This document shows, piece after piece, positions 1 through 64,000 of a stretch of 64,000 nt of DNA. Location of the stretch: positions 124,001 through 188,000 of the forward strand of contig NZ_CP022707.1 in the NCBI RefSeq assembly GCF_025340265.1, given 5' to 3'. Position 1 is the stretch's first letter. Each line of letters opens with the position of its first letter. A program made the translations under genes and the position numbers. This DNA comes from Novosphingobium sp. 9. Its GTDB lineage: Bacteria > Pseudomonadota > Alphaproteobacteria > Sphingomonadales > Sphingomonadaceae. The notes beneath the pieces were generated by a model. It saw only the letters and a program-made list of their open reading frames with translations, did not search any database and was not told the DNA's origin.

Positions 1-1
1 G

Positions 2-667
2 GCCAATGCCCAGACCGTCGGCTTTCGCGCCGAGGAGGTTCAGGCCACGCCCATGACGCTGGACGGCCCGCAACTGCAGGTGCGCGCGATGACCGACACC
101 GAAGTGCGCGGCGCCAACATGAAGCAGGGCGAGATCACCCAGACCGGCCGCCCGCTGGACGTTGCGCTGGATGGACAGGCGATGCTGGCGGTGCAGGTCG
201 GCGACGGGAGCGAGGCCTATACCCGCAGGGGCGATCTCTCGGTCGCCTCCAGCGGGCTGCTCCAGAACGGCGACGGATTGCCGGTGCTGGGCGAAGGCGG
301 GCCGATCACCGTGCCGCCGGGGATGGGCGTGACCATCGGCCCCGACGGTGCGGTGCTCGCCGCCGATCCGGCAAATCCCGGAGGGGCACCGCAACGTCTT
401 GATCGCCTCAAGCTGGTATCTCCGACAGGCAGCCAGATCGAGAAAGACCTCGCCGGCCAGTTCCGCGTGAAAAACGGCGGCGTCCTTCCGGTCGACGAAA
501 ACGCCAAGGTGGTGCCCGGCGCGCTGGAGAAGTCGAACGTCAACACCTCGCAGGTCTTGGTCGACATGATCTCTGCCCAGCGCCTGTTCGATATGCGCAC
601 CAAGATGGTCGAGACCGCCCGCCAGCTCGACGAGAGCGGCGCCCGCCTGATGCGCATGGATGGCTGA
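2..667 (+). CDS. flgF: Flagellar basal-body rod protein FlgF, 5' end missing
   Basis: Proximal rod subunit of the flagellum. The window opens inside the gene: the frame is open from base 2 and reads ANAQTVGFRAEE before the first internal ATG at 53. The C-terminal end has the typical flg_bbr pattern (EKSNVN...MI.AQR.F..RTKMV), in which the two ends of rod/hook proteins form a coiled coil. It is followed 38 bases later by flgG, the usual order. FlgF rather than FlgG is chosen from the shorter core, the order, and because the next gene is a clear FlgG. The N-terminus cannot be assessed. Confidence 0.9.
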   Translation, partial: ANAQTVGFRAEEVQATPMTLDGPQLQVRAMTDTEVRGANMKQGEITQTGRPLDVALDGQAMLAVQVGDGSEAYTRRGDLSVASSGLLQNGDGLPVLGEGGPITVPPGMGVTIGPDGAVLAADPANPGGAPQRLDRLKLVSPTGSQIEKDLAGQFRVKNGGVLPVDENAKVVPGALEKSNVNTSQVLVDMISAQRLFDMRTKMVETARQLDESGARLMRMDG

Positions 668-705
668 GCCGTAACGGTTCGGCAGCACAACAAGAGGATA
701 ACCCG

Positions 706-1494
706 ATGCCCAGTTCCGCTCTACAGGTCGCCCGCACCGGGCTTGAGGCGCAGGACACGCGCATGCGCGTGATCGCCAACAACCTCGCCAACGTATCGAC
801 CACCGCCTTCAAGCGCGACCGCGCCAACTTCGAGACGCTGGCCTATCAGGACGCGCGCGTCGCCGGTGCCCAGTCGTCCAGCGAGACCGCCTATGCCACC
901 GGGCTGAATCTCGGCACCGGCGTCGGCGTCCAGTCGACCAGCCGGATGGAGACGCAAGGCACGCTCCAGAGCACCTCGAACAGCCTCGACCTCGCGCTCG
1001 ATGGCGACGGCTACTTTCAGGTCGCGCTGCCCGGCGGCCAGCTGGCCTATACCCGCGCGGGCAATTTCAGCCGCTCGGCAGAGGGCCAGCTGGTGACGTC
1101 GCAGGGCTATCCCGTGCAGCCCGCGATTACCATTCCCGAAGGCGCGACCTCGATCACGATCTCGACCGACGGCACGGTGTCGGCCCAGCTTTCGGGCCAG
1201 TCCGAGCCTTCGCAGCTGGGCCAGATCACTATCGCCAGCTTCACCAATGCGGCGGGGCTGCAATCCTCGTCCGACAACTTCATGCTCGAAACCGCCGCCA
1301 GCGGCCCTGCACAGATCGGTGTTGCGGGCGAGGACGGGCGCGGACAGATCCGGCAGGGCATGCTCGAAGCCTCGAACGTCAGCATCGTCGAGGAACTGGT
1401 CGACATGATCGAGGCGCAGCGAAGCTACGAGATCAACTCGAAGATGATCTCCGCCGTCGACGAGATGCTCAAGAACGCGAACCAGACGCTCTGA
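706..1494 (+). CDS. flgG: Flagellar distal rod protein FlgG
   Basis: Distal rod subunit, 262 residues, the family's usual length. The N-terminus (SSALQVARTGLEAQDTRMRV, then IANNLANVSTTAFKR) is the classic flagellar rod signature and the C-terminus (LEASNVSIVEELVDMIEAQR) is the matching helix. The start is supported by an AGAGGA-like ribosome site about 8 bases upstream. It sits between flgF and flgH in the rod/ring operon, with flgH starting 3 bases after its stop. Confidence 0.95.
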   Translation: MPSSALQVARTGLEAQDTRMRVIANNLANVSTTAFKRDRANFETLAYQDARVAGAQSSSETAYATGLNLGTGVGVQSTSRMETQGTLQSTSNSLDLALDGDGYFQVALPGGQLAYTRAGNFSRSAEGQLVTSQGYPVQPAITIPEGATSITISTDGTVSAQLSGQSEPSQLGQITIASFTNAAGLQSSSDNFMLETAASGPAQIGVAGEDGRGQIRQGMLEASNVSIVEELVDMIEAQRSYEINSKMISAVDEMLKNANQTL

Positions 1495-1496
1495 TC

Positions 1497-2177
1497 ATGA
1501 AGCGGCGCATCACCCTTCTGCTTTCGGCGGCGGTGCTGGCAGGGTTTCCCATGCTGCCAGCGCTCGCCGCGAAGAAGCCGCCCAAGCCTTCGGGCTACGA
1601 GCCGACGCTGCCCGCCGCGCCCGCGCCGGTCGCAGCCGCGCCGACCGGCGGCATCTTCTCGGCGACGATGGGCTATGCACCGCTCTATGCCGGAACCCGC
1701 GCGCATGCGGTGGGCGATCCGGTTACTATCGTCCTGCTGGAAAGCACCACCGCGTCCAAGGCGGTCAGTTCCAAGAGCCAGAAGGGCGGCGGCGCCTCGA
1801 TCACCCCGCCCAGCGCCGGGCTGCTGTCGTTTCTCAACCCCAATGCCCTTAATGCCAGCTCGTCCTCGTCGTTCAATGGTCAGGGCAATGCGGCGCAGAC
1901 CAGCGCGCTGGCATCGACGCTCACCGTCACCATCGCCGAAGTGCGCCCCAACGGGACCGCACTGGTTCGAGGAGAAAAGCAGATGTTGCTGAGCCAGGGC
2001 GATGAATGGGTCCGCTTTTCGGGGATCGTGCGCCTTGCCGACATCGACGAGGACAACGCCATCGCCTCTACCCGCGTGGCCGACGCCCATATTCAGTATT
2101 CCGGCAAAGGCGCGTTGCAGACCGCCAGCAAGCAGGGCTGGCTGGGCCGCTTCTTCAACGCGATCTCCCCGTTCTGA
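1497..2177 (+). CDS. flgH: Flagellar L-ring protein FlgH, no lipobox cysteine
   Basis: Forms the outer-membrane L-ring around the rod. It has 226 residues, with an N-terminal signal peptide (charged MKRR, hydrophobic stretch, ALAA cleavage region) and a C-terminal FlgH domain (GEKQMLLSQGDEWVRFSGIVR and ADAHIQYSGKG are strong family motifs). FlgH is normally a lipoprotein, but this protein has no cysteine at all, so it appears to be handled by signal peptidase I. It is rich in Ala/Pro after the signal. Its stop overlaps the flgI start (TGATG). Confidence 0.93.
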   Translation: MKRRITLLLSAAVLAGFPMLPALAAKKPPKPSGYEPTLPAAPAPVAAAPTGGIFSATMGYAPLYAGTRAHAVGDPVTIVLLESTTASKAVSSKSQKGGGASITPPSAGLLSFLNPNALNASSSSSFNGQGNAAQTSALASTLTVTIAEVRPNGTALVRGEKQMLLSQGDEWVRFSGIVRLADIDEDNAIASTRVADAHIQYSGKGALQTASKQGWLGRFFNAISPF

Positions 2178-3337
2178 TGGCCCGGACAACACCTCCGATC
2201 GCGCGAGCGTTCGCCTCTCTTCTCCGCTCCCGCAGGCTAGAGGGGAACTGGTGGCTCGCGCCCGTTGCTGCGCTCGCGATCCTCAGCCCCGGCACTGCGA
2301 TGGCCGAGCGCGTGCGCGATCTCGGCCAGTTCCAGGGCGTGCGTTCGAACCAGTTGACCGGCTACGGCGTAGTCGTCGGCCTGCCCGGCACCGGCGACGA
2401 CAATCTGGAATATCTGACGCAGGCGATGAAGGGCGTCTCGGGCCGCATGGGCCTGACGCTGCCCGCAGGTGTCTCCCCCGGCCTCAAGAACGCCGCGGCG
2501 GTAATGGTGACGGCGGACCTTCCCGCTTTCGCCAAGCCCGGCCAGCGCATCGACGTGACCGTATCGACCATCGGCAAGGCCAAGTCGCTGCGCGGCGGGG
2601 CGCTGATCATGGCGCCGCTCTATGGCGCGGACGGGCAGATCTACGCGATGGCGCAGGGCAACCTCGCCGTGGGTGGCCTCGACGCCTCGGGGCGCGACGG
2701 CTCGAAAGTCACCGTCAATATCCCGACCGTGGGCCGCATTGCCGAGGGTGCCTCGGTGGAGCGCGCCGTCGCCACCGGGTTCGATACCGCGCCGGTGCTG
2801 CGCTGGAACCTGTTCGACGCCGATTTCCTCACCGCCGCACGGGTGCGCGATGCGATCAACCAGCGCCTGCCCGGCATCGCCACGGTGGAGGACGGGGTGA
2901 CGCTGGCGCTCACCCTGCCCGCCGATCCCAACTCACGCGCCTCGATGATGGCGGCGATCGAGATGATCGACGTCGCCCCCGCCGAAACGCAGGCGCGGGT
3001 CATCGTCAACAGCCGCACCGGGACCGTGGTCATCAACTCGGCCGTGCGCCTCTCGCCTGCCGCGATCAGCCACGGCAAGCTGACGGTGCGCATCGACGAG
3101 GACCAGCACGTCTCGCAGCCGCGCCCGTTCGGCAACGGCCAGACGCAGACCGAGCAGCACTCCGCCATTTCGGTGGACGACGAGAAGCACGCGGTGGCAC
3201 TGTTCAAGGGCGGCGCCTCACTGTCCAAGGTGGTGGACGCGCTCAACATGCTGGGCGTCACCCCGTCCGATCTCGTGGCGATCCTGGAAGCGCTGAAGCA
3301 GGCAGGCGCGCTCAAGGCCGAGATGGTGGTGATATGA
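2177..3337 (+). CDS. flgI: Flagellar P-ring protein FlgI
   Basis: Periplasmic P-ring subunit, 386 residues. The ATG at 2177 shares a base with the flgH stop, which suggests translational coupling. A long signal region ends near ALAILSPGTAMA, and the mature protein begins ERVRDLGQFQGVRSNQLTGY, the family hallmark. GTGDDN and the C-terminal VVDALNMLGVTPSDLVAILE also match FlgI. The frame stays open upstream of 2177 inside flgH, but that extension is flgH read out of frame. Confidence 0.95.
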   Translation: MARTTPPIARAFASLLRSRRLEGNWWLAPVAALAILSPGTAMAERVRDLGQFQGVRSNQLTGYGVVVGLPGTGDDNLEYLTQAMKGVSGRMGLTLPAGVSPGLKNAAAVMVTADLPAFAKPGQRIDVTVSTIGKAKSLRGGALIMAPLYGADGQIYAMAQGNLAVGGLDASGRDGSKVTVNIPTVGRIAEGASVERAVATGFDTAPVLRWNLFDADFLTAARVRDAINQRLPGIATVEDGVTLALTLPADPNSRASMMAAIEMIDVAPAETQARVIVNSRTGTVVINSAVRLSPAAISHGKLTVRIDEDQHVSQPRPFGNGQTQTEQHSAISVDDEKHAVALFKGGASLSKVVDALNMLGVTPSDLVAILEALKQAGALKAEMVVI

Positions 3338-3726
3338 GCCCGCTGCTGCCTCCCACCTCCGCAGCCAGCCAGACCTCTGCCTTGGGCAAAACCGCTGGCA
3401 AGACCGAGCAGGACAAGCTGCACGAGACGGCGCAGCAGTTCGAGGCGCTGTTCCTGCGCCAGATGCTGGGCGCCGCGCGCAAGACCGACTTCGGCAGCGG
3501 CAGCGATGAAGGCGCGGTGTTCGGCACCGATCCCGGCACCGACACCTTCCGCCAGATGCAGGACGACAACTTTGCCGACATCACCGCGAAAAGCGGCACG
3601 CTGGGCTTCGCCTCGCTGATCGAGGCGCAGATGGCGCGGTTCCTGCCTGCTGATACCGCAAACAGCGCAGGCGACGCCGACAAGGGCGCTCCCCCCTCCC
3701 CCAACCCTACAGACACGAAAGGCTGA
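3334..3726 (+). CDS. flgJ: FlgJ-type rod-binding protein, rod domain only
   Basis: Small protein of 130 residues matching the N-terminal rod-scaffold domain of FlgJ (LHETAQQFEALFLRQMLGAAR ... FADITAKSGTLGFASLIEAQM). The C-terminal peptidoglycan hydrolase domain found in enteric FlgJ is missing, as is common in alphaproteobacteria, so a separate lytic enzyme must open the wall. ATG at 3334 overlaps the flgI stop by four bases (ATGA). Confidence 0.88.
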   Translation: MSPLLPPTSAASQTSALGKTAGKTEQDKLHETAQQFEALFLRQMLGAARKTDFGSGSDEGAVFGTDPGTDTFRQMQDDNFADITAKSGTLGFASLIEAQMARFLPADTANSAGDADKGAPPSPNPTDTKG

Positions 3727-3732
3727 CCGGCG

Positions 3733-5082
3733 ATGTCCTCCGACATGATGTCCATTGCCAAGAGCGGCATCCGCGCCTCGCGCGCCGCGCTCGACGTGAC
3801 GGCCAGCAACATCGCCAATGCCGCTTCGGAAACCTATGTCCGGCGCAGCGTCACTACGGTGGAAGTGGTCGGCGGCACGCTGTCGATGACGCAGGCCGCC
3901 GTCAGCCTTTCGGGCACGCGGATCACCGGGATCACCCGCAATGCCGACACCTTCCGGCAGGCCGAAGTGCGCCGCACCGGCGCCGATGCCGCGCGCGCAG
4001 ATGCCGAAGTCACCGGGCTGACCGGCATCGAGAGCGCCGTCGAACAGTCCGGCGCCTACGATGCGGTGGTCGATTTCGAGGCCAGCCTCCAGCAGCTTGC
4101 CACCTCGCCTACCGATGGCTCGTTGCGCGCTGCCACGGTGGAGAAGGCGCGCACCATGGCGCAGACCTTCAACACCGCCGCGCAAGGGCTCGATGCAGCG
4201 GGCGAAGGGCTGCGACTGGAAGCACAGGGCGGGGTCGACAGCGTGAACAGCGCCGCCGCCGCGCTCGCCAAGGTCAACCAGAAGCTGTCGCGCGCCATCG
4301 ACGGATCAAGCGACCAGTCCAGCCTGCTCGACCAGCGCGACGCCCTGCTCGAACAGATGAGCCAGCAGACCGGGATCGCCACCACGATCAATGCCGACAA
4401 GACCGCGACCGTCACCCTCGGCGGCGCGACCGGCGTGGCGCTGGTGAACGGTGCCAGTGCCGGAACCCTGGCGATGACCAGCGCCAGCGACGGCACGATT
4501 GCCTTCTCGGTGACGAACGGCGGGACCAGCAAGGCGGTGACGCTCGATGCCGGGGCGCTGGCGGGCAAGAGCCAGGCCCTGGTCACGTTGGCCAGTACCC
4601 GCAGCCAGCTCGACGCAGTGGCCGCCTCGGTGATCGGCACGGTGAACGCCGCGCAAGCGCAAGGCGTCGATATCAAGGGCAACGCGGGCCAGCCGCTGTT
4701 CTCCGGCACCGGCGCGGGCGACATGGCAATGGTGGCAAGCGGCGGCGATGCATTGGCGACCGCGCCTGCCGGGGCTGCTGCGGGAAGCCGCGATGCGAGC
4801 AACCTCACCGCGCTGCGCAGCGCGTGGGACAGTGCCACGCCCGCCAGGGCGATGGATCAGGTGCTGTTCGACATTTCCAGCGCCGTCGCCGGTCGCACGG
4901 TGACGCGCGACACGCTGCAATCCATCGCGGACACGACCTCGGCAGCGCTCAAGGCGCAGACCGGCGTCGATTTCGACGAGGAGGCCACGAACCTCGTGCG
5001 CTACCAGCAGGCCTATCAGGCTTCGGGCCGGGTAATGCAGGTCGCCTCGGACATCTTCGACACCATTCTCGGCATCAGGTGA
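3733..5082 (+). CDS. flgK: Flagellar hook-associated protein 1, FlgK
   Basis: Hook-filament junction protein, 449 residues. The N-terminus (MSIAKSGIRASRAALDVTASNIANAA) carries the flagellar rod-type helix. The middle has the FlgK motif DQRDALLEQMSQQTGI, and the C-terminus (DEEATNLVRYQQAYQASGRVM) forms the coiled coil with it. It follows flgJ by six bases and precedes flgL, the standard hook-junction pair. Confidence 0.95.
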   Translation: MSSDMMSIAKSGIRASRAALDVTASNIANAASETYVRRSVTTVEVVGGTLSMTQAAVSLSGTRITGITRNADTFRQAEVRRTGADAARADAEVTGLTGIESAVEQSGAYDAVVDFEASLQQLATSPTDGSLRAATVEKARTMAQTFNTAAQGLDAAGEGLRLEAQGGVDSVNSAAAALAKVNQKLSRAIDGSSDQSSLLDQRDALLEQMSQQTGIATTINADKTATVTLGGATGVALVNGASAGTLAMTSASDGTIAFSVTNGGTSKAVTLDAGALAGKSQALVTLASTRSQLDAVAASVIGTVNAAQAQGVDIKGNAGQPLFSGTGAGDMAMVASGGDALATAPAGAAAGSRDASNLTALRSAWDSATPARAMDQVLFDISSAVAGRTVTRDTLQSIADTTSAALKAQTGVDFDEEATNLVRYQQAYQASGRVMQVASDIFDTILGIR

Positions 5083-5086
5083 GACC

Positions 5087-6025
5087 ATGACCAGCATTCC
5101 CGGCAGCGGCGTCACAACCGCGACAGGCGCTTTCTACGACCGTTCGCTCAGCGACATGAAGAGCCTGCGCGCACAGGCCGAGACGCTGCAAACGCAGGCC
5201 TCGACCGGCAACCGCCTGACGCGTTCGTCCGACGATCCGGTCGCCGCCTCGCGCCTGCGGCTGATGGCGCGCGCCGATGCGCTCTCGAAGATCGACACTG
5301 CCACCGCTTCTCAGGCGAGTTCGGACCTGCAACTGGCCGATGCCACCATGTCCGACATGGCCGATGCCCTGACTCGCGCCAAGGAACTGACCGTGCAGGC
5401 GTCCACCGGCACGCTCTCGCCAGACCAGCGCAAGGCGATCGGCTCGGAACTGGGCAGCATCTATGACACGCTGTTCTCGCTCGCCAATACGAAGGATTCC
5501 TCGGGCAACGCGCTGTTCGGCGGACAGGGCAGCTCGGCGGCCTATTCGCTCGATGCCGCAGGCAAGCCCAGCTATTCGGGCGGCACTGGCGCTGGCCCGG
5601 TCTCGCTGGGCGAAGGGCAAGCCGTCACCCCGTCGATGACCGGGCCGGAGTTCCTCACCTTCAAGGATGCCGATGGCAACCAGACCGACCTGCTCTCGAT
5701 GATGAAGGGGCTGGCCGATGCGCTGTCCACCACCTCGGGCGATCCGGTGGCAGCGGCCAGCAAGGGCCTGACCGACCTCGACAGTGGCCTGAACGCCCTC
5801 ACCACCGGGCAGACCGTGGTCGGCACGCGGATGGCGTGGATCGACCTCACCACCGACCGGCGCACCACCAGCCAGACCACCCGCACCCAGCTGGAAAGCG
5901 ACATCGGGCAGGTCGACATCGCCGATGCCGTTACCCGGTTGCAGCAGACGATGACCGTGCTGGAGGCCAGCCAGGCCAGCTTCGCCAAGCTCGCCTCGCT
6001 CAGCCTGTTCGACCAGATCAGCTGA
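5087..6025 (+). CDS. flgL: Flagellar hook-associated protein 3, FlgL
   Basis: Second hook-filament junction protein, 312 residues, flagellin-like at both ends. The N-terminal region includes QTQASTGNRLTRSSDDPVAASR and the C-terminal region includes DAVTRLQQTMTVLEASQASFAKLASLSLFD. It starts four bases after the flgK stop (TGAGACCATG). It is the last gene of the flg block before the motor genes. Confidence 0.94.
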   Translation: MTSIPGSGVTTATGAFYDRSLSDMKSLRAQAETLQTQASTGNRLTRSSDDPVAASRLRLMARADALSKIDTATASQASSDLQLADATMSDMADALTRAKELTVQASTGTLSPDQRKAIGSELGSIYDTLFSLANTKDSSGNALFGGQGSSAAYSLDAAGKPSYSGGTGAGPVSLGEGQAVTPSMTGPEFLTFKDADGNQTDLLSMMKGLADALSTTSGDPVAAASKGLTDLDSGLNALTTGQTVVGTRMAWIDLTTDRRTTSQTTRTQLESDIGQVDIADAVTRLQQTMTVLEASQASFAKLASLSLFDQIS

Positions 6026-6066
6026 CAGCCCAGTACCTGACAGCCAGGCACCTGACAGAAAGCCCC
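6022..6066 (+). repeat. 15-bp imperfect tandem repeat between flgL and motA
   Basis: Three consecutive 15-base units, each beginning CTGACAG, at 6022-6036, 6037-6051 and 6052-6066. The first two share CTGACAGCC and end in AC; the third is more diverged. The first unit contains the flgL stop codon and the last ends just before the motA start region. No function is evident. Confidence 0.75.
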
Positions 6067-6071
6067 GCACC

Positions 6072-6935
6072 ATGTTCGTAATCATCGGCATCGTCATCCT
6101 GCTGGCGATGGTGTTCGGCGGCTTTGCCATCACCGGCGGCGCGCTTGGCCCGGTGATGGAGGCGATCCCGCACGAAATGCTGATCATCGGCGGCGCCGCC
6201 GTGGGCGCGATCGTCACCGGCAACTCGATGCATGAGCTGAAGGCGCTGGGCAAAGGCATGGCCAAAGTGTTCAAGGGTCCGCGCCACAACAAGCAGGATC
6301 ATGTCGACGTGATCGTGCTGGTTACGCGGCTGATGAAGATCCTGCGCGCCGAAGGACCGGTGGCGCTGGAAAGCCATGTCACCGATCCCAAGGCCTCCGC
6401 CGTCTTCGCCGAGTTTCCGCGCATTCTGGGGAACGACGCGCTTGTCCACCTGATCGCCGACACGCTGACGCTGATCGTCGTTTCTTCCGGCACGCTGGAA
6501 GTGAACGCGGTGGAAGACGTCATGGACAATGCGATGAAGACGCATTTCCACGAGATGCACGAGCCGCAGCACGCGCTGCAGGGGCTGGCCGATGCGCTCC
6601 CCGCGCTCGGCATCGTCGCCGCCGTGCTGGGTGTGGTGAAGACGATGGGCTCGATCGACAAGCCGCCCTCGATCCTGGGCGGGATGATCGGCTCGGCGCT
6701 GGTCGGCACCTTCATGGGCGTGCTGCTGGCCTACGGGATCGTCGCGCCGATGGCCGGGCGGTTGAAGCAGATCGTCGAGCAGGATGAGCAGATCTTCCAC
6801 GCGGTGAAGCAGGTGGTGATCGCAAGCCTGCACGGCTGGCCGCAGCCGCTGGTGGTGGAATCCGCGCGCTCGGGCCTTGGCCACGCCTTCCGCCCCGGCC
6901 TCTCCGAGCTGCTCGACGCGATGAGAGGCCGCTGA
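6072..6935 (+). CDS. motA: Flagellar stator protein MotA
   Basis: Inner-membrane stator subunit that couples ion flow to rotor torque, 287 residues. An N-terminal membrane helix (FVIIGIVILLAMVFGGFAI) is followed by MLIIGGAAVGAIVTGNS, a cytoplasmic loop, and the conserved LADALPALGIVAAVLGVVKTM segment containing the helix-3 proline. The next gene is motB with one base between stop and start, as expected for a stator operon. It probably forms a proton-driven stator, but the ion cannot be decided from sequence alone. Confidence 0.95.
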   Translation: MFVIIGIVILLAMVFGGFAITGGALGPVMEAIPHEMLIIGGAAVGAIVTGNSMHELKALGKGMAKVFKGPRHNKQDHVDVIVLVTRLMKILRAEGPVALESHVTDPKASAVFAEFPRILGNDALVHLIADTLTLIVVSSGTLEVNAVEDVMDNAMKTHFHEMHEPQHALQGLADALPALGIVAAVLGVVKTMGSIDKPPSILGGMIGSALVGTFMGVLLAYGIVAPMAGRLKQIVEQDEQIFHAVKQVVIASLHGWPQPLVVESARSGLGHAFRPGLSELLDAMRGR

Positions 6936-6936
6936 G

Positions 6937-7767
6937 GTGGCGACGCAGAAGAACGAGCCCCCGCGCCCGATCATCGTCAAGAAGATCACCATCGTTGCAG
7001 GCGGGCATCACGGCGGCGCCTGGAAAGTCGCCTATGCCGATTTCGTGACCGCGATGATGGCGTTCTTCCTGCTGCTGTGGATCGTCGGCGCCACCACCGA
7101 GAAACAGCGCAAGGGCATTGCCGACTACTTCGCACCCACCCTCGTCAAGACGCGCGAGCAGAGCGCGGGCTCGGCCAACGGCCTGCTCGGCGGCTCGTCG
7201 CTGGTGGACAAGGACAACCTGCCGCATCCGGGCGGCAGCGGCACGCGCACGATCACGATCCCGCGCGATTCCACCGGCGGCAAGCTGGAGGGCGGCACCA
7301 AGATCAAGCGCGCCGCCCGCGCCAAGCAGCGGCTGGAAACCAAGCTCGCCTCCACCCCCGAACTGCGCCGCCTCGCCAAACAGGTGCGGTTGGTCGACAC
7401 CACCGAGGGCGTGCGGGTCGATCTGGTCGACAATGCCGATTTCTCGATGTTCCGCATGGGCACGACCGTGCTGACCGGCGAGGCAAGCGCGTTGCTGGGC
7501 GCCATCGCGCAGGCTCTCGGCCCCGACGGTGGCCAGCTGACCGTACGCGGCCATACCGACGCGCTGCCCTACAAGCCGGGCCTCACCGGCAACAACTGGT
7601 CGCTCTCCGCAGGCCGCGCCGAGGCGACCCGGCAAGCGCTGATCCGCGACGGCATGGGCGCCGACCACTTCCGCCGCATCGAAGGCGTTGCCGACATGGA
7701 ACCGCTGATCCCTGCCGACCCGCACGATCCGCGCAACCGCCGCATCTCGATCACCGTTTTGAACTGA
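6937..7767 (+). CDS. motB: Flagellar stator protein MotB, GTG start
   Basis: Stator partner of MotA that anchors to peptidoglycan, 276 residues. After a basic cytoplasmic tail (IIVKKITIVAGGHHGGAWKV) comes the single membrane helix YADFVTAMMAFFLLLWIVG with the essential ion-binding Asp in YADF. The C-terminus is an OmpA-like peptidoglycan domain (VRGHTDALPY ... WSLSAGRAEATRQALI ... PRNRRISI). The start is GTG at 6937, one base after the motA stop. Confidence 0.95.
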   Translation: MATQKNEPPRPIIVKKITIVAGGHHGGAWKVAYADFVTAMMAFFLLLWIVGATTEKQRKGIADYFAPTLVKTREQSAGSANGLLGGSSLVDKDNLPHPGGSGTRTITIPRDSTGGKLEGGTKIKRAARAKQRLETKLASTPELRRLAKQVRLVDTTEGVRVDLVDNADFSMFRMGTTVLTGEASALLGAIAQALGPDGGQLTVRGHTDALPYKPGLTGNNWSLSAGRAEATRQALIRDGMGADHFRRIEGVADMEPLIPADPHDPRNRRISITVLN

Positions 7768-7810
7768 AATCACGGGCTGAACTGATTTTCCGCCCCCTCA
7801 AAACGCGAAA

Positions 7811-7839
7811 CGGCGGCGGATCGTATCGATCCGCCGCCG
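7811..7839. terminator. Hairpin between convergent motB and the TonB receptor gene
   Basis: Perfect 13-bp stem (7811-7823 with 7827-7839) and a 3-base TAT loop, lying in the 103-base gap between the two convergent stop codons. Short A/T runs flank both sides (AAA before, TTT after), so it can act in both directions. Confidence 0.75.
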
Positions 7840-7870
7840 CTCGTTTCGGTCACTCGAAGTGCCGGAAGGC

Positions 7871-10060
7871 TTACCAGGTGAAGCCGATGGTGCCCATCAC
7901 CGTGCGGCGCTGGCCGTACCAGCACCAGCCATAGGCCGCGTAGCAGCTGGTCAGGTACTTCTTGTCAAAGATATTGGTGGCATTCACGCCCACCGTGACG
8001 CCCTGCAAGGTGTTGCTGAGCTTGCCGAGATTGAAGCGCGCCAGTGCGTCGAACACGGTGTAGCCCGGCGTATAGATCGAGTTTCCGGCATAGACTTCAT
8101 CGACATGACGGACCACGCCGCCGATCTTGAAGCCCGCCAGCACGCTGTCTTCCGGTGCCGACCAGTTGATGTTCGCCGAAGTGCCGCCCTTGCCGACGAC
8201 GGCCAGCCCCTTGCCGACGTTGTCGGGGTTGGTGTCCTTGATCGTCTTCACGCTCTGGCGGCTGAACGCCAGATGGAAGTCGAAGCCGTAGGGCAGCGAG
8301 CCCGAAGCCTCGACCTCGACGCCCTGCGAACGGACCTTGCCGCTCTGGGTGACGTAGTTGGTCGGCGCAGGGGCCGTGACGACCAGATTGCTCTGGTCGA
8401 TGTGGAAGTACGCCGCCGACATCAGGATATCGGTGCCGGGAATCTGATACTTGGCACCAGCCTCGATCTGCTTGCCAGTGGTCGGCTTGGCGATGGAGAG
8501 ATCGGACAGCACGCTCGTGTTGGGCTGGAACGAGGTGGAGTAGCTCACATAAGGCGAAATGCCCAGGCTGGTCTTGTACAGCGCGGCCACACGATAGGTG
8601 AACTTGTGATCGTGCTGGAGACTGGAGGTGGTAACGCCCGAGGTGGTCGTCTGCACCGCGCCGCGAGCCCAGTCATAGCGACCGCTGGCGAGCACGCGCA
8701 GACCGCCAACCGAGATCTGGTCCTGCGCATAGATGCCCTGCTGGCGCTGCTGTGCCTTGGACAGGCTCGGCGTCGCGTAACCGTCGAGGTCGTAATTCAG
8801 CACATGGTACGGATCGCTCGGCGTCGCGGTGGTGCCATAGACCGGATCGTAGGGGTTGATGTCCGTCGCACCGCCGAAGGCGTAAAGCTCGCTCGAATGC
8901 GCGACCTGCCGGTCCACACCGAACAGCAGCTTGTGCTCAACCGGGCCGGTGTTGACGGTGCCGGTCAGCTGGTTGTCGTACGTGAACGTGTTCAACTGCT
9001 CTGCTGTCGCATAGGAATAGCGCGTGTAATCGGTGTCGCTGAGATAGCCGCCGCCCGTGTAGACGATGCCGAGGTCGCTCTTCACATACTGGTAGCGCGC
9101 CGCCGAGCGGAACTTCCAGCCACCGCCGAAGTCGTGGTTGAAGATGTACGTCAGGCCGAACTGCTCGCGGCTGAAGTAGTCGTCCGGCTCACCGCCGTAG
9201 AACTTCGTCGAAATCTTGCCTTCCGGATTGGCGGTCAGCGTGCCGTATTCCGGGAACACGCCGTAGTTGCCGTTGAACGGATCGTGCGAATAGGCGGCCA
9301 GCACCGTGAAGTCGGTCGAGGTGCCGGCGCCCAGCGTGACCGCGCCCGACACGGTTTCGCGACGGCGCTTGCCCTCGCCCATGGTCTGCTGGTCGTCCGC
9401 ACCGTTGGCGCTGCCGTAAAGGCGCCACAGCACGCCGTTGCCGATCTTGCCGCCCACGTCGGCATCGACGCGGTACTGGTTGTAGGTGCCATAGGAACCT
9501 GCAACGGCGCCGTAGAACTCCTTGTCGATCGGCAGCTTGCTCTGCTCGTTGACGAGTCCGCCTGGGCTCGATGCACCATAGAGCGACGAGGACGCGCCCT
9601 TGATCACTTCGATGCGATCGAGACGCGACATGTCCACCTGCGGCACGGCGTAACCGGTGGCGCTACCGTACTGCTTCAGGCCATCGAGATAGGTATCAAC
9701 GTCAAAGCCACGCAGCTTGAACTGGTCGTAGACTTCGGCCGAAGCACCGCGGGTTTCCGGCGTGACACCGGCCACGAAGCGCAGCGCCTGATTGAGGTTC
9801 TGGATACCCAGATCAGCGATTCGCTTGGAATCGATCACCGAAACCGACTGCGGCGTTTCCGCGATCGGCAGATCGGTCTTGGTGCTCGAACTGGCCTCGG
9901 TGATGGGGCGTGCCCCGGTGACGACGATCGACTCGCGCTGATCGCTATCCGGCGCAGCGGCATCGGCGGCATCTGCCAGCGCCGGGCTAGCCAGTGCGAA
10001 AGTTGCGAGACAGGCCGCCGCACTGGTCAGAAGCCGGGTGCGGGCGAGATTCTTCGACAT
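7871..10060 (-). CDS. TonB-dependent siderophore receptor
   Basis: Outer-membrane beta-barrel for uptake of a ferric siderophore, 729 residues. It has a signal peptide ending near ALA at residues 27-29, then a TonB-box-like ESIVVTG, a plug domain (TPQSVSVIDSKRIADL, FKLRGFD, YLDGLKQYG, RIEVIKGASSSLYG) and a barrel ending in aromatic W. The IEVIKG...LYG pattern and the C-terminal FDKKYLTSCY region are typical of ferrichrome/pyoverdine-type receptors. Two Cys near the C-terminus (SCYAAYGWCW) are characteristic of that group. It is unusual in splitting the flagellar locus. A Fur-like palindrome lies upstream. The actual ligand is unknown. Confidence 0.93.
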   Translation of the reverse strand: MSKNLARTRLLTSAAACLATFALASPALADAADAAAPDSDQRESIVVTGARPITEASSSTKTDLPIAETPQSVSVIDSKRIADLGIQNLNQALRFVAGVTPETRGASAEVYDQFKLRGFDVDTYLDGLKQYGSATGYAVPQVDMSRLDRIEVIKGASSSLYGASSPGGLVNEQSKLPIDKEFYGAVAGSYGTYNQYRVDADVGGKIGNGVLWRLYGSANGADDQQTMGEGKRRRETVSGAVTLGAGTSTDFTVLAAYSHDPFNGNYGVFPEYGTLTANPEGKISTKFYGGEPDDYFSREQFGLTYIFNHDFGGGWKFRSAARYQYVKSDLGIVYTGGGYLSDTDYTRYSYATAEQLNTFTYDNQLTGTVNTGPVEHKLLFGVDRQVAHSSELYAFGGATDINPYDPVYGTTATPSDPYHVLNYDLDGYATPSLSKAQQRQQGIYAQDQISVGGLRVLASGRYDWARGAVQTTTSGVTTSSLQHDHKFTYRVAALYKTSLGISPYVSYSTSFQPNTSVLSDLSIAKPTTGKQIEAGAKYQIPGTDILMSAAYFHIDQSNLVVTAPAPTNYVTQSGKVRSQGVEVEASGSLPYGFDFHLAFSRQSVKTIKDTNPDNVGKGLAVVGKGGTSANINWSAPEDSVLAGFKIGGVVRHVDEVYAGNSIYTPGYTVFDALARFNLGKLSNTLQGVTVGVNATNIFDKKYLTSCYAAYGWCWYGQRRTVMGTIGFTW

Positions 10061-10103
10061 CGGGATACCTTCCGTTACAAATTCGTAAGGCGCCCCTACT
10101 GCT

Positions 10104-10122
10104 ATTGAGAACGCCTCTCAAT
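10104..10122. promoter_or_regulatory. Candidate iron-response operator upstream of the siderophore receptor
   Basis: Perfect 7-bp inverted repeat ATTGAGA / TCTCAAT with a 5-base spacer, 44-62 bases upstream of the receptor start codon. Outer TGAGA/TCTCA half-sites resemble alphaproteobacterial Fur-type boxes, although the centre does not fit the 7-1-7 consensus well. Position and target gene make iron control the best guess. Confidence 0.45.
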
Positions 10123-10205
10123 GGCTGGTATCCGAAAATGATTTGCAGTTGCCATTGCGCAACAGCTGGCCCCTTTGCCATCACCGCCATTCGGACCAAT
10201 GCAAA

Positions 10206-10241
10206 CGGGCCGGGAGGGTTTGGGGAAACCCGCCCGGCCCG
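10206..10241 (-). terminator. fliC: fliC transcription terminator
   Basis: Strong hairpin of a 16-bp stem (one mismatch) and a GGGG loop: arms 10206-10221 and 10226-10241, downstream of the - strand flagellin gene. A short T run follows on the - strand. A smaller GCCGC/GCGGC hairpin (10248-10260) lies between it and the gene. Confidence 0.75.
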
Positions 10242-10336
10242 CGACCCGCCGCTTTGCGGCAGGCCGGGGTACTTCTTTGGTATGCCGTGCTTTTGCAGCG
10301 CCTCGATGCGACCCGAAGCGGCTCTCTTTCAGCCTG

Positions 10337-11161
10337 TCAGCGCAGCAGCGAGAGGACGTTCTGCTGGCTCTGGTTGGCCTGCGAGAGCATCGCGGTGGAG
10401 GCTTGCGAGAGGATCTGGGCCTTGGCCATCGCGGTGGTTTCGGTCGAATAGTCGGCATCCTCGATGCGCGATTTCGCGTCCGAGAGGTTGGTGCTGTTGC
10501 TGGTCAGCGTGTTGATCGCCGATTCGAGGCGGTTCTGGCCTGCGCCCAGCGAGGCGCGGGTGGCGTTCACGTCGTCGAGCGCGTTGCCCACGCTGGTCAT
10601 CGTCGCGGCTGCCTTGGTCGCGTCCGAAACGTCGAGCGCGGCGGCGGTCAGGTTGGTGCCGTCGATCGCGGTGCTGGTCAGCGTCACCTTTTCACCCGCA
10701 TTGGCGCCGGTCTGGATATCGAAGGTCTTGTCGGTGCCTGCCGTGGTCGAGAACAGCGCGTTGCCGTTGAACTTGGTCTGCGTCATCACGTCCGAGATCT
10801 GCGCCGTCAGCGCCGTCACTTCCGACTGCATCGCCGTGCGGTCCGAGGCCTGATAGGTGCCCGAGGCCGACTGCACCGCCAGTTCGCGGACCCGCTGGAG
10901 CATGTTGGTGACTTCCGACAGCGCGCCCTCGGCGGTCTGCGCCAGCGAGATGCCGTCGTTGGCGTTGCGGATGCCCTGGCTCATGCCTTTGATCTGCGAG
11001 GTCATCGAGGTGGAGATCGCCAGACCCGCCGCGTCGTCCTTGGCCGAGTTGATCCGCTTGCCGGTCGACAGCCGCTCCATCGCCGTGCCCAGCGCCTTGT
11101 CCGCCGCTGCCGACGCATTGCTTGCCCGAATCGCCGAAATGTTCGTGTTGATCACTGACAT
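10337..11161 (-). CDS. fliC: Flagellin
   Basis: Filament subunit, 274 residues, a short flagellin with conserved D0/D1 ends and a minimal central domain. The N-terminus (MSVINTNISAIRASNASAAAD, then RLSTGKRINSAKDDAAGLAIS) and C-terminus (SRIEDADYSTETTAMAKAQILSQA ... NVLSLLR) are diagnostic. It is the only flagellin in the window. It is transcribed opposite to the rest of the flagellar genes and divergent from the sigma-54 activator gene, which fits class III control by that activator. Confidence 0.96.
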   Translation of the reverse strand: MSVINTNISAIRASNASAAADKALGTAMERLSTGKRINSAKDDAAGLAISTSMTSQIKGMSQGIRNANDGISLAQTAEGALSEVTNMLQRVRELAVQSASGTYQASDRTAMQSEVTALTAQISDVMTQTKFNGNALFSTTAGTDKTFDIQTGANAGEKVTLTSTAIDGTNLTAAALDVSDATKAAATMTSVGNALDDVNATRASLGAGQNRLESAINTLTSNSTNLSDAKSRIEDADYSTETTAMAKAQILSQASTAMLSQANQSQQNVLSLLR

Positions 11162-11511
11162 GATAAATTACCCTTTGATAAGTCTGGAAAATCGCTTCGC
11201 GGCGACCCCGGACCATCCGGCAGCACCGTCACCAGCCAGACCGGCAGGGCGCGTCGGTTTTTAAGCAGGGTCGGTCGATTTTTTTGGCAGGATGCCCCGA
11301 TGCGCCTTTGTACGGCCTCCACGATCCTGCCGCCTGCAAACGGCAAAACCCTGCCGCTGCAATCCTTTGCCAACATCCCGCGCGATCACCCGCAAGCGCG
11401 CGCATCCTTTCTCCTACGGGCAAACCCGAGGGGTAGGGTTTTCAAAAGATTGGCCATTCGCGCGCATACCCGAGTCCGGAACCTGGTACATTCCAACGAG
11501 GACTTGGGACT
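11162..11511. other. Divergent promoter region between fliC and the sigma-54 activator
   Basis: 350 bases without a convincing gene. Contains short T runs (TTTTTAAG and TTTTTTT near 11260-11285) and is less GC-rich than its flanks, consistent with two divergent promoters and activator sites. No clear sigma-70 or sigma-28 promoter was recognised. Confidence 0.6.
11220..11234 (-). promoter_or_regulatory. Possible sigma-54 (-24/-12) promoter for fliC
   Basis: On the - strand the segment reads TGGTGACGGTGCTGC, giving GG and GC dinucleotides with the 10-base spacing of RpoN promoters, about 59 bases upstream of the fliC start. The match to the full consensus is only partial. Support comes mainly from the adjacent sigma-54 activator gene. 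Confidence 0.3.
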
Positions 11512-12858
11512 ATGGTCGATACAGCCTTCGACACCGAAAAATCCTGGAGCATCTCGCGCGAGCATGGGCCGCTCGCCCGCCGCGCGGCGGGGATCGCCGC
11601 CTCGCTCTACGACATTGCCGCCATCGACCTGCGTGACGCGGAACAACACCGCCCGGCACGCCCGCGCAGCCGCGTGGTCGGTCTGGCGCGCGGATCGAAA
11701 CCGGCGCTTACCCGCGAGGGCGGCAACCGCATCCTGCTGACCTATGCCGACCCCGCCAGTGAGGGCGCGCTCGCGCTCGTGCTCGCCGCGCTCGCCGGGC
11801 CGCAGGAGCCGATCGCCGCCGATCCGCAGAGCCTTGCCGTCTTCGCGCTGGCCGAGCGGCTCGCCGCCAGCGACATTCCCGTGCTGATCAACGGCCCCAC
11901 CGGCACCGGCAAGGAAGTGCTCAGCCGCTTCATCCATGCCCGCAGCCCCCGCGCCGACAAGCCGTTCATCGCGGTCAACTGCGCCGCGATGCCCGAAACG
12001 ATGCTGGAGGCCATGCTGTTCGGCCACCAGAAAGGCGCCTTCACCGGCGCGACGGCGGCGTCCGAAGGCTTCATGCGCGCGGCGGACGGCGGCACGCTGC
12101 TGCTCGACGAGATCGCCGAGATGCCGCTGACGCTTCAGGCCAAGCTGCTGCGCGCGTTGCAGGAGCAGGAGGTGGTCCCCGTGGGCGCCAGCCGCGCGAT
12201 CAAGGTGGACGTGCGGATCATCGCCTGCGCCAACCGCGACCTGCCCACCGAAGTCGCCGAAGGACGGTTCCGCGCCGACCTGTTCTATCGCCTCAACGTC
12301 TTCCCGCTCCAGCTGGCGCCGTTGCGCGAACGGGCGGACGACATCGCCCCGCTCGCCTGCGCGATGGTGCTACGGCATTCGCAGGATCGGGCGCATGACC
12401 CCAAGGCCATCCCCTGCCTGTCCGAAGCCTCGCTGGCATTGCTCAAGCTGCATTCGTGGCCCGGCAACGTGCGCGAACTGGAGAACGTCATCCGCCGCGC
12501 GCTGCTGCTGGCGCAAGGCTCCGCGCTGATCGAGCCCGAGCATATCGTGTTCGACCGCCCGGCGCGGCTGGTCCAGCCTTTCGCATCCTCGCCCTTCACC
12601 GCGCCACTGGTAGAGCTTCCCGCCAGCCCCGAGCACGCCAACGCCGAAAGCAGCAACACCGGCAGGGATCACAACCTCGCCAGCGTGGTCCAGACCTCGC
12701 AAGCGCGGGTGATCCTCGAAGTGCTGGAAGCCTGCGGCGGCAACCGCCTGCGCGCCGCGCGCGAACTGGGCATTTCCGAGCGCACGCTGCGCTATCGCCT
12801 CGCCTCGATGCGCGAGGCCGGGATCGAGGTCGGCCGCATGGCCGGTAGCGCCCGATGA
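11512..12858 (+). CDS. flbD: Sigma-54-dependent flagellar activator (FlbD/FleQ-like)
   Basis: Enhancer-binding activator of RpoN promoters, 448 residues. The AAA+ domain shows Walker A GPTGTGKE (128-135), the sigma-54 contact loop GAFTGA (175-180), Walker B TLLLDEIAEMP (about 195-205) and WPGNVRELENVIRRALLL. The C-terminal Fis-type helix-turn-helix (GNRLRAARELGISERTLRYRL) binds DNA. The N-terminal part has no recognisable receiver phosphorylation site, so activity is probably set by a partner such as FliX. Its stop overlaps fliE, so it heads the fliE-flhB operon. The symbol rests on the position and type of the gene. Confidence 0.85.
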   Translation: MVDTAFDTEKSWSISREHGPLARRAAGIAASLYDIAAIDLRDAEQHRPARPRSRVVGLARGSKPALTREGGNRILLTYADPASEGALALVLAALAGPQEPIAADPQSLAVFALAERLAASDIPVLINGPTGTGKEVLSRFIHARSPRADKPFIAVNCAAMPETMLEAMLFGHQKGAFTGATAASEGFMRAADGGTLLLDEIAEMPLTLQAKLLRALQEQEVVPVGASRAIKVDVRIIACANRDLPTEVAEGRFRADLFYRLNVFPLQLAPLRERADDIAPLACAMVLRHSQDRAHDPKAIPCLSEASLALLKLHSWPGNVRELENVIRRALLLAQGSALIEPEHIVFDRPARLVQPFASSPFTAPLVELPASPEHANAESSNTGRDHNLASVVQTSQARVILEVLEACGGNRLRAARELGISERTLRYRLASMREAGIEVGRMAGSAR

Positions 12859-13253
12859 GCGGCACTTCGGGAATAGGCGGGCTCGGTGCGGGCGGCGGCA
12901 TCCAGCAGATTCTGGCGATGCGCCAGCAGATCATTGCCCGCTCCGACCTCCTCCAGCAGTTGCATGCTTCCAAGGATGCCAGCCAGACCGGACAGGCCGG
13001 GGCCTCGCAATCCGTCGGAGGCACCAGCCCTTCCGGCGGGTTCGCGGATTCGCTGAAATCCGCACTCGATGGTGTCAGCGGCGTGCAGAACCGCGCCGAG
13101 GATCTCTCCACCGCCTACGAGCGCGGCGAAGTGACCGACGTCGCCAAGGTCATGCTCGCCCGGCAGGAAGCCGGGGTCGCGTTCGAGGTGACACTCCAGG
13201 TCCGCAACAAGCTGCTGTCCGCCTATCAGGACATCATGAGGATGGGCGTCTGA
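12855..13253 (+). CDS. fliE: Flagellar hook-basal body protein FliE
   Basis: Adaptor joining the MS ring to the rod, 132 residues. The conserved C-terminal half includes FADSLKSALDGVSGVQNRAEDLSTAYERGE, DVAKVMLARQEAGVAFEVTLQVRNKLLSAYQDIMRMGV. ATG at 12855 overlaps the activator's stop (ATGA), so the activator and the basal-body genes are coupled. The N-terminal 40 residues are Gly/Ser rich and not informative. Confidence 0.93.
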   Translation: MSGTSGIGGLGAGGGIQQILAMRQQIIARSDLLQQLHASKDASQTGQAGASQSVGGTSPSGGFADSLKSALDGVSGVQNRAEDLSTAYERGEVTDVAKVMLARQEAGVAFEVTLQVRNKLLSAYQDIMRMGV

Positions 13254-13257
13254 CCCT

Positions 13258-14916
13258 ATGGCCGATATCGTTCCTGCCACCACCGGCCCCGCGATCTCCT
13301 TTCCCGGAGGTGGTTCGGTACTGACGCGCGTTTCGGGCTTCACCGCGCAGCCTGCGGTCAGGAAGATGCTGCCCGCCTTCGTCGGCCTTGCCGCGATCGG
13401 CGGCGCGCTCCTGGCGTGGTCGATGCTGAGCCCCTCGCCGCAACGCACGCTCTATTCACAGCTCGACGACAGCGAGCGCGCCAGCGTTGCCGCCGCGCTG
13501 GAGCAGGCGGGGATCACGTACATCATCGACAACCAGTCCGGCGCGCTGACCGTGCCCGAAGGCGACTATTACAAGGCGCGCATGCTGGTCGCCTCGGACG
13601 GCGCGCTCGCCGCGCCCGAAAGCGGCGATGCCATGCTCGACAAGCTGCCGATGGGCGCCAGCCGCACGCTGGAGGGTGAGCGGCTGCGCTCGGCGCGCGA
13701 GCACGACCTCCAGCTTTCGATCATGGAGATCGACGGGGTGGAAGCCGTCCGCGTCCATCTGGCACAGGGCGAAAGATCGGTGTTCGTGCGCGACAATACC
13801 CCGCCCAGCGCCTCGGTGATGGTGCGCCTGGCCCGTGGCCGCACTCTGAGCGATGGGCAGGTGCGCGCGATCGTCAACCTCGTTGCCGGATCGGTGCCGG
13901 GGCTGACCGCCGAGGCCGTGCGCGTGGTCGATCAGCACGGCGACCTGCTGTCCGATCCCGATGCTGGCAAGGACAGCGTGTTCGACCTGCAATCGCGCAT
14001 GGAGGCCAAGCTGCGCGATCAGGTGGACCAGCTGCTCACGCCGATGCTGGGACAGGGCAACTTCTCGTCCGAGATCCAGGTCCAGCTGGACATGAACGAG
14101 ATCACCTCGGCGCGGGAAAGCTACGACAAGGACGGCGTGGTGCGCTCGGAAACGCAACAGCAGTCGCAGAGCAGCGCGCCGGGACAGACAGGCGGCGTGC
14201 CGGGCGTGCTGTCGAACACGCCTCCACCCGCCACCCAGGTACAAGCCGCCCCGCCTCAGGGCACTGCTCCGCCTGCGCCCGGCGCCACACCTCCGAGCAA
14301 CGGCGAAAGCAGCTCGACACGCAACTACGAACTGGGCCGTCAGGTCGAAGTGACCAACAACCACCCCGGCGACCTCAAGCGCATTTCGGTGGCCGTCGCG
14401 GTCAGCCGCGAGGCGATGAAGAACGGCAAGGCGACGGACGTCACCGACCTGCAACAGCTGATCTCCGCCGCCGTGGGCGCAGACACCCAGCGCGGCGATC
14501 AGGTGAAAGTCATCATGCGCACCTTCCAGCCGGACGAGACGGTCGCGCCCGCGTTCTACGAGACACCGTGGTTCGCCATCGTGGTACGCAACGTCGCCGC
14601 ATTGCTGGCAGTGCTGCTGGTCCTGCTGCTCGGCGTGCGCCCGGCGCTGAAGGCGCTGCGCGGCGATGGTTCGTCGAAGAAGCAGGCAAAAGGCAGCAAC
14701 CCCGCCGACATCGCCGCCGCCGCACTTTCTGCCCCGCAAGCTGTGCCGGTCCGCTCGACCGAGGGCGTGCAGGTCGATGTCTCGCGCGCCGATCTGCTGA
14801 GCGCGCAGGTCAACCTCGCCCAGCGGCTGGTCTCCGAAAAGCCCGAGCAGGCGGTGCAGGCGCTGCGCCAGATGCTGAAAGACCCGGCCGATGCCGGGGC
14901 GGCAGGTGCGCGATGA
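13258..14916 (+). CDS. fliF: Flagellar MS-ring protein FliF
   Basis: Integral membrane ring on which the rotor and export gate assemble, 552 residues. It has a first membrane helix near residues 38-62 (MLPAFVGLAAIGGALLAW), ring-building motifs (GDYYKARMLVAS, YTP-like ARNYELGRQVEVTN), a Pro/Gln-rich periplasmic insert (about residues 295-350), a second helix (VVRNVAALLAVLLVLLLGVRP) and a C-terminal cytoplasmic tail that binds FliG. It starts four bases after fliE and overlaps fliG. Confidence 0.95.
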   Translation: MADIVPATTGPAISFPGGGSVLTRVSGFTAQPAVRKMLPAFVGLAAIGGALLAWSMLSPSPQRTLYSQLDDSERASVAAALEQAGITYIIDNQSGALTVPEGDYYKARMLVASDGALAAPESGDAMLDKLPMGASRTLEGERLRSAREHDLQLSIMEIDGVEAVRVHLAQGERSVFVRDNTPPSASVMVRLARGRTLSDGQVRAIVNLVAGSVPGLTAEAVRVVDQHGDLLSDPDAGKDSVFDLQSRMEAKLRDQVDQLLTPMLGQGNFSSEIQVQLDMNEITSARESYDKDGVVRSETQQQSQSSAPGQTGGVPGVLSNTPPPATQVQAAPPQGTAPPAPGATPPSNGESSSTRNYELGRQVEVTNNHPGDLKRISVAVAVSREAMKNGKATDVTDLQQLISAAVGADTQRGDQVKVIMRTFQPDETVAPAFYETPWFAIVVRNVAALLAVLLVLLLGVRPALKALRGDGSSKKQAKGSNPADIAAAALSAPQAVPVRSTEGVQVDVSRADLLSAQVNLAQRLVSEKPEQAVQALRQMLKDPADAGAAGAR

Positions 14917-15928
14917 GCGAGCAGGCGGCGCTGACGGCGGACCTTACGGCGGATAAAGCCGCGATCATGGTGATGCTGCTGGACGAGGTGCATTCCGCGC
15001 GCATCCTCTCCGAACTCGACCCGCGCGAATTGCGGCTGCTGGGCGAGAAGATGGTCGCGCTGGGCGAGATCGGACCGGACGTGATCGCGGGCGCCATCAC
15101 CGGCTTCGTCGAGACCAGCGAGGCGATGGGCATCACCGCGCACGCCCGGCGCGAGCAGGTCCACACGATGATGACGCGTGCAGTGGGCGAGGTGAAGGCT
15201 GACAACCTGATGCACCGCATTGCCCCCGAGGCGCCGCGCACCTCGCCGCTGGAACTCGCGCGCTGGCTGGTGCCGTCTGCCATCGTGCCGCTGATCGTGG
15301 GCGAGCATCCGCAGGTCATCGCCGTGCTGCTGGTGCAGCTGGAAGCCGAAATCGCGGCGCAAGTGCTTCACGCCCTGCCCGAGGCGGAGCAGGCCGAGAT
15401 CGTCCACCGCGTTGCCACGCTCGGCCCGGTCGCCCCCATGCGCTGGCCATGCTCGACGACCTGCTGACCCGGCGCATCACCAAGTGCCATGGCCGTCAGG
15501 CGCTGACGATGGGTGGTGTGCGCGAGGCCGCGGGCATCATCAACGGCGTCGGCAAGCTGGTGGAAAAGCGGGTGATGGGCGAGATCGGCAAGGCCGACAA
15601 GAAGCTGGCCAGGCTGATCGAAGAGGAGATGTTCAAGTTCGAGCATCTCTTCGTGCTCGATCCGCAGGCGATGGGCGCGCTGCTGCGCGACACCCCGAAC
15701 GAGACGCTGATCGATGCGCTGAAAGGCGTCTCCGAAGACGAGCGCGAGGTATTCTTCCGCGCCATGTCCAGCCGCGCCGCCGATGGCGTGAAGGACGAGA
15801 TCGCCGCGCGCGGCCGGGTGAAGCTGGCCGATGTGGTCGCCGCGCAGAAAGCGGTGGTCGCCACCGCCCGTCGCCTCGCCACCGAAGGCGTGCTGGTGTT
15901 CGGTTCGGGAGACGACGACTATGTCTGA
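14913..15928 (+). pseudogene. fliG: Rotor-switch protein FliG, reading frame broken near 15435
   Basis: FliG links the MS ring to the C-ring and contacts MotA. The first frame (from ATG 14913, overlapping fliF) encodes the N/middle domains (AAIMVMLLDEVHSARILSELDPRE ... LVPSAIVPLIVGEHPQVIAVLL) and then stops at 15467 after a nonsense tail. The frame shifted by one continues from about 15437 (HALAMLDDLL) through the middle and C-terminal torque domain (EEMFKFEHLFVLDPQAMGALLR ... KLADVVAAQKAVV) to 15928. The junction is a run of five C at 15433-15437; six would restore VAPHALAML. It could be a true mutation, slippage, or an assembly indel. Confidence 0.88.
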
Positions 15929-16562
15929 CTTCGGGTTCCGCTTCACGCCCCGTCCCGTCTCGCTGTCGGGCGAGCTTACCGTTTCGCGCGGGTTCCGCGC
16001 CGACAACCGCTTCGATGCGTCGCCGCGCTTCACCACAGCGCGCCCGCTGCCCGAAGGCCAGCTGCCGCCGGGGATCGCGCCTGCGCCGCTCAGCGATCCG
16101 GTTGCCGATGCCTGGTCGCAGGGGTTCGAGGCGGGCTTCCATCAGGCCGCCGCCGAAGCCGCCGCGCAGCAGGCCGAGGCGGCGCAAGCGGTCGAAGCGC
16201 TCACCCTCGCCTTCGCGCGGATGAACACGCGGATGGAAGAGGAACTGCGCCTGCGCCTGCGCGAAACGGTCGCCGCGCTGTGCGAGGCCGCGATCGCGCC
16301 GATGACCCTCGATCCCGAAGCGCTCTCCCGCCGCGTCGCCAAGGCCGCAGGCATGCTGGCGCGCGCCGACGACGAGCGCGTGGTGCGCCTGCATCCCGAG
16401 GATCTGAAACTGGTGGCCGAGCGCCTCTCGCCCGACTGGAAGGTGGAGCCCGATCCTTCGCTGGAGCGCGGCACCGTGCGCGTCGAGGCCGCCTGCGGCG
16501 GCGTCGAGGACAGCCCCGCCCTGTGGCGCGAGGCGATCCGCGAAGCGCTCCACCAGTGCTGA
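15921..16562 (+). CDS. fliH: Flagellar export ATPase regulator FliH
   Basis: Cytosolic stator of the export ATPase FliI, 213 residues. The middle is Ala/Glu/Gln-rich and helical (AWSQGFEAGFHQAAAEAAAQQ; the repeated small-residue spacing is typical of FliH/HrpE). The C-terminal domain includes RVVRLHPEDL and DWKVEPDPSLERGTVRVEAACG, the V-ATPase subunit E-like pattern. ATG at 15921 overlaps the end of fliG by eight bases. It sits immediately before fliI. Confidence 0.85.
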   Translation: MSDFGFRFTPRPVSLSGELTVSRGFRADNRFDASPRFTTARPLPEGQLPPGIAPAPLSDPVADAWSQGFEAGFHQAAAEAAAQQAEAAQAVEALTLAFARMNTRMEEELRLRLRETVAALCEAAIAPMTLDPEALSRRVAKAAGMLARADDERVVRLHPEDLKLVAERLSPDWKVEPDPSLERGTVRVEAACGGVEDSPALWREAIREALHQC

Positions 16563-16572
16563 ATACGCGCCC

Positions 16573-17922
16573 ATGCTGAGCACTTCTCAGAACGACATGC
16601 TCGGCACCCTGTTCGCCGAAATCGGCGAGACCGCGCTCGATCTGGCCCCGCGCCGCTACGGCGTCGTCACCGCCTGCGACGGCGGCCTGCTCGAAGTGAT
16701 GGGCATTTCGGTGCCGGTCGGCGCGATCTGCCGCGTTGCCTATCGCCGCGAGAAGCCGCTGGCCGCCGAAGTCATCGGCTTTCGCGGCGGCAAGACGATG
16801 ATGATGCTTCTGGGCGATACCGTCTCGCTGCGCCCCGGCGCCCGCGTGGTGCCCGAAGGCCGCCCCGGCATGCTGCCGGTGGGCGAGGCGTTCCTCGGCC
16901 GCGCGGTCGATGGTGAGGGCCACCCGATCGACGGCGGCCTGCCCATCGCCTGGCGCGACGAGGCCCCCGCAGGCGGCATCCGCGCCTCCGCGCTCGATCG
17001 CAGCCCGGTGCGCATTCCCTTCGATACCGGGGTGCGCTCGCTCAACGCGATGATCACCTTCGGCGTCGGCCAGCGCGTGGGGGTGATGGCGGGATCGGGC
17101 GTCGGCAAGTCGGTGCTGATCGACATGATCGCGCGCGGTGCCGCCAAGGCCAGGGGCGCCGAAGCGATCGTCGTCGGCCTGATCGGCGAACGCGCGCGCG
17201 AGGTATCCGATTTCGTCGAGCGGCACATGGAGGGCGAAATCCGCCACCGGACCGCCATCGTCGCCGTGCCTGCCGACCACGCGCCCAACTTGCGCCTGCG
17301 CGGGGCGATGCTGGCGACCGCCATGGCCGAGCACTTCCGCGCGCAGGGCAAGGGCGTGCTGCTGATCCTCGACAGCCTCACCCGCGTCGCCCATGCCGCG
17401 CGCGAGATCGGGCTCCTCCTGGGCGAGCCGGGCGCGGCGCGGGGCTATCCGCCCTCGGCACTGGCGACGATCACCAAGCTGGTCGAGCGGGCGGGCAACT
17501 CGAAAGCCAGCGGCGGCTCGATCACCGGGCTCTACACGGTGCTGGCGGACGGCGACAACCAGGACGATCCGGTGGTCGATACCGCCCGCGCGATCCTCGA
17601 CGGGCACATCGCGCTCTCGCGCGAACTGGCGCAGCGCGGGCAGTACCCGGCAGTGGACATCGCCGCCTCGCTCAGCCGGGTGATGAACGATATCGTACCC
17701 GTCGAGCACCGGCGGCTTGCAGGCACGTTCCGCGCGCTCACCGCCAGTTACGAGGCGAACCGCGATCTGGTGCTGATGGGCGCCTATCGCGCCGGGGCCG
17801 ACCCGCAGCTCGACCGCGCCATCGCCATGCAGGCCAGCCTCACCCAGTTCCTGAAACAGGATGCCGACGAGACGATCGATCTTGCCACCAGCGCCAGCCA
17901 GCTCGCCGGGCTGCTGTCATGA
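16573..17922 (+). CDS. fliI: Flagellum-specific export ATPase FliI
   Basis: ATPase energising flagellar type III export, 449 residues. Walker A is GSGVGKS (174-180), with the F1-beta-like segments IGERAREVSDFVE, LLILDSLTRVAHAAREIGLLLGEP, GYPPSALATITKLVERAG and YTVLADGDNQDDPVVDTARAILDGHI. Its catalytic glutamate lies in VGLIGERAREV. It lies between fliH and fliJ, its regulator and escort. Confidence 0.96.
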   Translation: MLSTSQNDMLGTLFAEIGETALDLAPRRYGVVTACDGGLLEVMGISVPVGAICRVAYRREKPLAAEVIGFRGGKTMMMLLGDTVSLRPGARVVPEGRPGMLPVGEAFLGRAVDGEGHPIDGGLPIAWRDEAPAGGIRASALDRSPVRIPFDTGVRSLNAMITFGVGQRVGVMAGSGVGKSVLIDMIARGAAKARGAEAIVVGLIGERAREVSDFVERHMEGEIRHRTAIVAVPADHAPNLRLRGAMLATAMAEHFRAQGKGVLLILDSLTRVAHAAREIGLLLGEPGAARGYPPSALATITKLVERAGNSKASGGSITGLYTVLADGDNQDDPVVDTARAILDGHIALSRELAQRGQYPAVDIAASLSRVMNDIVPVEHRRLAGTFRALTASYEANRDLVLMGAYRAGADPQLDRAIAMQASLTQFLKQDADETIDLATSASQLAGLLS

Positions 17923-17944
17923 TGCATTGGCACGAGGTGCTGTC

Positions 17945-18388
17945 ATGAGCCGTGAGGCACGCGCCAAGCTGGCCCGGCTGCACCGGCTGGAAAAGGTCCG
18001 CGCAGTGGCCAAGCGGACCGCCATGCTGGAGGCGGCGGCAGCGGAAGGCACGCTGGGCCAGCTGCGCGCGCTGAGCGAACGCACGCAGGCCATGGCGCAA
18101 GGCTATGCCAGCCGCACGGACATGGCCGACGGAGCTTCTCTGGTGCGTCTCGGGGCGTTTGTGTCCGGTCTGAACCGGCTTGTGAAAAGCACCGAGCACG
18201 ACACGCAACGCGCCCAGAACATTGCCGATTCCCGGATGAAACAGCTGGGCGAGGCGGAACGCCGTCGTGCCGCCGTGGAGGAACGCGCCCAGCTTCAGGC
18301 CCGCCTGATCGCCCGCACCACCCAGCCGCAAGTGCTGGGCGGCATGCGTAAAAGCAGCGCCGAGGAATCTGGCACGGATCGTGAATAG
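17945..18388 (+). CDS. fliJ: Flagellar export chaperone/escort protein FliJ
   Basis: Coiled-coil protein of 147 residues that activates the export ATPase and escorts chaperones. It is recognised by its position after fliI, size, and an almost wholly helical, charged sequence (KLARLHRLEKVRAVAKRTAMLEA ... LGEAERRRAAVEERAQLQARL). Start chosen at ATG 17945, just after the fliI stop; a longer frame would overlap fliI out of frame. Primary sequence similarity within FliJ is weak, so the call leans on context. Confidence 0.75.
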   Translation: MSREARAKLARLHRLEKVRAVAKRTAMLEAAAAEGTLGQLRALSERTQAMAQGYASRTDMADGASLVRLGAFVSGLNRLVKSTEHDTQRAQNIADSRMKQLGEAERRRAAVEERAQLQARLIARTTQPQVLGGMRKSSAEESGTDRE

Positions 18389-18424
18389 CATCGGTCTCGA
18401 CTGACCCCAAGGACCTGTGCGCAC

Positions 18425-20104
18425 ATGATCTCCTCGCCCTCGCCTGCCCTGCCGTCCCTTCCCGGCGCCAATCTGCTGAAAGCAGGCGTGAAAGCCGGTC
18501 CGGCAGAGGGCCTTCCAGCGCCCGCAGGATCGTCCGCAGGCACCGCGCCGCTCGATTTTTCGCAGGTTCTGGACGCCAGCGCACCGGCTCCGACAAAGAT
18601 CGGCGGCAATGCTTTGCAGGCCGCTCCCGTCGAACCTGCTGCCGAACCTGCCGCGAAGATTCCGCCTGCCCCCGCCCCCGAAAGCGCGGCCCCGAAGGCA
18701 AGCCCTGCGGAGCCTTCCGGCAAGGGCGGCAAGATCTTGCCGGGGCGCGAAAAAGTCGCGGCAAACGCGATACGGGAGGCGGAGCAGAACAGGTCCGCCG
18801 AGAAGCCCTCTGGCAAAACGACAGACAAGATATCGCACGGGATATCGGGCGAAACGCCGATTGCCGCACCGCAGATGGCGAACAGCGAGACGCCGACCCC
18901 AGTGCCGGAACCTTCGCTCCCCGAAAATCCGCAGCCTGCCGCGAACACCGGGACCGCAGGAGCGCTGGCGCTGCTTCAGACCCGAAACGCGCGCGCGCCC
19001 ATGGTCGCGACGGCGGCTCCGACGTCCCCTTCCACGCCGTCGCCGATCCGTGCGGCCCCGCCTGCCGCAGTGCCCGCTGTGGTGCCTACCGCGAATACCG
19101 GGCCTGTCGCCCTGCCGCTGCAATTGCCCGAGGCTCCGCCGGAAGGCCGTGCTCCGAACATCCCTGCACCAACCGGCCTTCCGCCTTCCGCACAGCCTGT
19201 CGCCATGGAGCAAGGCCGTACTGCGGACATGCCGGAGGTACGGCTGACCGCGCCGGTCGTCGCACCGGGTCCCGCCCCGATGACCGCGACCTCGGAAATG
19301 CTGAAGGCAGGCGCCCGTCCCCTGCCGGAAGTGACTACTGCTGCTGTCCCGCAAGCGCCGGAAGCCCCCGTCGATGCCCCGATAGCGCAGACGCCGTCCG
19401 CACCGATGTCGGTGTCCTCGACGGCCACACAGGACGTGCCATCAGCGCCATCACGCCCGCATGACCCCGAACCTGCCACCGATCCCGTCACGACGGCGCC
19501 GCTGGCAAGCGCCCCCGCTCCAACTCTCGCACCCACCACGGCACCGACGACCATCGCCCCCTCGCCCGAAGCCCCGCAGGACTTCGCCACGCTGGTCCAG
19601 AGGCTCAACGAAGCGCGCGAGGCGGTGACGCCGCAGGTCGTGCAGACCGCGCTGGTCCATGCCGAGTTCGGGCGCGTGAACCTGGCCCTGCGCCACGAGG
19701 ACGGCGGGCTCAGCGTCACCATGGCCAGCCTCGACCCGACGTTTGCGCCCGCCGTTCAGGCCGCGCTCGCCGCCGGAGCCGATACCGCGCGCGAGCGGAT
19801 GCAGGGCGAGGCGCAGCAGCAGGCGCCCTCGCGCCACGGCAGCGAACCGCGCGGCGAGAGCAACCAACAACGGCAGGATGGCAATGCGACCTCCGGCGGC
19901 GGTTCTGCGTCCGCCCACGGCGCCCCGTCCGGCAATACCGCCGCCTCGAACAGCGGCCAGCAGCAGCGCGACACCGCGCGCGGGAACGCTGCGGCGGACA
20001 CCCGCCCGGCGCGCAACGGTGGCTCCGGCACCGGCTTCCCCGGCAGCGACACCGCGCCGTCTTCGCCCCGCAGCGGCCCGCTGGCCAGCGGCCTCTACGC
20101 CTGA
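18425..20104 (+). CDS. fliK: Flagellar hook-length control protein FliK
   Basis: Molecular ruler that sets hook length and switches export specificity, 559 residues. Most of it is a low-complexity Ala/Pro/Thr-rich ruler region (about residues 20-385). Near the C-terminus a FliK-like core is visible (TLVQRLNEAREAVTPQVVQTALVHAEFGRVNLALRHEDGGLSVTM). It ends in a disordered Gln/Ser/Gly tail. It is assigned by composition, C-terminal motif and its place between fliJ and fliL. Confidence 0.85.
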   Translation: MISSPSPALPSLPGANLLKAGVKAGPAEGLPAPAGSSAGTAPLDFSQVLDASAPAPTKIGGNALQAAPVEPAAEPAAKIPPAPAPESAAPKASPAEPSGKGGKILPGREKVAANAIREAEQNRSAEKPSGKTTDKISHGISGETPIAAPQMANSETPTPVPEPSLPENPQPAANTGTAGALALLQTRNARAPMVATAAPTSPSTPSPIRAAPPAAVPAVVPTANTGPVALPLQLPEAPPEGRAPNIPAPTGLPPSAQPVAMEQGRTADMPEVRLTAPVVAPGPAPMTATSEMLKAGARPLPEVTTAAVPQAPEAPVDAPIAQTPSAPMSVSSTATQDVPSAPSRPHDPEPATDPVTTAPLASAPAPTLAPTTAPTTIAPSPEAPQDFATLVQRLNEAREAVTPQVVQTALVHAEFGRVNLALRHEDGGLSVTMASLDPTFAPAVQAALAAGADTARERMQGEAQQQAPSRHGSEPRGESNQQRQDGNATSGGGSASAHGAPSGNTAASNSGQQQRDTARGNAAADTRPARNGGSGTGFPGSDTAPSSPRSGPLASGLYA

Positions 20105-20135
20105 CCTCCCCTGTTTTTCATGAAGGATACCGATC

Positions 20136-20726
20136 GTGAGTGACGCCGCCCCTCAGGACGACAAGCCTGCCAAGAAGAAGAGCAAGCTGCCGCTGCTGCT
20201 GGGCGCGCTCGTCCTGCTCGGCGTGGGCGGCGGCGGGGCCTATGGGGCGATGCAGGTCGGGCTGCTGGGCGGTGGCGAGCACGGCAAGGTCAAGGAACCG
20301 GACGTTCCCAAGCTCATCCGCAAGGGGGAGGAAGACCCCTATGCCCCCAAGGCCGAAGGCGGCGAGGAAGGCGGCGGCGCGGAAGTCGAGGGCGAAGGCG
20401 GCGACGAATACCGCGTCGCCTATTACACTTTCGCGGACGAGTTCACCTCGAATCTCAAGGGCTCGGATGCGCTGGTGCAGGTCTCGCTCGCCTGCTCCAC
20501 CCGGCGTGACGGACGCGTGCTGATGTGGCTGAAGAAGCACGAACTGGCGATCCGCTCGCGCCTGCTGGCGGTCCTCGCCGACACCACCGAGGACGAGATC
20601 ACCACCGTCGAGGGCAAGGACCGCCTGCAAAAGCGGATGACCGCCGAAATCAACACGGTGCTGAAGCAGAACGAGGGCTTCGGCGGCGTCGATGCGGTCT
20701 ACTTCCGCAATTTCATCATCCAGTGA
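20136..20726 (+). CDS. fliL: Flagellar basal-body-associated protein FliL, GTG start
   Basis: Single-pass membrane protein that stabilises the stators, 196 residues. After KPAKKKSKL comes a Gly/Leu-rich membrane helix (PLLLGALVLLGVGGGGAYG), an acidic Glu/Gly linker, and a periplasmic domain ending FGGVDAVYFRNFIIQ, the family's usual end (Y.t.FiiQ). The start codon is GTG at 20136, with AAGGA upstream. It lies immediately before fliM. Confidence 0.92.
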   Translation: MSDAAPQDDKPAKKKSKLPLLLGALVLLGVGGGGAYGAMQVGLLGGGEHGKVKEPDVPKLIRKGEEDPYAPKAEGGEEGGGAEVEGEGGDEYRVAYYTFADEFTSNLKGSDALVQVSLACSTRRDGRVLMWLKKHELAIRSRLLAVLADTTEDEITTVEGKDRLQKRMTAEINTVLKQNEGFGGVDAVYFRNFIIQ

Positions 20727-20742
20727 TGCCCCGGTGCCTGCC

Positions 20743-21711
20743 ATGAACGCCGCTGCCAGTCCCCCGCCGCCGCCCCGCCGCCCGCACGGCAATGCCGCGG
20801 GCAGGCGCACTGCCCGCCACTGCCCCGAACTGCTGGGCGAAGGGCCTTCGCTGGGCGAACTCGCCCCCGCACTGGCGATGGCGGGCGAGCGCCTGGCCCG
20901 CGCCTTTGCCGAAGGGCTGGCCAAGCTCGATGCCGGGGCCGCCGCGCAAGTGCGCGCCGCGATGCCGCACGAGGCGCGGATGCAGGATCTGGCCGCCGCC
21001 GCCGCCTTGGTAGAGCCGCCCGCGCTGCCCGGTATCCACGTCCAGCTGGCGATCGGCGTGGCCGGGCACCGCGCGCTCGCCTCGTTCGAGGGCGCGGCGC
21101 TGCTGCGGATGATCGACCGGCTGTTCGGCGGACGCGGGCGCCTGCACACCACTGCCGGGCCTGCCCTGCCGCTCTCCGCCGAACTGCTGCTGGCACGGCT
21201 GGAAGAGGTGCTCACGCTCGCCTTGGCACAGGCGCTGGGCGTGGCGGGCGACAGCGTGCAGGCGCTGCGCCGCGAGAGCGAACTGCGGCTGATCGACGCC
21301 TTTCCGGCGCACGAGGAAATGCTGGTGCTCTCGCTGGAGGTCCGCGATCTGGATGGCGAGCGCTGGCACCTGCCGGTCGCATTTCCGCAACCCACGCTGG
21401 CGGCGCTGCTCGCCCCGCCGCGCCGCAGGGTCATCCCCAGCCTGCGTCCAGAGCGGCATGCCGGCCCATCCGATCCCACGCTCGAGCCCTTCGCCTCGCT
21501 GCCGATCGCGCTGACCGCCGTGCTGGTCGACATGCCGATAGCGTTTGCGCGCCTGTCCGAACTGAAGCCGGGCGACGTGCTGCCGGTCACGGTCGCGCGC
21601 CACGTTCCCCTGCAGATCGGTGGCCGCACGTTCGCCACCGGCACCATCGGCGAGATCGACGATCGCGTCGCCGTGCAGATCGCCTTCCCCGAAAGGACCG
21701 AAAGACCATGA
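20743..21711 (+). CDS. fliM: Flagellar switch protein FliM, divergent N-terminus
   Basis: C-ring component, 322 residues. The central CheC-like domain (HEARMQDLAAAAALVEPPALPG, ALASFEGAALLRMIDRLFGG) and C-terminal SpoA domain (LVDMPIAFARLSELKPGDVLPV) are visible. The usual N-terminal CheY-binding peptide (LSQ.EIDALL type) is absent; instead the start is Ala/Pro/Arg-rich (AASPPPPPRRPHG). ATG 20743 chosen because the upstream part overlaps fliL. The gene overlaps fliN by four bases. Confidence 0.87.
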   Translation: MNAAASPPPPPRRPHGNAAGRRTARHCPELLGEGPSLGELAPALAMAGERLARAFAEGLAKLDAGAAAQVRAAMPHEARMQDLAAAAALVEPPALPGIHVQLAIGVAGHRALASFEGAALLRMIDRLFGGRGRLHTTAGPALPLSAELLLARLEEVLTLALAQALGVAGDSVQALRRESELRLIDAFPAHEEMLVLSLEVRDLDGERWHLPVAFPQPTLAALLAPPRRRVIPSLRPERHAGPSDPTLEPFASLPIALTAVLVDMPIAFARLSELKPGDVLPVTVARHVPLQIGGRTFATGTIGEIDDRVAVQIAFPERTERP

Positions 21712-22022
21712 CATCCCCTGTCCGCACGCTCGATTTCCTGCGCGATGTCGATGTGCGCCTGTCTGTCGAACTGGGCCGCACCGAGATGAAGCTGAAGGAC
21801 GTGCTCGCGCTCGGCCCCGAGAGCCTTGTCACGCTCGATCGCATGACCGACGACCTGCTCGACGTGCTGGTGAACGGCAAGCCGGTGGCGCGCGGCGAGA
21901 TCGTCTCGCAGAACGGTCGCTTCGGCCTGCGCATCGTCGAGATGATCGGTGAGGGCGAGGCCGGGGGCAACGACGACCCTGACAGCGATGCCCCGGCGAT
22001 GCCCGGTGTCGGCCGGTTCTGA
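21708..22022 (+). CDS. fliN: Flagellar switch protein FliN
   Basis: C-ring SpoA-domain protein, 104 residues: LRDVDVRLSVELGRTEMKLKDVLALGPESLVTLDR, then DVLVNGKPVARGEIV and RFGLRIVEMI, all strong FliN hallmarks. Its start overlaps fliM and its stop overlaps fliO (TGATG), so the switch and export-gate genes are tightly coupled. Confidence 0.95.
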   Translation: MTSPVRTLDFLRDVDVRLSVELGRTEMKLKDVLALGPESLVTLDRMTDDLLDVLVNGKPVARGEIVSQNGRFGLRIVEMIGEGEAGGNDDPDSDAPAMPGVGRF

Positions 22023-22366
22023 TGCTCTGGTATGTTCTCAAGCTGGCGATCATGCTGCCGCTGATCGCGCTGGCGATCTGGGGCTCGCTGAAGCTGGCGC
22101 GCCGGATGCAGGAGAAGGCCGGGATCGGCAGCGGCACGAAGTCCGTCCGGGTGATCGAGACGACGATGCTTTCGCCCACGCTCAAGCTGGCGGTGATCGA
22201 GTTTCACGGGCGCGAGATCCTCGTCTCGGCCTCGCGCGGTGGGCTGACCCGGCTCGCCGAAGCCCCCGCGCGGGCTAGGCCTGAATTTGCAGTGCCTTCG
22301 ACGCAGACTCCCCCCACGCCCCGTCCCGGCTTCGAGATGCCGTCCTTCCGAAAGGACGACGCGTGA
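22022..22366 (+). CDS. fliO: Flagellar biosynthesis protein FliO
   Basis: Small membrane protein of 114 residues that assists assembly of FliP. A single N-terminal helix (LWYVLKLAIMLPLIALAIWGSLKLA) is followed by a cytoplasmic part with VIETTMLSPTLKLAVIEFHGREILVSASRGGLTRLAEAP, the conserved FliO core. It shares bases with fliN upstream and fliP downstream. Confidence 0.88.
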   Translation: MLWYVLKLAIMLPLIALAIWGSLKLARRMQEKAGIGSGTKSVRVIETTMLSPTLKLAVIEFHGREILVSASRGGLTRLAEAPARARPEFAVPSTQTPPTPRPGFEMPSFRKDDA

Positions 22367-23178
22367 GGGCACGTTTCGCCAGACTGGCTGCTTTCGGCGC
22401 GGCGTGCGTGTCGTTTGCCGGGGCGACGCTGGCCCATGCCCAAGGCGTGGCCGCACAGGCACAGGGCGCGCCCGGCGGAGGCGCGCTGCCCGGTGCGCTG
22501 GACCGCGCGCTCGGCTCGCTGAACGGCGGCGGCACGGGTCCGGGCGGGCCAAGCCTGAGCATGTCGCTGCAACTCCTGCTCGTCATGGGGCTGCTGACGA
22601 TCCTGCCCAGCCTGATCCTGATGATGACCAGCTTCACCCGCATTCTGGTGGTGCTGGCGATCGTGCGGCAGGCGTTGGGCCTGCAACAATCGCCGCCCAA
22701 TCAGGTGCTGATCGGGCTGTCGCTGTTCCTCTCGCTGTTCGTCATGTCGCCCACGCTGGACCGCGTGAACCAGACCGCGATCCAGCCCTACTCGGCGGGC
22801 AGGATCAACGCCGAGCAGGCGATCCGGAACGGCGGACGCGAGTTTCACGCCTTCATGATCCGCCAGACCCGCGAGCGCGATCTGGCGATGTTCGCCGACA
22901 TGGCCAAGGCGCCGCGCTTCAATTCGGGCGCCGATGTGCCGTTCTCGATCCTGCTGCCCGCCTTCGTGACCAGCGAGTTGAAAACCGCGTTCCAGATCGG
23001 CTTCATGCTGTTCCTGCCGTTCCTGGTGATCGACCTCGTCGTCTCCTCTGCGCTGATGAGCCTTGGCATGATGATGATGAGCCCCACCGTCGTCTCGCTG
23101 CCCTTCAAGCTGCTGCTGTTCGTGATGATCGACGGCTGGTCGCTGCTGATGGGCTCGCTGGCGGCGAGCTTCGGCTAG
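22363..23178 (+). CDS. fliP: Flagellar export gate protein FliP, GTG start
   Basis: Core of the type III export gate, 271 residues. It has a signal peptide, then the FliP signatures LLTILPSLILMMTSFTRILVVLAIVRQALG, PPNQVLIGLSLFLSLFVMSP, ILLPAFVTSELKTAFQIGFMLFLPFLVIDLVVSSALMSLGMMM and KLLLFVMIDGWSLL. The GTG at 22363 overlaps the end of fliO. Confidence 0.97.
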   Translation: MRARFARLAAFGAACVSFAGATLAHAQGVAAQAQGAPGGGALPGALDRALGSLNGGGTGPGGPSLSMSLQLLLVMGLLTILPSLILMMTSFTRILVVLAIVRQALGLQQSPPNQVLIGLSLFLSLFVMSPTLDRVNQTAIQPYSAGRINAEQAIRNGGREFHAFMIRQTRERDLAMFADMAKAPRFNSGADVPFSILLPAFVTSELKTAFQIGFMLFLPFLVIDLVVSSALMSLGMMMMSPTVVSLPFKLLLFVMIDGWSLLMGSLAASFG

Positions 23179-23192
23179 GGAGGCCGCGCGCG

Positions 23193-23483
23193 ATGGATGA
23201 CATCACCGGGCTGCTCGCCCTTGCCGACCGGATGCTGTGGACGACCGCGCTGGTCGCAGGGCCGATCCTGCTGGCCAGCCTTGCGGTCGGCCTTGTCGTC
23301 GGGCTGGTGCAGGCGGCGACCTCGGTGAACGAGCAGACGCTGACCTTCGTGCCCAAGCTGGCGGTGATCGCCTTCATGCTGATCGTGCTGGGCAGCTCGA
23401 TGATGACGCTGATCGGCGACTTCGCCTCGGACATCTTTGCCCAGATCGCCAACATCTCGCAGGCCCAGCAGGTGGCGCCGTGA
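23193..23483 (+). CDS. fliQ: Flagellar export gate protein FliQ
   Basis: Two-helix export-gate subunit, 96 residues: ALVAGPILLASLAVGLVVGLVQAATSVNEQTLTFVPKLAVIAFMLI. A ribosome site (GGGAGG) precedes ATG 23193. The frame is open further upstream inside fliP, but the conserved protein begins MDDITGLLALADRML. The stop overlaps the fliR GTG start. Confidence 0.95.
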   Translation: MDDITGLLALADRMLWTTALVAGPILLASLAVGLVVGLVQAATSVNEQTLTFVPKLAVIAFMLIVLGSSMMTLIGDFASDIFAQIANISQAQQVAP

Positions 23484-24259
23484 TCCAGATGAGCTTCGGC
23501 TTCGGCCCGCTGGAAGCCGAGTTCTGGCGGCTGGTCTTCGTGATGACGCGGATCGGCGCCGCGCTGGTCGCCGCGCCGCTGTTCGGCAATGCTGCCGTGC
23601 CTGCGCAGATCCGGGTGATCGTGGCGGGCGCTGTCGCCGTGCTGGTCTGCGTGTGGACGCCAGTGGCGACACCGCCCGCGCTGCTCTCGCTGCCGGGGCT
23701 GCTGGCGATTGCCGGGGAGGCGCTGGTCGGGCTGTCGCTGGGCTTCGTGCTGCAACTCTCGTTCGCCGCGCCAGTGATCGCGGCGGAGCTTGTCGGCGGC
23801 GCGATGGGCATGGGGATCGCCACCGCCGTCGATCCCAACTCGGGCACGCAATCGCCCGCGCTGGGGCAGTATTTCTCGGTGGTCGTCACCGTGATCTTCC
23901 TGGCGTTGGGCGCCCACCTGCAATGGTTCGCGCTGGTGGTGGACAGCTACCGCGTGTTTCCGCCGGGCCATACCTGGCTGGGGCCGGAGCGCTTCGCGCT
24001 GATCGCCGGGTACGCCACGCAGATGTTCGTCACCGCCGTCACCATCGCGCTGCCGGTGTGCCTGATCCTCTTGGTGATGCAGGTGGCGACCGGCATCCTC
24101 TCGCGCTCGGCCCCTTCCCTCAACCTGTTCGCGCTGGGGCTTCCGGCAGGCGTGCTGGCGGGCCTTGCCGCGCTGGTGATCTCCGCTCCGGTGCTGACCG
24201 ATCTCGTCACCCGGATTTCCGCCGACGCCATCGCCAATGCAGGCGCGGTGCTCAAATGA
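23480..24259 (+). CDS. fliR: Flagellar export gate protein FliR
   Basis: Polytopic export-gate subunit, 259 residues. It shows FWRLVFVMTRIGAALVAAPLFGNAAVPAQIRV, VGLSLGFVLQLSFAAPVIAAELVGGAMGMGIA and DPNSGTQSPALGQYFSVVVTVIFLALGAH, the family hallmarks. Start taken as GTG 23480 overlapping fliQ; ATG at 23489 is an alternative that removes three residues. Overlaps flhB at its end. Confidence 0.95.
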   Translation: MIQMSFGFGPLEAEFWRLVFVMTRIGAALVAAPLFGNAAVPAQIRVIVAGAVAVLVCVWTPVATPPALLSLPGLLAIAGEALVGLSLGFVLQLSFAAPVIAAELVGGAMGMGIATAVDPNSGTQSPALGQYFSVVVTVIFLALGAHLQWFALVVDSYRVFPPGHTWLGPERFALIAGYATQMFVTAVTIALPVCLILLVMQVATGILSRSAPSLNLFALGLPAGVLAGLAALVISAPVLTDLVTRISADAIANAGAVLK

Positions 24260-25401
24260 GCGGCGGCGAAAGCAGCGGCGAGAAGAGCTTCGCCCCCACC
24301 GAAAAGCGCAAGCGCGAGGCCGCCAAACGCGGCGACGTCCTGCGCTCACGCGAACTGGCGACCGCCGCCTCGATGCTGGTCGGCGCGGTGTGGATGCTGA
24401 TGGCCGGACCGTGGGTGTTCGGGCTGCTGGAAGAGGTGCTGCGCGGCGGTTTCCGGTTCAGCCGCGCCGATCTTGACAGCTTCGAGCCCGGCCCCCTGCT
24501 GATACGCGCGATGTGGGCCGCCCTGCCGCCGATCCTGCTGCTCGGCCTGCCCGTGATCGCGCTGTCGCTGCTCTCGCAACTGGGCTTTGACGAGGGGCGC
24601 TGGCTGCCCGGCAACCTTGCCCCCAAGCCCTCGCGGATCGACCCAACGCAGGGGCTCAAGCGGATGTTCGGCCCCAACGGCCTGATCGAGATCGGCAAAG
24701 GCCTCGCCAAGGTCGCGCTGCTCGGCACTATCGTCTGGGTATGGGCCAGCACGCGGGTCGAGACCTTCGCCCGGCTGGGGCGCGGAGACCTTGGCGGCCA
24801 GCTTTCCTATGCCTGGCATGCGGTGGTCATGCTGCTGTTCCTGCTCGCCGCCGGCCTCTTCGCCATCGCCTTCGTCGATCTGCCGGTGCAACTGGTGCGC
24901 CGCATGTCGCGCCTGAAGATGACGCTGCAGGACGTGCGCGACGAATCCAAGGAAAGCGAAGGCTCGCCCGAGAAGAAAGCCGCCATCCGCGACCGCCAGC
25001 GCAAGATCGCCATGGGCGGCCTCGTCCCCGCCATGAAGGAGGCGCAGTTCGTCCTCACCAACCCCACCCACTTCGCCGTCGCGCTCACCTACGACCAGCT
25101 CAAGGCGCCCGCGCCGGTGCTGTTAGCAAAGGGGCGCGACGAAAAGGCCGCCGCGATGCGCGCGCTGGCGCTGGAATACGGGGTGCCGATGCTCGAATAT
25201 CCCGCGCTCGCCCGCTCGGTGTTCTACACCACGCGCGAAAACCAGATGATCCGCGAGGAGCATTATGTCGCGGTCGCCTCGATCCTCGCCTTCGTGATGT
25301 CGCTGAAGCGCGGCGAGCGGCGCGAGCGGCCCCACGTCTCGGTGCCGGTCACGGTGCGCTTCGATGCCGAAGGGCGCCCCGACCCCGGCAGTTTCGCGTA
25401 A
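24256..25401 (+). CDS. flhB: Flagellar export specificity-switch protein FlhB
   Basis: Export-gate membrane protein that self-cleaves to switch from hook to filament substrates, 381 residues. The N-terminus EKSFAPTEKRKREAAKRGDVLRSREL is characteristic, four membrane helices follow, and the autocleavage site NPTH is at residues 269-272. It ends the fliE-flhB block. FlhA, its usual partner, is not in the window. Confidence 0.96.
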   Translation: MSGGESSGEKSFAPTEKRKREAAKRGDVLRSRELATAASMLVGAVWMLMAGPWVFGLLEEVLRGGFRFSRADLDSFEPGPLLIRAMWAALPPILLLGLPVIALSLLSQLGFDEGRWLPGNLAPKPSRIDPTQGLKRMFGPNGLIEIGKGLAKVALLGTIVWVWASTRVETFARLGRGDLGGQLSYAWHAVVMLLFLLAAGLFAIAFVDLPVQLVRRMSRLKMTLQDVRDESKESEGSPEKKAAIRDRQRKIAMGGLVPAMKEAQFVLTNPTHFAVALTYDQLKAPAPVLLAKGRDEKAAAMRALALEYGVPMLEYPALARSVFYTTRENQMIREEHYVAVASILAFVMSLKRGERRERPHVSVPVTVRFDAEGRPDPGSFA

Positions 25402-25410
25402 GATCGCTCA

Positions 25411-25563
25411 GGTTTGAAAATTCGGCGTGACCGAATTTTGCGCGGCACCGGCCCGCGCCCCCACCCACCACCCGTTCAGCATACTCTTGTCGGGTGATGG
25501 GTGGGGCGCGGGCCGGTGCTGCTTCAGAAAATGCCTTACCGGCATTTTCCAGACAGACTCTTA
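25411..25563. repeat. Triple-hairpin intergenic repeat, copy A
   Basis: Three successive hairpins fill the gap between flhB and fliD: 25417-25425/25431-25439 (perfect 9 bp), 25445-25474/25491-25519 (about 29 bp with one bulge and one mismatch, 16-base loop containing ATACT) and 25527-25535/25541-25549 (perfect 9 bp). A second copy with the same order, spacing, central stem sequence and end motif (GACTCT) lies at 57047-57199. It could also end flhB transcription. Confidence 0.9.
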
Positions 25564-25594
25564 AACCGTTCCCTGCCCCGCCGTTCTATCCGGC

Positions 25595-27037
25595 ATGGTC
25601 ACGAGCACATCCTCTGCGTCCACGACGACGACTTCGCCCACCACGACCTCGCTCGCCACCCTTCTCGGCGGCGGCAGCGGGGTCGACATGCTGGCGCTGG
25701 CCAACAATCTGGCGACCGCGCAGTTCTCTGCCCGCACCAGCCAGCTCTCGACGAAGACCGACACGCTCAACACCAAGGTCTCCACTGCCTCCAACATCAA
25801 ATCGATGCTGCTGGCCCTCGACACCTCGATGGGCACGCTGGTGCGCTCGGGCGATCTGGCGCGCACGCCGTCGGTCGCCAATGCGGCTGTCGCGACCGCC
25901 ACGCTGACCGGCGCAACCGCGCCCAAGGGCAGCTATTCGCTGGAAGTCTCGCAACTGGCGGCGAACCAGACACTGGCCAGCGCGGCCTTTGGTGCAAGCA
26001 CCGAAACGGTCGGCGCGGGCACACTGACGCTGCGGTTTGGCACAACCTCGGGCTCGTCCTTCGCGGAGGACCCAAGCCATTCGGCGGTCAACATCTCCAT
26101 CCCCGAAGGCGCAACGCTGGCCGATGTTGCCAGCGCGATCAACGGCGCGAACGCGGGCGTCAGCGCCTATGTCGCGCAGACGGTGAACGGCGCGCAGCTG
26201 GTGATGAAGGGTACAGAAGGCGCCGCCAACGGCTTCACGCTGGAAACCGATGCGGCCTCTGGCAGCGGCCTTGCCAAGCTCGCCTGGAGCCCCTCCTCCG
26301 GCAGCAGCACCCTGATGACCACCGCGCAGGACGCCGCCTTCAAGGTCGACGGCCTGCCGATGACCGCAACCTCGAACAGCGTTTCCACCGCCGTCAACGG
26401 CGTGAAGCTGCAACTGACCGCGACCAATGTCGGCGCGCCGACGACGATCACCTTTGCCGATCCCACGTCCTCCATCGGCACCTCGATGCAGGATCTGGTC
26501 GATGCGCTGAACGAGGTGATGGGCGCGCTCAACACCGCGACCTCGCTCGGCGGAGACCTTGCCAACGATGCGGGCGCGCGCACGCTCAAGCGCTCGCTGA
26601 TGGCGATCGGCAGCCAGACGGTGATGCCCAATGCCACCGGCACCGCGCGCACGCTGGCCGACCTTGGCCTCAAGACCCAGCGCGACGGCACCTTCGCGCT
26701 CGACACCAGCCGTCTCAACGCCACCGTGGCCAGCGATCCCGAAGGCGTGGCGGCGATGTGGACCAACGGCGTCAACGGCGTCTTCGCCACGGTCGACAAG
26801 GTCTATCGCGATGCGACCTCCACCACCGGCACCTATTCGCTGGGCGCCTCGATCAGCACCTGGACCAAGCAGCTGACGCAGATCGCCACCGACCAGAGCG
26901 ACCTTGCCGAACAGCAGGAAGCGCTGCGCTCGCGCCTCGCCACCCAGTTCACCGCCTCCGAAACGCGGATCAGTTCGATCAAGTCGACGATGTCGATGCT
27001 GACGAACCAGATCGCGCAGTGGAACAAGTCGAGCTGA
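25595..27037 (+). CDS. fliD: Flagellar filament cap protein FliD
   Basis: Filament cap / hook-associated protein 2, 480 residues. The N-terminal FliD domain (LGGGSGVDMLALANNLATAQF, then SYSLEVSQLAANQTLASAAF) and the C-terminal domain (YSLGASISTWTKQLTQIATDQSDLAEQQEALRSRLATQFTASE ... MLTNQIAQWNKS) match the family. The ribosome site is weak. It is followed by fliS, its standard partner. Confidence 0.95.
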   Translation: MVTSTSSASTTTTSPTTTSLATLLGGGSGVDMLALANNLATAQFSARTSQLSTKTDTLNTKVSTASNIKSMLLALDTSMGTLVRSGDLARTPSVANAAVATATLTGATAPKGSYSLEVSQLAANQTLASAAFGASTETVGAGTLTLRFGTTSGSSFAEDPSHSAVNISIPEGATLADVASAINGANAGVSAYVAQTVNGAQLVMKGTEGAANGFTLETDAASGSGLAKLAWSPSSGSSTLMTTAQDAAFKVDGLPMTATSNSVSTAVNGVKLQLTATNVGAPTTITFADPTSSIGTSMQDLVDALNEVMGALNTATSLGGDLANDAGARTLKRSLMAIGSQTVMPNATGTARTLADLGLKTQRDGTFALDTSRLNATVASDPEGVAAMWTNGVNGVFATVDKVYRDATSTTGTYSLGASISTWTKQLTQIATDQSDLAEQQEALRSRLATQFTASETRISSIKSTMSMLTNQIAQWNKSS

Positions 27038-27041
27038 GCCG

Positions 27042-27416
27042 ATGATCCACCGTCACCGCACCGTCCACGAGGCCTATCGCAGTGTCGATTTCGACGCCCG
27101 CGTGCGCGGCGCCGCGCCGGCCGAGCTGGTCCACGTCTGCTACGAGCATCTCGTCGGCGCGCTGGGCACGGCCGTCCATGCCGAGGGCCTCGGCGACAAC
27201 GCCCTGAAAAGCCGCTCGATGACCCGCGCGCTGACCGCGATCACCGCGCTGCGCATGGGGGTGTCCGGCGAAGGCGGCGTCGCCGAAGCCCTGCGCCATA
27301 TGTACGAATCCGCACGCAGGACAATTCTCGACAGTGCCATTGCTTTCGATGCCCACCGCGTCGGAGCATTGCGCGATGATTTTCTCGAAATCGCCAGTGC
27401 CATGCGGGTTAATTGA
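27042..27416 (+). CDS. fliS: Flagellin export chaperone FliS
   Basis: Cytosolic chaperone that keeps flagellin unfolded for export, 124 residues, all-helical. AAPAELVHVCYEHLVGALGTAVHAE matches the conserved P..L...LY..... pattern, and RALTAITALRMGVSGEGGVAEALRHMYES the second helix pair. It starts four bases after fliD. Confidence 0.88.
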   Translation: MIHRHRTVHEAYRSVDFDARVRGAAPAELVHVCYEHLVGALGTAVHAEGLGDNALKSRSMTRALTAITALRMGVSGEGGVAEALRHMYESARRTILDSAIAFDAHRVGALRDDFLEIASAMRVN

Positions 27417-27585
27417 CAACATTTACTCAGAGTGAATACGCCACCATTTCGGCACCGCAAAACCCCTGATTGCCATGTCTTTACCAGCCATACCGGTAAC
27501 TTGCCTCGGAACCGGACCTTGTAGGGCAAGCATGCCGGACAATTAAAAGGCACCCCATACGGACAAACCGATAGGGAGAATGTCC

Positions 27586-28188
27586 GTGGAGCGTCTTTCG
27601 AATCTGCTTCTGATCGATGCCGACATGCGCCGCCGCGCCGCGATCAGCCACGCGCTGTCGTCTTCCGGCATCCATGTGGAGCCTTTCGAAAGCACGTCGG
27701 AACTGTCGGGCAGCTGGCCGCGCTCGGGCGTGATCCTGATCCACGATGCCCCCGGCGCGATCGCCGATGTGGTGGAACGCATGGCCGCGCATGGGGACTG
27801 GTTTCCGATCATCGCCTTTTCCGAAGACGCCACCACCGGCCGCGTGGTCGAGGCCATTCTCGATGGCGCGATCGATTATGTCGGCTGGCCGATCAGCCCG
27901 GTCGAACTCGCCACGATCCTCACCCGCGCGATGGGCCGCGCAGACCAGATCGGCAATGCCAAGCTGCGCGAGGTCATGGCCCGCGCCCGGATCGAGCGGC
28001 TGACCCGGCGCGAACGCGAAGTGCTGGGCGGCGTCGCCAGCGGGCTTTCCAACCGTCTGATCGGGGAAAAGCTCTCGATCAGCCCGCGCACCGTGGAGAT
28101 CCACCGCGCCAACATGCTCAACAAGCTGGGCGCCAACCACACCTCGGACGCAATCCGCATCGCCATCGAGGCATCGCTGGTGTCGTGA
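27586..28188 (+). CDS. FixJ/NarL-type response regulator with atypical receiver
   Basis: Transcription factor of about 200 residues at the end of the flagellar locus. The receiver-like N-terminal half has acidic residues in LLIDAD and a possible phospho-acceptor in ILIHDAPG, but the usual Lys-Pro of the active site reads GWP (YVGWPIS), so phosphorylation may be lost or altered. The C-terminal LuxR helix-turn-helix is clear (LTRREREVLGGVASGLSNRLIGEKLSISPRTVEIHRANML). GTG 27586 is preferred: GGGAG at 27574-27578 is seven bases before it but only one base before the ATG at 27580. A flagellar or motility role is inferred from position only. Confidence 0.82.
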   Translation: MERLSNLLLIDADMRRRAAISHALSSSGIHVEPFESTSELSGSWPRSGVILIHDAPGAIADVVERMAAHGDWFPIIAFSEDATTGRVVEAILDGAIDYVGWPISPVELATILTRAMGRADQIGNAKLREVMARARIERLTRREREVLGGVASGLSNRLIGEKLSISPRTVEIHRANMLNKLGANHTSDAIRIAIEASLVS

Positions 28189-28219
28189 ACATCGCAGGCG
28201 CCATAGAGGCTGCCCCGCG

Positions 28220-29113
28220 TCAGCTTGCCCAGCGAACCGCAAGATCGCCCAACGCCTTGAGCACCGCCTCGTCACCGGGATGCACGTCTTCCGAAAACAC
28301 CGGATTTTCGAAGTAACCGACCACGATCAGCGGCGCCTTGCCGCCCGGCGGCATCAGCACCGCCAGATCGTTCGTCTTGTTGCCGACGCCCTTGCGCATG
28401 CCGGTGCCGGTCTTGTCGAGGCCGCGCCAGTCTGGCGGGATGCCGGCGCGTATCCGCTGCAAGCCGCTTTGCGTCTCGGCCATCCAGCCGCGCAGTACGT
28501 CCCGACTGGCCGGATGCAACACGTCACCCAGCACGATCCGCCTGACCGTCTGTGCCATTGCCCTTGGCGTGGTGCTGTTCTCCTGCGTCCCGGCGGGGAT
28601 CACGTTGACGCCGGGCTCATAGCTGTCGATCCGGCTCACGCCGTCTCCGATCTGGCGCCAGAACGCCGTCACGGCCTGCGGACCTCCCAGACGATGCATC
28701 AGGACATTGGCCGCCGCATTGTCGCTGACGGTCTGCACGGCCTCTGCCAGAGCCCTGATCGTCAGATGGCCCTGCGCCAGATGCGCCTCCACGACCGGCG
28801 AATATCCCAGAATGTCGGCCCGCCCGAACGAGAGGTTTTCGGCAAGGTCCAGCCGCCTGGCATCGCTCTCACGCAAGGCAAGCGCCGCCAGCGAGAGCTT
28901 GAAGGTCGAGCAATGGCAGAACCGCTCGTCCACACGCCAGCCGAAGCTGCGCCCGCTTCCGGTATCGTACACGAAAGCGCCCAGCCGTCCCCCGGCCGCC
29001 TTTTCCAGAGCCCTGAGGCGAAGCGCCGGGTCCTCTTTCGGCGCCCGTGCGCCGACGCAGGCAGACAGCACCATCGCCCCTGCCCCCAAGGTGAAGTTCC
29101 GACGATCGATCAC
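28220..29113 (-). CDS. Class A (serine) beta-lactamase, probable lipoprotein
   Basis: Hydrolyses beta-lactams by an acyl-serine mechanism, 297 residues. All class A motifs are intact and fall at Ambler-like positions: S-T-F-K at 69-72, SDN at 130-132, E166 with N170 (EPGVN), and KTG at 234-236. The N-terminus (DRRNFTLGAGAMVLSAC) combines a twin-arginine pattern with a lipobox-like LSAC at residues 16-19, suggesting a Tat-exported lipoprotein. A Cys sits just before the active Ser (CS) but no partner Cys follows KTG, so the carbapenemase disulfide is not supported. Probably an intrinsic chromosomal enzyme; no AmpR-type regulator is adjacent. Confidence 0.94.
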   Translation of the reverse strand: MIDRRNFTLGAGAMVLSACVGARAPKEDPALRLRALEKAAGGRLGAFVYDTGSGRSFGWRVDERFCHCSTFKLSLAALALRESDARRLDLAENLSFGRADILGYSPVVEAHLAQGHLTIRALAEAVQTVSDNAAANVLMHRLGGPQAVTAFWRQIGDGVSRIDSYEPGVNVIPAGTQENSTTPRAMAQTVRRIVLGDVLHPASRDVLRGWMAETQSGLQRIRAGIPPDWRGLDKTGTGMRKGVGNKTNDLAVLMPPGGKAPLIVVGYFENPVFSEDVHPGDEAVLKALGDLAVRWAS

Positions 29114-29157
29114 CCGCGCACCTCCCTGCCGCCAAGCTGCAAGCTATACAGCGCTTT

Positions 29158-29303
29158 TAGGGCCTATCGACATTCAGATGATGGCGAGCCGAAAATGGTG
29201 ATTTTTCGAGACCCGGAGCGCAGCGTACTTTCTGTACGTGAGCACCGGAAGCTCGGAAAATCGCCATTTGCAGGCTGTCAGGGCTGAATGTCGATAGGCC
29301 CTA
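29158..29303. repeat. 146-bp MITE-like palindromic element with 20-bp perfect terminal inverted repeats
   Basis: Termini 29158-29177 and 29284-29303 are perfect inverted repeats (TAGGGCCTATCGACATTCAG and its complement). Inside, a second pair pairs with only G-T type differences (around 29192-29210 and 29251-29269), and a central CGTAC/GTACG hairpin closes it, so the whole element folds into one long hairpin. It encodes no protein and no clear target duplication is seen. It lies 44 bases upstream of the beta-lactamase start. Confidence 0.88.
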
Positions 29304-29344
29304 GGAGGAAGCCCCGGCTATCTCCAGACCGGTGAGGTGCAATC

Positions 29345-29797
29345 TCAGTGCAGCGTCACCGGATCGTCCCAGCCGGAAACCAGCCGCTCGCCCATCTGGA
29401 CTTCGGGCAGGCCTAGCGCCTCCATCACCATCGAGAGATGCGCCGCCAGAACCGCGAGGCTGACAGTCGCCCCTTCGCACATCAGTTCCAGACCATCCGG
29501 CTCCGTCACCGCGCTGGCAAGGCACTGGCCGTGACTCCCGCGTGACATCATCACGGAAGTCTGCGGCCCGATCAGATGCAGCGCCGCGCTCTCGGCAGCT
29601 CCGCAGGCCAGCATGATCTCGATCTTGCCCGCCTCGGCCCGGCTCAGCGACGGCCCCAGTTCGCGGGGTGTGCGCCGCAACAGATCGAGCGCCTCATGCA
29701 GGCGTTGCAATTCCTCACCGGCTGCACAGGACATGCATGCCCTGCGCAGACCGTCCAGACTGGTGGTCCAGCCCTGCACTTCGTGTGCGGTCTTCAT
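29345..29797 (-). CDS. Hypothetical protein, 150 residues
   Basis: Not recognised. Predicted soluble, helix-rich protein with several Cys (MSCAAGEE, MLACGAAES, GQCLAS, LMCEGA). ATG at 29797 is preceded on the - strand by AAGACC-like sequence; no strong ribosome site. It lies downstream of the MITE-like element and upstream of nothing on the same strand, so it is probably monocistronic. Composition matches its neighbours, suggesting a resident gene. Confidence 0.65.
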   Translation of the reverse strand: MKTAHEVQGWTTSLDGLRRACMSCAAGEELQRLHEALDLLRRTPRELGPSLSRAEAGKIEIMLACGAAESAALHLIGPQTSVMMSRGSHGQCLASAVTEPDGLELMCEGATVSLAVLAAHLSMVMEALGLPEVQMGERLVSGWDDPVTLH

Positions 29798-30007
29798 GGT
29801 CTTCGTCGCTTTGTTCTTGTGCGTCCCTTAATGGCGGAAATGAACGCCTGAATCGCATCATCGTCAATGGGCAGAAATAGGCCCCTAAGTACCCGTCCCG
29901 CGTTGCGACAGTCTGCAATTGCTGCGCGAGAACGGGAACTCGCCCGCGATCACAGGATCACGCCTTATATCTCAGGACGATAGGGGACGAACGCCAGTTC
30001 TTCATGC

Positions 30008-31204
30008 CTACGGAGCAGGCGCGGCCTCTTTCCGCCGCTGTGCAAACCAGGGCTCCATGCGCGCGATCGCCTCGGCCACTTCCGCCGGGGAAACGGCGAA
30101 ACTGAAGCGCATGAAGCGATGTCCGTCCACCGGATCGAAGTCGATTCCCGGCGCCGTGGCGACGCCGGTATCCTGCAACAATGCACGACAGAAGCCGAGG
30201 CTGTCCTGCGTCAGATGGCCGATGTCCGCCCAGATGTAGAAGGCTCCGTCCGGCGGCGCGATCTCGCTGAGGCCGAGACGCGGCATCGCCGCCAGCAGCA
30301 TCTCCCGGTTGCGCCGATAGTTGGCGACATGCCCCTCCAGTTCCGCTTGTGCATCGAAAGCGGCAAGGCCCGCATGCTGCGCCATCTCGGACGGCGTCAG
30401 GAACAGATTGCCCATGCGCGCCCGCGCGGCGCCGACCAGATGCGGCGGCACCACCAGCCAGCCGAGCCGCCATCCCGGCATCGAGTAGTACTTGGAGAAG
30501 CTGTTGACGATCACCGCCTCGTCCAGAAACTCCAGCATCGAGTGCAGCTTCGCATCATCCCCTTCGCCATAGGCAAGGCCGTGATAGATCTCGTCCGAAA
30601 CCACCCTGATGCCCCGTGCCCGGCAGACTCCAGCAATCGCCGCCAGTTCCCCGGCCGCGATCACCGTACCGGTCGGATTGGCAGGGCTCGCCAGGATCAG
30701 CCCTTCGGGCGCCGGATCAAGCGCCGCCAGCGCCTCGGCGGTAATCTGGTATCGCTCGTCCGGGCCGCACGGTATCTCGACCGGCTCCAGATAGAGCGCG
30801 CGCAGCGTGTTGCGATAGGCGACATAGCCCGGCCGCGCCAACGCGACCCGCGCGCCCGGCGCAAACAGGCTGGAAAGCGCCAGCACCAGCGCAGGCGAGG
30901 CGCCGCAGGTTAGGATCACCTGTTCGCGATCGATCTCCACATCGTGGGCCTCGCGATAATAGCGGGCGATACGATCGAGCAGCGCGGTGCTTTCCCAGTA
31001 GCCCCGCGGCGCGCCATTCAGCGATTCGCGCGCGGCCTCCAGCGCTGCGACCGGCGCCGGGGTCGATGGCTGGCCATATTCCATATGGATGACCGAACGC
31101 CCGGCGGCGGCCAGTTCGTGTGCCAGTCGACCGATGGCCATCGCATGAAACGGCTCGACTGCGGCAATGGGACGAACGGATAGAGCGGCATTTTCCATGC
31201 GCAC
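30008..31204 (-). CDS. PLP-dependent class I/II aminotransferase
   Basis: Fold-type I aminotransferase of 398 residues acting on an unidentified amino acid. It has YWESTALLDRIARYY near the front, the phosphate/ring site TCGASPALVLALSSLF, SPANPTGTVIAAGEL, the PLP-stacking Asp in VVSDEIYHGLAYG, the Schiff-base Lys in NSFSKYYSMPGWRLGW, and the substrate carboxylate Arg in HRFMRFSFA. Aspartate or aromatic aminotransferase and MalY-like beta-lyase are all possible. Start could be ATG 31204 or the ATG two codons later. Confidence 0.88.
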   Translation of the reverse strand: MRMENAALSVRPIAAVEPFHAMAIGRLAHELAAAGRSVIHMEYGQPSTPAPVAALEAARESLNGAPRGYWESTALLDRIARYYREAHDVEIDREQVILTCGASPALVLALSSLFAPGARVALARPGYVAYRNTLRALYLEPVEIPCGPDERYQITAEALAALDPAPEGLILASPANPTGTVIAAGELAAIAGVCRARGIRVVSDEIYHGLAYGEGDDAKLHSMLEFLDEAVIVNSFSKYYSMPGWRLGWLVVPPHLVGAARARMGNLFLTPSEMAQHAGLAAFDAQAELEGHVANYRRNREMLLAAMPRLGLSEIAPPDGAFYIWADIGHLTQDSLGFCRALLQDTGVATAPGIDFDPVDGHRFMRFSFAVSPAEVAEAIARMEPWFAQRRKEAAPAP

Positions 31205-31443
31205 CTGCTAGACGGCTCGTTGCGCAGCAGCAAGCGAAGTGCCCCCGGCGCCCGATACCCCCGATAAAGCCGGATGCCGCGCGCGCCGGCCCATTTCCCC
31301 GCCCGACGCCGCCCGTCCGATCCGGGAAACCACTTCATCGCCACACAACCCGTCACGATCGATGCAAATTCCCTTGCGCGATGCATCGCCCCCCGTTAAA
31401 GGCGCCCCTGCCCCGCATGCGATCACCCGCACGCAACCGGCAT

Positions 31444-31519
31444 GCCGCTTTAGCTCAGTTGGTAGAGCACATCATTCGTAATGATGGGGTCACGTGTTCG
31501 AGTCACGTAAGCGGCACCA
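31444..31519 (+). tRNA. tRNA-Thr (anticodon CGU), CCA encoded
   Basis: 76-base cloverleaf: acceptor GCCGCTT (31444-31450) pairs with AAGCGGC (31509-31515), discriminator A, then CCA at 31517-31519. The D-loop contains AGCTCAGTTGGTAGAGC, the anticodon CGT is at 31477-31479 reading ACG codons, and the T-arm is CACGTGTTCGAGTCACG-like. An integrase gene follows 164 bases later, and this 3' end is the probable attachment site. Confidence 0.97.
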
Positions 31520-31643
31520 TTGCGTCCTTTGTCAAGCGCTTTTTTACTCCAAAAATCCCCGGAAATCAGGCATAATCGGGCATCGGCCATCCGGTGACGT
31601 CCCCCTTTATCCATCTACATCCGGGCAATTTGGGGGCCCCGAA

Positions 31644-31682
31644 TTGGGGGCCTTTTCGACAATTTCGAGTCGAGGCCCCCAA
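31644..31682 (+). promoter_or_regulatory. Inverted repeat directly before the integrase start
   Basis: Arms TTGGGGGCCT (31644-31653) and AGGCCCCCAA (31673-31682) are perfect complements, and inner TCGAC/GTCGA extend the stem with a two-base bulge. The right arm ends one base before the ATG at 31683, so the hairpin would hide the ribosome-binding region, or it may be an operator. Confidence 0.6.
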
Positions 31683-32896
31683 ATGCTGACAACGATCCAG
31701 ATAAACGCCTTAAAACCCAAGGAAAAAGCCTACAAAGTGGCTGACGGTAAGGGACTGTACCTGTTGGTATCGCCTTCCGGATCGCTGCTGTGGCGCGTGA
31801 AATTCCGATTCCATGGTATTGAGAAGAAGATGGCGCTGGGCGCTACCCCGACCTCAGCCTCAAGGATGCACGCCTGAAGCGCGAAGAGGCACGCCAGCAG
31901 CTTTCGGAGGGCCTCGATCCTTTGGCCATTCGCCTGCAGGCCAAGCTTGAGGCCGAGCTTGCCGCCCACACCACCTTCCGGGTCGTCGCCGACGAATTCA
32001 TCGAGAAGATGGAAAAAGAAGGCAAGGCACCCGCGACAATCAAGAAAGCGCGATGGTTCCGCGATCTTCTCGAACCTGCCATCGGCCATCGCCCGATCAG
32101 CGAGATCACTGCCCACGAACTTCTCAAGGCGCTCCAGAAGCTCGAGCGCAAAGGCCATCATGAATCGGCCATCCGCATGCGTTCGTTCGCGGGCCGGATC
32201 TTCCGTTATGCTGTCGCGACCCTGCGTGCGCAGCATAATCCCGCAGACATTCTGCGCGGCGCGCTGGTGACACCCAAGGTCAAGCATCACGCCGCCATAT
32301 TGGAACCCGTCAAGGTCGGCGAACTGCTGCGCGCCATCGACGGCTATGGCGGTAAGATCGAGACGAAGATCGCACTCCAGCTGATCCCGCACGTCTACCT
32401 GCGCCCCGGCGAACTGCGAAAGGCGGAATGGCCCGAGATCGATTTCGAGGCCGCCATCTGGCGCGTACCGCCCGAACGGATGAAGATGCGCCAACTCCAC
32501 GCCGTGCCGCTTTCCGCGCAGGCCCTCACCCTGCTCAGGCAGCTTCGCTCACTCGGAAACTCCGGGACCTTCCTGTTTCCTGCGAACAAGACCTGGCTCA
32601 AGCCGATCTGCGAAAACACGCTGAACGTCGCCTTGCGCCGCCTTGGTTTCAGCAGCGAAGAGATGACCTCTCACGGCTTCCGGGCGATCGCCAGCACGCT
32701 GCTGAACGAAAGCGGCCAATGGCACCCCGATGCGATCGAGCGCTCGCTCGCTCATCGGGAACGCGATCAGGTGCGCGGCGCCTATCATCGCGGCGCCCAC
32801 TGGGACGAGCGCGTCCGCATGGCGCACTGGTGGTCGGATTATCTGACAAAGCTGAGGGACGGAGCCGAGGTATTGCGGCCGAAATTCGGCACCTGA
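31683..32896 (+). pseudogene. P4-type tyrosine integrase, frameshifted near 31841
   Basis: Site-specific recombinase. The first frame encodes the N-terminal DUF4102-like arm domain (LTTIQINALKPKEKAYKVADGKGLYLLV ... WRVKFRFHGIEKKMALG). It then runs out of frame at GGCGCTACCCC and stops at 31877. The frame shifted by one base continues as YPDLSLKDARLKREEARQQL and carries the complete catalytic domain: Arg in YLRPGELRKAEW, His-x-x-Arg in SHGFRAIAS, and Tyr in GAYHRG. One added base (GGCCGCTAC) would rejoin them. If real, the island is no longer self-mobile. Confidence 0.88.
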
Positions 32897-32917
32897 AGCT
32901 GAAGTTCCATTGCCCCG

Positions 32918-33154
32918 TTGAAGGAGACTTGCACGATCGGCAAACTCAGGCTCACTGTCCGCCTTTGCCGGCGTCAGATCGACGGACAGCCAGAAGGCAT
33001 GCTCGATCTGATGGAGGCCGTCCTCATGACGACCGCCCCATGGCAGACCTCCCTGACGGCAGGCGACCGGCGATGGCTTCAGTGTCCGCCACGATCAAAA
33101 CGATCGTGTATCACTTCGAGAAACCACCCGGTGCGTATCCGCAAAGGCTCATGA
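32918..33154 (+). CDS. Possible small hypothetical protein (78 residues)
   Basis: Open frame 22 bases after the integrase with an AAGGAG-like sequence overlapping its start region. The product (IGKLRLTVRLCRRQIDGQPEG ...) has no recognised domain and a basic C-terminus. Codon pattern is ambiguous, and this 316-base gap between integrase and thioesterase may hold only remnants. Confidence 0.25.
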   Translation: MKETCTIGKLRLTVRLCRRQIDGQPEGMLDLMEAVLMTTAPWQTSLTAGDRRWLQCPPRSKRSCITSRNHPVRIRKGS

Positions 33155-33212
33155 AGGAGAGCTATGCCCTGCCCTGATACGGCCCCATCCCTTGAAGTCT
33201 TGGGCTTTTGTC

Positions 33213-33653
33213 TCACAACTCGCTGGCTTCGTCGGCCGCAAAAAACCGCTTGATCACATCCCTCGCGAGACGTGCTGGCCGCATGGTCGCCGCATCGAGG
33301 CAACACCAGCTGGATTTGACTTCAGCCAGAACTTCTTCCCCGCGCCGGATCACCGTCTCGTAAAACGCTCTGGCGCCCTGAACCTTTTCCAGAAGCACGG
33401 TTGCAATGACATCGTCCTCGAGAAAAGCCGGTTTGCGGTAGGTAATTTCGTGCTTGATCGCCACCCACAGATGCTGGCTGATCGCCTCGGCAGGAGCCAA
33501 GGCTCGCCAGTGATCGATGACTGCAGCCTGCACCCATTTCAGGTAGCTGGCATTGTTGACATGCCCCATAAAGTCGATGTCGCTAGGCTCGATGCCGATC
33601 AAAAACCGGTGGGGAATGGCTTGGTTCACGTATAGGTCAATATCACGCCCCAT
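33213..33653 (-). CDS. Acyl-CoA thioesterase, hot-dog fold (4HBT/YbgC type)
   Basis: 146-residue hot-dog thioesterase. The N-terminal motif IEPSDIDFMGHVNNASYLKWVQAAVIDHW contains the catalytic Asp and the G-H-V-N-N signature of the 4-hydroxybenzoyl-CoA thioesterase family. HEITYRKPAFLEDDVIATVLLEK follows as the second conserved strand region. In this island it could release aromatic or beta-oxidation acyl-CoAs, but general housekeeping function is equally possible. No partner gene is on the same strand nearby. Confidence 0.85.
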   Translation of the reverse strand: MGRDIDLYVNQAIPHRFLIGIEPSDIDFMGHVNNASYLKWVQAAVIDHWRALAPAEAISQHLWVAIKHEITYRKPAFLEDDVIATVLLEKVQGARAFYETVIRRGEEVLAEVKSSWCCLDAATMRPARLARDVIKRFFAADEASEL

Positions 33654-34174
33654 GGGTCAAAGGAAGCGGATTACCCTGCGTTGAGCTCAGCGGCTCCCGC
33701 GAGCTCTGGCCGATAAACCAGGCTGGGACATTCGCGACAGTCGGCTTCTGAAAAACCGGCCCAGCAAAGCCGCCGTTCACGGAACTGCAGAAGCCTCTTG
33801 CTTGAAAACGGCAACGCCTCCCAGTATCGTCATTTTGAACGATGCTAGTGATCTCGATAGCCTTAGTTCGTTTGCTTGGCAAAGCGACACCTTCAATTCC
33901 CCAGGGGCAAAAGTAGCGGGTGGTAGACCGCCATCAGTCGCTTGCGTAACGCGAGGAGAGCTTTGGGGTTTGGCCAACTCCGAGCAAAACTTCTAGATGC
34001 CCTGCGGCCGCTTTCTCCCGATCCAAATGCATGGATTGAATACAGCTGCCATCCACATCCTTTGCCAGCCTTCGTAAAAGTAAGCTCTTAGTGAAGCACA
34101 CATACCCCTCATACAAGTCTTAAAATCACACTTCTGCCAAAGTAGTTCTAACCTATCGAGGCTTCTCGCTGGCA
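33654..34174. other. 521-bp stretch without a convincing gene
   Basis: Only short open frames on both strands, none with a good ribosome site or recognised product. From about 33780 the GC content falls relative to the flanks, which fits decayed DNA inside the island. Confidence 0.5.
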
Positions 34175-35179
34175 TCACGGGCCGGCGACGGGAAAGGTCA
34201 GTTCGAACCAGAAACGGTTTCCCGCCGGGCGATTGACCACCCCGACTTCGCGGTCATACTTGAAAAGGATTCCCCCCTTCTTGAATAGATCATATTCGAT
34301 CTGCGGACCGATGCCAAACTCGCGCCCCTTGAAGCCGCCATCGACAGGCATCCCATCGACCGTATCGTCGCCGAGTTGCTGGTGCCAATAGCCTTGAACC
34401 GCGAGCCGCAACTTCGGCAGGCTGTCGAAGGGACGCAAGTGAACGCTCTGATCAATATTGATCGCCGAGCCCGAATGGTAATGCGTGGCACTGTTGGTGG
34501 TGTTGAACTCGCTGACGATCGCCGTGGAAATCTCGACCTTCGGGTTGGGGAACCAGGTCATGAAAATATCCGGCGCGAAGGTCCAATAATTATACCCGAG
34601 ATTGGCTAGGCGATTCTTGTTGTAGCTGCCGGTCGGCGCCCAGATATCCATCCCGCCGTAGATGAAGAAATTATGCCGGTCATTGGCATAAGTGACGTAG
34701 AGCGGTTCAATATCGATATCGGCAAAGCCGGTGGCGCTGTCGCGGTGGCCCGCGGCATTGATGCTCTGGCCGACGAAAGTCGTGATGATGCCGCTGGAAA
34801 GGTGGATGTTCTTCGAGATGTTCACCGGATAGGTATAAACGAGGCGCGGCGCTTCGACCTTTATGTCGGCCTTGAAATCGGGAACCACCGGCTTGCCATT
34901 TTCACCGGGCAGTCCGGTGACATCGTAATATTGCGAGTAGCTGAAGAACTGGAGGTCACCAGGGGCTGGCAATATGCCAGTCAGCACGGTGTTCACCCCG
35001 TTGGGATAATGGCTGAGACCGTTCTCGCTCGCCTGTGCGCCGGTGGGCAGCAGAATGGCGAGTATGCCGCCCAGCACCAGCCTGCGGCTTTTGCACCGCC
35101 CCCCGATCCGCATCGCTGCCTTCGCACCGGCGCGGCCAATCAGGGCATGGCTCGGGATTCCATCGGAAGACCTTTTCAT
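34175..35179 (-). CDS. Phenol MetA-pathway outer-membrane channel family protein
   Basis: 334-residue outer-membrane beta-barrel of the family often found beside aromatic degradation genes, thought to aid uptake of hydrophobic substrates. It has a signal peptide ending LLPTGAQA, then SENGLSHYPNGVNTVLTGILPAPGDLQFFSYSQYY, the family hallmark, alternating beta strands, and a C-terminal aromatic end (RFWFELTFPV). The ATG at 35179 has AGGAGAGG upstream on the - strand; a longer frame to 35290 lacks one. It is divergent from the GMC dehydrogenase gene, with two palindromic operator candidates between them. Confidence 0.85.
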   Translation of the reverse strand: MKRSSDGIPSHALIGRAGAKAAMRIGGRCKSRRLVLGGILAILLPTGAQASENGLSHYPNGVNTVLTGILPAPGDLQFFSYSQYYDVTGLPGENGKPVVPDFKADIKVEAPRLVYTYPVNISKNIHLSSGIITTFVGQSINAAGHRDSATGFADIDIEPLYVTYANDRHNFFIYGGMDIWAPTGSYNKNRLANLGYNYWTFAPDIFMTWFPNPKVEISTAIVSEFNTTNSATHYHSGSAINIDQSVHLRPFDSLPKLRLAVQGYWHQQLGDDTVDGMPVDGGFKGREFGIGPQIEYDLFKKGGILFKYDREVGVVNRPAGNRFWFELTFPVAGP

Positions 35180-35301
35180 TTCGGCAGCCCTCTCCTGCGG
35201 CCTTGCATGGCCGCCTTTGCGCGTCGATCGAGATATTGTCCCTCGTCGATCGTCTCGCTCAAATGAGCCGTAGCGCGCGATTTCGCGCAAGCTGGCGTGA
35301 C

Positions 35302-35318
35302 CCGATAATGACTATCGG
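35302..35318. promoter_or_regulatory. Candidate LysR operator 1 (CCGATA-N5-TATCGG)
   Basis: Perfect 6-bp palindrome CCGATA/TATCGG with spacer ATGAC in the divergent promoter region between the channel and GMC dehydrogenase genes. Same core as the site at 35350-35366; related sites precede the LysR gene and the Rieske oxygenase gene. Confidence 0.6.
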
Positions 35319-35349
35319 CATTTCTGGGATGGCAGGGGAGCGGCCAATG

Positions 35350-35366
35350 CCGATAGCGACTATCGG
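35350..35366. promoter_or_regulatory. Candidate LysR operator 2 (CCGATA-N5-TATCGG)
   Basis: Same palindrome with spacer GCGAC; extended by one more base pair each side (GCCGATAG ... CTATCGGC). Centre is 48 bases from operator 1, so the two lie on about the same helical face if the regulator binds as a tetramer. Confidence 0.62.
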
Positions 35367-35527
35367 CAGGCTTGCATTGCGTCTTTCGGTAGTGCGGGCG
35401 AGGCATCGGGCAGCGAAAACAGGCGCCATTGCCCAAGCGATGGTCAAAAGGGACGAGCGATGCTGAAACCGGACTTATCTAGAACCCGTGCCATCATCCG
35501 ACTGGCGATCGGGCCGGGGTGCCGCCG

Positions 35528-37129
35528 ATGAGCGGGGCCTTCGATTATATCGTGGTCGGTGCCGGCAGCGCGGGCTGCGTCACCGCCGGGCGGCTGGTCG
35601 GCGAGCATGGCGCGCGGGTGCTGTTGCTCGAACAGGGGCCGGGTGACAGCCATGCCGTTATCCGGATGCCGGCGGGCAGCTTCAAAATGCTTTTCGCGCC
35701 GAGCCCCTTCGTCAAGCATTATGCCAGCGTACCGCAGTCCGAACTCGCAGGGCGCTCGGTCTCGGTGCCGCAGGGCAATGTCGTGGGCGGCGGTAGTTCG
35801 GTCAATGTCATGGCCTATACGCGCGGCTCGCGCCTTGATTACCAGCGCTGGGACGAGGCGCTGGGCGGTGGCTCAGGCTGGGACTGGGAGGGGCTGCTGC
35901 CCTATTTCCGCCGGCAGGAGGGGCATGTGCGGCTCGACAACGTGGCGCATGGCGGATCGGGACCGCTCAAGGTGCGTGATCCCAATTACCTCGCGCCAAT
36001 TGCCGGTGTGTTCCTCAAGACAATGCAGCGCCTGGGCCTGCCTTTCCGCGATGACTTCGCCGGTGGCGACCTGCATGGCATCGGGTATATCCCCACCACC
36101 ATCGACGGAGCGAAACGGTGCAGCGCGGCCGACGCTTTCCTGCGCCCGGTACAGGGCGACGCGCGGCTGACGCTGGTATGCAAGGCGCAGGTGACGCGGC
36201 TTCTGCTTGAGGGCTCCCGCGTGATTGGCGTCGAATATGCCGAGGGCGGCAAACTGCACCGCGCCACCGCCTCAGCCGAGGTGGTCCTTGCAGCGGGCGC
36301 CTTCGCTACGCCGAAGCTGCTGATGCTTTCCGGCATCGGCCCGGCTGATCACCTGCGCGAGCATGGCATTGCGGTCGCCGCCGATCTTCCCGGCGTCGGG
36401 CAGAACCTGCAGGATCACAATGTCACCTTCCTCACCGCCGAGACGCGGGGAAATTACGGGTATTACCGTGCCGACAAGGGGCGCAATCTTGTGCGCAACC
36501 TGCTGCATTACGGCCTGTTCGGCGGCGGCCCCATCGCCTCGAACGGCGCCGAGACGATGGGTTTCGTCAATCTGACCGATCCCTCGGCCGATCCCGATAT
36601 CCAGCTCTATTGCCTTGGCGTGATGTGGCCGGGCCTTGCCGCCGAGCAGCAGAAGCCGGGGCTGACGCTGATGGCCAATCTGGTCAAGCCGCTCTCGCGC
36701 GGGGCGGTACGGCTGCGCTCGGCCGATCCGGCCGAGGACCCCCTGGTCGACCTGGGCTGGTTGCGCGACACTTCGGACGAGGACCGGCTGCTCAGGGCAC
36801 TGCGCTATCTGCGCGAGATTGCCGCGACCGACCCGCTCGCCTCGATCATTTCCGCCCCGCGCCTGCCCGATCCACAGGTCACCGATGACGCGGGCCTGCG
36901 TGCCTTTATCCGCAGCAGCACCGAGAGCAATTATCATCCCGTCGGCACCTGCCGCATGGGGCGTGACGGTGACCCGATGGCGGTGCTCGATGCACGGCTG
37001 CGGCTGCGCGGCATCGAGGGTCTCCGGGTCTTCGATGCCTCGATGATGCCGGTGATCCCTTCTGCCAACACCAATGCGACGGTGATGGCCGCCGCCGACA
37101 AAGGCGTCGATCTGATGATGTCCGGCTGA
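35528..37129 (+). CDS. GMC-family FAD alcohol dehydrogenase/oxidase
   Basis: 533-residue flavoprotein oxidising an alcohol to an aldehyde. The FAD-binding start reads DYIVVGAGSAGCVTAGRL, followed by GMC signature 1 (VPQGNVVGGGSSVNVMAYTRG) and signature 2 (LAAGAFATPKLLMLSGIGP). The C-terminal catalytic region is YHPVGTCRMG ... VPS-like VIPSANTNATVMAAADKG, with the His and Asn typical of choline-dehydrogenase-like enzymes. ATG 35528 is preferred over GTG 35519 because of the upstream GGGG. It is followed by an aldehyde dehydrogenase, so an alcohol-aldehyde-acid sequence is likely. Confidence 0.92.
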   Translation: MSGAFDYIVVGAGSAGCVTAGRLVGEHGARVLLLEQGPGDSHAVIRMPAGSFKMLFAPSPFVKHYASVPQSELAGRSVSVPQGNVVGGGSSVNVMAYTRGSRLDYQRWDEALGGGSGWDWEGLLPYFRRQEGHVRLDNVAHGGSGPLKVRDPNYLAPIAGVFLKTMQRLGLPFRDDFAGGDLHGIGYIPTTIDGAKRCSAADAFLRPVQGDARLTLVCKAQVTRLLLEGSRVIGVEYAEGGKLHRATASAEVVLAAGAFATPKLLMLSGIGPADHLREHGIAVAADLPGVGQNLQDHNVTFLTAETRGNYGYYRADKGRNLVRNLLHYGLFGGGPIASNGAETMGFVNLTDPSADPDIQLYCLGVMWPGLAAEQQKPGLTLMANLVKPLSRGAVRLRSADPAEDPLVDLGWLRDTSDEDRLLRALRYLREIAATDPLASIISAPRLPDPQVTDDAGLRAFIRSSTESNYHPVGTCRMGRDGDPMAVLDARLRLRGIEGLRVFDASMMPVIPSANTNATVMAAADKGVDLMMSG

Positions 37130-37173
37130 CCCTGACTGCCGAGCCCATTGTCCCTGCCAAGAGGAGCATAATC

Positions 37174-38640
37174 ATGTCACCATTCCGGCCCGAGGCCGAA
37201 CTTAGCGAAGCCCTGCGCGGCGGTTTCTTGATCGATGGCGCCTGGCAGGCCCCGAAGGAAGGGCGGCAGGTCGACATCGTTTCGCCCGATACCGGCGAGT
37301 GCCTGCTCCGCCTGCCGCTTGCCGGGCCGGACGATGTCGATGCCGCGATCCGCGCCGCGCGTGCGGCCTTCGACCATGGTCCCTGGCCGCGCATGAGCGG
37401 CGCCGAGCGCGGCGAGGTAATCGCCCGCATCGCCGAAGGCCTGCGCGCGCACGCCGACCTGTTGGCCCGCCTGTGGACCGCGCAGATCGGCGCACCAGTT
37501 AGCTTTGCGCGGATGTTTGCAGGCTTCGCCGCACCGGTCTTCAATTATTTCGCCGATCTCGCGGGCCATTACGCCTTCGAGGAGACCCGACCCTCGCTGA
37601 CCGGCACCGCCCATATCCGGCGCGACCCGGTGGGCGTCGCCGGGCTGATCGTGCCGTGGAACGCTGCCTTGCCGCTTCTGTCCTTCAAGCTGGCAGCGGC
37701 ACTGGCGGCGGGCTGCACAGTGGTGGTCAAGGCGCCGGTCGAGACGCCGCTCGAAGCGCTGGTGATTGCCGAGATAGCGGCCGCGGCGGGGCTGCCGGCA
37801 GGCGTGCTCAATGTAGTGACCGGCGACCGCGCCGAGGGCGAGCGGATCGTCGCCTCGCCATTGATCGACAAGATCAGCTTCACCGGCAGCACCACGGCGG
37901 GCAAGGCGGTTGCGCGGGCCTGCATCGAGCGCATGGCGCGTTTTACGCTGGAACTGGGCGGCAAGTCGGCGGCGGTGCTGCTGGACGATGTACGACTGGA
38001 CAAGGTGTTGCCGGTGCTGGCGCCCTTCACCATGCCGCTTTCGGGGCAGATCTGCTTCGCGCAGACGCGCATCCTCGCGCCGCGCACGCGCTATGATGAA
38101 GTGGTGGCGGCCTATGCCGGCGTCATGCAGGGGTTGACGGTCGGCGATCCCTGGGCCGAAACCACGCATCTCGGCCCGCTCGCCAATGCACGGCAATTCA
38201 CGCGCGTTTCCGATTACGTGGGCATCGGCCAGAGCGAGGGCGCGCGGCTGGTCTGTGGCGGCGGACGCCCCAAGGGTCTCGATCGCGGCTTCTTCTTCTC
38301 ACCCACTGTCTTTGCCGATGTCACCCCCGACATGCGGATCGCCCGCGAGGAGGTGTTCGGCCCTGTGGTGGTGGTGATGGCCTATGAGGACGAAGCCGAT
38401 GCCTTGCGCATCGCCAATGCGACGGATTACGGCCTGACCGGCACGGTGTTCACCGAGGACCCTGCGCGCGGCGCCGCCTTCGCGCGGGGGATCGACGCAG
38501 GCGCGGTCACCGTCAACGGGCTAGAGATCGTGCCCGGCGTGCCGTTCGGCGGCACGAAACAATCGGGTATAGGGCGCGAGGGTGGTCCGGAAGGGCTGGA
38601 AGCCTATCTCGAGAGTCGGGTGGTCACCGTACCGGCGTGA
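37174..38640 (+). CDS. NAD(P)-dependent aldehyde dehydrogenase
   Basis: 488-residue ALDH superfamily enzyme. Rossmann motif VAGLIVPWNAALPLLSFKLAAALAAGCTVVVK, catalytic Glu in FTLELGGKSAAVLL, catalytic Cys in LSGQICFAQTRI, and EEVFGPVVVVM near the end are all present. A GAGGAG ribosome site precedes ATG 37174. It most likely oxidises the aldehyde made by the preceding GMC enzyme; the aromatic context suggests a benzaldehyde-type substrate, which is inference. Confidence 0.94.
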   Translation: MSPFRPEAELSEALRGGFLIDGAWQAPKEGRQVDIVSPDTGECLLRLPLAGPDDVDAAIRAARAAFDHGPWPRMSGAERGEVIARIAEGLRAHADLLARLWTAQIGAPVSFARMFAGFAAPVFNYFADLAGHYAFEETRPSLTGTAHIRRDPVGVAGLIVPWNAALPLLSFKLAAALAAGCTVVVKAPVETPLEALVIAEIAAAAGLPAGVLNVVTGDRAEGERIVASPLIDKISFTGSTTAGKAVARACIERMARFTLELGGKSAAVLLDDVRLDKVLPVLAPFTMPLSGQICFAQTRILAPRTRYDEVVAAYAGVMQGLTVGDPWAETTHLGPLANARQFTRVSDYVGIGQSEGARLVCGGGRPKGLDRGFFFSPTVFADVTPDMRIAREEVFGPVVVVMAYEDEADALRIANATDYGLTGTVFTEDPARGAAFARGIDAGAVTVNGLEIVPGVPFGGTKQSGIGREGGPEGLEAYLESRVVTVPA

Positions 38641-38703
38641 GTGTTGCCCAGCGCGGGGGAGACTTGGCACGGCCTTTCCCACGCCCAAAGAACCGAAAAA
38701 AGT

Positions 38704-38717
38704 AGATAGTGATTATT
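38704..38717. promoter_or_regulatory. Candidate LysR operator 3, upstream of the regulator gene
   Basis: GATAGTGATTAT at 38705-38716 matches the core of operator 2 (GATAGCGACTAT) except for two C-to-T changes. It is about 110 bases upstream of the LysR start, a place for autoregulation. Confidence 0.4.
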
Positions 38718-38825
38718 CGCGACAACGGGTTTACGCTGCCACGCCTGATCCCCTAGCTTGCCCGGCCAAGAGGATGCTGCAAGACGCGGGACCACCCGCG
38801 CGGCGATAGTGAGAGGTCAGATGCG

Positions 38826-39752
38826 GTGGAACTGCGCGATTTCGACCTGAATTTGCTACTGGTGATGGATGCCCTGTTCGAGGAAGGCACGCTGACGCGC
38901 GCCGCCCAAAGGCTGCGGCTGAGCCAGCCCACCATCAGCGCGGCGCTTGCCAAACTGCGCAGCCAGTTGGGGGACGAGCTGTTCATCCGTGCGAGCGGCA
39001 GCATGCAGCCCACGGCACGCGCGCAGGCCTTGCGGCCCGCCATAACCGGCATCCTGCAATCCGTGCGCAGCGATGTGCTGGCGCAGGCGGATTTCGCGCC
39101 ATCGACCTATCATGGCACGATCACGCTCAGCCTCTCGGATATAGGCGAGCTGGAGTTCCTGCCACGCCTGCTGGCCCTGCTCGAGGCCGAGGCGCCGGGC
39201 GCGCGGCTGCGCTCGGTAGTGGCCAATCCGCAGGATCTCGCGGCGATGATGGATGCAGGCGAGGTCGATCTGGCTATCGGCTATTTCCCCGATCTGGTCA
39301 CCGCTGTGTTCAAGCAGCAGCTGCTGTTCCGCCATGGCAGCGCCTGTATCGTGCGCAACGACCATCCGACGATCCGCAAGACTTTGACTCTGGAGGACTA
39401 TCTGGCGGCGCGTCATATCGCCGTGGCGCCGGCCGGGCGGCTGCGCGATGTGGTGGAGGCAACGCTCGCCGCGCAGCATCTGCACCGGGAGGTGGCGCTG
39501 GAGATTCCGCATTTCATCAATCTGCCGTTTCTCGTCGAGGCGTCCGATCTGGTGGCTACGGTACCACAGCCGCTGGCGCAGCAGTTCGCGCGGATCTGCG
39601 CATTGCGCGTCTTCGAGGTGCCTTTCGCGGTGCCGGCGCTGGAGATCAAGCAGCTCTGGCACAAGCGTTATGACGGGCATCCCCGCCTGCAATGGCTGCG
39701 CCGGATCGTCGCACGGGTGATCCAGAACCGGCCGCATCTCGGCGTGGCCTGA
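38826..39752 (+). CDS. LysR-family transcriptional regulator, GTG start
   Basis: 308-residue regulator. The N-terminal winged helix reads LRDFDLNLLLVMDALFEEGTLTRAAQRLRLSQPTISAALAKLRSQLGDELFIR, a NodD/LinR-type LysR start. The rest is a periplasmic-binding-like effector domain. It lies between the dehydrogenase pair (+) and the oxygenase/ring-cleavage genes (-) and probably controls both plus the channel gene through the GATA-N5-TATC palindromes. The inducer would be an aromatic substrate or intermediate. Confidence 0.9.
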   Translation: MELRDFDLNLLLVMDALFEEGTLTRAAQRLRLSQPTISAALAKLRSQLGDELFIRASGSMQPTARAQALRPAITGILQSVRSDVLAQADFAPSTYHGTITLSLSDIGELEFLPRLLALLEAEAPGARLRSVVANPQDLAAMMDAGEVDLAIGYFPDLVTAVFKQQLLFRHGSACIVRNDHPTIRKTLTLEDYLAARHIAVAPAGRLRDVVEATLAAQHLHREVALEIPHFINLPFLVEASDLVATVPQPLAQQFARICALRVFEVPFAVPALEIKQLWHKRYDGHPRLQWLRRIVARVIQNRPHLGVA

Positions 39753-39773
39753 ATCACCCGGCAGGCGCCCGTT

Positions 39774-41028
<1,255 letters not shown>

Positions 41029-41045
41029 GGCATGGCTCCGCCTGA

Positions 41046-42011
41046 TCACAGGTCGAGGACGAGCAGCGGCGTCTTCGCGCGCGAGCAGCAAGGCGTGAAC
41101 TGATCGTTGCTCGCGTGTTCCGCCGCGGTCATGAACATGTCGCGGTGATCGGGGATGCCTTCGAGCACGCGGGTGACACAGGTGCCGCACACGCCTTGCT
41201 CGCAGGAGACCGGCAAATCGATGCCCTGAGCCGCCAGCGCGTCGATCACCGGCTGGTCTGCGGCGACCGCAATGCGCTGGCCGGTGCTCGCGATCTCGAC
41301 GGTGAAGGCGCCATCCGCCGCCGTGGCTTCATGCGCTGTCGCGGCGAAGAATTCACGGTGCAGCGCAGCCTCGGGGAAGCCGGCGGCCTGCGCCGCGCCT
41401 AGCACCGCGTCGATGAAGCCGGCCGGGCCGCAGACATAGACATGCGCGCCTTCAGGCGCCTCCGCCAGCGCCGCGGCCAGATCGAGCGGGCCGCCGGCCT
41501 CGTCGTCGAAGTGGCATTGGGCCTGCTCCGCGAAGGGGGACGCGGTGATCCGGTCGAGGAAGGCGGCGCTCGCCCGGCTACGGCAGGCGTAATGCAGCGC
41601 GAAAGGCGTGCCCAGTGCCGACAGAGTTTCCGCCATGGCGAGGATCGGGGTGATACCGATGCCGCCGGCGAACAACAGGTGATGCGGTGCTTCGGCGGCG
41701 AGCGGGAAATGGTTGCGCGGCGCACTCACATGCAGGACATCGCCTTCATGCAGTTTTTCCGCCATGCTCGCGCTGCCGCCGCGCGAGGCGACCTCGCGCA
41801 GCACGGCGATGACATAGCGGTGGCGCTCGGCCGGCGCGTTGCACAGCGAATACTGCCGGATCAGTCCGGGCGCGGCTTCGACATCGATATGGGCGCCGGC
41901 GGTGAAGCCGGGCAATTCGGCGCCGTCGTCGGCGACCAGTTCGAAGCCGGAGACGTTGTCCGCCTCGGCCCATTTGCGTGCCACGCGCAGCGGTATCTGG
42001 GTAGTGTTCAT
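41046..42011 (-). CDS. Oxygenase reductase, VanB/PobB type (FMN, NAD, 2Fe-2S)
   Basis: 321-residue single-polypeptide reductase passing electrons from NADH to a Rieske oxygenase. Domains in order: FMN/FAD-binding barrel (HIDVEAAPGLIRQYSLCNAPAE, RYVIAVLREV), NAD-binding (HHLLFAGGIGITPILAMAETL, VYVCGPAGFIDAVL), and C-terminal plant-type ferredoxin (PVSCEQGVCGTCVTRVLEG plus a later CC) with the cluster cysteines. Start at ATG 42011; the longer frame has no support. It is downstream of and co-directional with the oxygenase. Confidence 0.93.
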   Translation of the reverse strand: MNTTQIPLRVARKWAEADNVSGFELVADDGAELPGFTAGAHIDVEAAPGLIRQYSLCNAPAERHRYVIAVLREVASRGGSASMAEKLHEGDVLHVSAPRNHFPLAAEAPHHLLFAGGIGITPILAMAETLSALGTPFALHYACRSRASAAFLDRITASPFAEQAQCHFDDEAGGPLDLAAALAEAPEGAHVYVCGPAGFIDAVLGAAQAAGFPEAALHREFFAATAHEATAADGAFTVEIASTGQRIAVAADQPVIDALAAQGIDLPVSCEQGVCGTCVTRVLEGIPDHRDMFMTAAEHASNDQFTPCCSRAKTPLLVLDL

Positions 42012-42066
42012 GGGATTTCCAGTTCTGTAGGGCGCCGGCCGCGCGGGCACGGCGCCCCGGGATGCA

Positions 42067-43374
42067 TCAGAGCGGCGCGAGCGCGAAAAGCGCTGGGTCT
42101 TTCGCGAGTTTCTCGACGAAAGCCTCCTTGCTCTCGCCTTCTGCCAGGTTGGCGGTAATCACCACCACGTCGGTCAGGTCGCTCGCTGCCGCGTCGCGGA
42201 ACACGCCGCGCGGGTCTTCGCCGGCGGCCACGGCCTGGCAGCCCTCGTCGAGCATACGGCGGGCGCGGACGATGGCGATGTCCGAAGAGGAGAGGTGTTC
42301 GTCTCTCTGATCGTGCACCTGGCCCTGGCTCTGGGTGATGACCACGTCATGCACCGAGAAGCACGGGCCGAGGCCAAGGTAATAACCGGCCTCCATCGAG
42401 GCGCGATCCTGGCCGTAGAGCGTCTCGGCGGTCCGGGTCATGCGATCGGTGCCGGGCAGCTTTTCGGCGCGATACTGGGTATCCAGCGCCTCCTTGGCGA
42501 GTTCGCCACTGCGGTGGAAGATGAACTCCCAGCGCCAGTGATGCTCGTTGTCGACCGGGACGTCCCACAACATGGTCGCGCCGCCCTCGCCAAGATCACC
42601 CTCGAAGCCGCCCACCGCGCAGGCATTGGGCATCACGAAATTGGTGACACGCAGCGAATTGCCACCCTCGGACAAGGCGCGCGTGGTGTAGATGCGGATG
42701 CCGAAACGTGTGTCCTCGACAGAGATTTGCGGGCGGGCGGTGTTCGAGAAGATGCCCCAGCGCGCCTGCATGTCGGCGCTGCCAAGCTCGATCTGGTGCA
42801 GATAGGACGTGTGCACCGGGTCGATGTTACCCTCGCTGGCCTGCAACCAGTTGGACTCGCCGAACCAGCGGCAAGTGTAGCGATAGGCCTGATCGCCGCG
42901 CAGAGCCGGAAAATCGGGAAACGGCGGCGCCTCGCCCGGCCCCAGATAGAGCCAGAAGGCGCCGGCCGCCTCATGCACCGGATAGGCGCGGGCCTTGATG
43001 CGGTGCTTCGCGGTGGGCGAGGCTTCGGCGGGCTGATCGAGCACGCTGCCGGCGCCATCGAACAGCCAGCCGTGGTAAGGGCAGCGTAGCCCGTCGCTCT
43101 CGACGCGGGCCAGCGCAAGATCGGCGCAGCGATGCGCGCATTTGCGATCGAGCGCTCCGACCTTGCCCGAACCATCGCGAAACAGCACGAGATCATCGCC
43201 CATGATGCGCAGGGGCAGCGGCGCGGCGCCTTCGGGCAGGTCGGTCACCAGCGCGACCGGCTGCCAGTAGCGGCGCAGCAACTCGCCTGCGAGCGTGCCG
43301 GAATTGGTGTCGGTGAGATATTGGTAGCGGCTGCGCGGATTGCGCGTGTCAGTATTGATCGGGGCGGTTGCCAT
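42067..43374 (-). CDS. Rieske non-haem iron aromatic oxygenase, phthalate/phenoxybenzoate-dioxygenase type
   Basis: 435-residue oxygenase alpha subunit. The Rieske centre uses C79-x-H81 and C98-x-x-H101 (KCAHRCAD, CPYHGWLF). The mononuclear iron site is NWLQASEGNIDPVHTSYLH, with H188 and H193 and bridging D185. The NWxQ...EG pattern places it with the phthalate 4,5-dioxygenase/PobA group rather than benzene dioxygenases, so no beta subunit is expected. GGAGGATCTGAC precedes ATG 43374. With the reductase and LigAB it could make and cleave protocatechuate; the true substrate (a carboxylated or methoxylated aromatic) is not determined. Confidence 0.92.
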   Translation of the reverse strand: MATAPINTDTRNPRSRYQYLTDTNSGTLAGELLRRYWQPVALVTDLPEGAAPLPLRIMGDDLVLFRDGSGKVGALDRKCAHRCADLALARVESDGLRCPYHGWLFDGAGSVLDQPAEASPTAKHRIKARAYPVHEAAGAFWLYLGPGEAPPFPDFPALRGDQAYRYTCRWFGESNWLQASEGNIDPVHTSYLHQIELGSADMQARWGIFSNTARPQISVEDTRFGIRIYTTRALSEGGNSLRVTNFVMPNACAVGGFEGDLGEGGATMLWDVPVDNEHHWRWEFIFHRSGELAKEALDTQYRAEKLPGTDRMTRTAETLYGQDRASMEAGYYLGLGPCFSVHDVVITQSQGQVHDQRDEHLSSSDIAIVRARRMLDEGCQAVAAGEDPRGVFRDAAASDLTDVVVITANLAEGESKEAFVEKLAKDPALFALAPL

Positions 43375-44222
43375 GTCAGATCCTCCATAATACCCGCCAG
43401 CGTTTTCCGCTGTTCTCGGGATTGGCTCGGAATCTAGGGCGGCCCGCAGCCCTAAACCACGCAAGATCGCCGATGACGGCTATCAGGGAATTGCGGTTAC
43501 AGAACCAAAACCGGCTTCTCTCCCGGTGGTTTGTGGGGGAGAAAGCCACTCAATGAAGGTGTAAAAAACACTTAGGGAGGCGTCCGTGTCGGCGGCTGGC
43601 GATGATAAGGACTGGTCGTGCAACATCGGCGGTTGAATGTCGGAGAAAGGTCAGTTTTTCTAGAACGCAACGCCTGGACTGGGACTTTGTGCTCGGTCCG
43701 GTTTGGAGCGCCAAAGTGGCAATAGCGGACCCTGGAACGGCGAGACTGTATGTTTCGATGCTATGGGTCACCGACTAAAACATCTTAGGATCACGATGGA
43801 CTGGCATGCGCGATGCGCGTCCGCTCAGTCACCGACGGCCTAGTGCTCAGTTGGGCGCAGTTCGATCGACGGGCGCCTAAAGCTTCAGTACCGCCCACGC
43901 CTCCTCGATAATGATGTTGGCACTGACCGGGTCTGATCTGGTCAGCTCAATAAAAGCCTTGCCGCATGCAGTGTGCGGCGCATGGGGTCCTGTGAGGTCA
44001 GCGATAACGTCCAGCGCCCGGCTCCGGATGATTTTGGTGCGCCCGTTGGCCACTAGCTCGAGTTGGCTGGCGAGCGAGCGGATCAGGCGGGAGCGGTCTG
44101 TGCGAGGCCACGGAAGTAGAGTGGATTGACGAAAATCGATGGCTATAAATCGCAAAAAGCCATAGGCTCGCTTCGAATTGGGGGTGTATCGGCCCGCTCG
44201 GCTCGGTACAGAAGGTTTTATA
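43375..44222. other. 848-bp region without a convincing gene; one doubtful frame on -
   Basis: Upstream part holds the Rieske promoter region and an imperfect GGCTT.../...AAGCC hairpin near 43512-43548. A - strand frame at 43877-44338 encodes a sequence whose C-terminal half (LVANGRTKIIRSRALDVIADLTG ... ANIIIEEAWAVLKL) looks protein-like, but it lacks a good start and its first part runs antisense into the ATPase gene. It may be a gene remnant. No other signal was seen. Confidence 0.5.
43470..43487. promoter_or_regulatory. Candidate LysR operator 4, upstream of the Rieske oxygenase
   Basis: CCGATGACGGCTATCAGG resembles operators 1 and 2: GAT, five variable bases, CTATC, then GG. Ten of 13 core positions match operator 1. 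It is about 96 bases upstream of the oxygenase start. Confidence 0.35.
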
Positions 44223-45293
44223 ATGGCATCGGCACAGCAACTCATAGGTCTCGTCAAGAGCCACGCGGAAGGCGATGCCGATCGATTTTTCGATCTTGCG
44301 ATGCAATTGTCTGCGGCTGAGGACCAGAAGGGGCACAAGCGGCTCGCCGAGCAATTAAGGCAGTGGGCCGAGGCTGGGCAGGAGGCCCCGGCAAGCCGGG
44401 TTCCTGTCCCGACACCGATTGCAGCGCCTCGCGGTGATCTGGCGCAGTTATTGGTCGCATCCTATCCGGGCACCCGCCTTGGCGATGTCATCCTGCCATC
44501 GCATATCGAGGATGAGCTTGCCCACATCGTCGTCGAGACGCGTCTGCGCGAAAAGCTCGAGGAGAAGGGGCTGAAGCCACGCCGGCGCTTGCTGCTGTCG
44601 GGGCCTCCAGGAACCGGTAAGACACTGAGCGCCTCGGCGCTGGCGGGCGAGCTCCAGTTTCCGCTATTTTCCGTAATGCTTCATGGTCTCATCACCAAGT
44701 ACATGGGCGAGACAGCGCAGAAACTGAAGATGGTCTTCGACGCCATCAAGACCACCCGGGGAGTTTACCTTTTCGACGAGATCGATGCACTTGCCGCTGC
44801 GCGGGGTGACGGGAACGATGTGGGCGAAGCGCGCCGTGTTTTGAACTCGTTCCTGCAATTTCTCGACGAGGATACCGGTCCTTCGATCGTCGTTGCAACC
44901 ACGAACCTGGCCGCAATTCTAGACCGCGCCGTTCTGCGCCGTTTCGACATGGTCATGCCGTTTGAATTGCCTGATTGCAAGGCCATCCGCCAAGCGATCG
45001 AGCGACGCCTCGTGGGGTTCTCGACGTCCCGAGTGCGCTGGGAGAAGGTTCTCGAGTTGGCCTCGGGCCTCTCGACCGCCGACGTGGTTTCGGCAGCGGA
45101 AGATGCAGCGAGGCGCGCGGTCATCGCGGACAAGGAAGCGATTGCAACCGGGGGGTTGCTTGAAGCGCTGGTCCGCAGACGCACGCTTCAGGCATTAGGG
45201 GGTGATGAGTTTGCCGAGAAATCTGCCGCATTTCCAACTTCAGGGCTGGGGCGCGCCCGAAAAGTTCCGGTCAAAAATTCCGGGCAGGGGTAA
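44223..45293 (+). CDS. ietA: AAA+ ATPase of an IetAS-like defence pair
   Basis: 356-residue cytosolic AAA+ ATPase. Walker A GPPGTGKT is at 127-134, Walker B VYLFDEIDAL at 181-190, then sensor-like VVATTNLAAILDRAVLRRFD with the arginines. The N-terminal segment (QQLIGLVKSHAEGDADRFFDLAMQLSAAEDQKGH) resembles AAA proteins that sit next to S8 proteases in defence islands. It overlaps the protease gene by about 90 bases. By architecture it matches the described IetAS antiphage module; no homology search was possible, so the name is tentative. ATG 44223 chosen by similarity of the N-terminus and position. Confidence 0.75.
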   Translation: MASAQQLIGLVKSHAEGDADRFFDLAMQLSAAEDQKGHKRLAEQLRQWAEAGQEAPASRVPVPTPIAAPRGDLAQLLVASYPGTRLGDVILPSHIEDELAHIVVETRLREKLEEKGLKPRRRLLLSGPPGTGKTLSASALAGELQFPLFSVMLHGLITKYMGETAQKLKMVFDAIKTTRGVYLFDEIDALAAARGDGNDVGEARRVLNSFLQFLDEDTGPSIVVATTNLAAILDRAVLRRFDMVMPFELPDCKAIRQAIERRLVGFSTSRVRWEKVLELASGLSTADVVSAAEDAARRAVIADKEAIATGGLLEALVRRRTLQALGGDEFAEKSAAFPTSGLGRARKVPVKNSGQG

Positions 45294-47685
45294 GCCTCCC
45301 AGCGACGTCGCGGACCGCGCTGGACATGCGATAGCTCTGCTCAGTGCAATCGACGCTCTTCCGAATTTTCGGGGCCAAGGCGAGCCGGGAATTTACCTCG
45401 AAATTGCCGGACGGCCAAATGAGCCGTTGAAGCGAGGAAGCCTTGATGCGAGCGGGCTTTCGCTCCTGAAATTTGAGTCTGGGTCCACCGAGACGGGGGA
45501 CCGCGAGCTGGCCACGGTGTTCGCGACGCCCAAGGGTATTGCGAACCTTCGGCAGAAGGTGGAACAATTTGGTTCGGAAGACATGCCGGATCGGGAGAAG
45601 GACGGCGTCATCATTCCCGGGCGTCCCAAGAACGCGGACCTTGTCCAAAGCCTTGGAGCCATCACTGAGGCCGGACTTCGAGGCCTGTGGCGCAGTCCTG
45701 CGGCAGCTTTTCCGGCTGATGAAGGGGCGCAGTTCTGGGAAATTTGGCTCGATCCTGAGTGCGCCGCTGCATTTGTGGAAAAGGCACCGGCCTTCGGGGT
45801 GACCATCGGAGCCGAGCGATTGCTTTTTCCGGAAGACATCGTGGTCCTTGCGCAGGCCACCCGCGATGTCCTCGCGCTTCTGATCCGGCGCGCGCAGGGG
45901 ACAAGGGCGCTGGCGGTCCCGGCGACCACCGCTGACTTCTTCGATGGCCTTCCGGTCCAGGAACAGACCGCGTGGGTGGGAGAGATGGCGAGGCGCACGC
46001 AGTACGACGTCGATCCCGATCCGGGCTTTGTGACCCTGCTCGATACCGGCGTCAGCCGGGCGCACCCGCTCCTGCAGCCGGCCCTCCACCCGGACGACCG
46101 GTTCGCGGCCAATTTTGCGTGGGGGGTCGAGGACGTGAAAGGTCACGGCACGCAGCTTGCAGGTCTCGCCCTGTTCGGTGACCTCACCTTTACGCTGCAG
46201 CAATCCGGACCGGTGACGGTCCGCAACCGACTGGAGTCGGTCAAGCTCTTGCCTGATGCGGGCGTGAACCCGCATCACCTGCTTGGCGCAGTCACGCGTC
46301 AGGCGGTTGACGCGGTCGAAGTCACTTGGCCGCGGCGGCGGACCTTCACGATGGCAACCACCACGGGCGAGGACAGTCCGCATGACGGAGCGCCGACATC
46401 GTGGTCGAGTGAGGTGGACCAGCTTTGCGCAGGCATCTCCGGCAATATCCCGCACAAGCGTCTGATCCTCGTTTCTGCGGGCAACACGGACAACTTCAAG
46501 TTTGGTGCGGGAGATTATCTCGCGACGTGCGATCACGCCGACAATGAGATCGAGTCTCCGGCGCAGGCCTGGAATGCGATCTGCGTGGGCGCTTATACCG
46601 AGAAGACGGCATTACCTGCGGCGGATAGCCTGTCGCATCTCGCACCGTTTGGGGACCTCTCGCCTGCCTCGCGGACTGCGTCGTGGACGTCGCAATGGCC
46701 GCTTAAGCCCGACATCGTGATGGAAGGGGGAAACTGGGCGGTTGCGAGTTCTCCGCCGCCGATGCGGCATGGCTGGCTATCGTTGCTGACGACGCATCAC
46801 TTGTACCCGGAACGCTCGTTCCAGTTCACGTTCGATACGAGCGCGGCGACCGCTCTTGCGGCCAAGCAAATCACTGAGCTCTGGACGGATTATCCGGCTT
46901 TCTGGCCTGAGACGATCCGCGGCCTGTACGTTTCGTCGGCCCGCTGGACGCCGCAGATGCGCTCGCATTTGCCGCACTCACCTTCCAAGGGCAGCTACGC
47001 CCGTCTTTTCCAGCGCTACGGGTACGGGGTTCCCGACCTCGAACGGGCGCGTCGCAGCGCTTCCAATGCGCTTACGCTGGTGGTCGAAGATACGATCCGC
47101 CCCTATGGGTTTTCCGATAGTGGCAGCGACGTTCTCAACGAGATGAAGTTCTTTACCTTACCCTGGCCGGTGGAAGCGCTTCGCAAACTCAATGATGCCC
47201 AGATCAAGCTGCGGGTCGCTCTGAGTTCCTTCGTGGCGCCCAACCCATCGGAGAATGCGCGCGGCAACCGCTATCGCTATGCGTCGCACAATCTGCGCTT
47301 CAAGCTCAACCGCGCAGGGGAGAAGGCACTTCAGTTCAAGGCACGTATTAGCAAGCTTGCCGAACAGGTAAACGGCCCAACGACGAGCGAGGAGGACAAC
47401 TGGACGTTTGGCAGCGACCGTCGGGATGTGGGTTCGCTCCATATCGACGAATTGACGGGTAAGGCGTCCGACCTTGCAAGGCGTAATCTGCTCGCCGTGC
47501 ATCCCGTGACGGGATGGTGGAAGTCCAAGTCTTTCCTGAGGCAGTTCGCCGACGAAGTGATGCCGCAGGTGCGCTTTGCCCTCATCGTCGAGATCGACGC
47601 CGGAGAAATCGAAACCGACCTGTATGCCGAGGTAAAGTCGGCGATAGAGGCGATGACTGCGACGCGAAATGCTATCGAGAACTGA
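45205..47685 (+). CDS. ietS: Subtilisin-like (S8) serine protease of an IetAS-like defence pair
   Basis: 826-residue protein with an S8 peptidase domain in its middle. Counting from the GTG at 45202, the triad is Asp281 (TLLDTGVSRAHP), His315 (VKGHGTQLAG) and Ser547 (TFDTSAATALAAK), with the oxyanion Asn at 428 (SAGNTD). The roughly 250-residue N-terminal and 250-residue C-terminal regions are unassigned. No signal peptide is seen, so it acts in the cytoplasm, unlike secreted subtilisins. It starts inside the ATPase gene in another frame (GGGGGTGATG), so expression is coupled. GTG 45202 is an alternative start. Confidence 0.8.
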   Translation: MSLPRNLPHFQLQGWGAPEKFRSKIPGRGKPPSDVADRAGHAIALLSAIDALPNFRGQGEPGIYLEIAGRPNEPLKRGSLDASGLSLLKFESGSTETGDRELATVFATPKGIANLRQKVEQFGSEDMPDREKDGVIIPGRPKNADLVQSLGAITEAGLRGLWRSPAAAFPADEGAQFWEIWLDPECAAAFVEKAPAFGVTIGAERLLFPEDIVVLAQATRDVLALLIRRAQGTRALAVPATTADFFDGLPVQEQTAWVGEMARRTQYDVDPDPGFVTLLDTGVSRAHPLLQPALHPDDRFAANFAWGVEDVKGHGTQLAGLALFGDLTFTLQQSGPVTVRNRLESVKLLPDAGVNPHHLLGAVTRQAVDAVEVTWPRRRTFTMATTTGEDSPHDGAPTSWSSEVDQLCAGISGNIPHKRLILVSAGNTDNFKFGAGDYLATCDHADNEIESPAQAWNAICVGAYTEKTALPAADSLSHLAPFGDLSPASRTASWTSQWPLKPDIVMEGGNWAVASSPPPMRHGWLSLLTTHHLYPERSFQFTFDTSAATALAAKQITELWTDYPAFWPETIRGLYVSSARWTPQMRSHLPHSPSKGSYARLFQRYGYGVPDLERARRSASNALTLVVEDTIRPYGFSDSGSDVLNEMKFFTLPWPVEALRKLNDAQIKLRVALSSFVAPNPSENARGNRYRYASHNLRFKLNRAGEKALQFKARISKLAEQVNGPTTSEEDNWTFGSDRRDVGSLHIDELTGKASDLARRNLLAVHPVTGWWKSKSFLRQFADEVMPQVRFALIVEIDAGEIETDLYAEVKSAIEAMTATRNAIEN

Positions 47686-47967
47686 GGCTGGTGCACCAGC
47701 ATCGTTGGCGGTTCACACGTGGCGATCGCAGGTCGCACATGTCATCGGGGCGAAGGCTGCGTGCAGGCCGGCGTAAATGCTCCCAGGCCCGCGTGTGCCT
47801 TGAGGAGCTGGTCCTGATCTGTCGATGGCATTTGGTTTGTCACGTATATGAGGCGACCCCGCGCAAAAAGATCAGCAAAGGCGAGGCTAGTTGAGGCCCT
47901 GCAACGCACGTGCGAGCGAAAGGTCGTCGACACATCGTCGACTTGGTTTACGATTGGATATAGCGGA

Positions 47968-48600
47968 ATGGATCTTGGAAACGCCGCGACTTGGTTGGCG
48001 CCTCTCGTCGCATTGACGATCGGGACGGTCACCGCCCTGCTCACCGGTATCAACCTGGTAGTTGGCAAGGAGAACAAGGTCAGCGAATTCAGGCAGGACT
48101 GGATCAACGAACAGCGCAAGGACCTCGCCGCGGCGTTGGCCGCTGCACAGGCCTATCGCGGGTCCAAGGATGACAGGCGGGTGGAGCAGCTGCTTGCGTT
48201 CGACGCAGCACAGGTGCGCGTCGAGTTGCGTGAGAATCCGAATAAAGAGGAATGGACAGAGGTTAGAGCAGCTCTAGCCCAGCTCAGGAGCGATTTACTC
48301 GAGGGCACGCTCGACGACGCCAAGATCGCGCAGCATCGTGATGCCGTCTTACTGCATGGACGACTGCCGCTTAAGAATAACTGGACCGTCGTGAAGAATG
48401 GGGAAATTTGGTTTCGGGTGTTCAAGATTGCGTATGTGACGGTGATCACGATATTCATCCTCATTGCCGTTGGATGGATGATCACGGCGACGTTCCGGAC
48501 GCGCACAATTCGCACCCACCAGATTCAGAAATCGCAGGGCAGCAGACCGGCGTTGTCGGCATCTTCGTCGCAGGCGCCGAAATTACCGGTCAGGAAATAG
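47968..48600 (+). CDS. Two-helix membrane protein, unknown function
   Basis: About 210 residues. An N-terminal membrane helix (AATWLAPLVALTIGTVTALLTGINLVVG) is followed by a cytosolic helical domain beginning KVSEFRQDWINEQRKDLAAALAAA, then a second helix (IAYVTVITIFILIAVGWMI) and a basic tail. The FRQ-W-I-N-x-x-R pattern after the first helix occurs in many small, uncharacterised two-helix proteins. ATG 47968 is chosen because it begins the hydrophobic segment; the frame is open from 47848. It lies 280 bases after the protease on the same strand, so it may be a third component of the defence locus or an unrelated island gene. Confidence 0.65.
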   Translation: MDLGNAATWLAPLVALTIGTVTALLTGINLVVGKENKVSEFRQDWINEQRKDLAAALAAAQAYRGSKDDRRVEQLLAFDAAQVRVELRENPNKEEWTEVRAALAQLRSDLLEGTLDDAKIAQHRDAVLLHGRLPLKNNWTVVKNGEIWFRVFKIAYVTVITIFILIAVGWMITATFRTRTIRTHQIQKSQGSRPALSASSSQAPKLPVRK

Positions 48601-49054
48601 GCTGGCTGACGTTCGGCAGGTCCCGGCGAGCCTTGGATATCCAGAATCGGTAAGCTGCCGGTCCGCACCTGAGAGCGTAAAATTGGCGACTGAGCGGTTA
48701 GAATGCGGCGAACTTGTAGGCGGCAGTTGGGGACAAAGTGGCCGATCCAGCTGGGCGACTCGAACGTCAGGTTTTCCCAGAACTCGACGTTTGCTGGCGT
48801 AGCCTCTCGCATTCCTGAAGTAGCAGGTCTAGCCCTCACTTCACCTCGGCTGGGATCACCAGCCGACCCACACGTCGTTCACACTAGCAGTCACCGCAGT
48901 CGCGCTGGTATGAACGCGACACTTACAGGTCAGTTGGCGGAATGGCGCTTCAGCATCACCGGACCGACGCCTTTGCGGAAAGGCCGGTTTTGGAAGCGGA
49001 TGAACCGGAGCAGACACCCGTCTTCTCGACTTGAAGTCAGTTCATGGCGTGATC
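48601..49054. other. 454-bp region with no clear gene
   Basis: A - strand frame at 48525-48839 (ATPANVEFWENLTFE ... AERQPAYFLTGNFG) has plausible codon use but overlaps the end of the membrane-protein gene, lacks a good start and matches no family I recognise. It could be the tail of a decayed gene. Nothing else is supported here. Confidence 0.4.
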
Positions 49055-50182
49055 CTAAAGCTTAACTGTATCGTTTCGGGCAGCGAAAGGAAGAGTTGGC
49101 ACCTCTTCAATCGGCCAGTTGAAGTCGGTCAGGCGCCGTGCCGGGCACGCAATCGCCGTCGCCCTACGGCCACGAAACTCCCGGTCAAGACGGCTCTCAT
49201 CAATCTTGTTGCCGACGGCTTCCCACATGCGGAGCCGCTTTCGAAAAGCGATCTGGAGGGCGTCAGATTTGACCGACACTTCATCCTGCCAATCATCTGG
49301 CACACTCTCAGGCTTCACATTCGTCAGCACAGCATGATCTTCGGTGAATATCCGCATGTTCCGCTTGATGCTGTCTCTATCGAACAGCCAATGCCGAAAG
49401 AAGCTGCGTCCCATCATCCAGATCGTCCGGGTTCGGTTGCGATCTACTGGGACATGAGCCGATGCGATGAACACTCTCCATCCCTTGCGCGGCTCAAGTT
49501 CCAGGAATGTACACGGTCCGGACAAATGAAACGAAGGACGCACAACGACAGCCGTGCGGTTTGCCCCTTTCTTCGACGATAGCCACGACCGGATCGGTCG
49601 ATGCATGACCATCCGCGCGCTTCCCTCCCAATCATCAACTTTCACATCGAAGGCGTCAATGTCGGGATTGTCCGGGTCTCCGAAGCTTGTTCCATGGACG
49701 AACGGCGCATGCGCGAAATCAAGGCCATTTTCCATGACCCGATCCCAGCTCACGTCCCAGTCGAACCGGCCGCGCACCAAACGTATCGATGGATCGTCAA
49801 CCCACGGCAGCTTTGGTATCGGTGGTCGCTCCGCGTCAGGCAGGTCGCCGAGAAATGCCCAGATCCAGCCATAGCGCTCGATGATCGGGTAAGAGTCGAC
49901 ACGCGCCTTGGCCGGTATGCGCAATTGAGGTTGGGCGGGAATGGCGACACACCGCCCATCAACGCCAAAGCGCAAGCCGTGATAGGGGCATTCCACGGAG
50001 TCATCAACGATACGCCCGCCCGACAGAGCACCGCCGCGATGCACGCAGGTGTCGGACAGCAACCGTGCTGCTCCGGACCTGTCCCGGAACGCAACAAAAT
50101 CCTGTCCTAGCATGCGTACAGGACGAGGCGCGGCAGACACGTCACCGGATGCTGCGACGACAAACCAAGAGTTCTTAAGCAT
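49055..50182 (-). CDS. Second Rieske non-haem iron oxygenase (vanillate-demethylase-like)
   Basis: 375-residue oxygenase. The Rieske ligands are C46-x-H48 and C65-x-x-H68 (TCVHRGG, CPYHGLRF). The iron site ENGLDFAHAPFVHG supplies H158 and H163. The NGLDFAH form and size fit the VanA/dicamba-demethylase/pheophorbide-oxygenase-like branch. No reductase gene is adjacent; the divergent ferredoxin at 50365 is a possible electron donor. Less GC-rich codon use than the core genes suggests a separate origin from the first oxygenase cluster. Confidence 0.9.
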   Translation of the reverse strand: MLKNSWFVVAASGDVSAAPRPVRMLGQDFVAFRDRSGAARLLSDTCVHRGGALSGGRIVDDSVECPYHGLRFGVDGRCVAIPAQPQLRIPAKARVDSYPIIERYGWIWAFLGDLPDAERPPIPKLPWVDDPSIRLVRGRFDWDVSWDRVMENGLDFAHAPFVHGTSFGDPDNPDIDAFDVKVDDWEGSARMVMHRPIRSWLSSKKGANRTAVVVRPSFHLSGPCTFLELEPRKGWRVFIASAHVPVDRNRTRTIWMMGRSFFRHWLFDRDSIKRNMRIFTEDHAVLTNVKPESVPDDWQDEVSVKSDALQIAFRKRLRMWEAVGNKIDESRLDREFRGRRATAIACPARRLTDFNWPIEEVPTLPFAARNDTVKL

Positions 50183-50364
50183 AACGACCGTTACGCTTAT
50201 CGACGAGCATATGGGCTGGCAACATCAGGTCGTCGTGAGAAAGCTTGCAGCTTCGACGTCGCCCCAAGATGCGGCAGCGTTATAACCGAAAAGCGGCGCC
50301 TGCAGACCAGTTGAATTCGTCCATGTAGCCTAGCGTCAAAGAAGCACCTTCCTACATTGAGGAA

Positions 50365-50694
50365 ATGGTCCGCTCCATATCCGCTAACACCCGAGACGTG
50401 GTACTCGTCTGCAGCAAATGCTCGAAGAAGCTTGGTGGAGGCTTTGGCAAGAAAGGTGACAAGCCGCTGGCGAAGGAACTGCGCAAGCTGGCTGGCACCA
50501 AAAACGGGCGCAAATCGAACTTGCTCGTTGTTGAAACACGCTGCCTGAAGGTTTGTCCGAAAGGTGCCGTTGCGGTCGTCGATGCGAAAGCGCCTGACAG
50601 GTGGCTCCTAATTCCTGCGCAGACTGACGTAGAGGCCGTTGCGGAAAGAATCGGCATTTTTCCTACCTCGGAAGTTCAAAAAATGCGCGAATGA
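50365..50694 (+). CDS. Thioredoxin-fold [2Fe-2S] ferredoxin-like protein
   Basis: 109 residues with four cysteines in the pattern C16-x2-C19 ... C60-x3-C64 (LVCSKCSKKLGG, ETRCLKVCPKGAV), as in thioredoxin-like 2Fe-2S ferredoxins. VVLVCSKC and CPKGAVAVVD are the recognisable parts. It is divergent from the second Rieske oxygenase with 182 bases between starts, and may feed it electrons. A role with that oxygenase is inference. Confidence 0.75.
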   Translation: MVRSISANTRDVVLVCSKCSKKLGGGFGKKGDKPLAKELRKLAGTKNGRKSNLLVVETRCLKVCPKGAVAVVDAKAPDRWLLIPAQTDVEAVAERIGIFPTSEVQKMRE

Positions 50695-50886
50695 GTCCGA
50701 AGTTTGGTAAAACCCTCACACAACGTCTTATTCAGTTAAAGCATTTGATATTTAAGGATATAATTCAACATTCACGACATGACTGGCCTTTAACGACTAA
50801 GGTTAAATTTTTTTGGAGACCTGAATGGGGCCTCGAGAATAAATTAGATCAAAAACATCTTTAATATCAAAGAGATAGAAATTAAT
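50695..50886. other. AT-rich gap at the right end of the island
   Basis: About 190 bases of clearly AT-rich sequence (runs such as TTAAATTTTTTTGG near 50803 and ATCTTTAATATC near 50860) between the ferredoxin gene and the putative attR. No gene. Such AT-rich ends are common at island boundaries. Confidence 0.5.
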
Positions 50887-50905
50887 TTCGAGTCCCGTAA
50901 GCGAC
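50887..50905. repeat. Putative attR of the tRNA-Thr island
   Basis: TTCGAGTCCCGTAAGCGAC matches the tRNA-Thr 3' segment at 31497-31515 in 17 of 19 positions. The same bases also open an 8-bp palindrome (TTCGAGTC, 8-base loop, GACTCGAA, 50887-50910), which is a competing explanation. Confidence 0.5.
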
Positions 50906-50942
50906 TCGAACTGCCGCCACTGAAATCAAAGGAGAAATCGCT

Positions 50943-51104
50943 ATGCAGGATGAGGATACCCACGAAAATCCGGGTGAGCCTCACGTAAGCGCACCACCTG
51001 CCTTAAAACACTTCCACAAGGACATCGGCGGTTTCCCAGCCAAAGCGGCTTTCTCCTTGGACGGCGCTTGGGTCAAGGTTGGGCGGGTTTCCAAGGCTGG
51101 TTAG
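50943..51104 (+). CDS. Small protein, 53 residues, unknown
   Basis: ATG at 50943 with a strong ribosome site (AAAGGAG, nine bases upstream) opens a frame to TAG at 51104. The product begins MQDEDTHENPGEPHVSAPPA and continues LKHFHKDIGGFPAKAAFSLDG; it is acidic then basic, soluble, with no recognised domain. It lies just outside the putative attR, so it may be a disrupted-side resident gene or the first gene after the island. Confidence 0.6.
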   Translation: MQDEDTHENPGEPHVSAPPALKHFHKDIGGFPAKAAFSLDGAWVKVGRVSKAG

Positions 51105-51349
51105 CGCCCACTTAGTCACATCATGTCGAAACGAATTTGAGTGCGACGCAGGTTGCTCAAATTTGTCACCTGCCTCTTCCTGCCAACCTTACGCGACACC
51201 TGTTATCGGCCGCCGGCGGGCCACAGCCGTCACTTCAAGGCTCCCTGCTTCGACCGCACCTGCAGCGTGAAAATCTCGGTGAGAGCCGGCAACCGGGCGC
51301 ACCTTGCACAAGTCCTCATAACCGCTGCACGCTCACGTTGCCGCCCATT

Positions 51350-52984
51350 CTACGGCACCAGTACGGTATCGAGCGGAGGGGCCGTCATCCCCGGATAATC
51401 CAGCGTATAGTGCAGGCCACGACTTTCATGGCGCTTCAAAGCCGAAGCCACGATCAGGTCAGCACTCTGCAAGAGATTGCGCAGTTCGATCAGGTCAGTC
51501 GAGACGCGGAAGTGCCGATAATATTCCTCGACCTCGCCGTTCAGCATCTGGATACGATGCATGGCGCGTTCCAGGCGTTTCGTCGTGCGCACGATGCCGA
51601 CGTAATTCCACATGAAGCGGCGGATTTCGCCCCAGTTCTGCTTGATCACGACTTCCTCGTCCGAGTCCGTCACGCGGCTTTCATCCCATGGACGAACCGC
51701 CGGCGGCGCCTCGAACCTCGCCCAGTTATCGAGAATATGGGTTGCCACCGCATCGCCGAACACAAAGCATTCGAGCAGCGAGTTCGAAGCGAGGCGGTTC
51801 GCGCCATGAAGGCCGCTTTCCGTGCACTCGCCCGCCGCATAGAGCCCCGGCAGGTCGGTACGCCCGTCGAGATCGACCAGCACGCCACCGCAGGTGTAGT
51901 GCTGCGCGGGAACGACGGGGATCGGCTCCTTCGTCATATCGATGCCCAGCCCCAGCAACTTCTCATGGATGTTCGGGAAATGCTCTTTCACAAATTCCGG
52001 CGGCTGATGGCTGATGTCGAGGTGAACGTAATCGAGGCCGTAGCGCTTGATCTGGTCGTCGATGGCGCGCGCAACCACGTCGCGTGGCGCCAGCTCGGCG
52101 CGCTCGTCATAGTCGGGCATGAAGCGGTGGCCCGTGATGGGGTGCTTCAGGTGCCCGCCCTCGCCGCGAACAGCTTCGGTTATAAGGAAATTCTTGACCT
52201 CAAGGCTGTAAAGGCAGGTCGGGTGAAACTGCATCATCTCCATGTTGGAGACCCGCGCACCCGCCCGCCAGGCCATGGCGATGCCGTCACCGGTGGCGCC
52301 GCGCGGCGCCGTGGAAAACTGATAGACGCGGCCCGCCCCGCCGGTGGCGAGCACCGTGGCACGCGCGACATGGGCCTCGACCCGGCCGCTTTCCTCATCG
52401 AGGGCGTAGACACCCCAGACCCGGCCCGAGCCCGAATAGCGTTGTTCATGGCGCCCGGTGATGAGATCGATGCACGAACGACCGGGCAGCAGCGTGATAT
52501 TGGGGTGCGCCTCGGCCGCGCGCAGCAGTGCCTGCTGCACGGCCCAGCCGGTCGCATCCGCGACATGGACGATCCGGCGATGGGAATGGCCGCCCTCGCG
52601 CGTAAGATGCAGCGAATTGCCATCCGCATTGAAAGGCACGCCCAGTTCGACAAGGCGCTCGATCGCGCGCGGGGCCCGTTCGATCACGAATTCCACCGTC
52701 TCACGCCGGTTAAGTCCGGCACCGGCGACCATCGTGTCCTCGATATGGTCCTCGAACGTGTCCCCGGCATCGAGGACCGCTGCGATCCCACCCTGCGCCC
52801 AGGCTGTTGACCCTCCGGTGAGGCTGCCCTTGGCCAGCACCAACACCCGACAGGTCTGCGCCAGCGCCAGCGCGGCGGTGAGGCCGGCCGCACCGGAGCC
52901 GATCACGATCACATCCCACGCCTGCGATGGCGCCACATCGCCCTGCCCGACAGCCATGGGACCGACCTGGTCTTCGAGGTGCAT
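51350..52984 (-). CDS. nadB: L-aspartate oxidase (NAD biosynthesis)
   Basis: FAD enzyme oxidising L-aspartate to iminoaspartate, the first step of de novo NAD synthesis; 544 residues. FAD motif WDVIVIGSGAAGLTAALALA, substrate segments GSTAWAQGGIAAVLDAGDTFEDHIEDT, EGGHSHRRIVHVADATGW, and GVLVDLDGRTDLPGLYAAGECTESGLHGANRLASNSLLECFVFG are diagnostic of NadB over fumarate reductase. nadA and nadC are not adjacent here. The region 51105-51349 downstream holds no gene. Confidence 0.96.
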   Translation of the reverse strand: MHLEDQVGPMAVGQGDVAPSQAWDVIVIGSGAAGLTAALALAQTCRVLVLAKGSLTGGSTAWAQGGIAAVLDAGDTFEDHIEDTMVAGAGLNRRETVEFVIERAPRAIERLVELGVPFNADGNSLHLTREGGHSHRRIVHVADATGWAVQQALLRAAEAHPNITLLPGRSCIDLITGRHEQRYSGSGRVWGVYALDEESGRVEAHVARATVLATGGAGRVYQFSTAPRGATGDGIAMAWRAGARVSNMEMMQFHPTCLYSLEVKNFLITEAVRGEGGHLKHPITGHRFMPDYDERAELAPRDVVARAIDDQIKRYGLDYVHLDISHQPPEFVKEHFPNIHEKLLGLGIDMTKEPIPVVPAQHYTCGGVLVDLDGRTDLPGLYAAGECTESGLHGANRLASNSLLECFVFGDAVATHILDNWARFEAPPAVRPWDESRVTDSDEEVVIKQNWGEIRRFMWNYVGIVRTTKRLERAMHRIQMLNGEVEEYYRHFRVSTDLIELRNLLQSADLIVASALKRHESRGLHYTLDYPGMTAPPLDTVLVP

Positions 52985-53574
52985 TTCTTCGAACCTTTCC
53001 CGCGATATTTACGATCCGCCGGACAGGTCGCCGTGCGCCCCCCGTCAGGGCGTTACTCCGTAGGTAGGTGCAGCCCCGGCAACAAGTCGATTTCGTGCAA
53101 GTGCGGAACCGCCAATTGCGCAAGCCCCAAAATAACATCCGATATGGCCAAAAATGCCCCAGAGCGGGACTGGCGGAAAATTTTTGTTTTTCTTTTCGCG
53201 TCTGCGCAATTGGTAGAAACACCAAAAATGTCGCAATTATCCTATCTTTTTAGGAAGTAATGCCGCACCTGCGAACAAGCACTTGTACAAGTATGTAATT
53301 TATGTTCAAAATGAACCCAACGAAACGAATCGCACGCGAACAGAGGTTCGCAAGGCTGGGGGGCCTGTCGATTCGTTTTCTTACCGTACCGGGGCGGACT
53401 ATCTAGGTTGGATTTGAATTGTGAAGGATGAAAATGCCACGATCCCAGCGGGATACGGTGGTATTGGGCGTGCTTGACCAAGGCGTCATTGCGCGAACTT
53501 CGGCCTGAGCGCACCATCTAATGCCGCAAGTATTGATTTGAAACGCTTTTGCGCTTCGAGATGAGGATACGATT
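52985..53574. other. 590-bp intergenic region upstream of nadB
   Basis: No protein gene longer than about 30 codons is convincing. It contains a perfect 12-bp palindrome ACTTGTACAAGT (53281-53292), a GTTC-AAAAT-GAAC hairpin, the multi-helix RNA candidate at 53323-53378, and a 26-codon frame from ATG 53428 (after GAAGG) to 53508 that may be chance. The nadB promoter must lie near its right-hand (53000) side. Confidence 0.55.
53323..53378 (+). ncRNA. Candidate structured RNA, three-way-junction fold
   Basis: Outer stem AAACGAATCG (53323-53332) with CGATTCGTTT (53369-53378), perfect 10 bp. It encloses two adjacent hairpins: GCGAAC/GTTCGC (53336-53351, 4-base loop) and AGGC/GCCT (53353-53366). 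Only a few unpaired bases connect them. Strand is not certain because the stems are symmetric. No known RNA family was recognised. Confidence 0.35.
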
Positions 53575-53862
53575 ATGACAGCTATACGGTCTGCGACCGA
53601 TTTCCGTCACTCCGACCTGACGCTCTCGAACCAGAGCGACATGCCGGGGCCGCCGTCGGCCACTCAGATACTCGCCAGCCTCGGCACCGAAGATGACCCG
53701 AAGGGGCTGCTGCCACTACCGCGCATGTGCCTTTTCAACCGCCACAAACCGCGCAGCAAGGACGTCGTCTGGGACGGCACGCACTATGTCGGCGAATGCC
53801 AACGATGCGGCAGCGCGATCAGGCGCGTGCGCCACCAGATGTGGCTGCGCGACTGGCGATAG
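53575..53862 (+). CDS. Conserved-looking hypothetical with zinc-ribbon-like C-terminus
   Basis: 95 residues. The C-terminal half reads CLFNRHKPRSKDVVWDGTHYVGECQRCGSAIRRVRHQMWL, with a Cys-x-x-Cys knuckle and basic residues typical of a small zinc ribbon; the N-terminal half is Ser/Thr-rich and probably flexible. A GAGATGAGGA ribosome site precedes ATG 53575. Function unknown; resident gene by composition. Confidence 0.75.
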   Translation: MTAIRSATDFRHSDLTLSNQSDMPGPPSATQILASLGTEDDPKGLLPLPRMCLFNRHKPRSKDVVWDGTHYVGECQRCGSAIRRVRHQMWLRDWR

Positions 53863-53864
53863 CA

Positions 53865-53908
53865 TTAGAGTGATTTTCGATCCGGCTGCACCGGATCGAT
53901 CGCTCTAA
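53865..53908. terminator. Palindromic hairpin after the 95-residue gene
   Basis: Core stem CGATCCGG/CCGGATCG (53878-53885, 53891-53898) with a 5-base loop, extended by outer TTAGAG/CTCTAA arms (53865-53870, 53903-53908). It starts a few bases after the stop codon. No T run, so it may be a REP-like element rather than a classical terminator. Confidence 0.55.
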
Positions 53909-54045
53909 GCTTCTGGTTTGTCACATTTTCTGAGCCAACAGGCGATTCTGCCTGATGGGAAAATGCTCTGAACTGCCGCGCTCAACCTGCATAAAGGGCG
54001 CGGAGAAACACCACGCCCCTCATGCACCAATAATTGTCCTGCCGA

Positions 54046-54990
54046 TCAGGCGGCGGCCACCTCGCTGGTAAGCGAGACGAACACGTCTTCCAGATCCGCC
54101 TCGCGCGTCGTCACGTCGACGACCGTGAAGCCCTGCGCCTGCACCGCCGAAAGGATTTCGCCCGCATTGCTGCGATCCTTATCGTAGGTAATCCGCAGAC
54201 CCCGCTCCCCTTCCGCCTCGCACTTGAGGAAACCGGGATGGCTGGGCAGTTGCGTCACATCGCGGTCGAGCGTCAGGACGAGGATCTTCTCGCGCGCCAT
54301 GCCCACCAGCTCGCGCGTCGGCTTGTTGGCGATCAGTTCACCGTGGTTGATGATGGCGATGCGATCGCACAGCTCCTCGGCCTCTTCGAGATAGTGCGTG
54401 GTCAGCACGATCGTCGCGCCTTCGCGGTTCAGCTCGGACACAAGCTCCCACAGCTGGCGACGCAGCTCCACATCGACACCGGCGGTCGGCTCGTCGAGCA
54501 CCAGCACCGGCGGCTGATGGACCAGCGCCTTGGCGATCAGCAGGCGACGCTTCATGCCGCCCGACAGCGTGCGCGCATAGGCATCGCGCTTGTCGGCCAG
54601 ATGCACCGCGCGCAGCAGGTCTTCGGAGCGGCGCAGCGCCTTGGCGATGCCGTAGAACCCGGCCTGGTTCTCCAGCACCTCGAACGGGGTGAAAAACGGG
54701 TCGAACACGATCTCCTGCGGGACGATGCCGATCGAGCGCTTGGCGTTGCGCTGGTCGCGATCGATATCGAAACCCCAGATATCGATGCTGCCCGAAGTCT
54801 TGCGGACCAGCCCGGCCATGATGTTGATCAGCGTGGACTTGCCCGCGCCGTTCGGCCCCAGCAGGCCGAAGATGCCGCCTTCGGGCACATCGAACGAGAC
54901 CCCCTTCAGCGCCAGCTTGCCCTCGCCGGTTCCGGCAGGGGCATAGCGCTTGACGAGGTCACGGATGGCGATCGCGGGGGAGCTGGTCAT
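54046..54990 (-). CDS. ABC transporter ATP-binding protein (drug/ABC-2 export type)
   Basis: 314 residues. Walker A GPNGAGKST (45-53), Q-loop region IVPQEIVF, signature LSGGMKRRLLIAKALVHQPP, Walker B LVLDEPTAGVD and H-loop LTTHYLEEAEELCDR are all intact. The layout and C-terminal domain (RGLRITYDKDRSNAGEIL ... READLEDVFVSLTSE) match CcmA/NodI-type ATPases of ABC-2 exporters. No membrane permease gene is adjacent in the window, so its partner must be elsewhere. Confidence 0.92.
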   Translation of the reverse strand: MTSSPAIAIRDLVKRYAPAGTGEGKLALKGVSFDVPEGGIFGLLGPNGAGKSTLINIMAGLVRKTSGSIDIWGFDIDRDQRNAKRSIGIVPQEIVFDPFFTPFEVLENQAGFYGIAKALRRSEDLLRAVHLADKRDAYARTLSGGMKRRLLIAKALVHQPPVLVLDEPTAGVDVELRRQLWELVSELNREGATIVLTTHYLEEAEELCDRIAIINHGELIANKPTRELVGMAREKILVLTLDRDVTQLPSHPGFLKCEAEGERGLRITYDKDRSNAGEILSAVQAQGFTVVDVTTREADLEDVFVSLTSEVAAA

Positions 54991-55106
54991 GCGCTGCCTT
55001 TAGCGGCTCCGTTGCGGGCGCGTAAAGGCAATATGCCCGGGCGGTACGGACAAATTTGCCGTCCGCCGAATGGCTGTCTGGGGTGGGTAGCGGTTGTTCA
55101 AGCGCC

Positions 55107-55553
55107 TTAATCAGAGGGCGCCCCGAGGGGGTCACGCACCAGTCCATTCTTTTCGCGAATAAATGCAGAGCCGACCGGAGCGTCTAGAAGCGGGATAATC
55201 TCTGGATCGTAGTTTGCGATTGTATTTACATCATAAATCGCGTGCTTACCCGGATTAGCCATGTATTCGTCGGATTCGTCACCGGCTAGAAACGCCCACC
55301 CACTATCCTGCTGATCGTGAGACTTGAGACGGTACATATAACCTACCGCCCGACCATCTACAGTAATTCTGTCGCTTGCAATTGCGCCGCCACGTCCCAA
55401 TGCCAACGGGCGGATTTGTTCGGCAGCTAGCTTGAATTGCTTTTGCATCGGCTGAGGTTCGCTTTCTGATTTGGCAGATGTGCAAGCAGTACAAATCGCT
55501 AAGGCCGTTCCAACTGTTAAGCATAGAGAAAATTTTGCGCTGGATGTTCTCAT
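55107..55553 (-). CDS. DUF2185 (Imm33-like) protein, probable exported lipoprotein
   Basis: 148 residues. The N-terminus has a hydrophobic signal with cysteines (LTVGTALAICTACTS); a lipobox-like site is possible but not canonical. The rest (VDGRAVGYMYRL, DSGWAFLAGDESDEYMANPGKHAIYDVNTIANYDPEIIPLLDAPVGSAF) is the DUF2185 fold seen in Imm33-type immunity proteins and in housekeeping proteins. Lower GC than neighbours. A matching toxin is not present, so an immunity role is only a possibility. Confidence 0.75.
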   Translation of the reverse strand: MRTSSAKFSLCLTVGTALAICTACTSAKSESEPQPMQKQFKLAAEQIRPLALGRGGAIASDRITVDGRAVGYMYRLKSHDQQDSGWAFLAGDESDEYMANPGKHAIYDVNTIANYDPEIIPLLDAPVGSAFIREKNGLVRDPLGAPSD

Positions 55554-55633
55554 TGACCTGACATTTCAAAAATCAGGAGCGTCCGCAATGGGGCACCAGT
55601 GAACCATCCAGATTAGTCTACGCGGCCCCGCCT

Positions 55634-56044
55634 CTACTCCTGCGCATCATAGCGGGCGCGCGCCTGTTCGATCACCGGGCGATGCGCGAAGGCCCAGGCG
55701 CCGAGCAACCGCACCGGCTCAGCCAGCGAATGCCCCAGCGGGCTCAGCGCATAGTCGACCTGCACCGGGACCGTGGCATGCACGGTACGCTCCACCAGCC
55801 CGTCACGCTCCAGCGCGCGCAGCGTGCGCGAGAGCATCTGCTGCGAAATGCCGCCGATCTCGCGCTTCAGCGCGTTGAAGCGCAAGGCCCCGTCCAGCAG
55901 GCGCATCACCACCATCATCGACCATTTGTCACCCACGCGAGCGAGGATGTCGCCGATCGCCGGGCAATAGCGATGATCCGCGCTGGCCTTGGCATGGTCG
56001 AGCGCGGCAACGGCATCGTCGAAATCGTGGGTGGTCATATTCAT
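55634..56044 (-). CDS. HxlR-family transcriptional regulator
   Basis: 136-residue winged-helix regulator: CPAIGDILARVGDKWSMMVVMRLLDGALRFNALKREIGGISQQMLSRTLRALERDGLVERTVHATVPVQVDYALSPLG is the HxlR core, with the conserved Cys at the front that often senses electrophiles. It is divergent from the azoreductase gene, a common pairing in which HxlR represses the flavoenzyme. Inverted TGTGACC/GGTCACA arms flank the shared promoter. Confidence 0.92.
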   Translation of the reverse strand: MNMTTHDFDDAVAALDHAKASADHRYCPAIGDILARVGDKWSMMVVMRLLDGALRFNALKREIGGISQQMLSRTLRALERDGLVERTVHATVPVQVDYALSPLGHSLAEPVRLLGAWAFAHRPVIEQARARYDAQE

Positions 56045-56112
56045 GTGACCTGGTCCTTAAAATATGCGTTCTTGGCCAACCGATGCGAACAGCATACCTA
56101 GACCCGGTCACA
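56044..56112. promoter_or_regulatory. Shared promoter of the HxlR gene and azoR, with flanking inverted repeats
   Basis: TGTGACC (56044-56050) and GGTCACA (56106-56112) are perfect inverted repeats at the two ends of the divergent promoter; an 8-bp palindrome TTGGCCAA lies between them. Either could bind the HxlR dimer. Confidence 0.35.
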
Positions 56113-56138
56113 AATCCAGACCGAGGATACCCTCCCAG

Positions 56139-56708
56139 ATGAAACTGCTCCACATCGATTCCAGCATCACCGGCGAACATTCCGTCAGCCGCACGGTATC
56201 AAAGGCCATCGTCGAGGCTCTGACCGCAGGCGACGCCTCGGTCGAAGTCTCGACGCTCGACCTTGCCGCCAACCCGCTGCCGCACCTGACGCTCGACGTG
56301 CTGGGCAACCCGGACGGTTCGGACGAGCTCAACCAGTTCCTCGCCAGCGACGTGATCGTGATCGGCGCGGGCCTCTACAACTTCACGATCCCCAGCCAGC
56401 TCAAGGCCTGGATCGACCGCATTCTGGTGGCCGGCAAGACCTTCCAGTACACCGCCGAAGGCCCGGTCGGCCTAGCCGGTGACAAGAAGGTGTTCGTCGC
56501 GCTCGCTCGCGGCGGCTTCTACGGCGAAGGCCAGCCCGCCGCCGCTTTCGAGCATGGCGAGACCTACCTGCGCGCCGCGCTCGGCTTCATCGGCATTACC
56601 AACCCGACCTTCGTTCTGGCCGAAGGCATCGCCATCGACCAGGCGACCCGCGAGGCTGCCGTCGCCAAGGCCCTGGAAGAGGCCAAGGCCCTGACCGTCG
56701 CCGCCTGA
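56139..56708 (+). CDS. azoR: FMN-dependent NADH-azoreductase
   Basis: 189-residue flavodoxin-fold reductase acting on azo compounds and quinones. KLLHIDSSITGEHSVSRTVSKAIVEAL is the FMN phosphate loop; YNFTIPSQLKAWIDRILVAGKTFQY and LARGGFYGEG, HGETYLRAALGFIGI are family motifs. ATG 56139 starts the conserved protein; the frame is open 25 codons further but without support. It is probably controlled by the divergent HxlR gene and protects against quinone or thiol-reactive stress. Confidence 0.93.
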   Translation: MKLLHIDSSITGEHSVSRTVSKAIVEALTAGDASVEVSTLDLAANPLPHLTLDVLGNPDGSDELNQFLASDVIVIGAGLYNFTIPSQLKAWIDRILVAGKTFQYTAEGPVGLAGDKKVFVALARGGFYGEGQPAAAFEHGETYLRAALGFIGITNPTFVLAEGIAIDQATREAAVAKALEEAKALTVAA

Positions 56709-56833
56709 TCGGCATCCATGCGCTCCTGCACGTCGGCTCACCCCTTGGGGATGACCGGCGTGCGGGACACGCATTGCGACCTGCGAAAAACCACACTGGC
56801 CTTCACGCCGCAGCCTTGGTAATCGCCGGAGCC

Positions 56834-57046
56834 ATGAGCACGCAGCCCGAAACCGTATACGTCGAGTCGCACCGCGTCAGCTGCGACGGCGCCAGCGACA
56901 TCCGCAGCAACGGCCAGTACAAGCCCGCCGCCCTCGGCCACCCGCGCGTGTGGCTGGAGATCGACGAAAAGGGCTATGTCGAATGCGGCTACTGCGATCG
57001 CCGCTTCGTGCTGAAGGGCGGCCCGGCAGACCAACAGGCCGCGTAA
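56834..57046 (+). CDS. CHCC zinc-finger domain protein (NDUFS6-like)
   Basis: 70 residues with the zf-CHCC pattern: HRVSCDGA ... LGHPRVWLEIDEKGYVECGYCDRRFVLKGG (one Cys, one His, and Cys-x-x-Cys). This bacterial/mitochondrial family includes a complex I accessory subunit in eukaryotes and small zinc proteins in alphaproteobacteria. ATG 56834 has GGAG just upstream; the longer frame from 56774 is not supported. Confidence 0.88.
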   Translation: MSTQPETVYVESHRVSCDGASDIRSNGQYKPAALGHPRVWLEIDEKGYVECGYCDRRFVLKGGPADQQAA

Positions 57047-57199
57047 GAGCCCGTTTGAAAATGCGCCTGACGGCGCATCGCGGCACCGGCCCACGCCCCC
57101 ACCCTGCCACCCGCAGGATACTACCGTTGGGTGGCAGGGTGGGGGCGTGGGCCGGTGCCGCCTCTGAAATCGCTCTTTCGCGATTTCTCAAACGGACTC
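57047..57199. repeat. Triple-hairpin intergenic repeat, copy B
   Basis: Same architecture as 25411-25563. Hairpins: 57061-57067/57072-57078 (7 bp), 57081-57112/57129-57160 (perfect 32 bp, 16-base loop with ATACT), 57166-57173/57180-57187 (8 bp). Ends are 12-base inverted repeats matching at 11 positions (57047-57058 and 57188-57199). It begins immediately after the stop of the zinc-finger gene. Confidence 0.92.
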
Positions 57200-57281
57200 T
57201 AAGCCCTGCTGCGGTCCGGCCTCAATTGAGCCGCTTTCCCGATCTTCCCCTTGGCGGCAGGCGGGCCTATATCCTGCCGAC

Positions 57282-58700
57282 ATGACCTATTCCGATCCCC
57301 GCTCGCTGCTCTATCGCCACCTCTCGCCCGAAGAGGCATCGGCGCTGGCGGCGCAGACGCTCTCGGCCTGCGAGGATGGCGAGCTGTACCTCCAGTTCGT
57401 CGCCACCGAGGCTTTCGGCTTCGATGACGGTCGCCTGAAGACCGCCGACTATTCGCGCGATGCAGGGTTCGGCCTGCGCGGCGTATCGGGCGAGATGACC
57501 GGGTTTGCCCACGCCAACGAGATTTCGCCTGCCGCCATCCGCCGCGCGGGCGAGACCCTGCGGCTGCTCGATCCCGCTACCGCGCTGCGCGCCGCGCCGC
57601 CGCCGGGCAACAACCGCCACCTCTACACCGATGCCTCACCGCTCGATCTGGTGCCTTTCGCGAAGAAGGTCGCGCTGCTGGAAAGCATCGATGCCGCCGC
57701 CCGCGCCCGCGATCCGCGCGTGGCGCAGGTCAGCGCCAGCCTTGTCGGCTCGTGGTCGGTAGTGGAGATCGTTCGGCCCGATGGCTTCATCGGCACCGAC
57801 GTGCGCCCGCTGGTGCGCCTGAACGTCAACATCGTCGCCGAAAGCAACGGGCGCCGCGAAACCGGCAGCTACGGCATGGGCGGACGTTACCTCTACGACA
57901 CCCTGTTCGAGCCCGAGAGCTGGAACCACGCCATCGACGTAGCGCTGGGACAGGCGCTGACCAATCTTGAAAGCGTCGATGCCCCGGCGGGCGAGATGAC
58001 CGTGCTGCTCGGCCCCGGCTGGCCCGGCGTGATCCTGCACGAAGCGGTCGGCCACGGGCTTGAGGGCGATTTCAACCGCAAGGGCACGTCGGCCTTCTCC
58101 GGCCGCATCGGCGAGCGTGTCGCTGCCCCCGGCGTCACCGTGGTCGACGATGGCAGCATCGAGAACCGTCGCGGCTCGCTCTCCATCGACGATGAAGGCA
58201 CGCCCACGCAGGAAACCGTGCTGATCGAGGACGGCATCCTCAAGGGCTACATGCAGGACCGCCTCAACGCGCGCCTGATGGGGACCAAGGCCACCGGCAA
58301 CGGCCGCCGCGAAAGCTATGCGCATGCCCCGATGCCGCGCATGACCAACACCTTCATGCGCGCCGGGAACGACGATCCGGCAGAGCTGCTCTCGCGCCTG
58401 AACAACGGCATCTATGTGAAGTCGATGGGCGGCGGTCAGGTCGATATCGTCTCGGGCAAGTTCGTGTTCTCGTGCAACGAGGCCTACAAGGTCGAGAACG
58501 GGCGCATCGGCGCGCCGATCAAGGGGGCGACGCTGATCGGCGACGGCCCCAGCGTGCTGACCCGCGTGAAGGGGATCGGCAACGACCTCGAACTCGATCG
58601 CGGCGTCGGCGTGTGCGGCAAAGCCGGGCAGAGCGTGCCCGCCGGTGTCGGCCAGCCCACCCTGCTGATCGAGGGCATCACCGTGGGCGGGACAGCCTGA
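57282..58700 (+). CDS. tldD: Metalloprotease TldD
   Basis: Subunit of the TldD/E protease that degrades unfolded peptides and processes microcin-type or modified peptides; 472 residues. The zinc site HEAVGH is at 253-258 (VILHEAVGHGLEGDFNRKG). NRRGSLSIDDEGTPTQETVLIEDG, RMTNTFMRAG and the C-terminal GKAGQSVPAGVGQPTLLIEGITVGG are strong TldD marks. Its partner tldE/pmbA is not in the window. Confidence 0.96.
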   Translation: MTYSDPRSLLYRHLSPEEASALAAQTLSACEDGELYLQFVATEAFGFDDGRLKTADYSRDAGFGLRGVSGEMTGFAHANEISPAAIRRAGETLRLLDPATALRAAPPPGNNRHLYTDASPLDLVPFAKKVALLESIDAAARARDPRVAQVSASLVGSWSVVEIVRPDGFIGTDVRPLVRLNVNIVAESNGRRETGSYGMGGRYLYDTLFEPESWNHAIDVALGQALTNLESVDAPAGEMTVLLGPGWPGVILHEAVGHGLEGDFNRKGTSAFSGRIGERVAAPGVTVVDDGSIENRRGSLSIDDEGTPTQETVLIEDGILKGYMQDRLNARLMGTKATGNGRRESYAHAPMPRMTNTFMRAGNDDPAELLSRLNNGIYVKSMGGGQVDIVSGKFVFSCNEAYKVENGRIGAPIKGATLIGDGPSVLTRVKGIGNDLELDRGVGVCGKAGQSVPAGVGQPTLLIEGITVGGTA

Positions 58701-58806
58701 CCGGGGCCTGATGCGGCTCGTTTCACCGCGCATGTGGAACCGCTGGCGCTCAGCATGTGTTCACCGGGCGGCGGATAGGGTGCCTTCAGAACAAGGAGAA
58801 TCGCTG

Positions 58807-59232
58807 ATGAGACGTATTGCGATCACCGCTCTTTCCGCCACGGCCCTGATTGCCGCCGCGGCCGGGATCACCCTTTCGACCGCAGCTTTCGCGGCCAAGC
58901 CCAAGCTGTCGCCGGATGAGCAGATCGCCAAGATCGTCGGCAAGCGCGTGCCCGGCAAGCCGGTGAACTGCATCAACCTGCCGCAGATCGACAGCACCCA
59001 GATCGTCGACAAGACCGCGATCGTCTACAAGGATGGGTCGACCTACTACGTGAACCGGCCGCATAACGCGGACACGCTGCGCGAAGACGATATTCTCGTC
59101 ACCAAGACCTTCTCCAGCCAGCTCTGCCGCCTCGACACCGTGCAGCTGCATGACCGGGCAACGCCCTCGATGTGGCGTGGCTTCGTCTCGCTGAACGATT
59201 TCGTCCCCTACCGCCTGCCGCCCAAGAAATAA
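58807..59232 (+). CDS. Secreted hypothetical protein, 141 residues
   Basis: Signal peptide (MRRIAITALSATALIAAAAGITLSTAAFA) then a small domain with two cysteines (VNCINLPQID, SSQLCRLDTVQLHD) that could form a disulfide. The segment IVYKDGSTYYVNRP and FVSLNDFVPYRLPPK look like a compact periplasmic fold. AAGGAG precedes ATG 58807. I do not recognise the family; conserved-looking but unassigned. Confidence 0.8.
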   Translation: MRRIAITALSATALIAAAAGITLSTAAFAAKPKLSPDEQIAKIVGKRVPGKPVNCINLPQIDSTQIVDKTAIVYKDGSTYYVNRPHNADTLREDDILVTKTFSSQLCRLDTVQLHDRATPSMWRGFVSLNDFVPYRLPPKK

Positions 59233-59266
59233 GCGGCAGGGCGCCAGTCCACCTGCCGGTGCTCCT

Positions 59267-59686
59267 TCATTGCAGCCGGTAGGTGGAGACGACCGCCAGC
59301 GTATGCAGCGGCACGGTCAGCGCCATCATGATCCGCGTGGAGCAGATGGCGCAGTCCAGCGCCGAGCCGATCTCTCCGGTGCAGGCCAGGCACACCTTGC
59401 GGGAAAAGCGCCCGTCGATAAGGTCGAGCAGGAGATGCTCGTCCTCGGAAATGACCAGCCCCTCGCCCGCGCGCACCGGCCTGCCAAGGCCGATCTCATA
59501 CAGGCGCATCAGGCTGTCCAGCACCGGGGTCAGCATCGTGCAGTCGTGACTGTCGAGCACGCGCCACAGACGCGGCTGCGCCGACATCCCCGCCTCGCGC
59601 GCCTCGCTCCAGCATCGGATCGCCTCGACCAGCATGGTGGACGGTGCGGCAGTCTGATGAACGGGCGGCGTGAAGTGGCGTGTCAT
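59267..59686 (-). CDS. Hypothetical protein, 139 residues
   Basis: Not recognised. Helical first half (STMLVEAIRCWSEAREAGMSAQPRLWRVLDSHDCTMLTPVLDSLMRLYEIGLGRPV) and a second half with a cluster of Cys (VCLACTGEIGSALDCAICSTRIM) that may bind a metal. AGGAT-like sequence precedes the start on the - strand. Convergent with the secreted-protein gene. Confidence 0.65.
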   Translation of the reverse strand: MTRHFTPPVHQTAAPSTMLVEAIRCWSEAREAGMSAQPRLWRVLDSHDCTMLTPVLDSLMRLYEIGLGRPVRAGEGLVISEDEHLLLDLIDGRFSRKVCLACTGEIGSALDCAICSTRIMMALTVPLHTLAVVSTYRLQ

Positions 59687-59833
59687 TGTCGATCCTTTTC
59701 CGGGCTATCCCTCATAAGCGTCGATGCTGTTATTGCTATTACTTCTCATTACCATAAATGAGCGTCAATGTGCAAGGCCCGATCTGCCCATTCCTGACGC
59801 ATTCGCCACGCCGGATGTCACAACGCGCAAAAG

Positions 59834-59873
59834 CACAAAGGGCACTCACCGCCGCCGGTGAATGCCCTTTGTG
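59834..59873 (-). terminator. guaA: guaA transcription terminator
   Basis: 18-bp stem with one mismatch (59834-59851 with 59856-59873) and a short loop, 40 bases downstream of the guaA stop. On the - strand it is followed by CTTTTG, a usable T run. Confidence 0.8.
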
Positions 59874-59913
59874 AAAGCGTTGCGCCGTGATCCGGATCAA
59901 CGAAGAATGGCAA

Positions 59914-61509
<1,596 letters not shown>

Positions 61510-61773
61510 GGCCGGCCACTATAGCGGGTTTGCGCGGGTGTCCAGTGCGGCGATGGTGCCAAGGACGAGAGTTTGCGCCCGGCGTGCACGATACCCTCGA
61601 CCCTGCCGATTGCGCTTCAATGAATCGTAGCCTTGATTGCGTTTTTTGCAAGCAAGATTGTTACTTTCGAATTTGCGAAAATTTCTGTTACGCTTATTTG
61701 ACACCCCAGACAGCGGGACCAAGCGTTTCGTGTCCACGATAAAACGATAAATATGTTTGCAGGAGCAACCAAA

Positions 61774-61854
61774 ATGACTCTCGTCGAAAAGACCGTCGGC
61801 ATCGCCGCGGCGCTCGGCGTCAGCGCGCTGGCATTCGCCATCGCACTCGTCTGA
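61774..61854 (+). CDS. 26-residue single-helix membrane peptide
   Basis: ATG 61774 with a good ribosome site (AGGAG, nine bases upstream) opens a 26-codon frame. The peptide starts MTLVEKTVG and then is one hydrophobic Ala/Leu-rich helix ending in IALV, long enough to cross or insert in the membrane. A TTGACA box lies at 61698-61703 and a strong terminator follows at 61901. The self-contained unit argues that it is real. Function unknown. Confidence 0.6.
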   Translation: MTLVEKTVGIAAALGVSALAFAIALV

Positions 61855-61900
61855 GCGAGACGTCGCCCCGGATTGGCGTTACCGGGTCTCAAGAAGAAGT

Positions 61901-61931
61901 AAGGGCGTTCCCGCGAGGGAAGCGCCCTTTT
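61901..61931 (+). terminator. Rho-independent terminator after the 26-residue peptide gene
   Basis: Stem AGGGCGTTCCC / GGGAAGCGCCCT with a GCGA loop and one bulged base, followed by TTTTTC. It ends a transcript that contains only the small peptide frame. Confidence 0.85.
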
Positions 61932-62022
61932 TCTTTGCGCGCTTTCCGAGCGCGCCGCCCTGCCATCACCGTCTCATGCACGCCATGCAAGCGCCGCACC
62001 TCATGACCGCGCCGCCTTGAAC

Positions 62023-62041
62023 TATACAGCATTACTGTATA
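62023..62041. promoter_or_regulatory. Palindromic operator upstream of the SnoaL-like gene
   Basis: Perfect inverted repeat TATACAG / CTGTATA with a 5-base spacer, 41-59 bases upstream of the start. Size and AT-rich arms fit a MarR-type site, and a MarR gene ends at the same locus. Confidence 0.5.
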
Positions 62042-62081
62042 TATTGAACCTCGTCCCATTCCCCGGAGACGAGAGACCCGC

Positions 62082-62501
62082 ATGACCCAGCCTACACCCA
62101 AGGACATCGTCCGTCGCTTCAACACCGATGTCATCCAGAAGGCCGACCGCGCCGCGTTCGAGGCGATCATGGCGCCCGATTACGTCAACCGCACCGCGCC
62201 GCCGGGCTCGCCGAACGATCTGGAAAGCATCTGGCAGACCTTCATGGGCCTGCATTCGGCGTTCAGCGACCTGACCGTGCACATCCATGACATGTTCGCC
62301 GAAGGAAACGTGGTCACGACCCGCAAGACGATCACCGGCACCCACACCGGCAAGCTGATGGATATCGAGCCCAAGGGCGGCGCGCTCTCGGTCGACATCA
62401 TCGATATCGTGCGCGTGGCCGATGGTCGCTATGCCGAGCATTGGGGCGTCACCACGCTGCCGCAGGCGCTCGCGGCACTGCGCGAAGGCGCGGCGGCCTA
62501 A
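62082..62501 (+). CDS. SnoaL-like (NTF2-fold) polyketide-cyclase family protein
   Basis: 139-residue NTF2-fold protein of the SnoaL/ester-cyclase type: DIVRRFNTDVIQKADRAAFEAIMAPDYVNRTAPPG, FMGLHSAFSDLTVHIHDMFAEGNVVTTRKTITGTHTG, IIDIVRVADGRYAEHWGV. Such proteins have varied small-molecule roles and the substrate is unknown. It is preceded by a palindromic operator and its stop overlaps the convergent MarR gene stop. Confidence 0.88.
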   Translation: MTQPTPKDIVRRFNTDVIQKADRAAFEAIMAPDYVNRTAPPGSPNDLESIWQTFMGLHSAFSDLTVHIHDMFAEGNVVTTRKTITGTHTGKLMDIEPKGGALSVDIIDIVRVADGRYAEHWGVTTLPQALAALREGAAA

Positions 62502-62971
62502 CTTCCGGCACTTCCCGCCGCGATACGCTCCAGCAGGGGTATCGCGGCGTGGAGCTGCGCCTGTTCCGCCTCGCTGAGCGCCTCGCGAATCCGGCCACCG
62601 ATGCGCGCGATGCGGATCGCCCGTGCGCGCTCGACTTCAGCCTGACCCGCCGCCGACAGCGCATAGAGCCGGCTGCGCCCGTCCGCCGGATCGGGCATGC
62701 CCTCGACCCAGCCCGCCGCCTCCATCTGCGCGACGACCAGCCGCATCGTCTGGTGGCGCACGCCGCGCCGCTCGGCCATGGCGGCAACGTTCATCGCACC
62801 CTCGCGCTCCAGCAGGCCGAGCGTGTCGGACTGGGCGGTCTTCTCACCCCCCGGCATCGCCCGGACCGCGCGCACCAGCGTACCGACGACACGGCGCAGA
62901 TCGTCCGCGAGCGCCTCTGCCCTGTCGCCATCCCCGCCCCGGCCTTCCCTGCCGCCCTGCTGCCTGTTCAT
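62498..62971 (-). CDS. MarR-family transcriptional regulator
   Basis: About 157 residues with a winged-helix core: TLGLLEREGAMNVAAMAERRGVRHQTMRLVVAQMEAAGWVEGMPDPADGRSRLYALSAAGQAEVER, the DxR-x-R wing being characteristic. ATG 62971 is chosen; ATG 62989 would add six residues. Convergent with the SnoaL-like gene, the two stop codons overlapping by three bases, so antisense effects are possible. It may control that gene through the TATACAG palindrome. Confidence 0.85.
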   Translation of the reverse strand: MNRQQGGREGRGGDGDRAEALADDLRRVVGTLVRAVRAMPGGEKTAQSDTLGLLEREGAMNVAAMAERRGVRHQTMRLVVAQMEAAGWVEGMPDPADGRSRLYALSAAGQAEVERARAIRIARIGGRIREALSEAEQAQLHAAIPLLERIAAGSAGS

Positions 62972-63151
62972 GCCCAACGTCCACACCATCGAATTACCGG
63001 GCTCGCTGATGCCCCAAAGCATGCGTGCAGGCAAACCGCGACGGTCACAGGCGACGATGCGCTCTGCAGGACGGACAGGCCGCCCGCATCGCTTGTGGAA
63101 AAGGCACGCCTCAGCGCCGGTTTCGCTTTAGATTCCGCGCGCGCGTGCCTA

Positions 63152-63157
63152 TATAAT
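63152..63157 (+). promoter_or_regulatory. Perfect -10 box just before gyrB
   Basis: TATAAT lies only four bases upstream of the gyrB ATG, with no clear -35. If used, transcription would begin at or inside the start codon, giving a leaderless or nearly leaderless mRNA. No ribosome site is seen in the short remaining space. Confidence 0.45.
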
Positions 63158-63161
63158 CGAT

Positions 63162-64000
63162 ATGGCAACTGATCCGGAAAACCCCAAGCCCAACGCCCCC
63201 AACGCCAATGCCTACGGTGCGGAATCGATCAAGGTCCTCAAGGGCCTCGACGCGGTCCGCAAGCGCCCCGGCATGTATATCGGCGATACCGACGACGGCT
63301 CGGGCCTCCACCACATGGTGTTCGAGGTTTCGGACAATGCCATCGACGAAGCGCTGGCAGGGCATTGCGACCTGGTGCTGATCGAGTTGAATCCCGATGG
63401 CTCCGTCTCGGTCGAGGATAACGGCCGCGGCATTCCCACCGGCCTGCACCCCGAAGAGGGCGTTTCCGCCGCCGAAGTGATCATGACCCAGCTCCACGCG
63501 GGCGGCAAGTTCGAGAACACCTCGGATGACAACGCCTACAAGGTCTCGGGCGGTCTGCACGGCGTGGGCGTCTCGGTGGTCAACGCGCTGTCCGAATGGC
63601 TGGAGCTGACGATCTGGCGCGAGGGTCAGGAACACTGGATGAAGTTCGCCAACGGCGATGCCGTCGCCCCGCTGGAGGTCAAGGGTCCGGCTCCCAAGAG
63701 CGACCGCAACCCCGACGCCGACGGCTTCAAGAAGGGCACGCGCGTCACCTTCCTCGCCTCGGACGAGACGTTCAAGAACGTCACCGTCTACGATTTCGAC
63801 AAGCTGGAGCACCGCTACCGCGAACTGGCGTTCCTGAACTCGGGCGTGCGCATTCTCCTGCGCGACAAGCGCGGCGAGGAAGTGCGCGAGCATGACCTCT
63901 ACTACGACGGCGGCATCGGTGCCTTCGTGCAGTATCTCGACCGCAACAAGGCGGCGCTGATGGAAAGCCCCATCGCGATCACCGCCGAGAAGGACGGGAT
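63162..64000 (+). CDS. gyrB: DNA gyrase subunit B, 3' end outside the window
   Basis: ATPase subunit of gyrase. The N-terminal GHKL domain is clear: [44 protein letters not shown] (catalytic Glu and Asn region), [34 protein letters not shown] and [21 protein letters not shown]. GyrB is preferred to ParE from this start and motif set. The frame is still open at the window end. Confidence 0.95.

Follow-up and report, generated by a model that had tools for sequence, protein, structure and literature searches.

A divergent IetAS-type ATPase-protease gene pair in a probably horizontally acquired stretch of a Novosphingobium chromosome

The founding paper on IetAS is that of Gao et al. 2020. Excerpts of two papers state that the mechanism of the system awaits description (PMC9958689) or remains unknown (PMC11878078), and the excerpt of the latter adds that a Pf prophage carries IetAS with the highest resistance association, and groups IetAS with toxin-antitoxin (TA) systems. 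A literature search of partial coverage found no paper on a third IetAS gene. Here we analyse a pair of this kind in a 64,000-nt stretch of DNA from Novosphingobium sp. 9 (the window, throughout), starting from what is seen directly: which genes are present, that their motifs are intact, that pairing and gene order are conserved, and how the pair is distributed on plasmids. Our preferred reading, to which we give a probability of about 0.7, is a two-gene IetAS-type module in a probably horizontally acquired stretch, in which an N-terminal unit of IetS would restrain the protease until infection, when IetA would spend ATP remodelling IetS or feeding it substrate, and IetS would then cleave host or phage proteins and stop the infection. 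The defence role, the autoinhibition, the activation by IetA and the translational coupling through the gene overlap are parts of this reading that we infer.

Layout and identity of the pair

The ietA-like gene (44223..45293, + strand, ATG start, 356 aa, with a possible alternative in-frame TTG start upstream at 44178) encodes an AAA+ ATPase of the classic type, and the ietS-like gene (45205..47685, + strand, ATG start, 826 aa, or 827 aa from an alternative GTG start at 45202) encodes an S8 (subtilisin-type) protease. These two genes and the two-helix membrane gene that follows on the same strand, all three noted in the initial annotation, are present with open frames, and the Pfam matches of the pair (AAA, 1.3e-30; Peptidase_S8, 4.2e-42) argue that neither is a chance reading frame. 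The Walker motifs had been called intact and they are (Walker A GPPGTGKT and Walker B YLFDE, together with sensor-1 TTN), as is the triad of the 826-residue protease, consisting of Asp280 (codon 46042-46044), His314 (46144-46146) and Ser546 (46840-46842), all + strand, with Asn427 at the oxyanion position. The residue numbers first given for the triad (281/315/547) are one too high in the 826-residue numbering, since they fit the 827-residue version that starts at GTG one codon upstream. The catalytic domain spans 46030..47028 (+ strand; PF00082, residues 277-609 of the 827-aa frame). A simple hydropathy scan found no transmembrane segment in IetS, which from its sequence appears to be a protease without evident export signal.

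The proposal that this is an IetAS-like pair was borne out by the PADLOC models, by gene order and by the intact motifs. IetA is recognised by profile PDLC02196 at 5.8e-69 over residues 17-338 of the 371-aa frame, with most of the profile length matched, and IetS by PDLC02198 at 5.9e-27 (92 bits) over residues 276-823 only, the first 275 residues matching no IetS profile. Divergence is evident against the NCBIfam equivalogs IteA/IteS, where IetA reaches 196.2 bits versus a cut-off of 510 (NF042959) and IetS 38.2 versus 900 (NF042956). We ran three other IetAS pairs against the same profiles as yardsticks, namely those of Sphingobium sp. YC-XJ3, Cupriavidus necator H16 and Sphingobium sp. TKS (together loci L074, L092 and L093). 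None of the three reaches the NCBIfam cut-offs either, and the Sphingobium sp. TKS IetS gives no NCBIfam match at 1e-5, so these cut-offs are narrow; with PADLOC the Sphingobium sp. YC-XJ3 IetS scores 401 bits over nearly the whole profile. Because the window pair lies under both NCBIfam cut-offs, it is IetAS in the PADLOC sense and not in the strict NCBI sense. Taken together these results support an IetAS-type pair that is divergent, as far as its sequence can tell.

The two ends of the protease had been left without an assigned domain and proposed as possible sensors. No solved structure matched the IetS profile by sequence at E 0.001. A low-confidence model suggests that the N-terminal part consists of ferredoxin-like units, one of which (residues 156-240, 45670..45924, + strand; tentative) would precede the S8 domain and resemble a subtilisin propeptide (inhibitor I9-like), and that the C-terminal region (residues 619-803, 47059..47613, + strand; tentative) is a jelly roll; the fold matches for both are weak and the predicted model is poor. 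Both a propeptide-like unit and a jelly roll are usual in subtilases; a sensor role is a possible reading of the ends rather than the default one. If the propeptide-like unit is real, whether IetA releases IetS from autoinhibition becomes a testable question.

Relatives, pairing and the long overlap

IetS homologues with an E of 1e-30 or lower are present in 19 of 396 genomes sampled from the order and 7 of 385 from the class; both samples include the window's own genome and they share some genomes. IetS relatives are also present on 423 of 72,556 plasmid records, 311 of these typed conjugative, and phage records gave two matches, one of them near full length at 58% identity. Pairing is conserved: in 18 of the 19 genomic loci (L002, L032-L049) the gene immediately upstream of ietS is an ietA homologue, the exception being L047 with an IetS frame of 522 residues, and the same is true of 19/19 plasmid loci hand-picked from the match lists, two of which (L077 and L097) have a split ietS. 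None of 20 distant IetS rows has lost His, Asn or Ser, and 19 of them have Asp (one gap); a closer alignment of 34 rows shows Asp in 33 (one Glu) and the other catalytic residues in 34/34; alignment A2 took in 32 of the 120 IetS relatives listed. Of the positions tested in Walker A, Walker B and the sensor, only one, a hydrophobic position, varies among 19 IetA rows.

The same 11 of 30 rows (the window and ten others) form a clade in both the IetS tree (98/100) and the IetA tree (100/100); the deeper order of the trees is unsafe because of long branches, that of L093 above all. Within this clade the two genes share a long overlap, which in the window is 89 nt (45205..45293, + strand). Elsewhere the overlap measures 95 nt in six close plasmid relatives (L070, L072-L076) and, by annotation, also in L095, L096 and L099; L078 has 59 nt, and most clade members measured have 89-95 nt. 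The shared open frame reaches 104 nt in L032 and L002, and in 16 more distant genomic loci it ranges from -71 to +37 nt. By sequence, then, the window pair belongs to what appears as a mostly alphaproteobacterial IetAS subfamily, a well-supported clade marked by the long overlap. The initial annotation had described an overlap with coupled starts, of which the overlap stands, while coupling is our inference: within the overlap the IetA tail is variable and the IetS N-terminus (PRxLxHF) better kept, which makes it more likely that the overlap serves translational coupling rather than IetA function.

Would such a pair need infection at all? It might instead resemble other AAA+/protease pairs and be an infection-independent module for regulated proteolysis or quality control that travels on mobile elements and has no part in defence. 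The resemblance of the IetA AAA domain to Cdc48/p97 and FtsH, the divergence of IetS and the mostly non-defence neighbours on plasmids are in keeping with this, but the IetA profile outscores every housekeeping AAA model and the distribution is patchy (19/396; 7/385), and we consider it unlikely. Still less probable in our view is a plasmid- or island-maintenance or TA-like module, in which unleashed IetS would kill any cell that has lost the element or encounters a rival one. The conjugative typing of most IetS-bearing plasmid records, an overlap that would keep the two proteins at a set ratio, and the placing of IetAS among TA systems in the PMC11878078 excerpt agree with it; against it, the loci examined have no recurrent antitoxin-like gene beside the pair. 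By eye, 18 genomic loci have no third gene in common when at most two neighbours are compared on each side, a survey that set aside L047 and the class-level loci L063-L068, and neighbours on close plasmids repeat only between related plasmids. We retain the infection-responsive, two-gene defence module as the preferred reading.

Three plasmid settings are recorded as observations in their own right. His-Xaa-Ser radical SAM maturation genes hxsB and hxsC lie convergent beside IetAS on two Sphingobium plasmids (L074:8503-11718, L075:8503-11718). On four roseobacter-type plasmids (L070, L071, L072, L080) IetAS occupies a constant site between a DUF2493 gene and DUF736/DUF6878/strawberry-notch genes. 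Finally, a TIR-domain gene and an unnamed gene are convergent beside an IetAS pair that scores strongly in PADLOC on a Sphingobium plasmid (L093:5674-8750).

Genomic setting and the downstream membrane gene

Twelve kb upstream of the pair lie a tRNA-Thr gene (31444..31519, + strand), a likely integration site, and a tyrosine integrase region in two reading frames (31683..32896, + strand), with Pfam and PHROG integrase matches on 31922-32896 and a separate open frame at 31683-31877. The whole of 31444-32896 probably marks one end of an integrated element that may be immobile; alternatively, it may reflect an assembly error. Counted in 2-kb steps, GC is 0.54-0.63 at 43001-52000 versus 0.65-0.67 at 35001-43000, with further dips at 32-36 kb and 52-57 kb. 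Looking from 31400 to 64000 for a repeat of the tRNA end gave none, and the far edge of the element is thus not located; a search for an empty integration site likewise found none. On its two sides (39968-43464; 49055-50182) the pair has genes for a LigA/LigB ring-opening dioxygenase, a ferredoxin-reductase-like protein and two Rieske oxygenases, which suggests that IetAS was inserted into, or next to, a gene cluster for aromatic catabolism. From 43.4 to 49.1 kb, promoter- and terminator-like sites do not rise above chance, and an Rfam scan found tRNA only. The IetAS stretch was probably acquired horizontally and now sits in a sphingomonad chromosome.

The membrane gene (47968..48600, + strand, 210 aa) begins 282 nt after ietS. 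Its frame can start at 47848 (250 aa); the ATG at 47968 is preferred, as the 79% identical homologue P0002 aligns from there and codon scoring agrees. Six database relatives at E 0.001, one of them its own copy, argue that it is not a chance frame, and the nearest named relative found by database search is from Sphingomonas. The protein belongs to an unnamed family with the layout TM1, four-helix bundle, TM2, whose conserved residues are a SEFRQxWIN motif just after TM1 and LKxxW...GE just before TM2 (alignment A3, which left out 7 of 72 members, namely the gene's own copy and rows that were short, long or among the weakest). The charge pattern suggests that the bundle is probably cytosolic. 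Homologues are present in 4 of 72,556 plasmid records (best at 51% identity) and in none of 50,697 phage records. Neither Foldseek nor the viral fold library gave a match at E 0.001, and the 11 rows at E 0.02-0.71 from solved structures searched with the family profile were taken as chance.

This gene had been suggested as a third component of the system, in which case the protein might anchor IetS or IetA at the membrane, or might be a substrate that executes cell death on cleavage. The shared strand, the 282-nt spacing and a gap without a terminator above chance level (it has a single promoter-like and a single terminator-like site, both no better than chance) fit such a system. Against it, a broad profile of the membrane family finds nothing at 38 other IetAS loci (0/38, searched with some 4-8 kb on each side, or less where the record ended); in the control set the same profile found the window gene twice (in the window and in L059) and L050-L056, and missed the weakest, L057 and L058. 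Moreover, the 396 genomes of the order sample include 10 with the family (two of them weak) and 19 with IetS, and the 385 of the class sample include 3 and 7, respectively; in either sample the window's own genome alone has both (0.5 expected by chance in the order sample). The family also occurs without IetAS around its other loci: within the genus it is found in 7 of 195 genomes, and in the six besides the window's own the stretches read around the gene contain neither IetA nor IetS. On this co-occurrence we reject the third component and regard a three-gene system as highly improbable; the gene looks like separate cargo, a bystander outside the IetAS module.

The family may merit attention in its own right. 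A related-locus search of genome contigs gave one locus. For the neighbour survey we kept eleven loci besides the window (L050-L056, L069, L086, L087 and L089), after the weak loci L057, L058, L062, L088, L090 and L091 had been dropped. PADLOC-recognised genes lie within about 3.5 kb at 4 of these 11 (4 of the 8 scanned): Gabija at L051, a type II methyltransferase with a weak restriction-enzyme match at L052, a type IIG restriction-modification enzyme at L087, and a TrlF-annotated ATPase with a Ppl match at L069; the neighbours at L055, L056 and L089 were judged housekeeping by eye only. As 20 chosen neighbours were scanned without a control, the count is a lead about the family and not an enrichment. 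It is doubtful, though conceivable, that the family is an undescribed, solitary, infection-responsive membrane effector carried as single-gene cargo among defence genes (IetAS here, Gabija or restriction-modification elsewhere). Separately, the SEFRQxWIN gene has a two-gene pair as its neighbour in two genomes (L050:8503-10072; L051:6346-7909). The encoded proteins, of about 193-215 and 307 aa, have N-termini that are similar between the two genomes, and in one of these Gabija lies on the opposite side; the tested proteins have no PADLOC match, those of L050 no Pfam match either, and the pair is possibly an undescribed system.

Comparison with known systems

Our analysis delimits a mostly alphaproteobacterial IetAS subfamily, and by taking the membrane gene out of the system it spares others a false third component while flagging the family behind it. 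The membrane protein differs from the four-helix-bundle sensors PcaY, QseE and NarQ in having no output domain after TM2, and its bundle compares to theirs with Z values within the noise stated for helical bundles. Tk-SP, KP-43 and SubHal are secreted stand-alone enzymes that carry a propeptide or a jelly roll; IetS has the S8 core in common with them, its terminal fold matches being weak, whereas it lacks a transmembrane segment by hydropathy and has an AAA+ partner. Alphaproteobacterial plasmid pairs such as those of Sphingobium sp. TKS pTK1, Sagittula sp. P11 and Phaeobacter inhibens M633 are close counterparts, with an IetS 68-69% identical to that of the window and a 95-nt overlap, and the first two fall in its clade; they sit on plasmids without the membrane gene, whereas the window copy lies in a 3.0-Mb contig near the tRNA-Thr and integrase. 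With PADLOC IetAS (IteA/IteS in NCBIfam) the window pair shares the order of ATPase then S8 protease and the intact Walker and catalytic residues, and it differs in the partial IetS profile match, the long gene overlap and the NCBIfam scores below cut-off.
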